From contig VIIQ02000641.1 of assembly GCA_007449985.2 (NCBI GenBank), positions 124,001 through 188,000 of the forward strand: a stretch of DNA of 64,000 nt, in the 5' to 3' direction. This document shows positions 1 through 64,000 of this stretch, one piece after another. The DNA is from Desmodesmus armatus. Lineage: Eukaryota; Chlorophyta; Chlorophyceae; Sphaeropleales; Scenedesmaceae. The position numbers and the translations under genes are program-made. The notes under the pieces are model-generated. The model worked only from the letters and a program-made list of their open reading frames with translations, was not told the DNA's origin and did no database searches. The stretch's first letter is position 1. Each line of letters opens with the position of its first letter.

Positions 1-3000
1 GCATCTTTTGAAGGGGTCGTATTTGTGCACTGCAACTCTACCAAGCACACACGGCACTGAAACAACATGTATTTATTGCTGTTGAGGCGCCGTTCACCTA
101 GTGCAGAGCATTCCATGACGCACCCCGGCCACCACCCTCACATCACCTGCCCACAGTGATATACTAGTCAGGTGCATCTATTTGAGGAGTCAGTTGTGTG
201 CACTAGCACTCTAGCCAGCATACACAGCCTTAATTCTGCATGTGTGAATTGCCGCTTGTTGCCACTTATTGCCGCATTTGGCTCCCCACGCCGTACCCCC
301 TCCCTTCCTCGCATAACGTGTTGTGAAGGCTGCTGGTGTTGCAATAGTCTCTTGCATCTTTTGAAGGGGTCGTATTTGTGCACTGCAACTCTACCAAGCA
401 CACACGGCACTGAAACAACATGTATTTATTGCTGTTGAGGCGCCGTTCACCTAGTGCAGAGCATTCCATGACGCACCCCGGCCACCACCCTCACATCACC
501 TGCCCACAGTGATATACTAGTCAGGTGCATCGATTTGAGGAGTCAGTTGTGTGCACTAGCACTCTAGCCAGCATACACAGCCTTAATTCTGCATGTGTGA
601 ATTGCCGCTTGTTGCCACTTATTGCCGCATTTGGCTCCCCACGCCGTACCCCCTCCCTTCCTCGCATAACGTGTTGTGAAGGCTGCTGGTGTTGAAGTTG
701 TCTTTTGCATCTTGCGGAGGGGGCTTAATTGTGCACTGCAACTCTTGCAAGCACACACGGCACTGAAACAACATGTATTTATTGCTGTTGAGGCAACATT
801 CAACTAGTGCAGAGCATTCCATAATGGACCCCGGCCACCACCCTCACATCACCTGCCCACAGTGATATACTAGTCAGGTGCATCTATTTGAGGAGTCATT
901 TGTGTGCACTAGCGCTCTAGCCAGCATACACATCCTTCACTCTGGATGTGTGAATTGCCGCTTGTTGCCACTTATTGCCGCATTTGACTCCCCACGCCGT
1001 ACCCCCTCCCTTGCTCGCATTACGTGTTTTGAAGGCTGCTGGTGTTGATGTTGTCTCTTGCATCTTGTGAAGGGGGCGTAATTGTGCACTGCAACTCTAG
1101 CAAGCACACACGGCACTGAAACAACATGTTTACTTATTGCTGTTGAAGCGCCGTGTACCTTCCCCCTCCCTTCAAGGAGGCGCCGTTCACCTAGTGCAGA
1201 GCATTCCATGACGGACCCCGGCCACCACCCTCACATCACCTGCACAGAGTGCTGTACCAGTCAGGTGCATCTATTTGAAGAGCCAGTTGTGTGCACTAGC
1301 GCTCTAGCAAGCAAACACAGCCTTCACTCTGCATGTGTGAATTGCCGCTTGTTGCCACTTATTGCCGCATTTGACTCCCCACGCCATACCCCCTCCCTTG
1401 CTCGCATTACGAGTTTTGAAGGCTGCTGGTGTTGAAGGTGTCTCTTGCATCTTGCGGAGGGGCCGTGATTGTGCATTGCAACTCTACCAAGCACACACGG
1501 CACTGAAACAACATGTATTTATTGCTGTTGAGGCGCCGTTCACCTAGTGCAGAGCATTCTGTGACGGACCCCGGCCACCACCCTCACATCACCTGCCCAG
1601 AGTGCTGTACTAGTCAGGTGCATCGATTTGAGGAGTCAGTTGTGTGCACTAGCGCTCTAGCCAGCATACACAGCCTTCACTCTGCATGTGTGAATTGCCA
1701 CTTGTTGCCACTTATTGCCGCATTTGACTCCCCACGCCATACTCCCTCCCTTGCTCGCATTACGAGTTTTGAAGGCTGCTGGTGTTGAAGTTGTCTCTTG
1801 CATCTTGCGGAGGGGGCGTAATTGTGCACTGCAACTCTAGCAAGCACACACGGCACTGAAACAACATGTATTTATTGCTGTTGAGGCAACATTCAACTAG
1901 TGCAGAGCATTCCATAATGGACCCCGGCCACCACCCTCACATCACCTGCCCAGAGTGATACACTAGTCAGGTGCATCTATTTGAGGAGTCATTTGTGTGC
2001 ACTAGCGCTCTAGCCAGCATACACATCCTTCACTCTGCATGTATGAATTGCCGCTTGTTGCCACTTATTGCCGCATTTGACTCCCCACGCCGTACCCCCT
2101 CCCTTGCTCGCATTACGTGTTTTGAAGGCTGCTGGTGTTGATGTTGGCTCTTGCATCTTGCGAAGGGGGTGTAATTGTGCACTGCAACTCTAGCAAGCAC
2201 ACACGGCACTGAAACAACATGTGTACTTATTGCTGTTGAAGCGCCGTGTACCTTCCCCCTCCCTTCAAGGAGGCGCCGTTCACCTAGTGCAGAGCATTTT
2301 ATGACGGACCCCGGCCACCACCCTCACATCACCTGCACAGAGTGCTGCACCAGTCAGGTGCATCTATTTGAGGAGTCAGTTGTGTGCACTAGCGCTCTAG
2401 CAAGCAAACACAGCCTTCACTCTGCACGTGTGAATTGCCGCTTGTTGCCACTTATTGCCGCATTTGACTCCCCACGCCATACCCCCTCCCTTGCTCGCAT
2501 TACGAGTTTTGAAGGCTGCTGGTGTTGAAGGTGTCTCTTGCATCTTGCGGAGGGGCCGTGATTGTGCATTGCAACTCTACCGAGCACACACGGCACTGAA
2601 ATACCATGGTTTTATTGCTGTTGAGGCGCCGTTCACCTAGTGCAGAGCATTCCATGACGGACCCCGGCCACCACCCTCACATCACCTGCACAGAGTGCTG
2701 TACTAGTCAGGTGCATCGATTTGAGGAGTCAGTTGTGTGCACTAGCGCTCTAGCCAGCATACACAGCCTTCACTCTGCATGTGTGAATTGCCGCTTGTTG
2801 CCGCTTATTGCTGCATTTGACTCCCCACGCCATACCCCCTCCCTTGCTCGCATTACGTGTTTTGAAAGCTGCTGGTGTTGAAGTAGTCTGTTGCATCATG
2901 CGGAGGGGCCGTGATTGTGCACTGCAACTCTAGCAAGCACACACGGCACTGAAACAACATGTTTACTTATTGCTGTTGAAGCGCCGTGTACCTTCCCCCT

Positions 3001-6000
3001 CCCTTCAAGGATGCGCCGTTCACCTAGTGCAGAGCATTCCATGACGGACCCCGGCCATCACCCTCACATCACCTGCCCACAGTGATATACTAGTCAGGTG
3101 CATCTTTTTGAGGAGTCAGTTGTGTGCACTAGCACTCTAGTCAGCATACACAGCCTTAATTCTGCATGTTTGCATTGTCGCTTGTGGCCGCTTGCTGCCA
3201 CATTTGACTCCACACCACGTACACTTTCCCTTCCTCGCACCACGTGTTGTGGAGGCTGCTGGTGTTGAAGTAGTCTGTTGCATCTTGCGGAGGGGGCAAT
3301 TTTGTGCACTGCAACTCCAGCAAGCACACACGGCACTAAAAACAACATGAATTTCTTGCTGTTGAAGCGCCGTGTACCTTCCCCCTCCCTTCTAGGAGGC
3401 GCCGTTCACCTAGTGCAGAGCATTCCATGACGGACCCCGGCCACCACCCTCACATCACCTGCCCAGAGTGCTGTACTAGTCAGGTGCATCGATTTGAGGA
3501 GTCAGTTGTGTGCACTAGCGCTCTAGCCAGCATACACAGCCTTCACTCTGCATGTATGAATTGCCGCTTGTTGCCGCTTGTTGCTGCATTTGACTCCCCA
3601 CGCCATACCCCCTCCCTTGCTCGCATTACGAGTTTTGAAAGCTGCTGGTGTTGAAGGTGTCTCTTGCATCTTGCGGAGGGGCCGAAATTGTGCATTGCAA
3701 CTCTACCGAGCACACACGGCACTGAAATACCATGGTTTTATTGCTGTTGAGGCACCATTCACCTAGTGCAGAGCATTCCATGACGGACCCCGGCCACCAC
3801 CCTCACATCACCTGCCCAGAGTGCTGTACTAGTCAGGTGCATCGATTTGAGGAGTCAGTTGTGTGCACTAGCGCTCTAGCCAACATACACAGCCTTCACT
3901 CTGCATGTATGAATTGCCGCTTGTTGCCGCTTGTTGCTGCATTTGACTCCCCACGCCATACCCCCTCCCTTGCTCGCATTACGAGTTTTAAAAGCTGCTG
4001 GTGTTGAAGGTGTCTCTTGCATCTTGCGGAGGGGCCGTGATTGTGCATTGCAACTCTACCGAGCACACACGGCACTGAAATACCATGGTTTTATTGCTGT
4101 TGAGGCGCCGTTCACCTAGTGCAGAGCATTCCATGACGGACCCCGGCCACCACCCTCACATCACCTGCCCAGAGTGCTGTACTAGTCAGGTGCATCTATT
4201 TGAGGAGTCAGTTGTGTGCACTAGCGCTCTAGCCAGCATACACAGCCTTCACTCTGCATGTGTGAATTGCCGCTTGTTGCCGCTTGTTGCTGCATTTGAC
4301 TCCCCACGCCATACCCCCTCCCTTGCTCGCATTACGTGTTTTGAAAGCTGCTGGTGTTGAAGTAGTCTGTTGCATCTTGCGGAGGGGGCGTAATTGTGCA
4401 CTGCAACTCTAGCAAGCACACACGGCACTGAACAACATGTTTACTTATTGCTGTTGAAGCGCCATGTACCTTCCCCCTCCCTTCAAGGATGCGCCGTTCA
4501 CCTAGTGCAGAGCATTCCATGACGGACCCCGGCCACCACCCTCACATCACCTGCACAGAGTGCTGTACTAGTCAGGTGCATCTTTTTGAGGAGTCAGTTG
4601 TGTGCACTAGCACTCTAGTCAGCATACACAGCCTTAATTCTGCATGTTTGAATTGTCGCTTGTGGCCGCTTGCTGCCACATTTGACTCCCCACCACGTAT
4701 ACTCTCCCTTCCACGCACCACGTGTTGTGGAGGCTGCTGGTGTTGAAGTAGTCTGTTGCATCTTGCGGAGGGGGCGTATTTGTGCACTGCAACTCCAGCA
4801 AGCACACACGGCACTAAAAACAACATGAATTTCTTGCTGTTGAAGCGCCGTGTACCTTCCCCCTCCCTTCAAGGAGGCGCCGTTCACCTAGTGCAGAGCA
4901 TTCCATGACGGACCCCGGCCACCACCCTCACATCACCTGCACAGAAGTGCTGTACCAGTCAGGTGCATCTATTTGAGGAGTCAGTTGTGTGCACTAGCGC
5001 TCTAGCAAGCAAATACAGCCTTCACTCTGCATGTGTGAATTGCCGCTTGTTGCCACTTATTGCCGCATTTGACTCCCCACGCCATACCCCCTCCCTTGCT
5101 CGCATTACGTGTTTTGAAGGCTGCTGGTGTTGAAGTTGTCTCTTGCATCTTGCGGAGGGGGCGTAATTGTGCACTGCAACTCTAGCAAGCACACACGGCA
5201 CTGAAACAACATGTTTACTTATTGCTGTTGAAGCGCCGTGTACCTTCCCCCTCCCTTCAAGGATGCGCCGTTCACCTAGTGCAGAGCATTCCATGACGGA
5301 CCCCGGCCACCACCCTCACATCACCTGCCCAGAGTGCTGTACTAGTCAGGTGCATCGATTTGAGGAGTCAGTTGTGTGCACTAGCGCTCTAGCCAGCATA
5401 CACAGCCTTCACTCTGCATGTGTGAATTGCCGCTTGTTGCCGCTTGTTGCTGCATTTGACTCCCCACGCCATACCCCCTCCCTTGCTCGCATTACGTGTT
5501 TTGAAAGCTGCTGGTGTTGAAGTAGTCTGTTGCATCTTGCGGAGGGGGCGTAATTGTGCACTGCAACTCTAGCAAGCACACACGGCACTGAAACAACATG
5601 TTTACTTATTGCTGTTGAAGCGCCGTGTACCTTCCCCCTCCCTTCAAGGAGGCGCCGTTCACCTAGTGCAGAGCATTCCATGACGGACCCCGGCCACCAC
5701 CCTCACATCACCTGCCCACAGTGATATACTAGTCAGGTGCATCTTTTTGAGGAGTCAGTTGTGTGCACTAGCACTCTAGTCAGCATACACAGCCTTAATT
5801 CTGCATGTTTGAATTGTCGCTTGTGGCCGCTTGCTGCCACATTTGACTCCCCACCACGTACACTCTCCCTTCCTCCCACCACGTGTTGTGGAGGCTGCTG
5901 GTGTTGAAGTAGTCTGTTGCATCTTGCGGAGAGGGCGTAATTGTGCACTGCAACTCCAGCAAGCACACACGGCACTATAAACAACATGAATTTCTTGCTG

Positions 6001-8608
6001 TTGAAGCGCCGTGTACCTTCCCCCTCCCTTCAAGGAGGCGCCGTTCACCTAGTGCAGAGCATTCCATGACGGACCCCGGCCACCACCCTCACATCACCTG
6101 CCCAGAGTGCTGTACTAGTCAGGTGCATCGATTTGAGGAGTCAGTTGTGTGCACTAGCGCTCTAGCCAGCATACACAGCCTTCACTCTGCATGTATGAAT
6201 TGCCGCTTGTTGCCACTTATTGCCGCATTTGACTCCCCACGTCATACCCCCTCCCTTGCTCGCATTACGTGTTTTGAAGGCTGATGGTGTTGAAGTTGTC
6301 TCTTGCATCTTGCGGAGGGGGCGTAATTGTGCACTGCAACTCTAGCAAGCACACACGGCACTGAAACAACATGTTTACTTATTGCTGTTGAAGCGCCGTG
6401 TACCTTCCCCCTCCCTTCAAGGATGCGCCGTTCACCTAGTACAGAGCATTCCATGACGGACCCCGGCCACCACCCTCACATCACCTGCCCAGAGTGCTGT
6501 ACTAGTCAGGTGCATCGATTTGAGGAGTCAGTTGTGTGCACTAGCGCTCTAGCCAGCATACACAGCCTTCACTCTGCATGTATGAATTGCCGCTTGTTGC
6601 CGCTTGTTGCTGCATTTGACTCCCCACGCCATACCCCCTCCCTTGCTCGCATTACGAGTTTTAAAAGCTGCTGGTGTTGAAGGTGTCTCTTGCATCTTGC
6701 GGAGGGGCCGTGATTGTGCATTGCAACTCTACCGAGCACACACGGCACTGAAATACCATGGTTTTATTGCTGTTGAGGCGCCGTTCACCTAGTGCAGAGC
6801 ATTCCATGACGGACCCCGGCCACCACCCTCACATCACCTGCCCAGAGTGCTGTACTAGTCAGGTGCATCGATTTGAGGAGTCAGTTGTGTGCACTAGCGC
6901 TCTAGCCAGCATACACAGCCTTCACTCTGCATGTGTGAATTGCCGCTTGTTGCCGCTTGTTGCTGCATTTGACTCCCCACGCCATACCCCCTCCCTTGCT
7001 CGCATTACGTGTTTTGAAAGCTGCTGGTGTTGAAGTAGTCTGTTGCATCTTGCGGAGGGGGCGTAATTGTGCACTGCAACTCTAGCAAGCACACACGGCA
7101 CTGAACAACATGTTTACTTATTGCTGTTGAAGCGCCATGTACCTTCCCCCTCCCTTCAAGGATGCGCCGTTCACCTAGTGCAGAGCATTCCATGACGGAC
7201 CCCGGCCACCACCCTCACATCACCTGCACAGAGTGCTGTACTAGTCAGGTGCATCTTTTTGAGGAGTCAGTTGTTTGCACTAGCACTCTAGTCAGCATAC
7301 ACAGCCTTAATTCTGCATGTTTGCATTGTCGCTTGTGGCCGCTTGCTGCCACATTTGACTCCCCACCACGTACACTCTCCCTTCCACGCACCACGTGTTG
7401 TGGAGGCTGCTGGTGTTGAAGTAGTCTGTTGCATCTTGCGGAGGGGGCGTATTTGTGCACTGCAACTCCAGCAAGCACACACGGCACTATAAACAACATG
7501 AATTTCTTGCTGTTGAAGCGCCGTGTACCTTCCCCCTCCCTTCAAGGAGGCGCCGTTCACCTAGTGCAGAGCATTCCATGACGGACCCCGGCCACCACCC
7601 TCACATCACCTGCCCAGAGTGCTGTACTAGTCAGGTGCATCGATTTGAGGAGTCAGTTGTGTGCACTAGCGCTCTAGCCAGCATACACAGCCTTCACTCT
7701 GCATGTGTGAATTGCCGCTTGTTGCCGCTTGTTGCTGCATTTGACTCCCCACGCCATACCCCCTCCCTTGCTCGCATTACGTGTTTTGAAAGCTGCTGGT
7801 GTTGAAGTAGTCTGTTGCATCTTGCGGAGGGGGCGTAATTGTGCACTGCAACTCTAGCAAGCACACACGGCACTGAAACAACATGTTTACTTATTGCTGT
7901 TGAAGCGCCGTGTACCTTCCCCCTCCCTTCAAGGATGCGCCGTTCACCTAGTGCAGAGCATTCCATGACGGACCCCGGCCACCACCCTCACATCACCTGC
8001 CCACAGTGATATACTAGTCAGGTGCATCTTTTTGAGGAGTCAGTTGTGTGCACTAGCACTCTAGTCAGCATACACAGCCTTAATTCTGCATGTTTGCATT
8101 GTCGCTTGTGGCCGCTTGCTGCCACATTTGACTCCCCACCACGTACACTCTCCCTTCCTCGCACCACGTGTTGTGGAGGCTGCTGGTGTTGAAGTAGTCT
8201 GTTGCATCTTGCGGAGGGGGCGTATTTGTGCACTGCAACTCCAGCAAGCACACACGGCACTAAAAACAACATGAATTTCTTGCTGCTGAAGCGCCGTGTA
8301 CCTTCCCCCTCCCTTCAAGGAGGCGCCGTTCACCTAGTGCAGAGCATTCCATGACGGACCCCGGCCACCACCCTCACATCACCTGCCCAGAGTGCTGTAC
8401 TAGTCAGGTGCATCGATTTGAGGAGTCAGTTGTGTGCACTAGCGCTCTAGCCAGCATACACAGCCTTCACTCTGCATGTGTGAATTGCCGCTTGCTGCCG
8501 CTTGTTGCTGCATTTGACTCCCCACGCCATACCCCCTCCCTTGCTTGCATTACGAGTTTTGAAGGCTGCTGGTGTTGAAGTTGTCTCTTGCATCTTGCGG
8601 AGGGGGCG
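1..8608. repeat. Tandem satellite array, 353/387-bp monomers
   Basis: A head-to-tail array fills the left end and is cut by the window edge. Copies of the landmark starting gcatctt(t/g) lie at 1, 354, 707 and 1,060 (353-bp spacing), then at 1,447 (387 bp) and 1,800 (353 bp). The long form carries an extra block of about 34 bp with ccttccccctccc next to the gcgccgttcacc motif. A diverged monomer class with cttgtggccgcttgctgcc recurs near 3.17, 4.66, 5.82, 7.33 and 8.10 kb. The block at about 3.9-4.9 kb recurs 2,673 bp further on, roughly seven monomers. Both strands are open for 60-117 codons, but neither period is a multiple of three, so these ORFs are not a repeated protein. The array ends at about 8,608, in the middle of a monomer. 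Confidence 0.95.
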
Positions 8609-9519
8609 AGCCTGCACAGTGCTACTGTGCGGCACACCGAGCGGTGTATGCACTCAACTACAGCCGCTGCAGGTTGCTGTGTGCACATAGCATCCATTGG
8701 GTATGCTCTGTGGCCCAAAACTTGTGTGGCACAGTACCTAGTCACGGACAGTAACAGCACTCCTGCTGTTGGACTGTGATAATCACTACTACTTGGTTCA
8801 ATCAAACCGGCTGTGCACACCCATCAGTAATTTTGGCAGTGCCAACTGACAGGCAAAGGGGCATGCCAAAATTTGGTACTCACCAAGATAGGGGGGAGGG
8901 CAGGGAAGGGTGCATGTAAGTGCATGTCCTGCCGAGAAGCTGCACGTAATGCCCTTTCGCTGTCATGACCCACCGTAGATGTCACCTAGGAAGCTGTCTT
9001 TGTTCTTGACACTGTTTCTGTTGGGTTTTTTAGTCCACTGTGCAGAGTGCCGCGCGGATCAAGCTTGGCACACATGTGCAGCACAGTGCAGCAGTCTGTT
9101 CACTGCAAGGGATGTGAGCCAGTTCCCAATGCTGCATTGGGCCCTGCATTGAGGGAAACCTATATGTGACACAATCACGGAATGAGCAGGACGGAAGGCA
9201 GGCTTGGAGCTGCTGGCACTGCGTCCAGGCAGACCGCACCTCAGGCAAATCCCCTGGGATCCCCAATGCACTCTTCCATGTTTGATTGTCGTCTTCTAGG
9301 ACAAAGCAAGCAATTTTGCACCCTCCAGAGCTTTCAAGCTTGCCCCCAGAAGTGCTGCCTGTTCTGCTGTGTTTGAACAGGCTGTCACACTGACCGGGGT
9401 CAGAGTGGCAACGTCTTGATGCTAGACAGTGCTTCTAACGTCGTCATCCCCTCCGTGCCGTGATCTGTTATCCGGTTTATGATCATTGGTGCGTGCCATT
9501 ACTAGCACTTGCAGCTGCA
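8609..9519. other. No recognised gene; unique sequence after the satellite
   Basis: Short ORFs of 60-117 codons on both strands have no recognisable domain, and those at the left edge start inside the satellite. No convincing exon or structured RNA was seen. Confidence 0.5.
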
Positions 9520-9718
9520 AAGCACAACTTTACCCTAAGCCGACAGGCTGTAGGTAAAGTGCCGTTGTCGTTTTGCACTTGTAGTTCCTACATGGAACTG
9601 GTCACACTGTTGACCAGTGTGACACCCTGTGCCAGCTGCCCATGTGTAGCAGGCAGCTGGCCATGCGACTTTGTTGCGTTCTTCTCGGGCATAATTGTGC
9701 GCTGACAAGCCTTGCGCT
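9520..9718. repeat. 199-bp direct repeat, left copy
   Basis: Almost identical to 12,274-12,472, with two substitutions seen. It contains a hairpin whose arms are gtcacactg and cagtgtgac, separated by five bases, near 9,602-9,624. The pair bounds a 2.95-kb unit in the manner of short LTRs, but the ends are not TG...CA and I see no flanking target-site duplication. Confidence 0.85.
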
Positions 9719-9961
9719 CTGCGTAGCAAACAGCTCGTGCGTGCGTTCCCTCTTTTGACTTGCTTTCGCAATAGAGTCCCGCTCATCAGCTTACATCAGG
9801 CTTTGACAGAGGTCTATTGCAGCTTCAGAGTCCACTACGTTCGCTATTGGGGCTCAAACGCTGTCGCGCAGTCAGGCAACAGCAGCAGCAGCATTCGTTT
9901 CCTCCCCAGACATTTTCTGGGCACGGCTGCAACGATAGTATCCAACTCTGCATTTTGCAGA

Positions 9962-12019
9962 ATGGGGCCCCGCAGGCTGCAGTCGAGGCGTGCCCGCAGC
10001 CAGCCCATCGCTGCAGCAGCAGCAGGCCCGCTCGCAATTGGAGACAGCGCCATGTTTAAAGCCATCCAGGCGCAGATCAGTCGCATGAACGAGCGCTTGG
10101 ACCAGCAGGCAGCTCAGAACGCAGCTGTCCCCACAGCTCTGACCTCAGTGGCAGCACAGGAGGTTGGCGAGGCAGTGATATGCCTGACACAGCATATGCT
10201 GGCTTCTACGACTGGTGAGTAGTGCCTTGGTATTGGTAAGGTTGCTATTTCTGGAACAGTGCTGCGATAGTCTTGCAACTCGACAGTTCCCTGTATGCCA
10301 TACAACAGTGTTGTTCAGCCGGCTTCATATCTACAGGTCGCATGCAGGTCAGCAGCGTTTTGGCATTGGCCCCAAGGGTAAGCTTTCTGTACCAAGTGGG
10401 TATTGATGGATGCAGCACAGATAAGGGGTGTGACATGCATGGTCAGCTGAGCTGTTGGCTGTGGCTGGCCAGGCACAGCAGCGGTCAGGGGCCTACTGGT
10501 TGGTAGTGACAGCTCACAGCAGTTGCCTGCATGCTAGCGCAGTCCGCAATGGGAAGGGATCTAGGACAGCCTTCTCTGCTCATTCAGCGTGCTTTCCAGC
10601 TTCAGTCTGATACTCACTGCTACGGCTTGGCCTAGTACAGCATCATCACAGTTTGCAAGGGTGGTCACTCTGGGCTGGGCGGGGGTCGTTGGACACCGCG
10701 CCAGACAGGGGTTTGGACACTTGCTGTGCCAGCTACGCCACCAGCTGTGGCCTACGGGCACAGTGGTGGGTAGGGGCCACTCTCATTAGCTCTCTCGCAC
10801 AACAGCATCAGTTACTGCATGCAGTAGTCTTGGTACATGCACTGTCGGCGGCCGCTGCATTGGTTAGACAGCTCACAATAGTTGCATGCATGTGTGCTGA
10901 GTGTGGCAAGGGTGGTCATTCTGTGCTGTGAGCTGGTGTTGCATGGCACAGCACAGACAGAAGTGGCACTTGCATGGTCAGCCGAGCTGTTGGCTGTGGC
11001 TGGCAGTCACAGCAGCAGGCAGGGGTCTACTAGTTGCTAGCGACGGCTCACGGCAGTTGCATGCATGCAGAGTGTGGCAAGGGGTCAATCTGTGCTGTGG
11101 CTGGTGTCGCTTGACACAGCACAGACAGAGGTGACACTTGCATAGTTAAGAGCTGTTGGCTGTGGCCGGTAGGCATAGCAGCAGGCAGGGGCCACTGCAT
11201 TGGTCGGGACAGCCCACAGCAGTTGCATGCATGTTTGCAGGATGTGGCAAGGGGTCAATCTGTGCTGTTGCTGGTGTCGCTTGACACAGCACAGACAGGG
11301 TGGCACTTGCACAGTAAGCTGAGCTGGTGGCTGTGGGTGGCAGGCACAGCTGCAGTCAGGGGCCACTGCATTCAATGATTGGTTGAAACAGTCATTGCCA
11401 GTTGCGTATTACTGCTGCACTGGATAGTAGAAATGGCATGGTGCTTTGTTCTGCTGCCCAAAGACGTTGAATATACAGGGGAGATGCCTTTGTCACAGCC
11501 CTCCGCCTGTCTCTGCGCCGATGCCTGCTCGGTTTACTGCTGCCAAGGGAAGTCTGTTGAGAATCCTGTTGATCATCCATTTCAAAGCATGCAAAACACA
11601 GGGCGGTTTTTTGCAGCGTATTTGAGCAACAGAAGCTGCGCCGCGTGTGCTGCCTTGCTGCGTGCCTGTACAACGGGTCAGCTGCCTGCCAAACAGCGTT
11701 GATAGGCTGCAATGACGTGCATTTACAGCCCAAAAAGACCTTTACGAAATGCTTGTTGCATGGCTGCGACATCTGCGGTGATGCTGCGCTGTTGTCTGCT
11801 GTAGATGCTGCAAAGATGCAGAGTGCTGGCCACTTCATGAAGGCCCTGTCCGTGCTGGACGCACTGAAGTTTTTACCATGTCTGGAGGGCAACGTGATGG
11901 TGCTGACCCGGCTTGCCTACAACATGGTGTCGGCAGAGCCCCAGTCCTCGGTATCTGTGCTGGCCAGTCGTGTGGCCACAGCAGCAGCCCTCGAGGGCTT
12001 GGCAGACGTGATCTACTAG
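9962..12019 (+). CDS. Candidate two-exon gene, unknown function
   Basis: Exon 1 would begin at the ATG at 9,962 and run to the donor ggtgagtag at about 10,213. It encodes a basic, Ala/Gln-rich helical peptide containing MFKAIQAQISRMNERL, which resembles a short coiled coil. The last exon, after an AG near 11,728, encodes about 95 residues including KALSVLDALKFLPCL and ends at TAG 12,017-12,019. The intervening 1.5 kb contains a minisatellite and would be intron. I recognise no family. The gene sits inside the 199-bp direct-repeat pair, so it may belong to a small retroelement-like unit (for example a gag-like protein) and not be a host gene. The splice model is inferred. Confidence 0.3.
10430..11370 (+). 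repeat. Diverged minisatellite, ~165-190-bp period
   Basis: Recurring elements are gctgttggctgtggc, cacagcagttgcatgcatg and tgtcgcttgacacagcacagac. Well-preserved units start near 10,990, 11,150 and 11,320; older copies lie upstream. The tract falls inside the proposed intron of the 9,962-12,019 gene. Confidence 0.7.
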
Positions 12020-12273
12020 TGCTGCCGCCACTTTGTGTCTGCACCTACTATGCCTTCCCGCGTGGCACCAAGTCGGCAGTTGCAGTCTGTACAGGGCATT
12101 TCAGTTGTGCAGTGGTGGGCTTTTGGCCACGCTCTCTGTCTCTCAGTTGCCACAAGGCAGTGGCATTCTTCTGGCATGCTGTGTGCTCTTGGGATTATAT
12201 CACATGTAACACATCATCCCACAACATTTCAATGTCCATGTCCATTGACTGAATTGAGATGGTGCAAAACGAC

Positions 12274-12472
12274 AAGCACAACTTAACCCTAAGCCGACAG
12301 GCTGTAGGTAAAGTGCCGTTGTCGTTTTGCACTTGTAGTTCCTACATGGAACTGGTCACACTGTTGACCAGTGTGACACCCTGTGCCAGCTGCCCATGTG
12401 CAGCAGGCAGCTGGCCATGCGACTTTGTTGCGTTCTTCTCGGGCATAATTGTGCGCTGACAAGCCTTGCGCT
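12274..12472. repeat. 199-bp direct repeat, right copy
   Basis: Partner of 9,520-9,718, of exactly the same length and with the same internal hairpin near 12,356-12,378. Sequence outside both copies is unrelated. Confidence 0.85.
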
Positions 12473-12499
12473 ACCCACCCAACCCACCCCTTCTTCATT

Positions 12500-14440
12500 G
12501 CGGCAGCATCACCTTGAGTGAGTGAAATCACCTTGGGTGAGTGAAATGTGGATCTGACTGTTACTTGTTGTGTTGGGTGGTTTCAGCAGATTGTGGATGA
12601 TATAGAGGAGGGTGCCAGTGCAGACCTGCATTCTGGCCAGGCAATCACCACATGTTGTGCATGACATGCAGTGACCTGTTCCAGAAATGTGGGGTGTAAC
12701 ACGTACAGCTACTTGTGAAGGTTGCTCTCTGGTGCGTCCATTGTGTTGCATGGGCGCCTGCCAGTGCACTGTTGTAGGCTTGGCCATAGCATGCCAGTGC
12801 TCCCAGTGAAAATGAGATGTCAGGTCTTGTGCATACAGTCATTTACATCATGCTGCCTATCAGCTGGCTGTGGGGATACGTGTACGTGTCCAAAGTGTCT
12901 CCATCTTCTGCTTGCTGTCAGCTGCTGCTTCTGCTTGCTGTCTTTCACATGTCAGCATGCGGACTCATCAGAACCTCCTGGTAGCTGGCTATCTCTGCAG
13001 CCTTGGCCACAAAAGCTTACACTGCTCCTGATGATTCCATGTAGTACTTCTACTGCAGGAATCATGGTGCCAGCCTGTTGCATGAGGTCCATGAGCATCT
13101 GTGGCAGTGATGTGTTGCTGGGATGGGCTGGATTCAGCTCCGGAGCTGCCGCAGTGGTGTAGTCTGTGGTGTGGATGAGTCTGAAGGCTGGCTATCATCT
13201 GTGCCAGGCTGAGGGTTGACCTCCTCCTCTTCATCTTCACCCCCGCCTGCACCTGAGTGTTTGCCATCCTCTGAGTCTGAGTAAAAAGATAAAGATAAAG
13301 ATACAGAGACACCCCCTTGGTCTCTTAACGCCATAGGACTGCGTCCCATTGGCCTCGCGTCCGTTGAGGACGGCTCTTCAACCAACACGCCTGGGGGTCT
13401 AGGGCAATGGCACTCGTGGCCACATCTCACTCCCCAGGGGCACACCTGGGGGCCGTGTAAACCCACCGAAATTCGGGCTGGAGATGTTGTTTGACATGGG
13501 AGATTGGATGCTGTAAGGTATCACCCTTGACCCACTGGGAGAGCCCCCTCAGTCCCGACCTGAGGGAACCTTGAATCCCTAGGGTAGCACACCCAATAGC
13601 GGGCTCCATGCCTTTTCCGGCTGTATTCTGCACCCATTCCTTCCTTTGCCTCTGTGGCAGTAATCAGCATCAGGGGATCCCTCTCCCTTCACTGCACTTG
13701 CCCGGGTCAGCAGCCTGGCTCGGGGTATTATCACCCCCCCTAGGGATTACGTATTAGGAGTACGTCACAAGGTCTGGCACATGAAACCATGGGAAGCCTG
13801 GGAAGCAGCGCTCATCAACAGTGACATTACGGCTGCTGACCACCTCTCCATCATCATCCATCAGGATGCGCCAGCCCTTGCCGTTGACTGCGTCGTACAG
13901 CTCAGCTGTGGGGCCCACGGTGTCTGTGTCGTCCCCTTCACTGGCGGTGCTCTGTTGAGGAGTTGGCTGCCATGTGTGCGGGTGAGACCTGGTTCTCTGT
14001 GACCATGTCCCATCTGATCAGCCTTGTCAAGCTGTCAGTCCCCACGTGGCCCAAACGGCTGTGGCACAGTTCTGCAGTCTGCTTGGTCTTGATCTTCATG
14101 GCTGCTGTTGTGCTGGCGATGTCGCTGCTGCTCCTGCTGTTTCTGCCGTACTGTTGGGACACACTGGGTACTAGTCTTCCAGGGCATACAGCCCGCCTGA
14201 TGTGTGAGGCGCGTAGGCAGTGAAGCCGTTGTCCCCTGACATCTTACAGCGCCCCTTGGAAAAGGTCAAATGTGCTGCCTGGGAGGCCACTACCCTCCCA
14301 AATGAGATCAGGTTCACACCTCGTGATAGGGTGCATACAGCACCTCCTTGAGGGACATGGTGTCACCTGAATGCCTGGAGTGATGCCATCATAGTATGAT
14401 AATCCGTAGGTTTTTTTAGACACACTCATCAGCATGTTGT
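12500..14440 (-). pseudogene. Decayed Ty1/copia retrotransposon remnant
   Basis: Minus-strand fragments of copia Pol are recognisable. CTRPDISFSLGALA (about 12.80-12.84 kb) matches the end of the reverse transcriptase. A segment at 13.18-13.25 kb is almost the same as 42.34-42.42 kb in the second copia copy. LCHSRLGHVGTDSL (about 14.0-14.1 kb) is the GAG-pre-integrase HxxLGH-type motif. Upstream of it, 14.24-14.44 kb holds the broken retropepsin-to-pre-integrase region. The integrase and most of the reverse transcriptase are missing, and about 0.5 kb of unrelated sequence (13.28-13.77 kb) lies inside. No LTRs were identified. It cannot be autonomous. Confidence 0.75.
13277..13770 (-). other. 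Possible SINE-like insertion with (TATCTT)n tail
   Basis: This block separates two parts of the copia remnant. Read on the minus strand it ends in repeated tatctt units (plus strand aaagataaagataaagata at 13,281-13,299), a short simple-sequence tail typical of non-autonomous retroposons. I found no clear pol III A and B boxes and no target-site duplication, so the identity is only suggested. Confidence 0.3.
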
Positions 14441-15589
14441 CGCTTGAGAGGTCCCACCCCCTGAGTGTAGTATCATATGGTGGAATATCATAATGGCATT
14501 CTGGGGGCTGACAGGTCTGTGGTGATCTTTGGCCGCCTGATCAGACCAGGTTCAGCATTCAGTGGAAATTTCTATGCTGGCGCACCGGCAACTGTGTCAT
14601 GAGGTACACACAACAAGCAACAATGCAATCACGCCCCACCCAGGCCTCAGCACCCGTTTTTTTACCAGTGCTGCTGCCAGAGCAGCCTGCACTCTCTGCT
14701 GTCCCTCAAGACTGTAAGGCACCCTCACTCAAGGTCCCAGACCCTCTCGTCCCGTTGTTGATCACTCATGAGTGGCAGGCTGGCACTATCGTGATGGTGA
14801 CAGGTGTGGTCTTCCGACAAGCTGCTACTATGCTAGCGAATCCGGCAATGCATGCCAGTTCAACTGTGTGAGTGTGTGCGTGCCAATGGCACCCACACAC
14901 TCACAAAAGGTCAAATTGGCTGTACATGGTCTAAATGTTGGTGGTGGATTTCAGCCTTGTGCCTCGTTCGTGTGGTCAGCTTTTTCCTTCGCTGCTGTGA
15001 TCAATTTCACATATAGACATCTGTACACCTGGGCTTGCAAGCACGGCCCCTACGCAGTTGTAACTCTCTTTGTCGCGGCCGCAATACCTCAGCTGTACGA
15101 CAGTACAAAACATCACACATGCTGCTGATGAATTGCAAATTAAGGTCGGACATACGCTTTTTCTGGGGTGTTTTGTGGAAGCAATGTACTTGCAGCCCAA
15201 GGGAGTGCAGGTCCGTAACAGGCCATTAAACGGTTGAAAGGTATGTACAGTACACCTGTACGTGGCTGTTAGGGTACTGGGCGCCTCGGAGGCCTACTGC
15301 CTACTGCCTCTGACCTGGCTCGAGGCAAGACAGTACCGACAGTCCACAACGACTTTTGTTTGGGACAAGCACAGCCTCGAAAATGCGTGCTAGTATGCTT
15401 TTCGTATATACAAGAAATCACCTAAACACTTCTCAGGGTCAATGCATGCAGTGTTTGCGGAATGCATTCAAGTGATGTTTGATTCAACCAGCAGTACTGT
15501 TGTCATGGGTCAGAGCGTTGAGGAGTGGGCAGTAAACACAACGTGCGAAGGTTTATTGATGAAATCTGGATGAAAGACTTTGCATTTAG
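14441..15589. other. No recognised gene
   Basis: Short ORFs only, with no conserved motif. The stretch from about 15.23 to 15.54 kb is non-coding sequence before the first proposed exon of the large plus-strand locus. Confidence 0.4.
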
Positions 15590-15795
15590 TGGAGTGCGCG
15601 GCCACTGTAGGTGCTTTGCCCTGCCCCAAAACAGCACTGGGGGCCTCTCTTCATCAGCTAGTAGAGGAAAATCTGACAGAGGAATTGTCTTGGTTTTACG
15701 ACAAACCACCCGTCACGCCGTTTCCTCCGTCGCAGGCCCTACATGAAGACTCGGTGCGTTCCACTTTTATCTCATCTACCAACGTCCTGTCGAAG
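15590..15795 (+). CDS. Candidate upstream exon of the large recombinase/helicase locus
   Basis: An open segment runs from an acceptor-like tttag (ending 15,589) to the donor aag|gtgggc, in phase 0 at its 3' end. It has protein-like composition, including LHQLVEENLTEELSWFYDKP and STNVLSK. A second candidate exon follows at about 15,993-16,072 with a perfect gtaagt donor. I recognise no domain. Assignment to the locus that continues at 16,939 is inferred from strand, spacing and style of splice sites. These could instead belong to a separate upstream gene. Confidence 0.4.
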
Positions 15796-16938
15796 GTGGG
15801 CTGCGATTATGAGCACTAGTGCTGTGGTGTCAGATCTGCTGGTGATGTGCTCTGCTTGATGTGTGGGGGTAGGACACAGTGTCTGTGATGTTTTGTCTTG
15901 GCATTTGCGTGCAATCTCTGTTGCACACTTTCTGACAGCTCTCCGTCATGGCCTTGCCGTGCTGTGCTGCTCCCTCCCGTTGTGCTGTACAGGGACTGCC
16001 CGTGACTACTGGTAATCATCGACCTGCTCAAAACCGACAAGTGTCCGACGCCGCTGTGGAATTGTGCTGCCTGTAAGTTGGTGCCCAGCGGTCCCGAGGG
16101 GTGATCAACTGGTGGGGCGACAGCAGCTGCAATTCACGCATTACGACACGTGACACGTGATACTGTTGGCTGCTGAATTTGTCGATTTCCCGTGCCTTCC
16201 GCACCTTGTGGCTGTCGTGAGGTCACACATCGCATGTAGCAGGATAGGCAGGTGGCTATGTGCACCCAACTTCATACTGGCTTTTCATGGCAGCTGCAAA
16301 GTGCGTGTTGTTGCTACACCTTGGTGTTTCCGGCACGTGTTATGTGTGGTGATCTCACTCTGTCCTAACCGACATCCAGCTGCAGCGTGGCTTCGCCATC
16401 AGTGCCCTGCTGATTACCTTTAGTTGTCATGGCACGTGATTAATTAACTCAATTGTGTTCACGATGCAGTCAGAGTGCGGTCTACGCTCTACTTGGTGCT
16501 GCTGCCAGTGCTGCCTGTTGAGTGCTGGCTTGTTCTGTGCATGGTCTGTGTGGCTTCGTTGGCATGCTGATCGACCTTGTGAGCTTACGTGTGGTCACCT
16601 GGGCATGTTGCTTGTCCACCAAGCTTGTGCTCCCGTCCCCCCCCCCCCCGCCCACCTTGGGGTGCACTAACGGTGCTGCCTTGTGTGTTGATCTGTGCCT
16701 GCTGATTCTGCTGCTGCACACACAAAAGTCTGCTTGCGTGTCATGATCCGTTTTGCTGCTGTACCTACCCAATTCTACTTGTGCAGCCTTGGTGCTGCTG
16801 TTGCAACAGCAATGGCTTGCAACCGCTTGACTGACGCTGTGCTCTATGTTGTCACCCCCCTCCCCTGCCTACAATGGGGTGCTGCTGTGGCCCGAAAATA
16901 CTTTGCTGACCCTGTACCCTTGTTGTCTGCCTCCCCAG

Positions 16939-19900
16939 CGCACCATGGGGTGCAGGAGGGTTGGCAGTGCTGGCTTGTACCGGCGGCGTTCGTGCTGGGA
17001 CGGGAACCTCGGCAGGCGCCCTGCCGACCTGCCGCGTGACTGCCCTGCTGCGTTGAACCTGCCACCGGGCTCAGAGCTGCCTGTCGTGTTCATCATGCTC
17101 CTGGTGATGTCAATGATGACAGCTCCATGGGCTGTGTGGCGCCTGCCTTTTGTGAAGGTGAGGCATGGGTGACTGTGTGCTGTTGCATGTGCACGAGTGC
17201 ACTGTCCTGCTCGGTGCATTTCCAGACAGCTACTCAGCATCACCAACTATGGCACAGCGAGGTCAAGACCTGGTGCTCATCACCTCACATGCGGTCGTGT
17301 TCTTGCATGTGGCTCTGCATGTGGGCGCGCTGGACCCTCTGACCACTGTGTGCCTGTTCTTTCTTGTGTGCAGGCAGCACCTGTGGTGGAGGCCCCTCGT
17401 TGGTCTCTGGTGAGTTCTTGGGTGGTGGTGCTGTTGAGGACTGCATAGTCTGGGCTGCTGATGTAGGCATGCATGACATGTTCCTATGGTGATCTGTGCC
17501 ATGCAGGTGGCCGTGGGCGAGTGGATGGCGGCACGTGGCGCGGTCAGGGCATCGCCCACTGATTATGTCGCGTGCCAGGTGGGGCGTCACGGGCTGTCTT
17601 ATGGGCCGGCAGCATGCATGGTGTTGCTGATCAGCTAGCCTGCGATATGGACATGCCTCCATCATGCTGTCCTTGACTGGGTGCGGGCCTCCCTTGACTG
17701 GGTGCGGGCCTCTCAATAGCAGGTGTGTGGGACCTTTGGCTGCATTTCTTTGCTGTCCTCAAGCTGCTTGGTGTTGCGCTGTCCCAATGTCTGCAGGGCC
17801 TGTGCACGACGACGATCGTTCAACCCCCTCCCTGCCTACCAGATGCCTGGGACTGGTTATCAGATGCGGGGGAGCGCCATCACCACACCAACCCGTACAT
17901 GGTCTGCCCCGCCCACCAGGTGGGTCCCTGCCGTGGCCCTTGGGCCTTGCTGCTCTGATGGTGCCTGTACGTGCCAGAGGGATGTCGCGGAGTTGCATTG
18001 GGGGCCATCATACCATGCATACCTGTGAACATGACGTGCAAGTGGTCTGTCACGTGCTGACAGTGTGCGGTGCTGTGCTGGACTGGCACAGGATTGTATG
18101 TTTCCTGCATGTATAGCGTGATGATGTGCCTTGATGCAGTTTGTAGGCTGTGATGGCCTCAATTAAGAGTTCCTGCTTACTTTACAATCATGCATTCATT
18201 CCTGTGCTGTATAGTTGTGTTATGCTGTGCAGGGGCTGCGCCTCACCACCCCTCCTCGCCTGGCCGTGTGTTTACAGCACGTGTACAAGGATGACACCTC
18301 ATACATGCGCAACACCTCCCAGGTTTGTCTTTCTTTACCAGTGCTGTGCCAGGTCGTGCTGTGTAGGATCTTGTTTGCCCCTTTCATACCAGTGTATGGT
18401 ATGTCCCTTTGCTCTTCCTTGTGGCATGCTGCCTGGCAGGAGGGTGGAGGTTGCAGGGCGGCAAAAATTATGCACTAGTGAGAACAGTCGTCACGGTGAG
18501 GATGAATTGTGCACTGCTGAGCACAGTTGCTGCTTGTGTCTCTGCTGTGTTCGTTTGCATGCATGCTGTACCCAAGGGCCTGTGTGTTGCTGTTTGCTGC
18601 TGTACAGGGGATGGCTGTGGTGTCACCCTCTCCCCGGCCCAAGTCATGTGAGGCAAGCGACAACATGACATCGGTGTACAATGCTGGCAAGGTGCGATGT
18701 TGATGTACGACACTGTGGGTGTGCTGAATGATGCTCCTGCTGTTGGGGTGCTGCTGCAGGGGGGTTCAGCCCTGAGGATGCAGGGTGGCATGACGGCGTC
18801 GATGTTGCTAGGCCTGCCCTCCTCCTGCCCTCCTGTGCCGACCATCGAGTGTGTTGTGGCTGGCTGCGGGCATGTTATTTGGGTCTAGAGACGTGTAGCT
18901 TGTGCTTTCCCCTCACATGTTCTGAATCGGATGGGTGCATGCTGTCCGTCCTGTAGGTGCCTGCTTTGCAAACCATGCTCTGGCGTGTACAAGAACGGGT
19001 GGTGCAGATGCTGCTGCACAGTTTCCAGGTGCGTTTGGTCGTCGACGCAGGGCGTGCATCGGCGGCGTGATTGTGGTCCAGCACAGGCTGGGACTTCATG
19101 GGGACTGGTCAAGGGAAGGACTGGAGGGGGTGGGGGTCGTGGGGGCGGGGGATAGCGGGGCAGGTGGTGGGGGAAGGGGTTGCTGTTGCATCGGGGCCAG
19201 GTGGGGCCTTCGCGGTGGAGATGAGGCGGAGGTGGAGGGGAGCTGTGGACTTGAGGGGTGATGCAGCGGTGGCGGTGGTGAAGGGGGGAGGGTGCCACCG
19301 ATGAGCAGCCAGGTGGCTGCTGTGGTGGTGGTGGAGAGGGGAGGGGAGGGGAGGGGGGGGGGTGCTGCTGATGAGCGGCCAGGTGGTGCCGCGGTCGCGG
19401 TGGTGCCGCCCTTGAGCGGCCAAGAGGTGCTGCCGAAGATGTTGTGGAGGGTGATGCGCCCCTGTTTTCCCTTGTCAGGCCTCCACTGTTCTGTCGAATC
19501 CTTGTGCCCGTGGCGGCCCTTGTCTTCTTGCGTCTTTCCCTTCCTTCCCTTTGGGCCTTGCTGCTGCTGATCCCTTTTGCGCCATTATCTCTGCCTGCCC
19601 CTAAGCCTTTGCCATGCCCCTCACGTTGACAACCAAACTCACCTGCGTGGCGTGCTTGCGCTGCGCAGGTCTCCCATACTGGGGCCAAGTGGATGGCGTC
19701 CCTGAGATCGTCTACGCTGGCCTTTGCCCCTGGTCGTGCGGTGTTGGCCATGGTGAGTGGATGTGTCTGGTGTCCCCCTGCACTGCCTCTTGCTGCGATG
19801 CACATCATGTTGTGTGTCTACCTGTTTACCTTGCGCTCGATGGCTGCTCCTGCCTGGCTCTGAGCCTGCCACATGGCGGTGATATAAGCCCCTTGACTGA

Positions 19901-21091
19901 CCCCACTGACGTGTCTGTGCTGCGTTGTTTTACTTTGTTAAATATGATTGTGAAGGCTCTATAAGTTATGTCTGTGCTGCTAACCAATCCCCTGACCTGT
20001 GTGTTGATCTGCAGGGAGATGCTGTCGACAACGAGCTTCCGCACCTGCCGAGCGATGCTGGTGACTTGGTGGCACTGAACTCTACTGAGGTGCGCAGCTC
20101 TGCAGCTCTGCAGCACATTTCGCTCCAGAATGCCACATTTGGGTATGCGTGTTTGTCCCGTCAGCAGCCTGCAAGCGTTGTTTGCAAGGAGGCGGTGGGG
20201 AAGGGGGGGGGGGGCTGATACAGCTCTGTGTCAGCCTGCATGCATCTGACAACGATGTCTACTTGTCTGCCTGTGTCCTGTGCTAAGGATGTCTGTGTGT
20301 GGCGGCAGCAACCTGTCAGCGACAACACGCCCGAGCACCCAGCGGGGAGCGCAGCAAGACCCAAGGTGGGTGTGTGACCCGGCTTTGAACAATCATCGTT
20401 GCATGCTCGCTGTGTGGTGATGTAGATGCGTCACTCCTCTGGCTGCCTCCACCTAGTGTGGGCGCGCTGGACCCTCTGACAAGCCCTGTCGTTGCCTGGC
20501 GTGTCAATTGTGCTGTGACTGCTAGTATGTTGGCGGGTGCTGATGTGCAGCCGGGTTGTGCTGTGCATATGCAGGCGGCTGCCTACCGCGTACTACTGTC
20601 GTCAACTGGGACCTTCAACCTGAGGAGACCTGCTGCGGCCGCAAGGTGGGTGTTTGTGTGTGCTGTCACAGCCGATGCATGCATGTGCGTGAACAAGCAT
20701 GTGTCCTACAATGTACAGTTACAGTCTCAATCGTCGGTCTCACCAGGGAGACATGCCGGAGTACGTTGGTGGCGTGCAGCAGGGCCTGTTGGGCGCAGCG
20801 TCCAGTTCTGCAGTGCTTTGTCTGTGTCCTTCAGGGGCGAAGCAAGGCTGTGTGCCCGTGACGCGGTACATGCCCAAATGTTTGTGAATGTGTTGGGCTG
20901 CTGACCATCGTGTTCATGTCTGCTGCTGATGCTGCGCGGTGCAGGGCTGAGTTGGAAGACTTCTGGCTGCTGATGGTGCTGGCCGCAATGTACAGATGCT
21001 GCCATTAGCCTCTCAGCACGGACTGGATTCATTACATCCCCTTCCAGCGTGCACGAGATGAGCCTGACATCCCCGACACGCCGCTGCTCTG
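16939..21091 (+). CDS. Multi-exon 5' part of the recombinase/helicase locus (unknown domain)
   Basis: Many AG...GT bounded segments are open, begin and end in phase 0 and are multiples of three: 16,939-17,157 (73 codons), 17,374-17,409 (12), 17,507-17,578 (24), 17,797-17,919 (41), 18,233-18,322 (30), 18,608-18,691 (28), 18,957-19,028 (24), 19,669-19,752 (28), 20,015-20,089 (25) and 20,288-20,365 (26). Less certain exons start at 18,760, near 20,575 and at 20,747. The final small exon, 21,048-21,091, ends with a split TG^G Trp codon that joins in frame to the large exon at 21,382. Most exons begin with a G or V codon after CAG. The first encodes a hydrophobic stretch (VVFIMLLVMSMM). No domain is recognised. 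Chance would not give ten phase-0 multiples of three, so I infer a real spliced transcript. Confidence 0.55.
19085..19420 (+). repeat. G-rich, GGT/GGGGA low-complexity intron
   Basis: About 300 bp of purine/G-rich sequence with gagggg and tggtggtgg runs lies between the proposed exons at 18,957-19,028 and 19,669-19,752. Long Pro-rich ORFs on the opposite strand are by-products of this composition. Confidence 0.6.
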
Positions 21092-21381
21092 GTGAGTGTG
21101 TTGCATGAACTGCAGCATGCTGGCGCACATGATCGCCTGGGTCAGCCGTGCTGCTTGCATTCCTCGTGCGGCACCTGGCTGGATGTCAGCGGTCATGTAG
21201 GCAGCGTGCATGTCGTGTACTGCTGCGAGCATGGCACATGTCTGCTGGGTGCACAGGACTGCGGCAGGCACACATGCTGTCTGCTATACCTCAGCATAGT
21301 CAGGGCTTTGAAGCCAGAGTTGCCAACAGCCAACCCCATATGCATAACTCACTTCCTGCTGTGCTGCATGTGTGCGTGTAG

Positions 21382-22367
21382 GTGTGGGCTGCCTGTTGGT
21401 GCCCATGACTCTTCCTGGAAACTGCGCCTCGTGCGCGCCCTGGAGGTTTGCGTGTTTGGCCAGGCGACTGCCCCCGTCCAGCTGCCGGCATTCATCCCTC
21501 CCGTGACCCCTGCCAAGGAACTCAGGAAGGTGCGGCAAGGCAGCGTGAACCTCATCAAGCGCAGGGGGAAGCGCTTCGCCTGTGCTTGCACGGCCTACCA
21601 GCAGGCCACGAAGGCACGCCTAGAGCCGTATGCTGGCGGTGGTTGCAGTGGTCGTGCTTTTGTCGTGGCCCCAAATGGATGCGCTTATGCATTCCATGAG
21701 GTGCATGGTGGTGTCCTGTGCAGTCCGTATCAGCGGCTGTGTCAGCTTGTGGTGTGCTGTTTGTCGGGCAGCTGCTTGGGTGGCCAGCGGTACTCTGTGT
21801 GGCTCCGGCTGAAGCTGTTGTTGGGCGGCGATGTCGAGGTCAACCCTGGCCCTGTTGCTGCCATGGACATTATGTCGGTCACCACCCGTTTGGCCACCTG
21901 GCTGCATGACAATGGTGGTAACTGTCAGGTTCGCTCCTACTGTCTGGGCCTGGTGTCTGCAAATGCAGTGTGTGGGCAGCAGGCTGGGCTACGTGCTGGG
22001 AATGTGCCTGATTGGCTGGTGCTGCGCTGCAGTAATGCTGTGGGCTCGTGGGTCAGGCTCGTAGCGTCACATTGTGCCCAGGGGACCCTACTGCGGCCTG
22101 CGGCATGGGCGCCTCCTTGTTCTGCAGCCGTTTTTGATCCTGATGCAAGGTTTTGGGATGATGTGCTGATTGGCATGCTGCCCCCGGGCCGCACTTCCCT
22201 TGCTATGTGTGATATCACGCTGCAGCGTGCCCAGGCCGTGCTGGCACTGCTGGCGATGCTGGGAAATTACTGTCTGCCTGACTGTGTCCGCGCATCGGCT
22301 CTGCTGCACGCTGCCTACCCGAGGTTTGTGCAGGCTGTGTTGGAAGCCTCGGCTGCTGGTAGCCCCC
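21382..22367 (+). CDS. Polyprotein segment A: unknown domain ending in 2A, then start of segment B
   Basis: The large exon opens after acceptor gtgtag at 21,381. The first TGT codon is at 21,383 and reading frame 2 stays open to 22,411. About 156 residues precede the first 2A motif. They include a basic stretch (KELRKVRQGSVNLIKRRGKR) and a Cys-rich part, with no recognised family. After the 2A motif the frame encodes about 170 residues, with a helical part around LQRAQAVLALLAML. At the C5 run 22,363-22,367 the reading must move to frame 1, because frame 2 stops at 22,409-22,411 while frame 1 opens just after a stop at 22,360-22,362. The change equals one missing C. The function of both parts is unknown; they are joined to a recombinase and helicase downstream. 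Confidence 0.6.
21812..21853 (+). other. 2A-type ribosome-skipping motif 1
   Basis: The frame reads KLLLGGDVEVNPGP, an exact match to the 2A core D(V/I)ExNPG|P with the usual Leu-rich lead. Gly is encoded at 21,848-21,850 and the final Pro at 21,851-21,853. In the 2A family the ribosome fails to form the Gly-Pro bond, giving two polypeptides from one ORF. Whether it works here is inferred from the motif. Confidence 0.85.
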
Positions 22368-23300
22368 GCGGCGCCGTGTTGTCTGCAACAGAAGTGGGGC
22401 GAAGCGGCTGAGGCAGTGTGGTGGTGAAGTGCCGTTTGCTGGTGATCCTGCTGCCGTGGCTGCTGAGGTGCGGCAGCTGGGGTGTGCTGCTGCCAATGAG
22501 CGTGCCATGTCCTCGGGTCGTCGTGGCAGTGAGTCCAGTGTTGATGCAGTCGTGTCCTCCCTGACCGAAGATCTGTCCCTTGCGGCCTGCAGGGCTGCGG
22601 GTTTGTCTGTTGCTCAGCAGGAGGCAGTGTGGGCAGCTAGCGGCGCAGTTCGGCCGCATTGTGTTCTTCTGCAGCCTGGTCCTGTTGGTGAGCAGGAGGC
22701 GTTGTGGGCTGCCAGCCTTGCCATGCGGCCGGACTGTGGTCCTGTGCAGCGTGTCCCGGTGGACCCTCCGGTCTTGCAGGCCATACAGCTGGCTGGTGAC
22801 TGGGTGAGGCAACTGTTGTTGATGGACGGGGATGTCGAGGCCAACCCTGGGCCTGTGAGCAGCCCAGTGCCTTCTGTAGGTTGTACTTGGGATGGTGTCG
22901 GCAGCATGCATGCTGGTGAATCTGTTGGGGACGAGGTGATGGGTGAGTCGCTGCTGGACTGCTCGGGCAGCGAGGGTTCGCCTGACATGTCCTTGGATGG
23001 CTTTTTGGAGGGGCTGCTGGAAAGTGACCTTGATCTGTCTGTGTGTGAAGACTTGGGCATGTCTGGTTTGGAGGGAGCAGCCATAGGAGGAGGTTGCCCT
23101 GGCAGCAGTGGTGGTGGGGACTGCATGTTGCAGCAGCTGCAGCAGCAGCAGCAGCAGCCTGTTTTGTTGTGGCCTGAGGCTGCGGGTGGTGGTGTTGGCT
23201 CTCACATGGGTGTGTGCCTGCCTGATAGTGCTGTGGATGCCTCACGTGGGGGCGCACTGGGCATGGGGGTGCTGCAGGGTGTGCTGCCACCTGCCCCCCC
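22363..23300 (+). CDS. Polyprotein segment B: middle protein ending in second 2A, then Ser/Gly/Gln linker
   Basis: Frame 1 carries about 155 residues up to the second 2A motif at 22,831-22,854. They contain two partly similar repeats around QQEAVWAASGAVRPHC and EQEALWAASLAMRPDC. After the 2A the protein is acidic and Ser/Gly-rich, then has a poly-Gln run near 23,135-23,160. Frame 1 ends in TGA at 23,362-23,364. The downstream recombinase is in frame 2, and the switch can be placed at the C7 run 23,294-23,300. No enzyme domain is seen; the piece between the two 2A sites would be a separate protein of about 333 residues. Confidence 0.55.
22813..22854 (+). other. 2A-type ribosome-skipping motif 2
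   Basis: The frame reads QLLLMDGDVEANPGP. It keeps every invariant 2A core residue and the LLL lead. The expected break is between Gly 22,849-22,851 and Pro 22,852-22,854. It lies about 1.0 kb after the first motif and in a different raw reading frame, so both sites survive on either side of a frame change. Confidence 0.85.
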
Positions 23301-24931
23301 TATCTGTGAGTGTGGCAAATGCTGCGCAGCCATCACAGCATATGCAACAGGTGCGCCTGTTTGACTTGCATGGGCAGCTGCCTTTGCCTTCTCGTGATGC
23401 CCGGTGTATGTTGCCGCCGCCAGTGCTGGTGGCCTCGCAGCCCCAGCGTCCCCTGCTGCATCAGGACTGTGTGTATCCTGCAGGTGTGGGGTTGGCGGCA
23501 GCAGGTGCTGGGGTTGCAGCGGTCGCAACCTCTGTTCCTGTCGTGAGTGGCATGGCTGGTGGCGTGCAGGCGCCCTGCATGGCCAGTGGGTGGCGTGGAG
23601 CCGACGCTGGTCAGTTGGCTATGATGTGTGGCATGTCTGGCGTGCAGCCACGTTGTATGGCGGGTGGTGAGCATGCAGCTGGTGCTGGTCAGTTTGCTGG
23701 TTTGCCAATCCCGCCTACTTCGTGTGCCCCTGGTCCCTTAGTCGGTTCTGCTTCTCATGCGTCTGTTGGCTTGGGTGTGCCCCAGGCGCTGTGGCATGCA
23801 CCGTCGCAGGTGCATCACGTGTCGACCCATCCTGGCATGGGGGTGTGTCCTGCTGGTGTAGCTGCATCTGCTCAACCTGGGCCGCCCTTGTTGGCACAAC
23901 AATTGCACCATAGTGCCCAGCAGCAGGTGCCGGCAGCGCTTGGCTTGGCGCTTCCTGCTGCTGCAGGTCGTGCTGGCAGCGGCAGTCAGCCTGCGAGCAG
24001 CAGCGCTAGCAACACAGCTTCTGTTGTGGAGGAGCTGATGGAATCCTTCAATGGGTACGACATGATTTCTTCGTGTGTCAGGGGCAAGTGGGTTCTGCCA
24101 GCTCATGTGCAGGCGTTGCATCAGGCTGACATACAGGCCTGTTTGGAAGGCCTGCAGCAGCAGTCCCGTACTCTGAATGCCACCAACAACAAGCGCAAGA
24201 GCAGAGCGCAGGTGGACCAGAGGCCCAACCCTTGCACATTGTCCCGGTACTTAACAGCGCTGCACATTTGGGTTGGGTTTGTCTATTCCATCAACATGCA
24301 GTGTTACTGGCTGGGTGCGGGTGATTGGCACGTTCCCTCTATGGAGGTTGTGGCGTCCAATGATGGGACGTTTATGTTTCATCTGTATAGGTACATAGCC
24401 AGTGGGCGGTATGCAGGATCTGATTTTGAGGCATTCATAGACACCTGTTGCACGGCTGCCAACCACATTATTTCGATCATGGCATACGTGGGCAAGTGGT
24501 CGCGTGCTGAGCACAAACGCGTCATGCAGGCGGCAGTGATCGGCCGGCAGAGGCTGCTGCAGGAGGCCCCTCATTTGAACGTTATTAGGAACGCCAAGGA
24601 TGCCATCAGCTGGCAGTACGTTGATCTCATGTTGCGGGCTTTTGACAGGTGGCCCCATGTGGGGCATGTGTTCAGGGCCAATAGGTTCAAGCCCGTTTTG
24701 GGCAAGGCTGTTGCGGTAAGCCTTGAGTACTCCGGTCTGCGCCCCATGAGCCTCTTGCGCTGTGGGTCGGACTGTCGAGACGAGCGGTTTGGCGACAACT
24801 GTCCCTTCAAGTTGGGCCAGCTGACGCTGTACTGGCCGCAAACTGGCGGGGTTGATGATCTCGTGATTCATGGCAAGGTCGTGCGCACGAAAATAATCGC
24901 GATCTGTTTCGGCGGGAAGACACCATGGGGG
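23294..24931 (+). CDS. Tyrosine recombinase, N-terminal and first catalytic half
   Basis: Frame 2 starts with a Gly/Ala/Pro/Gln-rich region of about 230 residues. A helical core-binding-like region follows (about 24.0-24.3 kb, with ADIQACLEGLQQQ and TLSRYLTALHIWVGFVY), then the catalytic core. SGLRPMSLLR at about 24,731-24,760 gives the first catalytic Arg (codon 24,740-24,742), and GKVVRTK near 24,880 is a candidate for the active-site Lys. The frame breaks at the G5 run 24,927-24,931, between the first Arg and the second catalytic box; the rest continues in frame 1. Family knowledge: tyrosine recombinases cut and join DNA through a covalent 3'-phosphotyrosine; in eukaryotic elements they occur in Cryptons, DIRS-like elements and related transposons. 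Confidence 0.7.
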
Positions 24932-27433
24932 TGGCTGTGGACCAGGTTGTGGGGCATGTCTGGCTTGCACCTGATGCGGACAATGTGGACCGCAGCCCCT
25001 CACACGCCATGCTTGTGTACCTGCTGGCGCGTGGGGCGTGGCCGGGGTTTTTCTACAAGGGTGCAGATGGGCGATACCAGTTTGTGTGGAGCCCACCCCG
25101 GACGGAGCAGGATTGGCAGCGCACTGTGCAGTCTGTGTTGCTGGCGCGTCCTAAGCATGCATGGAGTGGTGTGAGGGAGTCTCCTGTTTTTGTGGGTGTC
25201 CCACCTGGGCCAGATGAGCACTTGTTTGCAGGCAACTCGGTGCCGTGGCTGGACGAGTCTGCTGCGTGTACTCTCATCAAGTCAGCGGGTGCTGCTTTGG
25301 GCATGAACGGGAAGCTGTTGGCCCCGTATTCCTTTAGGAAGAGCATGGCCACAGCTGCTGTGAATACCCCGGAGCCAGATACTATGAAGATCCTGGCGAC
25401 GACGTTGAAGCACATGGATTTGAATACGACGTTAAACCATTACGTCGATTTCACATATCCAAAGGATTCTTTCTCTGTGGTGCATCGGGAGGAGTCCCGC
25501 AAGGACCTGCCTGGCCCGTCTGGCAGGCTTCAACATAGGATCACCCACGGGGCTGGTGGGCTGATTGGCGCTGTAGTGCAGGTCGCTGGGTGTGATCCGG
25601 TGCTAGAGCGGGAGAGCTTGGCCAGTCATTTGACTCACATGTCAGGGGCCCCCACTCGACGGCCCTCTGAAGCCGTTCGGCGGCGGCGGGCACACATTCT
25701 GACACACACGGCGGACGCCCTGTACAGGGAGGACGCTGCTGCCCTTGATGTGCTGGACCCCTGTGCTTCTGAGGTGCAGCGCCCTCGCGAGGACGACGGC
25801 TGGGCGCAGCAGCTGCAGGGCACACCTGTAGGGCCTTATGTAGAGGCGCTTGTTCTGGGGGTGTTTGGGTTCGATGCTGGTAGGCGGCGGCTTGGCTTGC
25901 CTGTTTGTGCTGTGTCTGAGGGGCCGTGTGTGGCTAGGGTGCACAAGGTCGTGCACCGTCTGTCTCCTGACACCTGCTGGGAGGTGTATGTGTGTTCTGG
26001 GTGTGGGACCACCTTCCCAAAATGCGCTGCTGCCAAGCAGCATGTCAAGAACTGTCAGGGGGCAGGTGCTGACGAGGGTGGTGAGGGGTCCTGGGAGATC
26101 AAGCAACGGCGGGGGATGTTCGGCTTTTGGCAGCAGCCGCATATTGAGGCCATAGTGCAGTGCTGGGTGGTGCTGCGACTGTGGCAGGAGCCTGAGCTGG
26201 ATTTTGCATGGCTGTATCGCTGCCACGGTGCTCGCCTGCATGCGGCCGTGGCTAATGCTGTCTGCGCTTGTCCCACTGTGTTGACACGGGCAGACGTGTG
26301 CTGTGCAGTTCACATGCTGCACGGCAACTACTTCCATGTGGTGCATGGCGCACCCCCACACCTGGGTACTGCTCCCAAAGGGATGGCTGTGTTCAAGTCA
26401 GGGTTGACCCCGACGCCGATGCTGCCTGGTGAGGTGTTTCCTACAGGTTGTGGTGGGCTGGGTGGGCCATTCAGGCAGTGTCCTGACGCAGCTGGTACCT
26501 CGGGGGGTGGGGGAGGGGTCGCCAATCAGCCTGGTTCTGGGGGAAGCCCTTCTGGGGCTGGGCAGGCAGGTGGGAGTGCTGACCCTATGCGTGTGTACAT
26601 GCGTGGCCTGCCATGGAACCCTGATAACGTTCCAGGTGCTGCCGCAGCACGGCCGGGTGGCGGTCCTGCAGCCAGCGCGCGCAGGCTGTTGCTGCTTCGT
26701 GTGGCCGTGGGGCATCCCAGCGCTTCATTGCAGAGTCATTTAAGAGCCCTGCCTGGTGCTTCTGCGCAGGAAGTGCATGTTGTTGACCTTGTTGGCAGCA
26801 GGCTGGCCGTCGCTGCGGCTATGGGTGATGACAGTGACAGCTCAGCTGTGTTGCTGGATGCGATGGATGCAGGCTCCATTCTGCCCATAGCGTTGCAAGA
26901 CACCATGCATGGAGTATCTGTGGGTCCCAATGCCATGATAGTGGTGCTTGACTGGGGGCTGTCTGCTGGCGAGGTCGACTCAGTGGGGAGGCACTTCGGG
27001 GTGCTCCCCCAGCATCGGCATGTGGCTGATCTGCCTGTGCTGCCAGTCTCGTACATGGTCTGCCAAGGCATGTCCCCGTGCTGTTCTTTGACGGCCGTGC
27101 AGGCCTGGGTTGCTGCACGTTGCAGCATCTCTGGTCTGCCGGCTAACTGTGGCAGTGATCAGCAGGTCGCCCTTTATGTGCAGGCTGCAGGCAGGTTTCT
27201 GCAGGACTGGGCTGGTGGGGCTGGGGTGGGCAGGTGGGCAGCTGATGATGGGGCTCGTGTGGCTGCTTTTGTTGGCATGCAACTGGCGCCTGCTGCCGTG
27301 CTGGCCGCTCAGAAGGCAGTCGGCATGCACCTGCTGGGGTTGACGGCTGAACAGTTGGGCATGCTGGCTGCCATGTGGAACATGAAGCCTGGTGAGGGGA
27401 AGTGGTTGCATGCCAGTGGGATCATTGGCGGGG
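24927..27433 (+). CDS. Tyrosine recombinase second half, C2HC zinc finger and unknown region
   Basis: Frame 1 continues the recombinase. YSFRKSMATAA at 25,327-25,359 corresponds to the HxxR box with Tyr in place of His (Arg codon 25,336-25,338). LKHMDLNTTLNHY supplies the probable nucleophile Tyr at 25,441-25,443. A C2HC-type finger follows at 25,990-26,055: CSGC, then HVKNC. A region of about 450 residues of unknown function, with a Gly/Ser-rich linker near 26,500-26,600, leads to the helicase. The frame ends inside the helicase Walker A motif: it reads SGIIGG and then runs out of register at the G4 run 27,430-27,433. Recombinase, zinc finger and helicase in one chain suggest that a single element protein binds, unwinds and joins DNA. 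Confidence 0.7.
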
Positions 27434-29219
27434 CAAGACCACCTCCTATGAGGCGTTCATGGCCATGGCTCACACCGTGCCTGGCTGGTCTGTAGTGGCG
27501 ACTGCACAGACCAATGCGGGCACGCTTGCTGTCAATGGGGACAAGTGTCTGGAGGCTTTGCTGGAGATCTCGTACATTCGAGATCGTCTGGTGTACTTCT
27601 TGTCTGATAAGGAGGGACATGAGTTTACTGATCCCATCACTTTGTCTCACGTGATCATGTATTTGTGCAATCCTGATGTGCGTGCCAAGTTGGATGAGAA
27701 GCTGGCTCCCTTGACGCACCTCATCATTGACGAGGTGTCTCAGGTGAACAAGCAGTTGATGACACTTGTCATTATCGTGGTCATGCTGGTGAAGCCTCAG
27801 CTGAATGTTGTGATTGGCGGTGATGCTCGGCAGATCCCATGTCCGCCTGAGTATCGGGGTTCGCCACATGCTTTTTTCTTCGAGAGTGCGCTGTGGGACC
27901 TGTTGGGTGTGAGGTTTTGTGAGGTCACTCAGTACTTGAGGGACCCTGCGATCGCTCCCATTGTGCAGGCCCTGGCTGATGGGCAGAACACGCCTGTTGT
28001 GTACCATCACCTGCTCCCGCGGTTCGAGGATGAGCCTGGTGTTGTGGTGCCTCTGGGAGCCACTAGGCTTTACGTGTTTGCGAAGAACAGAGATCGGAAT
28101 GACTGGAATGCGCAGGCATTTGCGTCTGGCATGCTGGCTGCTGGGAGCCCACCCACTCGCATCCCTTGGTTTGTGGGGACCCCGCCCAACCACCGCCGTG
28201 ACAAAGTGTATCTCAAGGCGTTCTATCACACGCTGGAAATGATTGAATGCTCTGTGCTCCGCAACTGTGGGTTGGAACCTGGTACGGAGGGGTTCCACTG
28301 CAACCCTTGGTTGGATGCTTTTCAGGGTATGCGGGTGATTTTCTCTCATTCCTGCGAGTGCTTTCAGCATGTGCAGCACGCACCTGGCAGCACTGTCACG
28401 AGCGGCCCTCGCGTGCAGGTGGGGAAGGGGCAGCTGGGCGAGGTTGTGGGGTTTGAGGAGGTGCCCTCTGTTGAGTTTCATAAGTGGCTGGCGTCGAATG
28501 TGCAGCCTGGGGCTGTGGGGTGGGGGTGCAGTTATGGGATGCATTCGGGGAGGCTCGTATGTGACAGTCACAACGGGCGCAGCGATGCACACGGTGCTGC
28601 TGGTGAGGCAGGCGCTGCTGAGGCTGCTGCTGTGTTCTGGCCGGTGGTCACCTTCCGCGACAAGCATGGCAAAGTAGCACGTGTGTTTGTGCCGCACATC
28701 ACTGTTCGTGAGAGCCGCTGGCGTGGCGTGGCTAAGGCCACCGCTGCTGTTGCTTTTGTGCCCCTGCACTATGGCTATCATAGCCATTGACTGGCAGTCA
28801 ATTGCCAGCAGATGCAGGGCATGACCATCAAGGATCGTCTGCTGTACCTTGTGGCAGACATCACGTCTGGGTACTGGCTGCAGGGGCTGGCAGCAGTCAT
28901 GGTCACCAGGACCACTGAGCTGGCGCGGTTGATTTTCAAGGTCCCTGTTTACATCTGGGCACGGAAGAAGCGGAACTGGTTTTTGGTGTACCCACCTGTG
29001 CTTGCATGGTTGCGAAAGTGCCGGCAGTCCGGCTTTGCATCGGGGCATGGTGCAGTTGTGCAGGATGTCGATTGGAGCTCACGCGGGCAGCGTGTGTGGG
29101 CCAAGGTTGTGGAACTGCAGCACTGCACACTGGATGAGTTGGGGGGGTCGCAAGCAAAGCTGCAGGAATTGGAGGCTGACTTCCATGCAGCAGGTGGCGT
29201 CAAGGCTGTGGGGTGCTAA
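27430..29219 (+). CDS. Pif1-like SF1 helicase domain, broken by one TGA
   Basis: Frame 3 carries the helicase: motif I ends GKTTSYEAF (just after 27,433), motif II is LIIDEVSQV (about 27,718-27,744), motif III is VVIGGDARQIPCPPE (about 27,810-27,850), and there is an LRDP box near 27,940. The C-terminal motifs QQMQGMTI and AVMVTRTTELARLIF lie at about 28.8-28.95 kb, after an in-frame TGA at 28,788-28,790. Open sequence runs to TAA 29,217-29,219. The DEVSQ and GDxxQ signatures place it with Pif1-type 5'-3' DNA helicases. A one-base addition in the G4 run would rebuild the GxxxxGKT Walker A exactly. As sequenced, no full helicase can be made without recoding. The ancestral codon at the TGA may have been CGA (Arg). 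Confidence 0.8.
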
Positions 29220-32200
29220 GCATGCAGGATGCAGGTGTTCAAAGGGTGTGTGGGTGTGCTTAAGAATGCACAGGACTGGGGGTGTGGTTTGGGTGTGTTG
29301 TGCTGTTGCAATGGCACACATGGAGGAGGCGCATGCTTGTTTGTGAAAGACACTGAGCTGGCGCAATTTTGCAGGATGTTGGCTGCAACACTCGCAGGTC
29401 GTGTGCCACACTGTTTCCCCGCCAAGAGGTTGCAGGATTATGCAGGCTTTCGCAGGTTGCATATCTTGAGCGGCTGTGTGCTTGTTCATGCATGACTAAT
29501 GTCTGTAACTGAGTGTTCGTGTGGTGCGCGTTGATTTTGGTGTGTAGTTGGCCACTGTTGATGTGGGTGTACAGTGTGCAACTGCTGTCTTGCCGCACAG
29601 CGCGTTACTGTTGTGTTGCTTCAGGTGTACAGTGGGTTACTGCTGTGGCCGCTGTCTTTATTATGCACAGTGCGTTACTGTTCCGTTGCTTTGGGTGCAT
29701 AGTGGGTGTTGCTGTGGGTGTACAGTGTGTTACTGCTGTTTGATGCACAGTGTGTCACTGTTGTGTTGGGTCAGGTGCACTGCTGTAAGTGATGTCTTGA
29801 TGCACAGTGGGTCACTGCTGTGTTGATGTTGTTGTTGGTGTTCAGTGTGTGACTGCGTTGCAGTTGCACTTACGCAGGTAACTGGGCAATATTCTGCAAT
29901 CTGGACTGGGTCGGGGCCGGCCATGGCAGCTGGCCAAACTAGTTGAAGCATGCCCAACTGCTTCTGCATGTGGCACCACACACAGGCTGGAAGGCTTGCA
30001 GTGCAGCAAGTGCCTATAGCTATGGGAGTGGCAGAGTTTTCAGGGGAAGCTCAACGTCAGTGAAAACCCAACGTACAGCATGCTTGATGAACAGTAGACT
30101 GCTGGTCTATGGGAATGCCAAGTTGCACCAGGGGCTGGGTGGGGCTGAATTGATCTGAAATGGGTACAGGGTAGGGTGGAGTTGCTGTGGCAGGATTGGG
30201 CTTCTGAGATCTGACGAGATGCCTGACAGAGATGCCTGACAGAGACCCTCATAGAAATGCCAGACATTGACATTGACATTGACATTGACAGCCCAAACCG
30301 GCCAGGCGGGTCAGCCCAAACCCAGGCGAAAACTTTCTACGCCCACCAGACACCCCCCTTCCCCCTGCATTCTGGCATTCCACCCACTCCAGGCCAACCC
30401 ACACACTCCTGGTCCTATATCAGTTATTTTGGAAAAATCAGTCACCCTCAATAAGAGTCCACCAGTCACTAGCAGCTCGCCTTCAGTGTGAGCACAATGT
30501 TGCTGCGGATGTACCAGCAAGAGGAGCCCAGGCAGAAACCCTACTACTGCCACCATCACCATAAGCCCTACACATTTCCCTGATACCCCAGCCTGGTGGT
30601 TTCTTTGATGGGGCTGAAGTGCACGTTTGTGGGGTAGTGTAGGGTTCCACGGTCCACAGCCGTCCACGCCCAGGCCCATCGAAGGATGCAAAGCTGGGGT
30701 GGGCACGTCTTAGGGTTTTGGTGTCTGGAATAGGGTTTCTGGATTGGCAGAGCCCCTACGGACAGTTTATAACTTTGGGGGGGGGGGTTGCAGGGGGCAG
30801 GTACTAGGGTTGAGATTTATTTGTAAGCACGACACGGCATACCAGACAACAGAAAACATGGTTTGCAAGAACTTGCTCAATGTAGAATGCCAGGGTGGCA
30901 GGATGGGGACTTGGGGAAATTCAGATAAGTAAAGCTGGAGTGACCTGGACAGGGTGGAATGGGATTGAGTGCGTAGATTGCCAGAATGGCAGGCTGGGAT
31001 ACTTAACCCTTTAAGGGCGGGCTCACTGAGCCCGGCGGGTATTTTTGGCCCCAAGACCCCTTGGATGCGAAATGCAATGACTTTGGCCACACTGGGCCAG
31101 TTGGAGTCAAACCTGGACCAGGGGTCAACATGACGATGCTGCTGCGCGCAAAACATGCTGATGCGCGCTGGCCGTTCTCAGGCGTGGTCAGCTCATAATA
31201 AAGCTTCAATGTCAACCCAAAGGTTGACCAGTCAAAGGGTCCAAGTGGTTGGTGTATTGCGTCTCCCTGGCGACATCCCGCACCCGCAGCAAGGCTCAAG
31301 AAGATGCATACATATGTCAGTCGTCCCGATAAAGCGTGCAAAGGCCTCAATCCCATATATACTGCTGCTCTCACGAGCCAGGTTGACCAGTGGGAAAGAA
31401 AGGTCAAATCGGTGACAGCAGCGACCACGATACAAGCTGTGTATGTTTCAGATACACTTTTATACTTATTGCGTATGCCCCCCGTGTTGGTTTCCAGCAC
31501 ACGTTGCACCACTGCTGATGTACATCTCGACGTCAATAAGTGATTGCGCATGGATACGTGCGCGCACGATCAAAAGCGCATGTAATACTGTAATGAAACA
31601 TCTTGGGCACTCACAATCTGTGCTCTGATTGTCCAAAAACCAAGTAGGCGCAAATATATAGTCTTGCAAACCTTTGTGCCAAAAAATGGGCCTCCCGCAA
31701 GGATTGCTGACATTCTGGTAACACTCAGAGCAAAATATCGGGGTATTGTCACTTTCTCGATCAGTGAGCCTCTCAGTTACCGTACCACACAGGCAGTCGT
31801 GGGTGTCAAGCACTCTACATGTGTACAGGCACACCACTCTGTGGTCATGATCATTTGTGAAGCTGCAGGCAACGCAACGTAAAGCACCACAAGGAGTGTG
31901 TGCATTCATGCAGACCCTGTACAATGGTGCAATCAGATAGTTTCTTGTCAGACATTGCCTGGCACGTTCTGAACTGTTCCCGGCCTTGTGTGGTGTCTGT
32001 CTGCTGCTGTATCGTGGCGCTTGTCATGCATGTGCACAACGTCTTCCTATTGCTGGCTTGGCAACAGTGAGTGAGTCCAAACGTTGTGATCGCTGCGGGC
32101 TTGCAGTCACTGAGTCTATTGAGTGAGTCCACTGAGTCTATTGCTGGCTTGGCAACAGTGAGTGAGTCCAAACGTTGTGATCGCTGCGAGTCACTGACTG

Positions 32201-32820
32201 TCACTGAGTCTGTACAAACAAAAGGATGCGTGCAGCGTGGACAGCTTAGAGAAGCGCGGAGCTCAAACAGGTTTGACATTGCCAAAAAAATCTCCCTCTC
32301 TTTCTTTGAGGCTTTGTGGCACACGAGTGCCGAACTTCCGGTAGTTCTCACGGTACCGTTTATTATATTAGGGTAAACCACAAACCTAAGGGAGTTAGGG
32401 ATCATCTGAAAGTGACACAGGGAGTTGTAATGTCAGGCTCTCAAAATGCTCCCACCCCTGGGGGCATTGACTGGGAGGCTCAAGCTGAGAAATGCCCCAT
32501 GCTCCTCCCCACCCCGCGGCCCCAAACTGCTTTGTGTCAAGGCATCCTGCAGTCTTGGCAGCTGGCTCCCTGCAAGCAGGAGTAGTAAGGGTTCCCTTAC
32601 TACCCCTGCCTGCAAGGCCCAATGCCCCCACCCCTGGGGGCAAGCTCTTGAGCTCCAAATCACCCACCCCCTGCCCAGGTTTTAGGCTGATAATTGGTGC
32701 TGCTGTGTCCCTTGCTGACGAACCCCTCCCGCCCCTTCCTTTATAGGCTGTTTCCGCAATCGAACCCTCCCCCTTATCCCGTTTAGGCTCGGCGTCATCC
32801 CCCTGGGGTCTGAGGCTTGT
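29220..32820. other. Non-coding stretch with several simple repeats
   Basis: No gene recognised. Visible structure: degenerate cagtg(t/c)gttactg repeats at about 29,560-29,850; a (gacatt)4 tract at 30,262-30,287; the foldback repeat at 30,519-30,830; a 90-bp spaced duplication containing attgctggcttggcaacagtg at about 32,051 and 32,141. A Cys-rich minus ORF (31,924-31,466) and a Pro-rich one (32,898-32,395) have no recognised family. Confidence 0.5.
30519..30830 (+). mobile_element. Foldback MITE-like repeat, copy 1
   Basis: Homologous to 46,333-46,660. Terminal parts are (a)g(g)cagaaaccctac on the left and agggtttctgga on the right. Inside are an inverted pair around ggtttctttgatg/catcgaaggatg and the cacggtccacagccgtc block. 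Similarity continues past the right end through agcccctacggacagttta and a poly-G tract, so the repeated unit is larger than the foldback core. Confidence 0.6.
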
Positions 32821-32829
32821 GGTGGACCC

Positions 32830-33800
32830 ACTATACCGGGTACCGTATACCGGGTGTACGGTATAACAGTTGAAATGTACATTCAGAACAACATACATAC
32901 TTTTATTGTATATTGGCCTTTACAACGGCCATCAGGCATCGGGACAAGGACGGATCCGCTGCAAGGCACCTGACTTACAAGGCATATATGGCAAGATCGG
33001 CCAAAAAACTTCCGCTATGTTTCGGGTTATATGGCTTCAATGTATGCCTTGTTTTTAGGGTGAACCCGGTACACCCTGTCTCTGTGGGGGGGGGGGGGTG
33101 AGCAAGGGACGGAATAAGTTTGGAAGCAGCTCAGGGTCTGGTAGCAACCGAGGTCTGGACTGCTCTGGCAAAGTCTGCAGGGAAACTTTGGAGCACTTGC
33201 CGTGAAATCCAGGATCCGTATTCAGGGCCCCTGGGGGGTGACCCGTGACACTGTGTTACATTTTCGTGTGGAGCGTTTTGCAAAGTTTACATAAATGCAA
33301 AAAAACGGGGCGTACCGGGTTCAGTAAAACGCTAGCCTCGGCCTGATTCTAACAACTATGTTGTCGTGCGCTCAGTGGCCCCCCTACGGGCGAACTGCTT
33401 CCCTGCCGTTCTAGGCTGTTTTCGCAAACGACCTGCCCTCTTCCGGTAAAGCTTGGCCTCTTGTTCCGTTTTCGCCTTCGGGCGATTCGAGAACCCCTTG
33501 GACAGTGGAGAGTTGGGACGCGCAGTGTGCCTCGCAAAGGCAGCTGGTCATATGCATAACACGAAGAGAGGGCCGGCCACGCCCCTCACACAGCACCATG
33601 CACACAAGCAAAGCTTCTTCAAGCCCCCGGGCCTCGGTTTCGAGACTGTGCGCTCAGGCAGTGTTATATTCGTTGGCCTCAGCATTTGCTGTTGTCATCC
33701 TGCTTGTGACCGTCAGCCATTCCAACTCTCTCTACACCTCAGCTAGTTCCATCAGCTTTGGTGGCAGGAAGGGCTCTTTCAACGGGGCCACAAGCAACTC
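32830..33800 (+). repeat. Leader repeat, copy 1 (upstream region plus 5' coding end of STELLO gene)
   Basis: Inverted homologue of about 51,490-50,470. It covers a transposon-like segment (catcgggacaaggacggatccgct, ending agggtgaacccggtac), about 0.5 kb upstream of the ATG, and the first 69 codons. Both copies share accgggttcagtaaaacgct, ttcgcaaacgacctgccct and gagagggccggccacgcc. Differences are scattered substitutions and poly-G length. Confidence 0.85.
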
Positions 33801-34721
33801 TGGTGTGTCTGGCAGACTGTTTTCAGGCACCAAGCAGCGCACATACCCTGGCCCCATGCTGTTTCAGGCAGCCGATGCCGTCACAGTGGCTGAGCCAGAC
33901 ACTGGCAGCCAAGGACCAGCACGCAGAAAGTGGGCTGTGTGCACTACTATCTTCAGGCCCTCTGACGCCATTCTGAGGGTGGCTGCATTGCAGGACTGGC
34001 AGTTGGTGGTGGTTGGTGATGAAGGCGGGGCGCCGTTTGCAGTGAACGCTTCTAACACAGTCTTCCTGGATGTGAAAGCCCAGCAGAAGTTGGCAAGCAG
34101 CAAATACGGTGGACTCCTGAGCCTGCTGCCTTGGAAGCACTTTGGACGCAAGAACGTAGGGTACCTGTATGCCATTATGAATGGTGCAGATACAATCTGG
34201 GATTTTGATGACGACAATGTGCTCAAAAAAGCAGTCCAACCTGCTGTGCCTATTAGCAATGTGCAACATGTCAGTGTTGATGCGGCTGCGTGCAAGGCGT
34301 TCAATCCTTACCCCCAGATGGGTGGCCCGTCTGCATCATCACTGCCAGGCTCGGCCCCCTCATGGCCCCGAGGCTTTCCCCTACAGCTGATTAGGCAGCC
34401 CTGCAATGCATCCTTGCAGCCAGGCGACACCAATAAAGTGGCTGTAATGCAGTCCCTGGCTGACAATGATCCAGACGTTGACGGCATTTTCAGGCTGACC
34501 CGTGGAGTGCCCTTCAGCTTTCAAGATGGCAAGCGCGCCACGCTTGTCATCCCACATGGAACATTGACACCATGGAATGCACAGGTGCGTAGGGGCCATG
34601 TGCTGGCCATAAGTTGCACACGCGTTTGCTGAGGGAGACGATGAAAGCAGAGAATGCTGCGTTGCAACCGGCATGTAAGCAGTGTGGTTGCTGCAGGATG
34701 ATATACATCAAGCACTGGCAC

Positions 34722-34788
<67 letters not shown>

Positions 34789-36483
34789 TCTCTCTCTCTC
34801 TCCTCTCTCGTGCTGACCATGCATCTATTTTGTTGTTGCGCAGGCGACACTTGTCCTGCAGCCTGCTCTCTGGGCGTTGCTGCTGCCTGTCACGGTGCGT
34901 GTCCTGAATGCGTGCTGGAGCGTGTGGGCATACAACAACCTTTTGCAGGTCCCTCCTGTCCTCAACGCAGCCTCAACAAGGCTTGACTGATAACTGTGTT
35001 TGACTGCTCTTTCTCCTTCCGTCCAGGTTCACGGGCGTGTCAGTGACATATGGCGCAGCTACATAACACAGAGGCTGCTGTGGGATGTGGGTTACAGTAT
35101 AGCATTTGCACCTCCAATGGTTGATCAGTTCCGGTCACCCCATAACTACCTGGCAGACATGCAGGTGAGCAAGGTGACAGGCACAAAGTCAGCACCATAT
35201 CGTACCGTGGGCAGTCAGGGGGGGGGGACCTACCAGGTGGATAGAAAGTCTAACGCCGCGGCGTCAGTGCGGCATCGACCTGTTACATTTTGGCATCTAG
35301 CATGCTTTGAGCTCCGTGCAAAATGCCCAGCGTGCACAAAAGTTTGCACAGCACTTGTATGAGCCGTTTACAACGTGTGGGCATTTTTGTACAGAAGCTC
35401 CAGTTTTCCAGGGATCGATCAATTGTTTGGCCTGCAGATCCTGACTTCGAATATGGTGTATTTGGGGCCGTCGTCGGAATGCAAACTACATTCATCAATC
35501 CTGAGATCACTGTTGTCCTGAGATCACTCCAGAAAAATGGAAGCATGGTTCTGTGAGTTCACTTTCAGTTCATTCATTTTCTACGTATCTATTATGACTG
35601 TAACATCGACCATCATCAGAGTTTTTGAAACACAAGTTTACAGGCTAAGGAGGGGGGTGTCTGGCCTCGTTTGTTGTTTTCAAAGTGGCGTCCCCAAGTT
35701 GATACACTGCCCCCCTCCCCCACATCACCCTTTGTTGTGGAGTTTTTGTACCGCAACTGCTTGTGTACACAGCTATCATTGGTGATCCCAGGGATATGCT
35801 GGCTGGGATGTAGCAACCGCAGCTGTGCCTTGGCAAGTGCAATGTATTCCCTGCATGTATGCAGCCTTTGCCAGTGGTTGCAGCATTCTTCTGCTGATGG
35901 TTTGAAGCTGGACATGTCCCTTGCCTTGTCCCTTCTGCTGTCGTCCTCAGGCTGAGGAGCACCTGTACTACAGGTCTGGCCAGCTGGTGACTCTGCTGCA
36001 GAACTGGCAAGGCAAGGCACCAACCCTTGCTGGGAGGTTTGAGGAGTTGATGATTGAGATGTATGAGCGCGAGTATGTGGGGTACGAGGTATGTGCAAAT
36101 TCCATGTTGGCCGCTAGTGCGCCACCTGGCGGATTACATGCCTTGTGCAGTCCGATTACCAGGCACACAGCAACATAGTACAGCTGCTGTGCCCTTACTA
36201 CGTCAGGCTGACGGCTGTGCTGGCTTCTTGTTACCAATGAACGCTCTCAGAGCGTTCTTGGCAAGAAAGCTTCCAAGAGTTGGGAGCACCAGGCAGCGGC
36301 ATGGCTCATGATATAACGATGGATGGATCAGAACAGTTGGAGTAGACAATGTCTGAAACCGTCGTGCAGCAGCTCAGGAGGGACAATAACTTCATCATAT
36401 GATGTCAGGACGTGGAAGGACGAAATGGGGTGTACGGTACTGGGCAAGGTCGCAAATAGCGACAACCACAGTTCACCTGCCTG

Positions 36484-36582
<99 letters not shown>

Positions 36583-37846
36583 ATGACTGCAGGATGTTGC
36601 CCTGACACAGCAATGGCTCAGGGCGCTTGCAGTCGCAGGATACACCTTCCCACCCGTACTGCACAAGCCTGCCACCGCAAAGCAATCTCAGCTGGATGCA
36701 GTTGTGTTTCAGGACAGCCCTGGTGGACCCCTGCTGGAGAATGTTGAAACTGGGCTGCTAGCCAAGACAGACATTCTTCTGCCCATCACCGGCAAGTTTG
36801 TCAGTGAATTCCGTGACCATTTGCTGACCAGCTTGCTGCTGTTCTATCCCATGTCAACCAGTAAATTGCAGCTAGTGCTGGACGGGGAGAAGCCTGAGGA
36901 CCATCTTGCTGCCAAGCAGCTATCGATCGAGCTGTCAGGTCTTGGCGTCCAGCATCAGGTCAACTTTGCTGAGCCGGATCCGCGCGCTTACCATCGCAAG
37001 GGCCACACACGCCAGCAGTTGGTGATGTTCTGGGCAGATAACTACACATCGGCAGATTACGTGGGCTTTGTTGACACCGACACCACATTTGTCACTCGTG
37101 TCGTAGAGAGCGACGTGTTTGATGTTGGCAAGCCACGCATCATTGGTCAGGTTGGCAAGCCACAGGACAACTTTTGGAAGGCGGTACCAGCCTCAACAGA
37201 AATGGCTATTGGCCAGAAAGAGATAATGCGATGCATGTCCTTCTTCCCTGTCGTCATCAAGGTTGTGCATCTGCAGAAGCTCCGGGCACACGTTGAGCGG
37301 CTGCATGGCCTGCCATTTGACAGGGTGTTTGCAAATTTCACTTCGCATGCCTTTTCACAGTTCAACATCATGTGCAACTACCTGTGGTACTTCCACAAGG
37401 ACGAGTATGCATGGTCCCTGCAGGAGATGTCAGTTGGATGGGCCGACAGTGTGCCTGGGCAGGTGCAGCCCTCAGTGCTTCAGGAGTTACTCAAAGATCG
37501 CGCCTTGACGCACCCAGTGGCACGCACCACAGTGCATGCCGGCTACCTTCACTTTCCTGACACCCCACCTCATCTGGCCAAGGCAATGCTGCAGGGGTTT
37601 TGTCTGTCAGGTGGCAGCACCATACGGCCAGCAGTTTGCAGCAAGCTGCCAAATAGCACTGTGCTCCAGAGTGATCTGTTTGTGTTTGAAACCAACAACT
37701 GGACATGGGACTCCCGCTGCATGGATGCACAACACATGCACTACAGTAATGTTCAGCGCTCAGGCTCACACCCCTGGAACTTGACGTTGGTGGATGAGTT
37801 GGCTGTGCGGGCTGCTGCTACAATGCAGACCGACATCGTGAACTAA
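33598..37846 (+). CDS. STELLO-like Golgi glycosyltransferase (DUF288 family), five exons
   Basis: Spliced model: 33,598-34,584; 34,844-34,894; 35,027-35,164; 35,951-36,088; 36,593-37,846. All introns are GT/AG and phase 0, giving 855 residues (plant STELLO proteins are about 770). Residues 21-39 form one membrane segment (AVLYSLASAFAVVILLVTV), which suggests a type II Golgi protein. The DUF288 part starts near residue 110 (KWAVCTTIF), with HFGRKNVGYLYAI, WDFDDDN (about 200-206) and DPDVDGIFRLTR. Exons 2-3 carry LPVTVHGRVSDIWRSY and SPHNYLADMQ, typical of the family. The C-terminal half has a GT-A-like VDTDTTF near residue 598. In plants STELLO acts with cellulose synthase in the Golgi; the algal substrate is unknown. 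Stop TAA. No frame damage. The ATG was chosen because it gives the anchor and is shared with the FkbM gene. Confidence 0.85.
34722..34803 (+). repeat. (CT)n microsatellite in intron 1
   Basis: About 40 CT units with one ccct interruption, inside the first intron of the STELLO-like gene and about 40 bp before its acceptor. Long Arg-Glu ORFs on the other strand are artefacts of it. Confidence 0.95.
36486..36582 (+). repeat. (GT)n microsatellite in intron 4
   Basis: About 48 uninterrupted GT units that end ten bases before the acceptor gactgcag of exon 5. The position suggests that it forms the 3' part of the intron. Confidence 0.95.
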
Positions 37847-39170
37847 CCAAGACCAGCTTTGGTGTGTGTGAGACATTTGAGCTTTGCACAGCTTCGGTGG
37901 TGTGTGTGTGGGGGGGGGGGGGGGCGTGTGTGGGCGGCCGCTCAACGTGCTCTTGTAGGCAGGTGTACCGCGGTGTACAACTACACCATGCTGTGTGCGT
38001 CTACGCAATGGCAGCTGCATCATGGTACATGCCTTTTGGAGTCTTTGCACATATATATTGCGTGTAAGGAAGGGGCGTCATACCCACAACAACTCATGTG
38101 TTCAACACACATGTGTGTTGTTGATCCACTCTCGATGGCTGCAGCTGTTTATGGACTGGTTTGGTGAACATCTCATCAGCAGCATGTCTGAGTTTTTTTT
38201 AGTACAGCAGCTATTGAGGCTGCGACAAAGAGACAGAACTGCAAAGCGGCCATGCTTAGCTTGCAAGCTCAGGTGTACAGATGTCCATATGTGACAGTGA
38301 TATATCACAGCAGGGAGTCAAGTAAGAATTAGCAAGATCATGCTCTTGGTCAGGTGTGCGACTGCCCCACACTGTTCTGGTGACAAGGAGACCTGTCAAC
38401 GGACACATCCCAGGCAAGCACACAAACATGACACTAACAACCAGGCTAGTCAGGTGCCAACATGGACCCACTGGGTCCACCCGCCCTCACTGGCAATGAG
38501 GGTGCGAGCACACCACTCCTGCTCTTGCCCTTCACAAAGCACACCATGCTTCCCACTGTACCAGCCTATAGCTATCTGCACTACAGACACAATAAGCACG
38601 GTGGTACGGACAAAAAATAAAATTCATGGGGAACCTGCATCGTACCGCTTTCGCCCCCACGTAGTATCACGAGCACCAGTGTCACATGCTGTTGAGGTCG
38701 TAGTGCAGGTATGCACTCATACATGTGGCCAGTCCCCATCAGCAGCAGAGGTCATGGCTGGTGAGCAGATGGTAGTGTCACTAGGTTGTGTCGGGCCAGC
38801 CAAGGGCATGGTACCAACCAATGGGTAACCGCTTAACCACATACTGCATGGTCACCGCGCACTGAAGTAATCACAGGTGAGTCAAAAGCCACACAATACA
38901 GCATGGAGCCCTGCAGGGCTGCTATGCCTGACGCTTTCCAACTGTCCCCATCGGGGCCAGGATGATGCACAAAAAATCCCTTTGATCATATGCTTTTCCT
39001 TATGAGCAGCAACAGGAAAGCAACCAGAAAGGCTGGGTTTGGACCAGGCTTTCACCAACCTTCCAAGTCAACCTTCCTAGCGACCTTCCAGTCTGCGAGA
39101 AATAGTCGCAAACAGCGTGCATGCGCACAGTAGTCCCACCAGCAACACTTTGACGGTATTTGCAAGCAAT
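37847..39170. other. No recognised gene downstream of the STELLO gene
   Basis: Contains a poly-G run at about 37,910-37,924, an atatatattg element near 38,051 that may be 3' UTR, and a 162-codon plus ORF (38,340-38,828) without any recognised motif. Confidence 0.4.
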
Positions 39171-39174
39171 GATC

Positions 39175-39331
39175 TCAGTTGCTGGGCGGCATGTCGTCCT
39201 TCATGGGCTCGCGCTTGATTGCCGAGACCAGCAGCTGCAGGGGCGATGCAGCTCCCAAACTGGCAGCAACCAAACTGCATTGAACTTTTAACAATGTGTG
39301 CAGCTGCGGGCCTGCTTTTCTGACGAGTTCC
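39175..39331 (-). CDS. Candidate terminal exon, unknown protein
   Basis: On the minus strand, acceptor ctgcag at 39,334-39,332 opens a frame of about 51 residues ending at TGA 39,175-39,177. It includes ELVRKAGPQLHTLLKVQ, a hydrophobic AASPLQLLVSAI and a charged tail KREPMKDDMPPSN. Composition is protein-like, but no upstream exon or family was identified. Confidence 0.3.
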
Positions 39332-39348
39332 CTGCAGTTGACAGTTGG

Positions 39349-41850
39349 GCTTGCATGGAGGGAAGCTGATGCTGTCCTGCCCTCGCTCCCTAAGCCCAAG
39401 CAGCACAGACGACCTTGACAAGGATCAGCTGTACTTGCAGCAGCAGCAGCACCAAATGCATGCTGGGGGGTGCGATCCACCAGCAGTGGGAATAACAGCA
39501 CGTCTGTGCTGCTGTCCAGCTGTATCATGCCCCTTTCGCAGTTGTGCAGCCTTGGCAAGGCATGACAAGCTGAAGGACCGCATGCAGCCCTCCCCTTGCA
39601 GTGCTTATTGGCATCACAGAGCACAGCAGGCAAAGCGAGGTCTACTGCAGTCACCCACAACTGACCCATGCTGTACCATGGGGGGGGGGGGGAGGGGGCT
39701 AGAGGGGGCTAGAGGGGTGTCATGGGCCCGTTGGGGGCCTGAAACCAAACGGTGCAGTATTTTTTGTACAAAACAGTGGTGCAGACGGCGCTGCAAGAAA
39801 GCGCTGCACGTGCGAGAATGGGTGATTTTTATTTTTATTTTTGTCTCTCAATAAGCACACTAATAAATACTAACACTTGGTTCAACAAAATAAAGAATTA
39901 GGAATAGTCCCATGCAGTTGGCTCCCTCTTCATGATGGCTGAGCCATCACCTATAGGAACACCAGCCCCACACATATCGGCGCCAAAGGCACTAGTGTGT
40001 TTGTAGTGGGCGCACGCGTTCCTTCCCGAGGAAAGGGTCCCCGTACCAGCTTCGTGCTTGCCTGTCACACTTGGTAGTGGCTCCATGTGGGGCCTGCCAC
40101 CGGGCCACACAGGGCTGGTGTCCCACTACGGCCAGGCGAGGGGAGTGATAGACGGACCCACGACCTCGGAAACTGCAGTGCAGCCATGCCGCAACCCCAA
40201 CTCACTGCTGTGCCACCAACACACTACCAACGCCCTCCCCTGGCAAGATGGAGGGCTCCTCCCTCCCCTGCATCCTCAAGGCCCCCACCTCCTACATCTG
40301 AAACGACACCCTACAGATGCCAACTTTCCAAACACATTTCTGTACAATGGCGCACCACCTTACCTCCGTCTACTCCTCCCCACAATGACCCGCTGCTCTG
40401 CCACAGGACGAGCAGTAAAGCGCACAGGCAGGCTAGCAGGAAGGATCAACGCATCCAGCCACCGGCAGTGCAGCAACGCAGACAGCAGCAGTGGACACAG
40501 ACCGGATGGGGGATGGCACAAAGCAACGGCAGCACCAGACTGGCAAGGACAGCACCACACTGGCATGGCAGAGTCAGGTGCAGTGGATCAAAGTAGAGAG
40601 GCTCTGTTGTGGCATGCTCAGTCAAAGGGGAACAGACCCCACAGGCACAGTGACTCACTGCCCGGGGAACACTGTAGCAGCGGGCGCACATGTGTGTGCA
40701 CACACACCCACACACCCCAGGCCCCCTACGATGTAAGCCCAAAGGAGTAAAGGTCCAGCATGCCGACCAGGGTGCCATATCCAAACCAATGCTATCTGCT
40801 TTCTAGACGGCCAGGATGGTGAAGAAGATGAGTGCCTAGAAACTGTCAGCGGAACAGATGCATTTGTGGGCACATATAAACATACGAACACAAGGCAGGG
40901 CTCCATCAGCCCGCACAGTGAACATGCAAGTCAACTCATCACGACAACAGGCACCGCAGCTGAAGCGCCTAAGCTTAGGACGCCAACCCAGCCCAGCCTC
41001 AGCCCCAAGTGCTCCAAACGCAGCAATCCTCACGATGCTGCTCCTGAACCTACTATATATTTCTCAGCGAGCCACTCTGGCCGTCCAGCCGCTCTGGGCC
41101 ATTCACTGTGGGGCATTTTGACGCCATGGCGGTTCTGAGCCTGCGTGAATCAATCAGCAAGCGAAGCCCAGCCAGAAACCCTGCTAGTGCCAGCCAAAAG
41201 CATAAGCTCTGCTAGGGAAGTGTAAGCAGATGAGCAGTAGACTTTTTACACAGTTGCTGCCTTGGCACAAGAAAAAACACTACTGTCTTGCGACAGCGTC
41301 TCAACTTATTGAGGGTGGATTGCCCCGCGACGGTCAAAGACCGCACCACATGTCTGTACAGAACCTCGACCAGTGACTCAACCAATGTCCAGGCACAACA
41401 GGGCCTGTACATATCAACATGTCTCCAAATGCCAAGTCGTCACGTATGAACGACAGGTCGTCAGATACGTAGGTCTGTCAACTCGATGAGTTTAGTAACC
41501 ACGATGAGTTGTGGTCAAACAGTACCACGCACAGACTGTGTAGCATGTGTTGACTGAACACCATATTCCAACACTCCCACGCAGGCAACATGCAAAGCAG
41601 TCTGCATCATGAGAATGTGAGTTATAATCAATACAACTGTCAAACACAGCTGTCACCGTCAGACGTAGTAATTCAGCACTACTACTCCAGCACACTGGCC
41701 ATCATCTGTCTTGTACTTAAGATGCTGATGCCGATGCCGCTGCAGCATGTGTTGTGCTTGTGTTGTGCTTGGGGCCTGGTAGTGCCATGATCATCATTAG
41801 ATCATCATTAGGGTGCTAGCATGCTGTCCATCTTGATGTAGTCAAACGCG
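39349..41850. other. Low-confidence coding; AT-rich island and MITE fragment
   Basis: 39,678-39,692 is a poly-G run. 39,822-39,900 is AT-rich (attttt repeats, several aataaa-like words) and could be a terminator or 3' end. Two overlapping plus ORFs at 40,058-40,750 and 40,087-40,596 are Pro/Gln/His-rich, without a domain. At 41,166-41,200 there is a half-copy of the agccagaaaccct foldback end. Confidence 0.4.
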
Positions 41851-42640
41851 CGTCACTTGTTTGCCAAGAGGTCGACAGGTCTAACCTGCATGCAGAAACC
41901 AGCAAACAGGTTGGCAGGCAGTGCGCCTCCTTGACAGCTGCTTCTGCTCACTCCTCTCCTGTGGTCGATGCCGCAGTGTAGTACGGTGGTCTGCTGCTCC
42001 TTGAGATTACTCATCCTCTCAAGACAACGACGCAGCCAGTGGTAGAGGGGCCTGTGTCGTCTGCGCAGCACATAATGTAGTAGGTAACAAGGTTGTCGGT
42101 GCCGTTGTAGGTGATGCCGTAGTCAGATGTACCTGCCAGCCAGTATAGCAGCACACCCTTGGCTGCTTGCCTGTGTAGCGTGTCAGTGCTCCCACGGCCG
42201 ATAAGATGTCTGGGGCTGTGCACACGGGCATGTACTATCAGCCACCCTACACACTTGTCGACTAAAAGCTCTCCATCATCTGTTGTTGGCTTGAAGCTGG
42301 GGCTTGACAGGGGCTGAAGGTGTAGCTGGTGGTGAGGATGAGTCCGAAGGCTGGCTGTTACCATGTGCCAGGCTGAGGGTTGACCTCCTCCTCTTCATCA
42401 TCACCGCTTGCTGCACCTGCAGCTCCGCATACAAATTGATGTGCCTGGTGTGACTTCATGCCGTAGAATAGCTCCTATGATGTCCGCTCAGAGTCTGACT
42501 GTACTCACTCAACTTCGACTTTTGGTCGTTGTGTAGCTCCCACGGTGTCTGAGCCTGCCCCCCACTGTAGTCATGAAGTAGCTTGCTGCCCTGCTGACCT
42601 CTTGTCGGCTTGATCACCTCAGTGATGTCATCACTGAACG
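41850..42640 (-). pseudogene. Ty1/copia RNase H and reverse transcriptase tail, degenerate
   Basis: Minus ORF 42,364-42,011 contains KGVLLYWLAGTSDYGITY and GPSTTGCVVVLRG, the end of copia reverse transcriptase and start of RNase H. Remnants of the last RNase H box follow to about 41,850 in a different frame. Between 42.37 and 42.63 kb only scraps of integrase/RT-like sequence remain. Compared with a full copia Pol, more than 2 kb is missing between protease and RNase H, so this is an internally deleted copy. Confidence 0.75.
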
Positions 42641-43132
42641 TATGAAAGTTTCATACTCGCCCTTGTCCTGGCGGCTTGAGCACGGCGCTGCAGTAGGCTG
42701 ATCTTCACTTGCTCGGTTGTCTGGTTGCCACTGCCGTTGGTGTTGCCGGTGTTGTCTGTAGTAGGGTACACCAAGTACCAGTCCATCAGGGCAAACAGCC
42801 CGTCAGAAGTGTATGGTGCATGGGCAATGATGCCACTCTCACCCTTGATAATGCCGCACCCTGGGCAAAAGGTCACGTGTGCTGCCTGGGAGGAAATCAC
42901 CTGCCCTACTGAGACCAGGTTCACCACGTTGTCACAGGGTACATACAGCACCTCCTTGATGGTCATGGTGTTACCTGTGATGATGTGCTGCAGCGTGACT
43001 TTGCCTGCCAGGGTTGCCTGTTGTGTGTAGCCGTTGTCAAACTTCACGTCCACTGGTTTGTCCCGGACAAATCAGTCGTCAGTTGCATGCTGGCAGCAGA
43101 GTCCAGGAGCCAGTCCTGCGACTCGGTGCTGC
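42631..43132 (-). pseudogene. Ty1/copia protease and pre-integrase region
   Basis: Directly downstream of gag on the minus strand, WLLDSAASMQLT corresponds to the retropepsin active site, normally D(S/T)GA, with Ala in place of Gly. The frame breaks before VKFDNGYTQQATLAGKVTL (ORF from 43,053). EVLYVPCDNVVNLVSVGQV is typical of the copia segment after the protease. The ORF stops at 42,631. Confidence 0.75.
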
Positions 43133-44167
43133 CTACTCAACCATGAATGCTGTGGAGCGTGGCTGCCTGCCGCCGTTGACAATGCCACCTCCCATGTTGC
43201 CGCCTTCACCACCACTGTTGCCATCTCCACTGACGCGTGCTGCCATGTCACTCCTCAGCTTGAAGCACTCCCTCTTCAGGTGGCCAAGCTTGCGACAGTA
43301 GTGGCAGCGCATACCCTTGATGTGTTGTCCATCACCCTTGCTGTTGTAGCTGTTGCCATACCCTTCTGTGTTGCCGAAGATGCCATCATTGTCATACATG
43401 TTGACTGCAGACCTGTCTGCTGCACCATAACCTCCTCTGCTTGTGTATTCACCGTAGTGACGGCCTGCTGGCCCTGCCATGAAAGCAGAAAAGGTGTCTG
43501 CTGCCTTGATGTCTGCCTCTGCCCTCAGCAGTCTGCCCAGCACTGTGTTGTACTGTGGCAGTGGGTCTGTGTTGACCAGGATGGTTTTCACTATGTCATA
43601 CTCTGATGGTAGGCCTTGCAGGATGGTTGTGAGCAGGTCTGTGTCTGTGATTTGCACCTCTGCTGCTGACAGCTCAAACTGCAGCTTGCGTGCACATTGC
43701 ATGTAGGCTGCAATGCTTTCCTTGCCCTTCATGTTGAACAGGGTGAGCTGCTTTTTGAACTGCATGATGTTGGCTGTTGCAGTTGAAGCAAACATGTCTT
43801 GCAGGGCATCCCAAGCATCACTGCAGCCTGTGTCTATGCCTTTCATCCAGCCAAGGATGCTGTCGTCCATGAGCAGTTTCAGCAGGCCCAGAGCTTTGCT
43901 GCTGTCTGCGTGGCCATCATCTGTCAGTGTATCCTGCATGCCCTTGCTTTCGAGCAAGCCGATGACCTTGGGGCGCCAGACAGCAAAATTGCTGTACGTC
44001 AGCGTAAGGATGCCATACTTGTTGTACTGTGCCATTGTGGACAGGGGTGTGGCACCGCCAACTGACGGCAGAGTTGCTTGCTTGCCGCTGAGCTGCTTGC
44101 TTGCCGCTGCTTGTGCTTCACTTGTTGACGATGCTGCTTGTACTTGAACAGCTGACTTGGTCTTCAA
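43133..44167 (-). CDS. gag: Ty1/copia Gag
   Basis: 344 residues on the minus strand. Around residues 50-220 lies the copia Gag (UBN2-type) domain with YSNFAVWRPKVIGLLES, WDALQDMFAS and LLTTILQGLPSEYD. Near residue 290, CHYCRKLGHLKREC is a CCHC zinc knuckle (CX2CX4HX4C) for RNA packaging. The frame is intact from ATG 44,167 to TAG 43,133, although the downstream pol is broken, which suggests a fairly recent copy or selection for Gag. Upstream, 44.2-44.4 kb may hold leader or LTR sequence; I did not find a matching second LTR. Confidence 0.85.
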   Translation of the reverse strand: MKTKSAVQVQAASSTSEAQAAASKQLSGKQATLPSVGGATPLSTMAQYNKYGILTLTYSNFAVWRPKVIGLLESKGMQDTLTDDGHADSSKALGLLKLLMDDSILGWMKGIDTGCSDAWDALQDMFASTATANIMQFKKQLTLFNMKGKESIAAYMQCARKLQFELSAAEVQITDTDLLTTILQGLPSEYDIVKTILVNTDPLPQYNTVLGRLLRAEADIKAADTFSAFMAGPAGRHYGEYTSRGGYGAADRSAVNMYDNDGIFGNTEGYGNSYNSKGDGQHIKGMRCHYCRKLGHLKRECFKLRSDMAARVSGDGNSGGEGGNMGGGIVNGGRQPRSTAFMVE

Positions 44168-44666
44168 CGTACTTGTCGGTTGGCTGCTGTCAGTGGGTGT
44201 GGTGAAACCGGTATACCGGGCTCTGTGTAATAAGCCTCTTAGCTACTGCAGTAGCTGCAAGGAGGCAACTGTAGGGCTGTAAATCTGGGAGACTGCCAGT
44301 ACATACCACAAGGTACATACCACAAGGTAAGTTTGCATTGACCTCACGAGCTGTCAGGTAAGGTTGCTTTGCCCTGACCTCATGCATTTTATGCTGTGGG
44401 TTTGTGTTGCATCACCCATATTGGGCCCAGTGCAAAGTTGCAAGAGTATTTTTGCCTCTCCGACTGGAGCACAGTCTTGCCAGTCAACACTTACTTTCAT
44501 GTCCACTACAACTGCGGCTTGCTGTAGCTTTATGTAGTTACTTTGGAGTGGGGTTCACCTTGGTTGATCCTTACTCTTTATTTACGATGATGAATGTTCA
44601 ATGCCTCATGTTGCGAGCTTGAGCGACTAAGTACTCTCCTTCTGACCCAGTCGTGCATTCCATCAA

Positions 44667-45057
44667 GTACCGTAATCACCCTCATAATAAGGCACCCTGA
44701 TTGGAAGGCATGAGCCAGTGCACATTGTGGTCCACCCTAATTGTAAGGCAACACCTGGCCTGGGCTTCCAGGGCCACCCCAATTGTAAGGCAGGGAAGGC
44801 CTAGATCCCTCGTGTTTAGCGCTCAGGACTGCGGTATCTGTCAACCAGCGCATATAACATAGCTTTAAAGACAATTTCAAGGCACTTTTGGCATATCCTG
44901 CGACCATAACACGCATCGGGACAGGGCGGGAATGGCTTCACGGCACCCTAATTATAAGGCAAGATCGGCCAAAAAATCTCCATGCATCCTACTATAAGGC
45001 TATACTTGGGGTTATAAGGTTCATTGAGGTGCCTTATTATTAGGGTGATTGCGGTAC
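44667..45057. mobile_element. Tc1/mariner-type MITE, 391 bp with flanks
   Basis: Terminal inverted repeats of about 30 bp: left ccgtaatcaccct, right agggtgattgcgg, continuing into (c/a)ataataaggcacc. Both ends abut TA (gTAc), the target duplication expected for Tc1/mariner. Inside are several more ccctaattgtaaggca motifs. The catcgggaca...gatcggccaaaaaa segment also occurs near 32.94-33.01 kb and 51.30-51.37 kb. No transposase ORF. Confidence 0.7.
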
Positions 45058-45269
45058 GTGAACTGGTGTAGTGCACACTACTCAGTGCATGCAGAAGTCA
45101 TGTCGCTGAGCTCCCTTTTCCATGTGTAAGAACATGCACTCATGGGGGGGGGGGGTGATTACAAGTGGGTGCTTTCACCGCCGGACATCAACACACCGTC
45201 ACAACCAACTCTCACCACCATAGCATGTGCGATACTTTGGCGGGATCACTATGATGACAGCAACGCCGT

Positions 45270-45510
45270 TACATAGTGCGGATGGAAGTGTGGAATTGTC
45301 TAGAATCCAGTGGAATTGTCTTTTGCCTTGGACTGGAATCCTGCCAACATTCCAGTGGAACAGGCTCTAAATAGAATAGAATCCACAAAATAGAATCCTG
45401 TGGAATTCCATTAGAACTGGAACACTGTGATTCTGTTCCAGTTCCACCCCCCCTACCCCCCCCCCCACCCCAGGTTCCAGGGGTTCCTTCCATTCCACAT
45501 TCCAAAAAGC
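45270..45510. repeat. GGAAT-rich sequence with an inverted minisatellite unit
   Basis: Short tggaatt/tagaat words are repeated at 45,286-45,425. Then poly-C and gttccttccattccacattcc at 45,455-45,505 match, in inverted orientation, one unit of the 47,237-47,600 minisatellite. Confidence 0.6.
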
Positions 45511-45879
45511 CTCGGAACCCTCGATCTGCGTGTAGATTGTAGAGTAAGTAGAGTGTCTGTTCGATTAATTGTTACATCAAGAATCTATTTTGCGTTAAGT
45601 CAACGCCGTTTTTGAGAATCCCTGTTGCCCACGCACACAGCAGCAGCAGTACTTTGGGGCTGGTCTTGTCTGACGTGTCTTTGCAGGTTCCCTCGGTCCA
45701 GGTGTGCGTCTTTGGCTTACCCAGTCGATCAAGTGTAGAGAGTACCGCTTTGCGGTGAAAGTATCTACTTGTAACAACCTCCCCCCCAGTACTGCTTGAT
45801 CAGCAGTTGTACTCGATTTCTTGGAAAGAGCTCACATCCCTGCACAAACACATTCAAGTTTGTGAAGGCGCTTCGCAAT

Positions 45880-47153
45880 TGTCACACGTCCAGCGTGCCA
45901 GGCAGCTTCAGCGAGCAGGATGGCCAGCACAGTAGCCAGCACAGGAGTCAGCAGAAGCGCCAGCAGGAGTACCAGCAGGAGAGCCAGCTGGAGGGCCATG
46001 AGCTCAGTAGGAGAGGCATCAGCAGCAGCAGATCCAGCACATTATTTCTGTGTTGCAGCCTATCTGGCTCCCGTGCTGCTGGTGTAGACACTGGCTGACC
46101 ATCGTCCCGACTTCATCCACAATGTCCTGGCTTGTCAAGTTGGCCCAAGACACCCCTGTTCCCTGTGAGGCCCTGTGAGGAGGACTACCAGCAAGCTGGA
46201 CCGCTGTGCGTCCTGTGGTAAGGCACCAGTTGGTTTGCTTTCTGTCTGGCGTGTGTGCACAAGCACAAGAACTGAGTCAGTATTGGAAGATTCAGGGTCT
46301 GTGCACACCCATTTGTGTGCTGATGAATGCCAGCGGAGCCAAGCCAGAAACCCTACTCCTGCCACCATAACCCTAACTGCTACACAAAACCCTATCACTC
46401 CAGCACGCTGGTTTCTTTGGTGGCTCGCGCTGACGGCTGTGGGGTACTGTGGAGCCCGCAGGGCTCCACGGTCCACGGCCGTCAGCGGCAGCCACCAAAG
46501 GATGCAGTGCTGGAGTGTTAGGGTTTTGAATATCTTTGAGGGGGCTTGGTGTCTGGATTAGGGTTTCTGGCTCGGCGTAGCCCCTACGGACAGTTTAGGG
46601 TTTCTTGGGGGGGGGGGGGAGGGGAGGGGGTACATGGTTTAGGGTTTACATGTATAGGCGATACGCTAGCAAGGCTCTAGCGCTGATGTTTGCTAGGAAT
46701 TGGCATCTTGGCCAGTTGTTGGCAAGCAAATGGCAAGCAATGCATGCTTCCACCTGACAGTGCTGTGGTTGCAACTGTCCTGTCCTGCATGCCTAATCGT
46801 CAGCCGCTTCCACCGTCCTCATGTGTCATGCTGTAAGTAGGTTTGTGGCTTTTCGTGCGTGCTGTGTCGTGCAGGGTTGTGCTTCCAGGGCGCAGCAGGT
46901 TGGTGTGCAGCAACATCAGCGCCCTCCTGTGCAGCATAATGCAGAGCAGCTTTTAGATGATCGGCAGCGGGTGTTGGGGCTGTTGGTGCGACAGCAGGCA
47001 GGCATGCAGCAGCATGCTCTTGTTGCAGTAGCTGACGTGTTCAGAACGGGGCTTGAGATGGCTCACTGGACACGCCCACTGCACAGGCTGAGGTGGATGC
47101 TTGAGGATACGAATGTGACGGAGGCCTTGCAACTGGTGTGGACTGGGTCGTGA
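45880..47153 (+). CDS. Candidate Gln-rich two-exon gene, unknown
   Basis: A Gln/Ser-rich open segment (about 45,890-46,060, with SQQKRQQEYQQESQLEG) is followed by another after acceptor gtgcag near 46,875. The second encodes about 92 residues with QRVLGLLVRQQAGMQQHAL and ending WMLEDTNVTEALQLVWTGS before TGA 47,151-47,153. The foldback MITE and a poly-G tract would lie in the intron. No family is recognised and the join is speculative. Confidence 0.25.
46333..46660 (+). mobile_element. Foldback MITE-like repeat, copy 2
   Basis: Core 46,333-46,576 has terminal inverted repeats gcc(a/g)agccagaaaccct. An inner inverted pair tttggtggct...gacggctgtgg / ccacggccgtcag...agccaccaaa predicts a long hairpin. 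Homology to 30,519-30,830 continues to the right through agcccctacggacagttta and poly-G. Confidence 0.65.
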
Positions 47154-47236
47154 AGTGCTTGGTACTTGTAACACATTGTCTTCTGTGGCTGATGATAGGG
47201 GCAGACGAATAGGGTGTTAGGGGCTGGGGGGGACAG

Positions 47237-47605
47237 GCTAGTGGAATGTGGAATGGAAAGAACAGTGGAATAGGGGTTGGGGGGGGGGGGACGGCAGGCC
47301 AGTGGAATGTGGAATGGAAGGAAGCAGTGGAACAGGGGTTGGGGGGGGGGGGGGGACAGGCCAGTGGAATGTGGAATGGAAGGAATTAGTGGAACAGGGG
47401 TTGGGGGGGGGGGCATGCTAGTGGAATGTGGAATGGAAGGAAGCAGTGGAACAGGGGTTGGGGGGGGGGGACAGGCCAGTGGAATGTGGAATGGAAGGAA
47501 GCAGTGGAACAGGGGTTGGGGGGGGGGGGCAGGCTAGTGGAATGTGGAATGGAAGGAAGCAGTGGAACAGGGGTTGGGGGGGGGGGGGTGCTAGTGGAAT
47601 GTGAA
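47237..47605 (+). repeat. Minisatellite, seven ~57-62-bp units
   Basis: Copies of gtggaatgtggaatgga start at 47,241, 47,302, 47,364, 47,421, 47,479, 47,537 and, truncated, at 47,594. Each unit ends in ggggtt plus a poly-G run of 9-15. The ORFs through it reflect this composition only. Confidence 0.9.
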
Positions 47606-47674
47606 AGTGCACTAGATTCAATCACCAATCTATACATACCCATCGGCATAATGTCCGCCGTTGGTGGCTGCAAC

Positions 47675-47875
47675 TGCCGTTAGCACAGCGTTAGGCACCG
47701 CCGCGGTACCGCTGACGGCGGTAACGTTAACGGCGGTAACGCCCCCTAGCGCTCATGATCAGCTGAACGGCAGTCAACGCCGTGTTTAACGGCGTTATGG
47801 AAAAACGTTAGCTGGGCATTGAGACCGTTAACGAGCGCTGGCCGCAGCGTTATCAGCGTTAACAGCGTTAAGCTT
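47675..47875. repeat. CGTTA/TAACG motif cluster
   Basis: About fourteen CGTTA or TAACG words in 200 bp, several as palindromes (acgttaacggcggtaacg). There is no ORF and no regular period. Confidence 0.7.
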
Positions 47876-48559
47876 GCAGAGGCACCAGATATCGTATTTG
47901 TCAGCATATGCTGTCGATTTGCCTAGGCCAGGCCTGTAGGAAGTGCTCTAGAGTGATACTGATGGGAGTTGAGGCAGCTGTACTGTCACTGCCGTCAAAA
48001 CGCAGGCACTGATTGTAGCAAGTAGTACTTACAACCCACAACAACACCGACAACACACCACCAGGCTACAAGTTGTAGCTGGAAATGCCATTGTCCAAGG
48101 CCAACAAACACACTCCACAACCACCGCTGTTGCTACCAGAACCACAACAGCACAACACCTACGCCGTACTGCCCAGGCAGCCACAGCTGCCCACTGCAGA
48201 GTATCATGCAGAACATCTGTGTTGAACACACTGCACCCAGCAGTAGCGCACTGCTACAAACCTGTCGTGGCATCCGGCACTCAAGTGATATCACTTATCG
48301 ATGACACCAGCACTAGTATCAGCAGCAGCATCACCTTGGGCGTCTTATGCAGTAACTTACTGCCTGTTGAACAACCGCTCTTGTTTACGGGGTAGCGAAG
48401 GTGCTCTTCTTCCCTGCAAAAATGAACAAACAACAACGTCAGCTGCTGCACTCAAAGACCAGGCCTGGCTGCCGCATAGATGTGTCATCTCAAACTTTGT
48501 ATGTGCGTACTTCCAACTGTGCAAAAACGTCTCTAAATATTTATATGATGTGGCCATCA

Positions 48560-48905
48560 ATTTCTGACACCGCTCGACATCATCGGGTGTCGGGTCGATG
48601 TCCGGCCACGCGATGATTCGATGGCAGGCATCGATCATGCCCGACATCGATGTCTGCCGATGTCCTGACATGGTCCGATGTCCGACATCGGTGTCCGGCT
48701 GTGTCTGTCACCATCCGTTAGCCTGCGCTGTTGGACATCGCGCCAGATGATCCCAGACATCGGTCAGCTGTGTATGGCTTTTCTGCTTAGTGTGATCGCA
48801 CTTCTTGCCTGGTTTCATGTCAAACCTTCATTCAGCTGGGTGGCTACATAGTCAGAAAGGGCTGACAAGCATGGTTGCAAGTGATCGATGGGACATCGGC
48901 GACAT
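48560..48905. repeat. GACATCG/CGATGTC motif cluster
   Basis: About nine copies of GACATCG or its complement, including the palindromic cgacatcgatgtc near 48,650, with irregular spacing and no gene. It lies between copia/minisatellite sequence and the FkbM gene. Confidence 0.7.
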
Positions 48906-49677
48906 CCATATTCAATATTTTAGAGACGAACACGATGCCTTCATCTCCTGTTGCACACCATGTTTGAATCTCCACAACTCTTTTTTCCCTCACCACAGCA
49001 GACGTGTTTTGTTGTGTGGTACCAAAGGAGTGTTGGCCTGCTGTCACCCCTGCATCCGCTGTCTTGTGCTGGTGTACGATCATGTCTGTCTTCAAAGGTG
49101 TGCCCTGAGCATTTTGGATGCTGTAGCATTTAAGACCCTGCGCATGGCACTTAGCTTTCAAGGTTGCTGCTGCAGGGCTGCCGTTCGCTGTTTCAAAGCT
49201 ACTGTGAACGCATCGGACGTTTTGTTCTGCCGCAGTGCGGCACTGACAGCACGCTGCTTGGTGTCAGCCGTGACCATTGTTGACGACAGTTGCCCCATCA
49301 GGCCACTGACTGTGCTGCTGCATCGTTTTCGGCTGCACCCCCCTGTTTCTACCCCGCTAGTCAGCTGCTGAGCAGAGGCGAGGCCAGGTACAGCACTGCA
49401 CTTGTCTTGACAAATCATGCTGGTCCCCCAAGCCCAGGATCTCCCAGCTCTGAGTGCTAGTGGCAGCTTTGACATGTGTGTTACACAGTGATCCAGAATA
49501 CTTTTTGGGGGTACTGAAATGCAAATTTCCGCGACAAACAAAACAAACAGAACCGAGGTCTCTGTCTCTGTCGCAATATCACACTTTTTCCCTCTTCCCC
49601 TCTTCCTCTATCTCTAGAATGGGGGCAATCATTCAGGTTGCCGCCCATCATCACCATCTGTCGACCGTCATCACCAG
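48906..49677. other. No recognised gene; region 3' of the FkbM gene
   Basis: ORFs on both strands lack motifs. A pyrimidine-rich tract at 49,577-49,617 sits just downstream of the minus-strand FkbM gene and may belong to its 3' flank. Confidence 0.4.
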
Positions 49678-50649
49678 CTAGTGTTCAGATCTGGAACACA
49701 CAATATTCCATTCACCACATGCACAGTTGTTGATTTCGCTGGCACATGTGAAGCCATGTTGCTCAAGAACTTCCACTGCCGTTGTGCAGTTATTTGGGGT
49801 CAGATGTTGCCCAGCAAATTCGTGGTGGTATAAGTACGAACTGTGGAGTTGGCACTCAAGCCTGACATGCTGGACCTTGTTGAGTTGCTGTGCAACACTC
49901 AGCAACAATGCGACGTCCATGCCCTGAGCGTCAATGTCAAGTCTGCCAATGTGCTTGAACCAGCTGACCACCAAGGATAGCGCTATTGCTGGGTAATGGC
50001 GCACACCTTTGACCTGCTCGATGCTCTGACACACAAAGCACGCTTCAGCGGACTCCGCAAATGTGGCTTGAAAACCAGCAGCGCTTGGGTAGGCAGTATC
50101 CCACCTTCTCCACTGTGTTGCAGGTTTGCTTGCGAGCAAATGCTCGCATAAGACCCCACCATCCTGCTTATACCTGCCCCTGTCTGTTGCAGCATTGCTG
50201 GGTGTCAGCGCTGAGGAACAACCGCCCGCAGAGTGTAGGAAAAAGACAGCCAGCTCCTGTGTCATTGGGGCTGCTATGAAAGGCAAAATAATCCGTGTCT
50301 CCGACACTGTTTGCTGCACTGTTGGGTCAAATTCAACCCATACTTCGTCAGCCTTGCGTGCTTCTGGGGTCAACACTCCAACTTTTATGTTCACGGGACG
50401 ATCACCGATGGTCCTTGCCAGCCGTTCGAGGTCAGGGATTGGAAAAGGCACACCAGAGTTGCTTGTGGCATCGTTGAAAGAGCCCTTCCTGCCACCAAAG
50501 CTGATGGAACTAGCTGAGGTGTAGAGGGAGTTGGAATGGCTGACGGTCACAAGCAGGATGACAACAGCAAATGCTGAGGCCAACGAATAAAACACTGCCT
50601 GAGCGCACAGCCTCGAAACCGAGGCCCCGGGGCATGTAGAAGTGTGCAT
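49678..50649 (-). CDS. FkbM-like methyltransferase with a Golgi-type leader
   Basis: A single open frame of 323 residues, ATG at 50,649, TAG at 49,678-49,680. Residues 1-66 match the first 69 of the STELLO-like protein at 33,598, including the membrane segment (AVFYSLASAFAVVILLVTV) and GGRKGSF. From PFPIPDL onward the protein differs. The C-terminal part has HIGRLDIDAQGMDVALLLSV, resembling the FkbM LKIDVEG-x-E box, then VQHVRLECQL and VEVLEQHGFTC, as in SAM-dependent FkbM methyltransferases. The expected product is a membrane-anchored, lumenal methyltransferase that may act on glycans (inference). No intron is needed, unlike the STELLO gene. The frame is also open upstream of the ATG, but this start gives the shared leader. 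Confidence 0.7.
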   Translation of the reverse strand: MHTSTCPGASVSRLCAQAVFYSLASAFAVVILLVTVSHSNSLYTSASSISFGGRKGSFNDATSNSGVPFPIPDLERLARTIGDRPVNIKVGVLTPEARKADEVWVEFDPTVQQTVSETRIILPFIAAPMTQELAVFFLHSAGGCSSALTPSNAATDRGRYKQDGGVLCEHLLASKPATQWRRWDTAYPSAAGFQATFAESAEACFVCQSIEQVKGVRHYPAIALSLVVSWFKHIGRLDIDAQGMDVALLLSVAQQLNKVQHVRLECQLHSSYLYHHEFAGQHLTPNNCTTAVEVLEQHGFTCASEINNCACGEWNIVCSRSEH

Positions 50650-51490
50650 GGTGCTGTGTGAGGGGCGTGGCCGGCCCTCTCTTCGTGTTATGCGTATGAC
50701 CAGCTGCCTTTGAGAGGCACACTGCGCGTCCCGACTCTCCACTGTCCAAGGGGTTCTCCAATCGCCCGAAGGCGGAAAAGGAACGAGAGGCCAAGCTCGA
50801 CCGGAAAGGGCAGGTCGTTTGCGAAAACAGCATAGAACGGCAGGGAAGCAGTTCGCCCGTAGGGGGGGGGGGCACTGAGGGCAAGACAACAATAGTTGTT
50901 AGAATCAGGCTGAGGGTAGCGTTTTACTGAACCCGGTACACACTGTTTCTTTAATTTTATGTAAATTTTGCAAAACGCTCCACACGAAAATGTAACACTG
51001 TGTCACGGGTGAAATTGCTCACCCCCCAGTGGCCCTAGATAACTATCCTGAATTTCACGGCAAGTGCTGCTTGCTGCCCCCCCCCCCTCACCACCGTGTG
51101 ACACTTTCCCTGCAGACTCTGCCAGAGCAGTTCAGACCTCAGTTGCTCCCAGCCCCTGAGTTGCCTCCAAACTTATTCCGCCCCTTGCTCATCCCCCCCC
51201 CCCCCGAAACAGGGTGTACCGGGTTCACCCTAATAACACCGCATCCAAAAAGCCCTATAACTCGAAAAATGATCTTAAAGTAGGGTGCGTGAAAGTTGTT
51301 TGGCCGATCTTGCCATATATGTCTTGCAGCGGTGGCTTGAAGCGGATCCGTCCTTGTCCCGATGCCTGATGGCCGTTGAAATGGCCGGGATACAATATTA
51401 TTGTGTATGTTATTCTGACTTTTTGATATAGCTTATATATTGTACAAGCTTATATACTGTACTTGTACACTGGTATACAGTACCCGGTAT
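50470..51490 (-). repeat. Leader repeat, copy 2 (inverted)
   Basis: Inverted partner of 32,830-33,800, carrying the FkbM gene's 5' end and upstream region. The poly-C runs near 51,078 and 51,195 vary from copy 1. The far edge (51,230-51,490) contains the mariner-type segment shared with 44.9 kb. Confidence 0.85.
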
Positions 51491-52328
51491 CAGGGGTCTA
51501 CCATGCATGCGATGAGTCATAGCCCTTCAGTCATTCCGAATGTTGGTAACATCCGGGTGATTACCACGAGCAGTACTGCAGTATGCACCTAGGCAACAGC
51601 ACTCTGGCATTGGGCCGAGCGACTGACATGCAGCAGCACAGCGCAGTGCAGTGCAGTGCAGCAAACTCTGCTACTTCACGCATTAACTGAAATCAGCCGG
51701 CAAACGGTTAGGAGCTCTCTGTCTATATCTATTAGCACCATTGCTACCATGTCAGCTGTCTGTAGCCTCTCCTACCAAGGCCTTGCCCATGCTAGATTGC
51801 AGTGCAGTTGCATGCTAGAGCGTCACACTGTCAGCAGCTGCACAAACACAAAGTCTGTCCAGGTCAAGGAAAGCCTACACTGCATTACAATGCCTGCACT
51901 GGACGAGTACCTGAAGTGGCTTTTTGCGGGTTCGGACAGTTCGGACATGCACGCGCGCCATAGTATTTCAAGGTTCAGACAGTTCGGACGGGTCCTTGAA
52001 AGTGTAAAACAGGTATTGATTGAAACAAGGGGGAAGGGAGCAGAAAATAGGTTGGGGACACCATCCCGAGAAAGTTCAAACGGCCCGAGACACCCCCCCC
52101 CCCCACGCCCTCCCCCTTACCCCGTAAAGGTGCGTTTCAGGGCCCCACGATGGTTGATGTGCATGTTAACATATGTAGCATAGTTTCTACACCCTCAGAA
52201 CCGTGCTCCAAGCTCCCCTGAGGCCTGGTTTCGGAACAGTGATCTCAAGATCGATCAATGGTGCTTTGCATCCTGAAATCGACCCCAGAGTGCTCAACAG
52301 CATTGCACGTACATCCTTATGTTACCAA
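51491..52328. other. No recognised gene
   Basis: Contains a 175-codon plus ORF without a motif, gcagt repeats at 51,640-51,660, and paired ttcggacagttcggac words at 51,931-51,947 and about 51,975-51,990. The same 16-base word recurs at 61,472-61,487. A poly-C run lies at 52,091-52,104. Confidence 0.4.
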
Positions 52329-52625
52329 AATACATTGACATGACTCTGCAATGCTTTACTGTTACTGTTACTGTAACATTACATCAAGCCAACCAACATA
52401 TGGGGCCACTGCCCTCAAACGCCAGCCACCACCGCTGTGCTGCCGCCTTTCTCAGCCTGGAGGTTGCCTAATATGTATTGTAAGGCTACACAAAGGCTTG
52501 CATTCGATTATATGTGATGTAGGCTTCGAAATGAGCAGCTTACGAGGTCAAACGGGCTGCAAACAGAAACGTCACTGAACCCTGTGAAGAAAGTTCAACT
52601 GGCCCAAGACCACCACCCGCCTCCC

Positions 52626-52629
<4 letters not shown>
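52329..52629. repeat. Long direct repeat flanking the LINE, left copy (301 bp)
   Basis: Matches 60,855-61,130 with a handful of substitutions and one extra tract of about 24 bp (ttactg repeats near 52,357-52,380). It abuts the (AG)n tail of the LINE. It is best read as a very long target-site duplication. Confidence 0.8.

Positions 52630-52722
<93 letters not shown>
52629..52722 (-). repeat. (AG)n tract at the LINE 3' end
   Basis: About 47 AG units. On the LINE's coding strand this is a (TC)n tail, located between the short 3' UTR (52,723-52,829) and the left flanking repeat. Confidence 0.9.
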
Positions 52723-52723
<1 letters not shown>

Positions 52724-52829
52724 GCGGAGTGCCAGGCACACCGCGTTGTTTTAGGGGGAGAACATGTGTGACTGCTCTGCAGTCGCCACGTCCCCACCAT
52801 GCCCCCAGGTGCAACAGACACCCTAGGGG

Positions 52830-54003
52830 TCAAGGGGGTTGTTTAAGCTTTCTTCTCTTCCTGTGTGAGGTTTCATTTTGGAAGTGCACTTCGTTTTTCC
52901 TTTTGCTCCATGTTGATCTGGCGTATGTTTGTGCATTTTTGATGACTGCATGTCTTGTGTTCCATATTTCTTCCACATGTCTACCTGCCAGGTGGTGCAG
53001 TCTTTTCAGCAGTCTAGGCGATGCTGGTCCTACAACTCCCAGTCCTTTCAGCTTTTCTTCTGTGTTTTTATATATGCAGCCGGACACTCCTAGCATAATT
53101 GTGGTGAGTTTTACTTCCGCTTTGGGGTCGAATATCTGTAATGCTTTCATCAGACGGTCGTGCTGACGTTCTGCTCGTGTTTCCTGCTGAGACGGGTCTG
53201 TATCTCTGCAATACTTGATCTTTAGCAGCTCGTAACTCCTGGCGTGGTTCTCTGTCCGCACGAGCATGGCGTCTGGTTTGCAGTGCGCACTGATTCGGCG
53301 CTTCATCCCTACAGGCATATCTTTCGGGAGGGCGGCGAGAGGGATTCGGCTGTTGCTTTTCATGATCGCGCATCTTCTGCTCAAACCTACATCGCTCATA
53401 GCCAGTTCCTTTGCTCTATCTCCGTCGTTGATCGCCTGTACGATCAGGGAGCCCGCGTCGTTGTGCCTCTTGGTGACCGCCCCGGACAGCGCCGGGCAAG
53501 CACTCAATGCGTGGTGTCCGCCATCCTGTTGGCCACAGAGTGGGCAGCTGTCGGTGCTGCTTAACTTGTATCTATTTAGCAGTTTGTTGGTCGGCAGCAG
53601 GCCCCATCTGTATTGAAGAATGAGTTTGCGTTTTCTTTGCAGGACTTGGTTGTTGTTCATGAAAAGGTGGCTGTATTTTGGGTGTACGTTTTTGGTTTGG
53701 TCGGCCCATGCGCTGTAGTACACAGTTGACGTGTTTGCGCTACCCAGGGCGCAGTCCTGTTTTGCTTTGTTTTTCAGAGTTTCTGCCAAATTTGCAATGG
53801 GGGTGTGTTCGCGCCTGGTATCCGTCTTGGTGACAACCTCTTCAATGGAGTACGGCCAGAAGTAGGTTTCTCTTGCATTACTCTGTACTTTAGAAGTGAT
53901 GGTTGGTTCTTGTTTTTCTTTGGCCACTTGCACTGCCATGTGATCCGCCATCTCGTTACCATATACACCTATATGGCTTGTGTCTTTCAAAGGTGTAAGG
54001 TTG
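52830..54003 (-). pseudogene. LINE ORF, C-terminal part: RNase H end, CCHC, restriction-like endonuclease
   Basis: The frame is entered by a shift near 54,000 and begins inside RNase H at SHIGVYGNEMADHMA, with the fourth catalytic Asp. CPLCGQQDGGHHALSAC (about 53,495-53,548) is the CCHC found before the restriction-like endonuclease of R2-type LINEs. KPDAMLV and YELLKIKY (about 53,205-53,282) match its PD...E..KY core. A basic tail ([10 protein letters not shown]) ends at TGA 52,830-52,832. Together with the APE domain at the other end this gives two endonucleases in one element, the Dualen/RandI architecture. Confidence 0.75.
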
Positions 54004-54682
54004 CTTGCGACTGTCGCAGCCGTTGCACTATATCTGTCAGCAAGCTATGATGCCGGTGCTCTCGCATATCTTGTGGGTTGGTTATCATCTTGTGTATTTG
54101 ATACATGGACGTCTGGCTGTCTGTGGCTATGTGGATCTCTTCCTTTGGGCCAGGTTTAGCCAGTACATAGGCTTCCCTTATACCCACTAGCTCTGCCCGT
54201 GTGATGGTATTGACGTTGGGCAAGTACCTATCGTTTTGCGCTGCGCAGGAGCCTCCTGTGATGGTGCAGTTGGTTGTGTGAGCGCAGGCTTCGCTGGCAT
54301 GGTTATCTGCTGGTTTGTATATAGCTGCCGCTATGCTGACCCCTTTGCCTTCTTTCTTGATGGCGCTGCCATCAGTGTAGTAGAAGTCTCTCCAGTCAAA
54401 GCGTAGAGGTGGGGGTGTGTTGGTTTCTTGTGGAGAGCATTTTGAGATGTCTGGTGCTTGCCATCCCTCTTGTGGGTCTGGTGCTGGGGCTGCCCAAGTT
54501 GAGTTTTTGAAGGCTTTGGTGCGTGGAAGGCGCCTTTGCGTCCAGATTTGCTCTGGCGACCAGTCATTTGGATGGCATTGTATGCGCACTACGTGCTTGC
54601 TAGTTGCTCGTTGTCCCTTCAGGTGGGAAGTGCAAAGGCGTGACATACTGTACAGCCAGCTATGGTCAGATGTGTGCTTGGG
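53987..54682 (-). pseudogene. LINE ORF: RNase H domain
   Basis: After the in-frame TGA at 54,683-54,685 the same frame continues with PKHTSDHSWLYSMSRLC. Then come the RNase H catalytic blocks YYTDGSA (Asp 1), ITRAELVGIREA (Glu) and IHIATDSQTSMYQI (Asp 2), before the frame is lost near 54,000. RNase H removes the RNA strand during target-primed reverse transcription. Confidence 0.8.
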
Positions 54683-56473
54683 TCAACGAGATGCGTACCC
54701 TTCAGTATTACCAACGCTTACGATGTGCAGCCCCCATTTGGAGGGAGTCTGTTTTTGGAAGGGGGATGTGCCGGGGGCATCCCTGTGCATGGCCGTGTGT
54801 GGGATGGTCAACAGCCCGCGGCACCAGCCTTTGTACCTCTGCAGTGTAGAGCTGTATGGGTTGCCCTTGTCTCCGTTGAATGGGAGCGCTAGGACAGTGA
54901 GGGTGGGGGTCCGTGTATGTTGGGCGCTTTGCAGGGCCCATGCAAGGGCTCTTTGGGCTTGCTTTGTGTCGCATGGTGGAGTCGCAAGTGACAGCCCTGT
55001 CCACCTGACAGAGAGGCTGTCGTAGCTGGCTCCGAAGGCTGCATCTTCAGCATGCTCGGTCCGGAAGTGACGGGTGGTGGGGTGCACTGTGAAGGGCGTT
55101 GTCATGCGTTCAGTGGCTTCTTGGAATGTGTTCAGGATGATGGCTTTCAGGTTCGGTGAGATCGTGTTGTCTATATTTTGTTGTTTGTTGTTCTTTTTGC
55201 CATAAATGCTGTATCTGGTGCACAATTTTGCGATTTCGTTTTCTGTTGAATCTTGTGGTGAGTTCTGTTGGTGGCGCTGAGACAGGTGACAGAGAGTCTG
55301 CGGTGTAAGCATGCCACAGCACGCGCCATCCGGCTGGTACACACATGCCGCCGTGACTGTGGTCAGTGTAGGCCCGCTCCTCTTTGGGGGGGCTTGGCAG
55401 ACTGATCCCCTCCACTGTCCTCATTGCAATTCAATTGCACAAGTTGTGCTCTTGCCTTGGGGGTGGATGTCCACATGTGGATTGATGGGCGCCGGGTGAA
55501 TGTGAATTTGCTTCCGGATGGTGTCTCCTAGTGTCACGTCATAGAGGCGTTCACTCGCTCGTTGTTGGTTGCTCTGCGCTGTCGCACGGCTCTCAGGTCG
55601 TACTTCGCGGGGCATGGTACCGGCACCCAGCAGGATGTCCAGTGCTTGAATTGCTTCTTCTGTCCCGGTTGCCCTTACTGTTTCTGTTGGTTCTGGGCAG
55701 GGTTTGATCCTGACTTTGAACAGTGTCAGCTTGTCCTTGTCTTCTGCAGACAGCTCACCTGCTTGGCATTCCCAGCACTTGCCATTGGTGTACTGGTTGT
55801 TCCGTCGCGTATGCGGACCGTGGCCTATGCAGGTTGTGTGGCAGACCCGATTACATGATGTACATTGCAGGATATCCTGGTCATACTTTTCTGTCGGCTC
55901 ATATTGTAGGGGGGTGATGTCTGTCCAGCAGCATTCACATGGCCGTGTCAAGTTTAGCAGTGCTTTGTCAGCAAATGTGGCTGGGGTGGCAGTCTGAATC
56001 TCGTAGCCCATGATGGTTTGCAGCTCTGCCGCCCAGCCCGGCATTATGGCTTCTTTCCACTTTACTATCACTTGCTCCTGAGTTTCGCCTTGTTGACGGC
56101 GCCGTTTGCCTTTGCCTATGTGCTTTGTTGCCTGGGCCAATCCCTCTACTGAGACAATCTCATCCGTTGAGGGGTCCATGTATGTGGTGTATAGCTTGAG
56201 AGCTGCATCGGGTGTGGATTTCATGGCCTTGAATGCAGCGTAACCTGTCTGTGCTTTAGGGGTTCTGCTGGGATAGGTTTGTCCACCTTGGCGAATATTG
56301 GCTGTTTGGTGGGTCCGTGCCTGGGTTAGTTTGTTTTTGTACGTGTCCAGGGTGTCCCGCATTTCTAGCAGTGGGGTAAGGGACTGGACCTTGTAGTTTG
56401 AGAGTAGTTCCAGAGGTGTGCGTGGCTTGCTTGTGGGGTTGGTCGGCCATCTTACTTTGAGAGTTTGGAGCAC
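54683..56473 (-). pseudogene. LINE ORF: post-RT region with PHD finger
   Basis: One frame with an in-frame TGA at 55,421-55,423 and another at 54,683-54,685. A PHD-type Cys/His cluster lies at about 55,760-55,940 (CCWTD, then CTSCNRVCHTTC, then CWEC). PHD fingers in LINE proteins may direct integration to chromatin marks (family knowledge; not shown here). The rest is unrecognised linker. Confidence 0.65.
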
Positions 56474-56547
56474 CTGTGGGTGGAGTGGAACTGGTGTTGC
56501 AGGTGTCTGGGGTGTTGCTGTTTGTTCACCGGTGGCAAGAGTGTGGG

Positions 56548-57200
56548 CTAGTCGCCCCCAAGCTCTTTGATGCTTTTTTTGACAAGGCGGCTGCTCACCA
56601 GCCTTCGTAGGTGGGAGGGTGGAAGGACGTGTGTCCTGTTTGGAGACAGTAGTTGCTCTATCCTGTTTACTCCGATGTGTTGTAAGAGGTATATGTCTCG
56701 TATGAGTTGGGTGTCTAGGCTGTCTGGTACCGCTGCTGCAATTGCCTGTGGTATGTTGGTGAGTTGAGAGGGGATGTGGTACTCTTTGGCGCCCCGTTGC
56801 AGAGTCTGTCCCACCTTTTCAAAGGACATCAATTGCCGCACTCGCAGGCTGTGCTTGAGCAGGTGTGGAAGGTGCTGTGTCATGACTACATCCACTCCTT
56901 GTAGTTGCATATAAAGCATTGCTTGTGTTATGACCCCTAATGCACCCGGCGCATTTAAAGAGCGGGTCAGTCTCTGGATGTTGCACACCGTTTGTTCTGT
57001 CTCCAAGGAGTGACATCCTAGGCCACCTTGACTTTTGCTGAGGTGGGCCGCTGCTGACGACATGTGTACAGGCAGGCGGTAGGCTTGTTTGGTGGCACGT
57101 GTGAGCAGTGAGTCGAGGCTCTTGATCTCTGCTCGGGTGTAAGGGCTGGCAACAAATGGGTAGGCTATGGATGTGCGGAGTGATGTTTCTATGATGCGTT
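56548..57200 (-). pseudogene. LINE ORF: RT thumb/connector region
   Basis: A third frame carries SKSQGGLGCHSLETEQ, the GGLG box typical just after LINE reverse transcriptases, and helical sequence up to GGD and a stop at 56,548. The entry near 57,200 and exit near 56,575 are both at A/T homopolymers. Confidence 0.65.
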
Positions 57201-58162
57201 GTTTTTGTCACCAGTGGTCAGGGGGCTGCTCTTCAGGTGTTGAACACGAGAGCGGATGTCCTTCAGAGTGGCTGCAAGTTGCGGCTTGTAGTTGAGGTCG
57301 ATTGTGAGGAGGACGCCTAGGTGCTTGAAGGGAGAGGTGGGTGGGAGGAGAGTTACGCTCTGGGTGTCTGCGCCAGGGGCTCGAAGGCTGCATGGTTCAG
57401 GGGCTAGCCTAACTGCACCCAACATGGTTCTTAATCGTTCCTCATCATATGGGTGTGTAGGCAAGCTGCCATGTAGAGCTCCAGTGATCTGGCTTTTGGT
57501 CGCATTGACCTGCAGCTTACCCCACTCTGCATATGCTGCTAGCTTTCGGGCTTGGTGTTTCATGTTGGCCAGTCCTTGTTTACCTCCAGTGATTACGTTC
57601 AAATCGTCAGCATAGGTGTTGTCAGTCATCTGGTGTTGGTCCTGAAGTTTGGGGTCGTGCGCCAATGCCCCAAACTTGTAGCCCTTGTTGCCTGCCCTTA
57701 GCCACCTCAGCAGTGGCTCCATATACAGTATGAACAGGAATGGAGAGAGGCTGTCACCTTGGATGGTGCCCCGTCCAAAATCAAGTGGGTCTAGGTCTCC
57801 ATGGGGGGTCCGCACCACTGTGCGTGCGTTGGTGTAGAGGTCTTTGACAGTTTCTATGGCATCTGTTGGGAACCCCAGGTCATACAGTATCATGAGCAGC
57901 TTCCTGTGTGAGATGGTGTCAAATGCTTCTGTCATGTCAGTGAACAGCAAGAAAATGTCTTGCTTTGTGAGCAGTGCGTCTTCCATGGCCATGATCATCA
58001 TCTCAATCTGTTGGGCCGTAGCCCGTTTGTTCCTGAAACCCCCTTGCGACGCTGTGAGGAAGCCTGATCTTTCAGCTCTGTCCGTCATCGCCATTGTTAC
58101 TAAGATGATAGTATCATCTTGGTCCACAGCTTGTACATTGTGTTTTCCAGTCCTATGCGTCT
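57189..58162 (-). pseudogene. LINE reverse transcriptase, catalytic part
   Basis: Motifs in order: SQGGFRNKRATAQQIEM, LFTDMTEAFDTISHRKL, IQGDSLSPFLFILYMEPLL and TYADDLNVITGG. The YADD codons lie at 57,603-57,614. It is a non-LTR reverse transcriptase. The frame is entered after a TAG (58,163-58,165) and a shift near 58,130, and is lost in an A5 run near 57,195. Confidence 0.9.
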
Positions 58163-59587
58163 CTAGTACTTAAGTGGCGTGCCCTTGTTCTTGTACAGCA
58201 ATATTGTAGTGGATTCTTTCCAGGAGTCAGGGGTCAGCCCTGTTGTCCACATGATCTTCACCATGTTGTGGAGTGTTCTATGGGCAGTGGGCGGGAGGGT
58301 GCGTAAAATTTCGTTCGGAATGCCGTCCGGCCCCGGGCATGTTCCCAAGCGCAAAGCAGCGAGGCATCTGTGGAAGGCAAATTCATCGTCAATCAGGTCG
58401 TACATCCATGTCCTGTCGTGCAGTTCGGGTTGCGACATCATCCCATTGTATGCGGCAAACCCCGGGGTGTCGAAGGGGTACGCCCTATTAACGTGGGGAA
58501 GGTACTCCATGGGGGTATTCAAGTCGTCTGGGTTTGCTAGTTTGCGTGAGTAGTAGTCTGTCATCTCCGCTTTGATCGTCTGCGCGTCCGTGGTCACTGC
58601 GCCAGTCGCGGTTTTCAATGCCCGCAGGGCAAGGCGGGGAGTGGGCTGGTGGCGTCCTGTGGCGATTCTATTGCCTATTTTTTGGCGCTTTTCGGCCAGT
58701 TCTTGGCTTTGTTTGGCTGCTTGCTGGGCCCACAGTCGAGGGTGCTCATCATCAATGGCGTTGAGCTTGTGCTTCAGTGTGGTGTACGCAGCTCTCAATG
58801 TAGCGAGCGCGGGTTCCCCTTGGTGGCGTTGAGCCCTTTCATGCACAGCTTCTTGCAGCAACGGCTGTTCGAACTCATCAGGCAGATGCATGTCTTCAGC
58901 TGTGGCGGTCCTTATCATCCTGAGTTGTGTTGAGGCTTCTTTTTTGGCCGCGATGATACTCTTGCGTTGTTTGGCGATCGTTCGCGGGCAGTGGTGGCCA
59001 CGGGTTGCAGCTGGGTCTATTGTGATGGTAGCGCATGTGGTGAGGGCTATAGAGTGTGACTGTTCGAGCGCATCTGTGATCTGCTTGCCAAGGGCATTCA
59101 CAACATCCCTTGTTTGGGTTTGGTCTATGTGGGTCAGTGGCTGCGGCTTTGTGGCGTTAGGGCAAGATGTTTCTACTTCATTCCAATGCGGCCTGACCTG
59201 TGTCTTGACAATGCGGTCAGTGTTGCCCGCCAGGTCACCCCAGAGTTGTGCTTGTGTGCTGGCAAGCGCGTGGCGTAAGGCTCTTGTGTCTGTGGGGGCC
59301 ATTGGTGTTTTGAGTTTCGTAACGGGATGTGTTGCTGTGGTGGGGGTCAGGGGTGGCAGGACCCCTAGTTGCATGTATTGTATCTTGGCAATCAGTACAT
59401 CGTGGTCAAGGTTTGTGCCAGCCATACTTTGTGTTTCAGTTTGTGTGTGCAGCAGAGGTTTCAAACTGAGTATGTCATCCAGGCGACTGTAGGGGGTGCT
59501 ATCAGCTCCCTTTCTGTAGGTGAGGCTCCTTGCTGTGCCCTGAACAGGGGCGTCGAGCGCAATCAGGCCGTTGGCTGCTATGAAATC
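58163..59587 (-). pseudogene. LINE: APE C-terminus and RT N-terminal region
   Basis: Directly after the TGA at 59,588-59,590 the same frame gives DFIAANGLIALD and SRLDDILSL, the end of the APE-type endonuclease. A long linker and the RT start follow: GTCPGPDGIPNEILRTL and ESTTILLYKNKGTPLKY. It ends at TAG 58,163-58,165. Confidence 0.8.
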
Positions 59588-60877
59588 TCAGTGGAGGGTG
59601 TCTGCAGGAGTCTTGCCGCTGACTCTGTCTTCTTGGTGCACGACGGCGTTGAAATCTCCAGCTATCAGCATTTGGTCTTGGTTTGTCCGGGCATCAGTGA
59701 TAAGTTGGGAGACGTGTTTGTATAACTCCTTTCGGGTTGGCATTTGGTGTGGGCAGTACATTGCCACCAAGTGCACAGGCGTAGAGTTGGGTCGCCTCAG
59801 GCTTGCATGTATCAGGAAGCCGTTCGATTCAGCGGGGGAGGATAGTACCTCCAGCTCCCCTAACTCTGTAAGTGTCTTTGATACGGCAATCAAGACCCCT
59901 GCTTTGCTTGCATTGGGGTGTGTTGTGTGCTTTACAGTGTAGCCTGTGAACAGCCGGTGCAGCCATTGCTTTTGCGGCTGGCTTTTCAGTTTGGTCTCTG
60001 TTACTATCAGAATGTCCGGAGGCTGTGGTGTGCTCAGTATGGTCTGCAGGTTGACCACATGTGATCGCAGGCCTCTGGCATTTACTGTTGCTAGCGTCAT
60101 TGTTTGGAGAGTGTCACACCCTGTCCAAGGGTGTGAGTCATTTGCTGCCGAGTGTATCTGCGGCTGTGGGTGGAGGGGTCTGTCGGTTGATGGTGGGGGC
60201 TGGATTGTGCTGTCCTGGGCAGGGGGTGTGGTGGTCTGACCGTCTGGCATGGAGGCCTGATAGTATTGTGTGATCTTGGGCTGTGTGCGCTGGAGTGTAT
60301 TGCTGGCATGGTGTCTATGTGCTTTTGGGGAGCCTTTGGGCCCTTTGGGCTGTGCTGGCTGTCGGCGGGTTTTCCTTGGTTTGATGGCTTTTGCAAGAGT
60401 CTCTTTTAGTTGGGTGTGGTGGCGCTGAGCAGTTTGCTGGCCAGGCGCACGCCTCGTGTGTGGTGCACCTTGTTGTGGGGGGACGGGGGCAGCAATGCGT
60501 CCTTCTGCGTACCTGTCCATTATGCTTCGGGTTTGGTCTGCTGTCACTTGTAGTTGGGGCCCATACACTAGAGGGTACAGGTTGAATGGCACGCCAGCAA
60601 GAGCATCTTGGCCCTGTGCTCTCTGGCTGTTTGGCGGTGTGCGAATAGTGCCAGCATCTGTGTAGGCGTCAATGGCCACAAGGCAGTAGATTTGAACTCC
60701 TGTCAGCTCTTGCCAGCCTGTATCCGTCATGCGCTTACAACAGCCCCCTGTGTTGCGGTGTATGATGCTGTCCAGATTATACCAGTTGTGGTTTATCGGG
60801 CTTTGTGCTATGGTGTAGTAGTGGCCGTCAAACATGGTTTCATCAAGCACGAGGAATACATTGACATGACTCTGCAA
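59588..60877 (-). pseudogene. LINE 5' part: protease-like fragment and APE endonuclease
   Basis: The first ~75 residues include GHYYTI...NWYNLDSII and ELTGVQIYCLVAID. This resembles the His/Asn half of Josephin- or OTU-type cysteine proteases; the Cys-bearing half is absent, so the copy is 5'-truncated. A Pro/Gln-rich basic linker follows. APE motifs are LATVNARGLRSH, ILIVTETKL (catalytic Glu) and IAGDFNAVVHQEDR. The apparent ATG at 60,877 lies in the flanking repeat and is fortuitous; element sequence starts at about 60,854. TGA 59,588-59,590 interrupts the APE domain. Confidence 0.75.
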
Positions 60878-61130
60878 TGCTTTACATCAAGCCAACCAAC
60901 ATATGGGGCCACTGCCCTCAAACGCCAGCCACCACCGTTGTGCTGCCGCCTTTCTCAGCCTGGAGGTTGCCTAATATGTATTGTAAGGCTACACAAAGGC
61001 TTGCATTCGATTATATGTGATGTAGGCTTCAAAATGAGCAGCTTACGAGGTCAAACGGGCTGCAAACAGAAACGTCACTGAACCTGTGAAGAAAGTTCAA
61101 CTGGCCCAAGACCACCACCCGCCTCCCTAA
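60855..61130. repeat. Long direct repeat flanking the LINE, right copy (276 bp)
   Basis: Near-identical to 52,329-52,629. It joins the truncated 5' end of the LINE at aatacattgaca and ends at cctccctaa. Confidence 0.8.
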
Positions 61131-62083
61131 ACCCCCTCACATTTCCTTCCAATTGAGTAAAAATGAAAGCTGTTGGTATATATACACATGTACTGAAGTT
61201 GGCAGGCCAAAGTGTAGGATGGTGCTGTCCAGCTGATAGACTGCCCCCCCTTGATTGAAAGTGTTTTTTTTCCGTTTGTCGCCGTTGTAGTAAGATCGCA
61301 GAGGCTGAAGCTGCCGCGTCTGCCAACGAAAAGAAGTAGTAATGCAATAGTAAAACAGATGTGAGCCAATAGTGATGCATATGCATGTGCAGCTGAAGCT
61401 AGCTAGCGTTTGTCGCCGTCCAGCAGCACTACCGTGGCCTTTGAAATGTTCACCTTCGAATTACCTGGGGTTCGGACAGTTCGGACAGGCTCCACCTGAC
61501 CAATTGTTCCATCTTCCGGATTTTCGGAAAGGCTTGAATTATTTGATTTTTGGCCGAACCTATCGTGGCAGTACGGTATCATTGCATTGCTGCCAGAGGT
61601 CACAAACCTGGCATTTGGCTAGTTTGCTGACGACAGCAGCCACATGAGCGGTCCTCAAACATGTTTATGTCCAGATCAACAACACACGTTCACATAAACG
61701 AATACATCTGCGGGACAGACAGCCCCAGGCCCTGGCCAGTAACAGCCCCTCAGATGATGCACTTGTGAGGACACCAACTCAGAAGACTAGGTCACGCTAG
61801 GTGCCCCTCAAACCCAATAACACCTGTGATGCCCAGGCACATGGGTGTGCCCTGCTTCCTGCAGTCAACGATTGTGAGTCTTAGTGCGGCCAGCAGGTAC
61901 AGCAGATAACTGCCGGCAAACCTTCACTGTGGAACATCAGCCAGCACTAGCGCAAGCATGGCAACAGCATCAGCATCAGCCGCTGATCCCCGGCCCCGCC
62001 TCATTTAGGAGGTGCTGCACCACTTGTGCCCTTTCACATGGCGCTCTGGTGCTGCAGCCAACAGCAAGCCACACGTTCGCAGT
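61131..62083. other. No recognised gene
   Basis: Contains the word ttcggacagttcggac at 61,472-61,487 (also near 51.93 kb) and short motif-free ORFs. The right part is downstream of the minus-strand gene at 62,084. Confidence 0.4.
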
Positions 62084-63282
62084 CTACAGAGGGGATGCAA
62101 CAGGCCGCCCAGTTGCCCCCTTGCGGCGCCCTGTCCTGCGGCCACTGCTGCTGCCTCCATTCAACTCAGCAGTGGCCGCCGTTACTGCAGCAGCTCCGTG
62201 GGCACTGCTTGGTGAGCAATGTTGCTGCTGCTGTTGCTGCAGCTGCTTCGCCAGATGCGCCAGCATACCTGGCCCAGTTGGCGTGTTGGCCTTGCCATTT
62301 ATCGCGCTGGCTGCGCCCCCACCTCCTGCAGTGCCGCGGCTCAGGTGCTGCCGTGGCGTCCTGCTTCGACCTGTACTGCTGCTGCGGCTTGCCCTGGGCG
62401 TGGCGACTGCGCCCGTGTGGAAGGAGGAGGCCCCAGCGGCTGCGTTGCCTGCCATTGCTGCAGCTGCTGCTGCCAAGTCGGCAGCTGAGCAGCAGGACTG
62501 CTGCTCATAGATGAGCAGGAACTGCTGCATGAAGTTAAGAAAGCCAGGGCTGGCCACCCTGCAGCGACGCACACAACACAGCACAGCAAAGAAGTGCAAC
62601 ACAGCATGTAGAACGTTGACTGAAATTCATTTTTTGGTTGATAGTGTCATTGGCACATCCCTGTTCAGTCCTGCAACCGTTGCCATGTCGTCTGCATATC
62701 CACTGCACTTGTCATTGGCACGTGCTGGTTACTCTACCCCTGCACATTGCCTAGTGCATGAGACCCCTCTAGCAATTGAATTGCCTAGTGCCTGAGACCC
62801 CGTCTAGCAATTGGATGTAGCTGCGTGATGCATCGCTTGTCTTGTCAATATTCTCGACCCATGCCGAGGCGGCTATTCTTGTTACGATCTGGCTTAACCA
62901 CCACCCAAGTAGCCATCCTATCCAAACCAGGGGGTGACCAGCTTTGTGAGTGCTGTCCCGCAGGCCGGCCCAACAGATGGTCAGCCAAGACACGCCACAC
63001 ACCTTGACATGAGGGCAACAAGGTCGTTGTAGTCCAGCGAAGAACTGCCGGCCGCACGCCCAGCACTTGCAAGAGCCGCCAGTGCAGCTGTTGCTGCCGG
63101 CTGTGGATGCAGTGGGTGCGTTGGTTGCTCCGCTGCGTCGGCTGCAGCTGTCGCAGCTGCAGCTGCAAACTTTGTCAGCGGGCTTTGCTGCTGCTCCTGG
63201 TGCTGGTGGCTGCGTGCTGACGGTGGTCCCCTGCTGCTGCTCCTATGTTGCTGACCTTTGCGCGGGCTGTTGCTCTGACTGC
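62084..63282 (-). CDS. Ala/Gln-rich protein, at least two exons, unknown
   Basis: Minus-strand exon from about 63,282 (acceptor ctgcag) to donor AG|gtgtgt at 63,003, then exon 62,558-62,084 after acceptor ctgcag, ending TAG. The junction splits an Arg codon and reads LDYNDLVALMSR then VASPGFLNFMQQFLLIYEQQ, a smooth helical segment. The rest is low complexity: poly-Ala, poly-Gln (QLQQQQQQH) and Ser/Gly/Arg-rich, typical of chlorophyte regulatory proteins. More upstream exons are likely beyond 63.3 kb. A competing plus-strand ORF (61,884-62,510) is Ala/Leu/Cys-rich and looks like its shadow. Confidence 0.5.
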
Positions 63283-64000
63283 AGCATACCACAGCATGGC
63301 ACGGCAGAACAGCGTATGGGGGCAAGGATGAGTGGTCAAAATTGACCCCTGTGATTGATTGATGGCATGTGTGATTCTTATGCAGACAACTTGACCTGTA
63401 TCTGGCTGGTAAACATGACGCAAACAAGCGCCACCACCATCACGATATTTTCCAACCAGGTGCCGAGTTGGTAAACGATGGTAGGAAGTAGGTACGTGCA
63501 TCACGGCGGGCGCGCAGCCAATACATCACACAGAAGCTGACCGCTTTTTGTCCATTCCTGTCCATTGGTGAAAAAGCAAGGTACTGTGGTGAAACCTTGG
63601 CAAAGGCGGTGTTTTGACAGCAGCCCCACCTGCGCCTGCCCTTGGTTGTGCCGGCAGGCCTGTGAAGCGCCTCAAGCTTGACAAATGAATCGCCAGCAAC
63701 TGCGAGCTCAGATCGAGCCTCTAACAGAGCCAGTCTGCAGCAGCAGCAAATAGAAACACCATGGATGGCGTTGGACGGTGACTATATGGGTGACAGGAAT
63801 GGATAAAACATGTGCAGCACCACCCGACTTTGCCGGCAACTGGTGTGAAGGATGTGCATTCGCACTATGCAGTGGGCTGCAGCCCAGTCAATCACAGGAA
63901 GGGGCATGGGCAGCAAGAAGAAGGGGACAGCTGAGGGACGTCACAGTACGGTGGTAAGACACAAGTAAACTGCATGACGCCACAGGTCCAGCAGAACTAA
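63283..64000. other. No confident feature to window end
   Basis: May contain upstream exons of the minus-strand Ala/Gln-rich gene, but I could not place splice sites with confidence. Confidence 0.3.

Follow-up and report, generated by a model that had tools for sequence, protein, structure and literature searches.

Cryptons and Starships are the described elements closest to the locus examined here. Terminal direct repeats of 5-6 bp are a criterion for Cryptons, and the word "helicase" does not occur in the main text of the paper describing them (PMC3212892). The Starship recombinase has Y424 in place of Cre H289 (PMC12506042). Ribosome skipping by 2A peptides is widespread among RNA viruses but seldom seen in cellular genes, and position p18 of the 2A core is almost exclusively G (PMC12846837). 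We found no published description of a recombinase and a helicase joined in a 2A element such as the one below. It lies in a 64,000-nucleotide stretch of Desmodesmus armatus DNA, the whole of which is called the window, and is probably a low-copy tyrosine-recombinase DNA transposon of about 14.6 kb, with a 2A-punctuated polyprotein that ends in a recombinase-finger-helicase fusion.

Two 2A cores ahead of a recombinase

The window copy was compared with a second genomic copy (C188) and with relatives designated P0001 to P0005. The upstream part of the coding region is arranged as follows.

21382..21850, + strand: first product, C-terminal portion with 2A core 1 at its end (62% identical to P0003, aligning from 21,422)
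21830..21853, + strand: 2A core 1, DVEVNPGP, lead LKLLLGG (kept in C188 and P0003)
21851..22851, + strand: middle protein, about 333 residues (alignments to P0003 and P0004; one frame in C188, frame change near 22,365 in the window copy)
22831..22854, + strand: 2A core 2, DVEANPGP, lead QLLLMDG (kept in C188; NPCP in P0004)
22852..23968, + strand: linker, N terminus of the third product, with a Gln run near 23,130 (one frame in C188 to about 23,700)

The original prediction described two D-V-E-x-N-P-G-P cores with Leu-rich leads upstream of recombinase boxes, a C2HC finger and helicase motifs on the same strand. Our analysis bears this out: LKLLLGGDVEVNPGP (21,830-21,853) and QLLLMDGDVEANPGP (22,831-22,854) are the only D-x-E-x-N-P-G-P matches in the six frames of the window, and the recombinase boxes (24,731-25,452), the finger and the helicase motifs lie on their strand. 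No D-x-E-x-N-P-G-P match arose in 60 window-length sequences from a first-order Markov model, in which NPGP alone occurred 0.85 times per sequence. The exact degenerate DNA pattern of the 2A core is found 12 times in the whole assembly, and a reversed-pattern control not once. Four of the 12 exact cores belong to this element, three to tested Ty3/gypsy-type polyproteins and two to a probable LTR element; one is unplaced, and the frame of the remaining two was judged by eye to be that of the same gypsy-type element. At least seven of the 12 therefore lie within mobile elements tested here, suggesting that the device spread between element types or was invented repeatedly.

Both sites combine the D(V/I)ExNPGP core of 2A (StopGo) sequences with a suitable upstream lead. 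The leads are rich in Leu, with G at p11 and D at p12, like the L-rich classes of PMC12846837, but the residue preceding the p11 glycine is G or D in this element and A, S or C in those classes. Both cores are kept in both genomic copies. The expectation that relatives would keep them held for core 1, which is retained in P0003, the sole relative covering it, and failed at site 2, where P0004, the sole relative covering that site, has NPCP with the frame and the lead retained. The P0004 sequence would fit a product that is not split at the cores, namely one long polyprotein, or a dispensable second site. Such a reading is unlikely, given the retention of both cores in the two genomic copies and of core 1 in P0003, the resemblance of the leads to working viral types, and the share of the exact genome cores found in this element and in the tested Ty3/gypsy-type polyproteins. 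From the sequences of the two sites, we infer ribosome skipping at both.

The recombinase, finger and helicase

The third product would continue from the linker into three domains.

23969..25842, + strand: tyrosine recombinase (63 and 76% identical to P0002 over two pieces; phrog_216, E=5e-5)
24,731-24,760, + strand: recombinase R box
about 24,880-24,909, + strand: recombinase RTK/NNRD region, with a frame change inside
25,324-25,359, + strand: recombinase YSFR box
25,405-25,452, + strand: recombinase H and Y box
25993..26055, + strand: C2HC zinc finger (zf-C2H2, E=0.01, and DUF7128, E=0.0013, both under cut-off; Cys and His aligned in P0001)
26068..29219, + strand: post-finger region and SF1B helicase (62 and 68% identical to P0001 over two pieces)
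27,412-27,458, + strand: helicase Walker A, split by a frame change in the window copy
27,720-27,749, + strand: helicase DEVSQ
27,816-27,839, + strand: helicase GDARQIP
28,791-28,826, + strand: helicase motif V
28,896-28,922, + strand: helicase motif VI

In the recombinase, the catalytic Arg, the box II Arg, the His (at a position where Trp is also accepted) and the Tyr occur in order, and the phrog_216 integrase profile matches 24,889-25,842, a match that comes from the window piece only (P0002 matches only phrog_7685, at E=0.38). Three distant ORFs of this genome were compared: two align with the R, RTK, R, H and Y residues, the third, L037, has lost the last boxes, and none of the three matched an integrase profile. 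Box II reads YSFR in the window, YSAR in P0002 and YSCR in P0001. Pfam assigned a recombinase domain neither to P0002 nor to the window, the sole family listed for 24,889-25,842 being DUF3435 (E=0.21, 10.9 bits against a cut-off of 25.8). AlphaFold models of the recombinase and of the helicase piece were too poor for use (mean pLDDT 32.5 and 33.7), and Foldseek with the recombinase model returned nothing at E<=0.001.

The helicase motifs, which we take to be SF1 motifs I, II, III, V and VI, span 27,412-28,922. The Pfam profile AAA_30 exceeds its cut-off on P0005 (29.2 bits against 27), which is 53% identical to the helicase of P0001. The SF1B assignment, from a Walker A, other SF1 motifs and a curated profile, thus runs through P0005; the window's own helicase piece (AAA_30, E=0.0028) and P0001 (PIF1, E=0.0055) stay under cut-off. 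The Dda-like profile phrog_325 gave E=0.005 on P0001, where no single stretch passes alone. Sequence searches of the PDB returned no recombinase or helicase; the weak matches were to CTCF fingers at the finger (E=0.053), a kinase (E=0.077), an uncharacterised protein (E=0.24) and a designed protein (E=4.6), and one query matched nothing. The Rfam search returned nothing, and the phage records gave a chance match only (E=10). The profile searches proposed with the original prediction thus placed the recombinase, by phrog_216, and the helicase, by AAA_30 on P0005; the middle protein has no Pfam family above the cut-off, and the finger stays below it.

Some Polinton-like viruses and virophages have a matching size, a tyrosine recombinase and a helicase, and an integrated virus of this kind would account for an integrase and a helicase at one locus. 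This is very improbable here: a search of viral contigs by exact peptide words, which reaches close relatives only, found no relative of two window proteins, P0001 or P0002. No capsid, packaging or polymerase family was seen in the ORFs scanned with domain libraries, which included a single minus-strand ORF of 15.7-21.4 kb. Moreover, the recombinase and helicase form one protein in P0001.

Ends, copies and reading frame

The following features bear on the extent and decay of the element.

15692..30263, + strand: mobile element, the extent common to the C188 copy (blastn to C188 and end alignments); the right edge may reach about 30,289
15692..15697, no strand: left junction, where element end and target repeat have GGTTTT in common (compared with C268 and C584)
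28779..28793, + strand: 15-nt insertion with an in-frame TGA, private to the window copy (absent from P0001 and C188)
29571..29855, + strand: cluster of eight near-palindromic ACAGTGNGTNACTG copies with 0-1 mismatch, close to the right end

The genome assembly holds a few copies of the element, all damaged. It was searched at the DNA level with a 2001-base left end, a 1021-base right end and two flanks (400 and 401 bases). At C268 and C584 lie repeats that follow the window as far as 15,697 and continue beyond that point without it, matching each other at 82% across the junction site; the left edge of the window copy therefore interrupts a repeat that continues elsewhere in the genome. The six bases GGTTTT are common to element and target repeat at the left junction; end alignments did not find the right half of the target repeat at the element's right end. 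Comparison of filled and unfilled repeats, as originally suggested, has thus defined the left edge and not fixed the right junction. The near-palindrome cluster is a possible set of protein-binding sites, judging by its sequence. An edge drawn from strand skew moved between 9,272, 11,750 and 15,751 with the penalty, and so was not counted as evidence. A short similarity between 16,870 and 29,628 was discarded, the follow-up comparison finding no longer match. Other repeats, including satellite, LINE and copia gag sequences, abound in the window.

The C188 copy is 96-98% identical to the window element (blastn), has different flanks and is without 3.5 kb of the element; a fragment on C171 makes a third locus. 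The element is therefore dispersed. C171 equals C188 for 152 bases past the right end of the shared block, so duplication, and not separate insertion, may account for these two loci. A clean left end does not explain the 118 bp that C758, C757 and C650 have in common with C188 across its left junction.

These data bear on whether the arrangement arose by chance, from the adjoining remnants of two elements or from duplication of a host locus. The richness of the window in other repeats would allow this, as would the stretch 23,041-23,968, which lies outside the coverage of the relatives. However, C188 has the same order between different flanks, the C188 and window frames overlap across that gap, and the left edge breaks a repeat whose copies elsewhere are continuous, making a chance origin most improbable. 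Duplication confined to this block is a remote possibility.

DIRS, PAT and Ngaro retrotransposons likewise carry a tyrosine recombinase, and PAT-like elements have been reported in green algae (PMC8226300, PMC3266345). The element could be of this kind, its reverse transcriptase sitting unseen in the poorly resolved upstream 5.7 kb or having been lost. We nevertheless regard this origin as quite improbable. Queries with a Ty3/gypsy RT-RNaseH and a LINE RT of this genome found none in 15,692-30,289 (tblastn, best E=4.2); elsewhere, the gypsy query recovered a further gypsy locus (81%), and the LINE query recovered nothing but itself. No RT family was present in the large ORFs of 21-29 kb, P0001, P0002 or P0005. 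The 20 of 34 direct families and the 12 inverted pairs listed included no long terminal repeat and no split one, and 29,220-30,100 had no match longer than 18 nt to 8,601-21,400.

The coding stretch of the window copy consists of five overlapping ORFs in different frames, separated by single-base frame changes near 22,365, 23,300 (in the linker), 24,890 and 27,430. The 15-nt insertion appears by eye to be a reversed repeat of adjacent bases. C188 reads through the places matching these five lesions. We rejected introns or programmed frameshifts, because the neighbouring frames overlap and C188 reads through. Both cores and the linker to about window position 23,700 lie in one 715-aa frame in C188, the window frame 23,087-25,174 continues from the linker into the recombinase, P0002 spans the recombinase, and in P0001 the last recombinase boxes share one frame with the finger and the helicase. 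Since the second 2A and the recombinase share a frame in no copy or relative, an ancestral single frame across the polyprotein is what we infer from these overlapping pieces. The predicted yield of three proteins from one transcript accordingly agrees with the order N-terminal product, 2A, middle protein, 2A and recombinase-finger-helicase, but in the window copy the frame is broken.

C188 has its own lesions, namely five single-base deletions, a TAG and an insertion of about 870 bases besides the missing 3.5 kb; its recombinase match shows a TGA as well, although this may merely follow a frame change. Neither copy is intact. The window copy cannot make the polyprotein in its present form and is probably dead, unless its single-base changes are assembly errors. 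The three window frame changes tested all touch a homopolymer of at least 4, where 10.8% of positions are within 2 nt of one, so sequencing error is possible; in C188 such contact was seen by eye at one of five frame lesions. Over 2,503 codons (21,623-29,218 only, codons near frame changes left out), the two copies differ at 45, 34 and 85 first, second and third positions. The 76 nonsynonymous and 75 synonymous codons give a ratio of 1.01, against 2.50 expected when window codons are changed at random with 60% transitions assumed. The protein was thus under selection.

A proposed transposon and its relation to known systems

We propose that a single message of the transposon would be translated into one polyprotein, which the ribosome would split at the two 2A sites into an N-terminal product, the roughly 333-residue middle protein and a large recombinase-C2HC finger-SF1B helicase. 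Site-specific recombination through a short common core is the most likely means by which the recombinase cuts and rejoins the element ends, with a circle as the probable route of movement. For the fused helicase the likeliest role is to unwind excised or nicked DNA, which would allow it to be copied; the first two products presumably have roles of their own in the process.

More tentatively, at somewhat less than an even chance, the element may represent an undescribed class of eukaryotic DNA transposon, in which a recombinase is covalently joined to a replicative-type helicase, copying possibly proceeds through a circle and two skipping sites set the supply of three proteins. Skipping would then be a device common to unrelated mobile elements of the lineage, Ty3/gypsy-type ones included. 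If this is true, a DNA transposon that employs two 2A sites in front of a recombinase-helicase fusion would extend the reach of 2A, recombinase transposons would have more ways to move, and self-copying would become testable.

The 2A sites resemble those of RNA viruses and APE-type LINEs in the exact octapeptide core, the Leu-rich lead and the G before the core (PMC12846837). They differ in belonging to a recombinase DNA element and in lying two to a frame, as in C188. The helicase shares motifs I, II, III, V and VI with the SF1B helicases Pif1, RecD and Dda, and its AAA_30 match in P0005 is above the cut-off, but it is divergent and fused to a recombinase. Like a Starship, this is a large eukaryotic element whose recombinase has Tyr in place of the Cre His (PMC12506042). 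Its DUF3435 match is too weak for Starship membership, and the recombinase comes last in a 2A polyprotein, fused to a helicase, whereas that of Starships is a separate first gene. Here the recombinase homology begins about 8.3 kb inside the shared block. The element further resembles Cryptons in having a tyrosine recombinase, with no reverse transcriptase found and no long terminal repeats seen, and in the six-base sequence common at its left junction (PMC3212892). However, its box II follows YxxR, where Cryptons have HxxR, and so departs from their R-H-R-Y tetrad. It is also set apart from Cryptons by the C2HC finger and SF1B helicase fused behind the recombinase, by its two 2A sites and by its length of about 14.6 kb.

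The 2A sites and the domains of the proposed polyprotein

Six-frame translation of the 64-kb window gave two matches to D-x-E-x-N-P-G-P, at 21,830-21,853 (DVEVNPGP, lead LKLLLGG) and 22,831-22,854 (DVEANPGP, lead QLLLMDG), confirming both cores of the original prediction; none of 60 Markov control sequences contained a match. The single open polyprotein frame that had also been proposed was not borne out in the window copy, where the stretch consists of five overlapping ORFs. We consider it likely that the element is a tyrosine-recombinase DNA transposon with a 2A-punctuated polyprotein, ending in a recombinase-finger-helicase fusion. Three protein searches, in which 7,993, 7,996 and 7,212 candidates were scored, returned five relatives in total, each from one or two contigs (sources jgi, lgn or ena).

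Relatives
P0001: 1,284 aa; one frame reaching from the YxxR box of the recombinase, by way of the finger, as far as the helicase end
P0002: 649 aa; recombinase
P0003: end of the first product, first 2A (intact) and a large part of the middle protein
P0004: middle protein joined to the second 2A site, which reads NPCP
P0005: region behind the finger, and helicase; aligned separately from the other four

By tblastn, P0001 to P0004 match successive parts of the window at 53-76% identity in pieces of at least 80 residues. Their alignments locate three of the four frame changes of the window copy; none of the relatives covers 23,041-23,968. A frame covering both the second 2A and the recombinase was seen in no individual sequence, and our confidence in the transposon reading is therefore slightly reduced.

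The assignment of the recombinase rests on a phrog_216 match (E=5e-5), on weaker matches at that position to phrog_7685 (E=0.38) and DUF3435 (E=0.21), and on the alignment of its R, RTK, R, H and Y with two of three distant ORFs of the same genome; from the third ORF the last boxes have been lost. These ORFs (on contigs C53, C209 and C794) are 26-28% identical to P0002 and match no Pfam family and no PHROGs integrase; neither a helicase (best E 0.65) nor NPGP was present in the 10 kb fetched around each.

Distant tyrosine-recombinase-like ORFs, 508-572 aa, in the fetched stretches
L035, 4081-5751
L036, 4191-5906
L037, 4234-5757

The predicted helicase is identified by AAA_30, above cut-off in P0005, and by the motifs in common. 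The finger gave a weak C2H2-type match with Cys at the last place, and no Pfam family scored above cut-off in the first and middle products. The recombinase would most likely exchange strands at a short core common to element and target, the finger would most likely aid DNA binding, and the helicase, carried on the same polypeptide, would most likely open the excised or nicked element. Eight near-palindromes are clustered near the right end of the element and could be binding sites.

Copies, constraint and edges

In the assembly from which the window comes (115.8 Mb in 831 contigs), P0002 matched the window locus, a second copy on contig C188 and the three distant ORFs. P0001 matched the first two of these and, on C171, a fragment of the helicase. 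Between window positions 15,692 and about 30,263 the C188 copy is 96-98% identical to the window, falling to 85% in the last 700 bases; it is without window 18,092-21,621 and has about 870 bases inserted near window 26,060. Outside the element, the 28 kb fetched from C188 is unrelated to the window except for a match to a LINE and a short array of ACATTG. Both 2A cores are unchanged in C188 and lie inside one 715-aa frame, and the helicase lies inside one 724-aa frame. Since the lesions differ between the two copies, each was broken separately or read with errors.

An alignment of 2,503 codons shows 45 first-position, 34 second-position and 85 third-position differences between the two copies. 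Of the codons that differ, 76 change the amino acid (one being a stop) and 75 are synonymous. The nonsynonymous:synonymous ratio is 1.01, compared to 2.50 under random change of the same codons, which argues for constraint on the reading frame, followed piece by piece, during the divergence of the copies.

The 400-base flank on the element's left has matches in repeats on C268 and C584, and their similarity to the window stops at 15,697; the two repeats run on past the junction, across which they are 82% alike. GGTTTT forms both the last six bases of the flank match and the first six of the element. The continuation of the repeat was not found at the element's right end, so the window copy is fixed at its left edge only. 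At the right end, C188 and C171 have 152 further bases in common, including a small ACATTG array, which is also present in the window at 30,267-30,288. Three other contigs (C758, C757 and C650) have 118 bp in common with C188 across its left junction, which counts against a simple left end.

Stretches with the 118-bp match
L046, L047, L048 (3 kb each, nearly identical to one another), near 1438-1555: match to C188 confined to 63 bp of flank and the element's first 55 bp

Other features of the window
1-8608: satellite array of 23 copies, with units of 353 and 386/387 bp
33241-33810 and 50446-51010: inverted repeat, its arms separated by about 17 kb and complementary at 91-95%
43133-44167, minus strand: Copia-type gag
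52830-60877, minus strand: LINE-like stretch, endonuclease and reverse transcriptase matches over several ORFs

The splitting of the LINE-like stretch is compatible with decay as well as with assembly errors across the whole window.

2A cores elsewhere and known 2A classes

The assembly contains 12 exact matches to the core pattern and none to its reversed control. Four belong to the two copies of the element, and three (two on C190, one on C786) lie in polyproteins that also contain reverse transcriptase, RNase H and integrase segments. Two are on C131, in a frame near-identical by eye to that of C190, and two on C431 adjoin a weak match to aspartic protease (E=0.044). The twelfth core, on C345, is unplaced. 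The C431 locus is probably another LTR element; a near-core ending NPGS lies between its two exact cores (L033, 4481-7150). In the Ty3/gypsy-type polyproteins, the cores are upstream of reverse transcriptase: C190 and C131 each have a tandem pair, and C786 has a single core, preceded by a weak protease match. By eye, these frames look to hold a DNA methyltransferase.

Ty3/gypsy-type 2A loci (C190, C131, C786)
L034, 4999; ORF 1417-9303
L031, ORF 2-5299, minus strand
L030

Our literature searches found no paper joining 2A-like motifs, tyrosine recombinase, transposon and algae, none treating Crypton elements together with Pif1, a helicase and a tyrosine recombinase, and none joining tyrosine recombinase, Pif1, zinc finger and transposable element; novelty is claimed only as far as the literature thus searched. 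Compared with the L-rich 2A classes in PMC12846837, the leads of the element are alike in being Leu-rich, in the final G and in the D at the first core position, but differ in the residue before the final G, which is G or D in the element.
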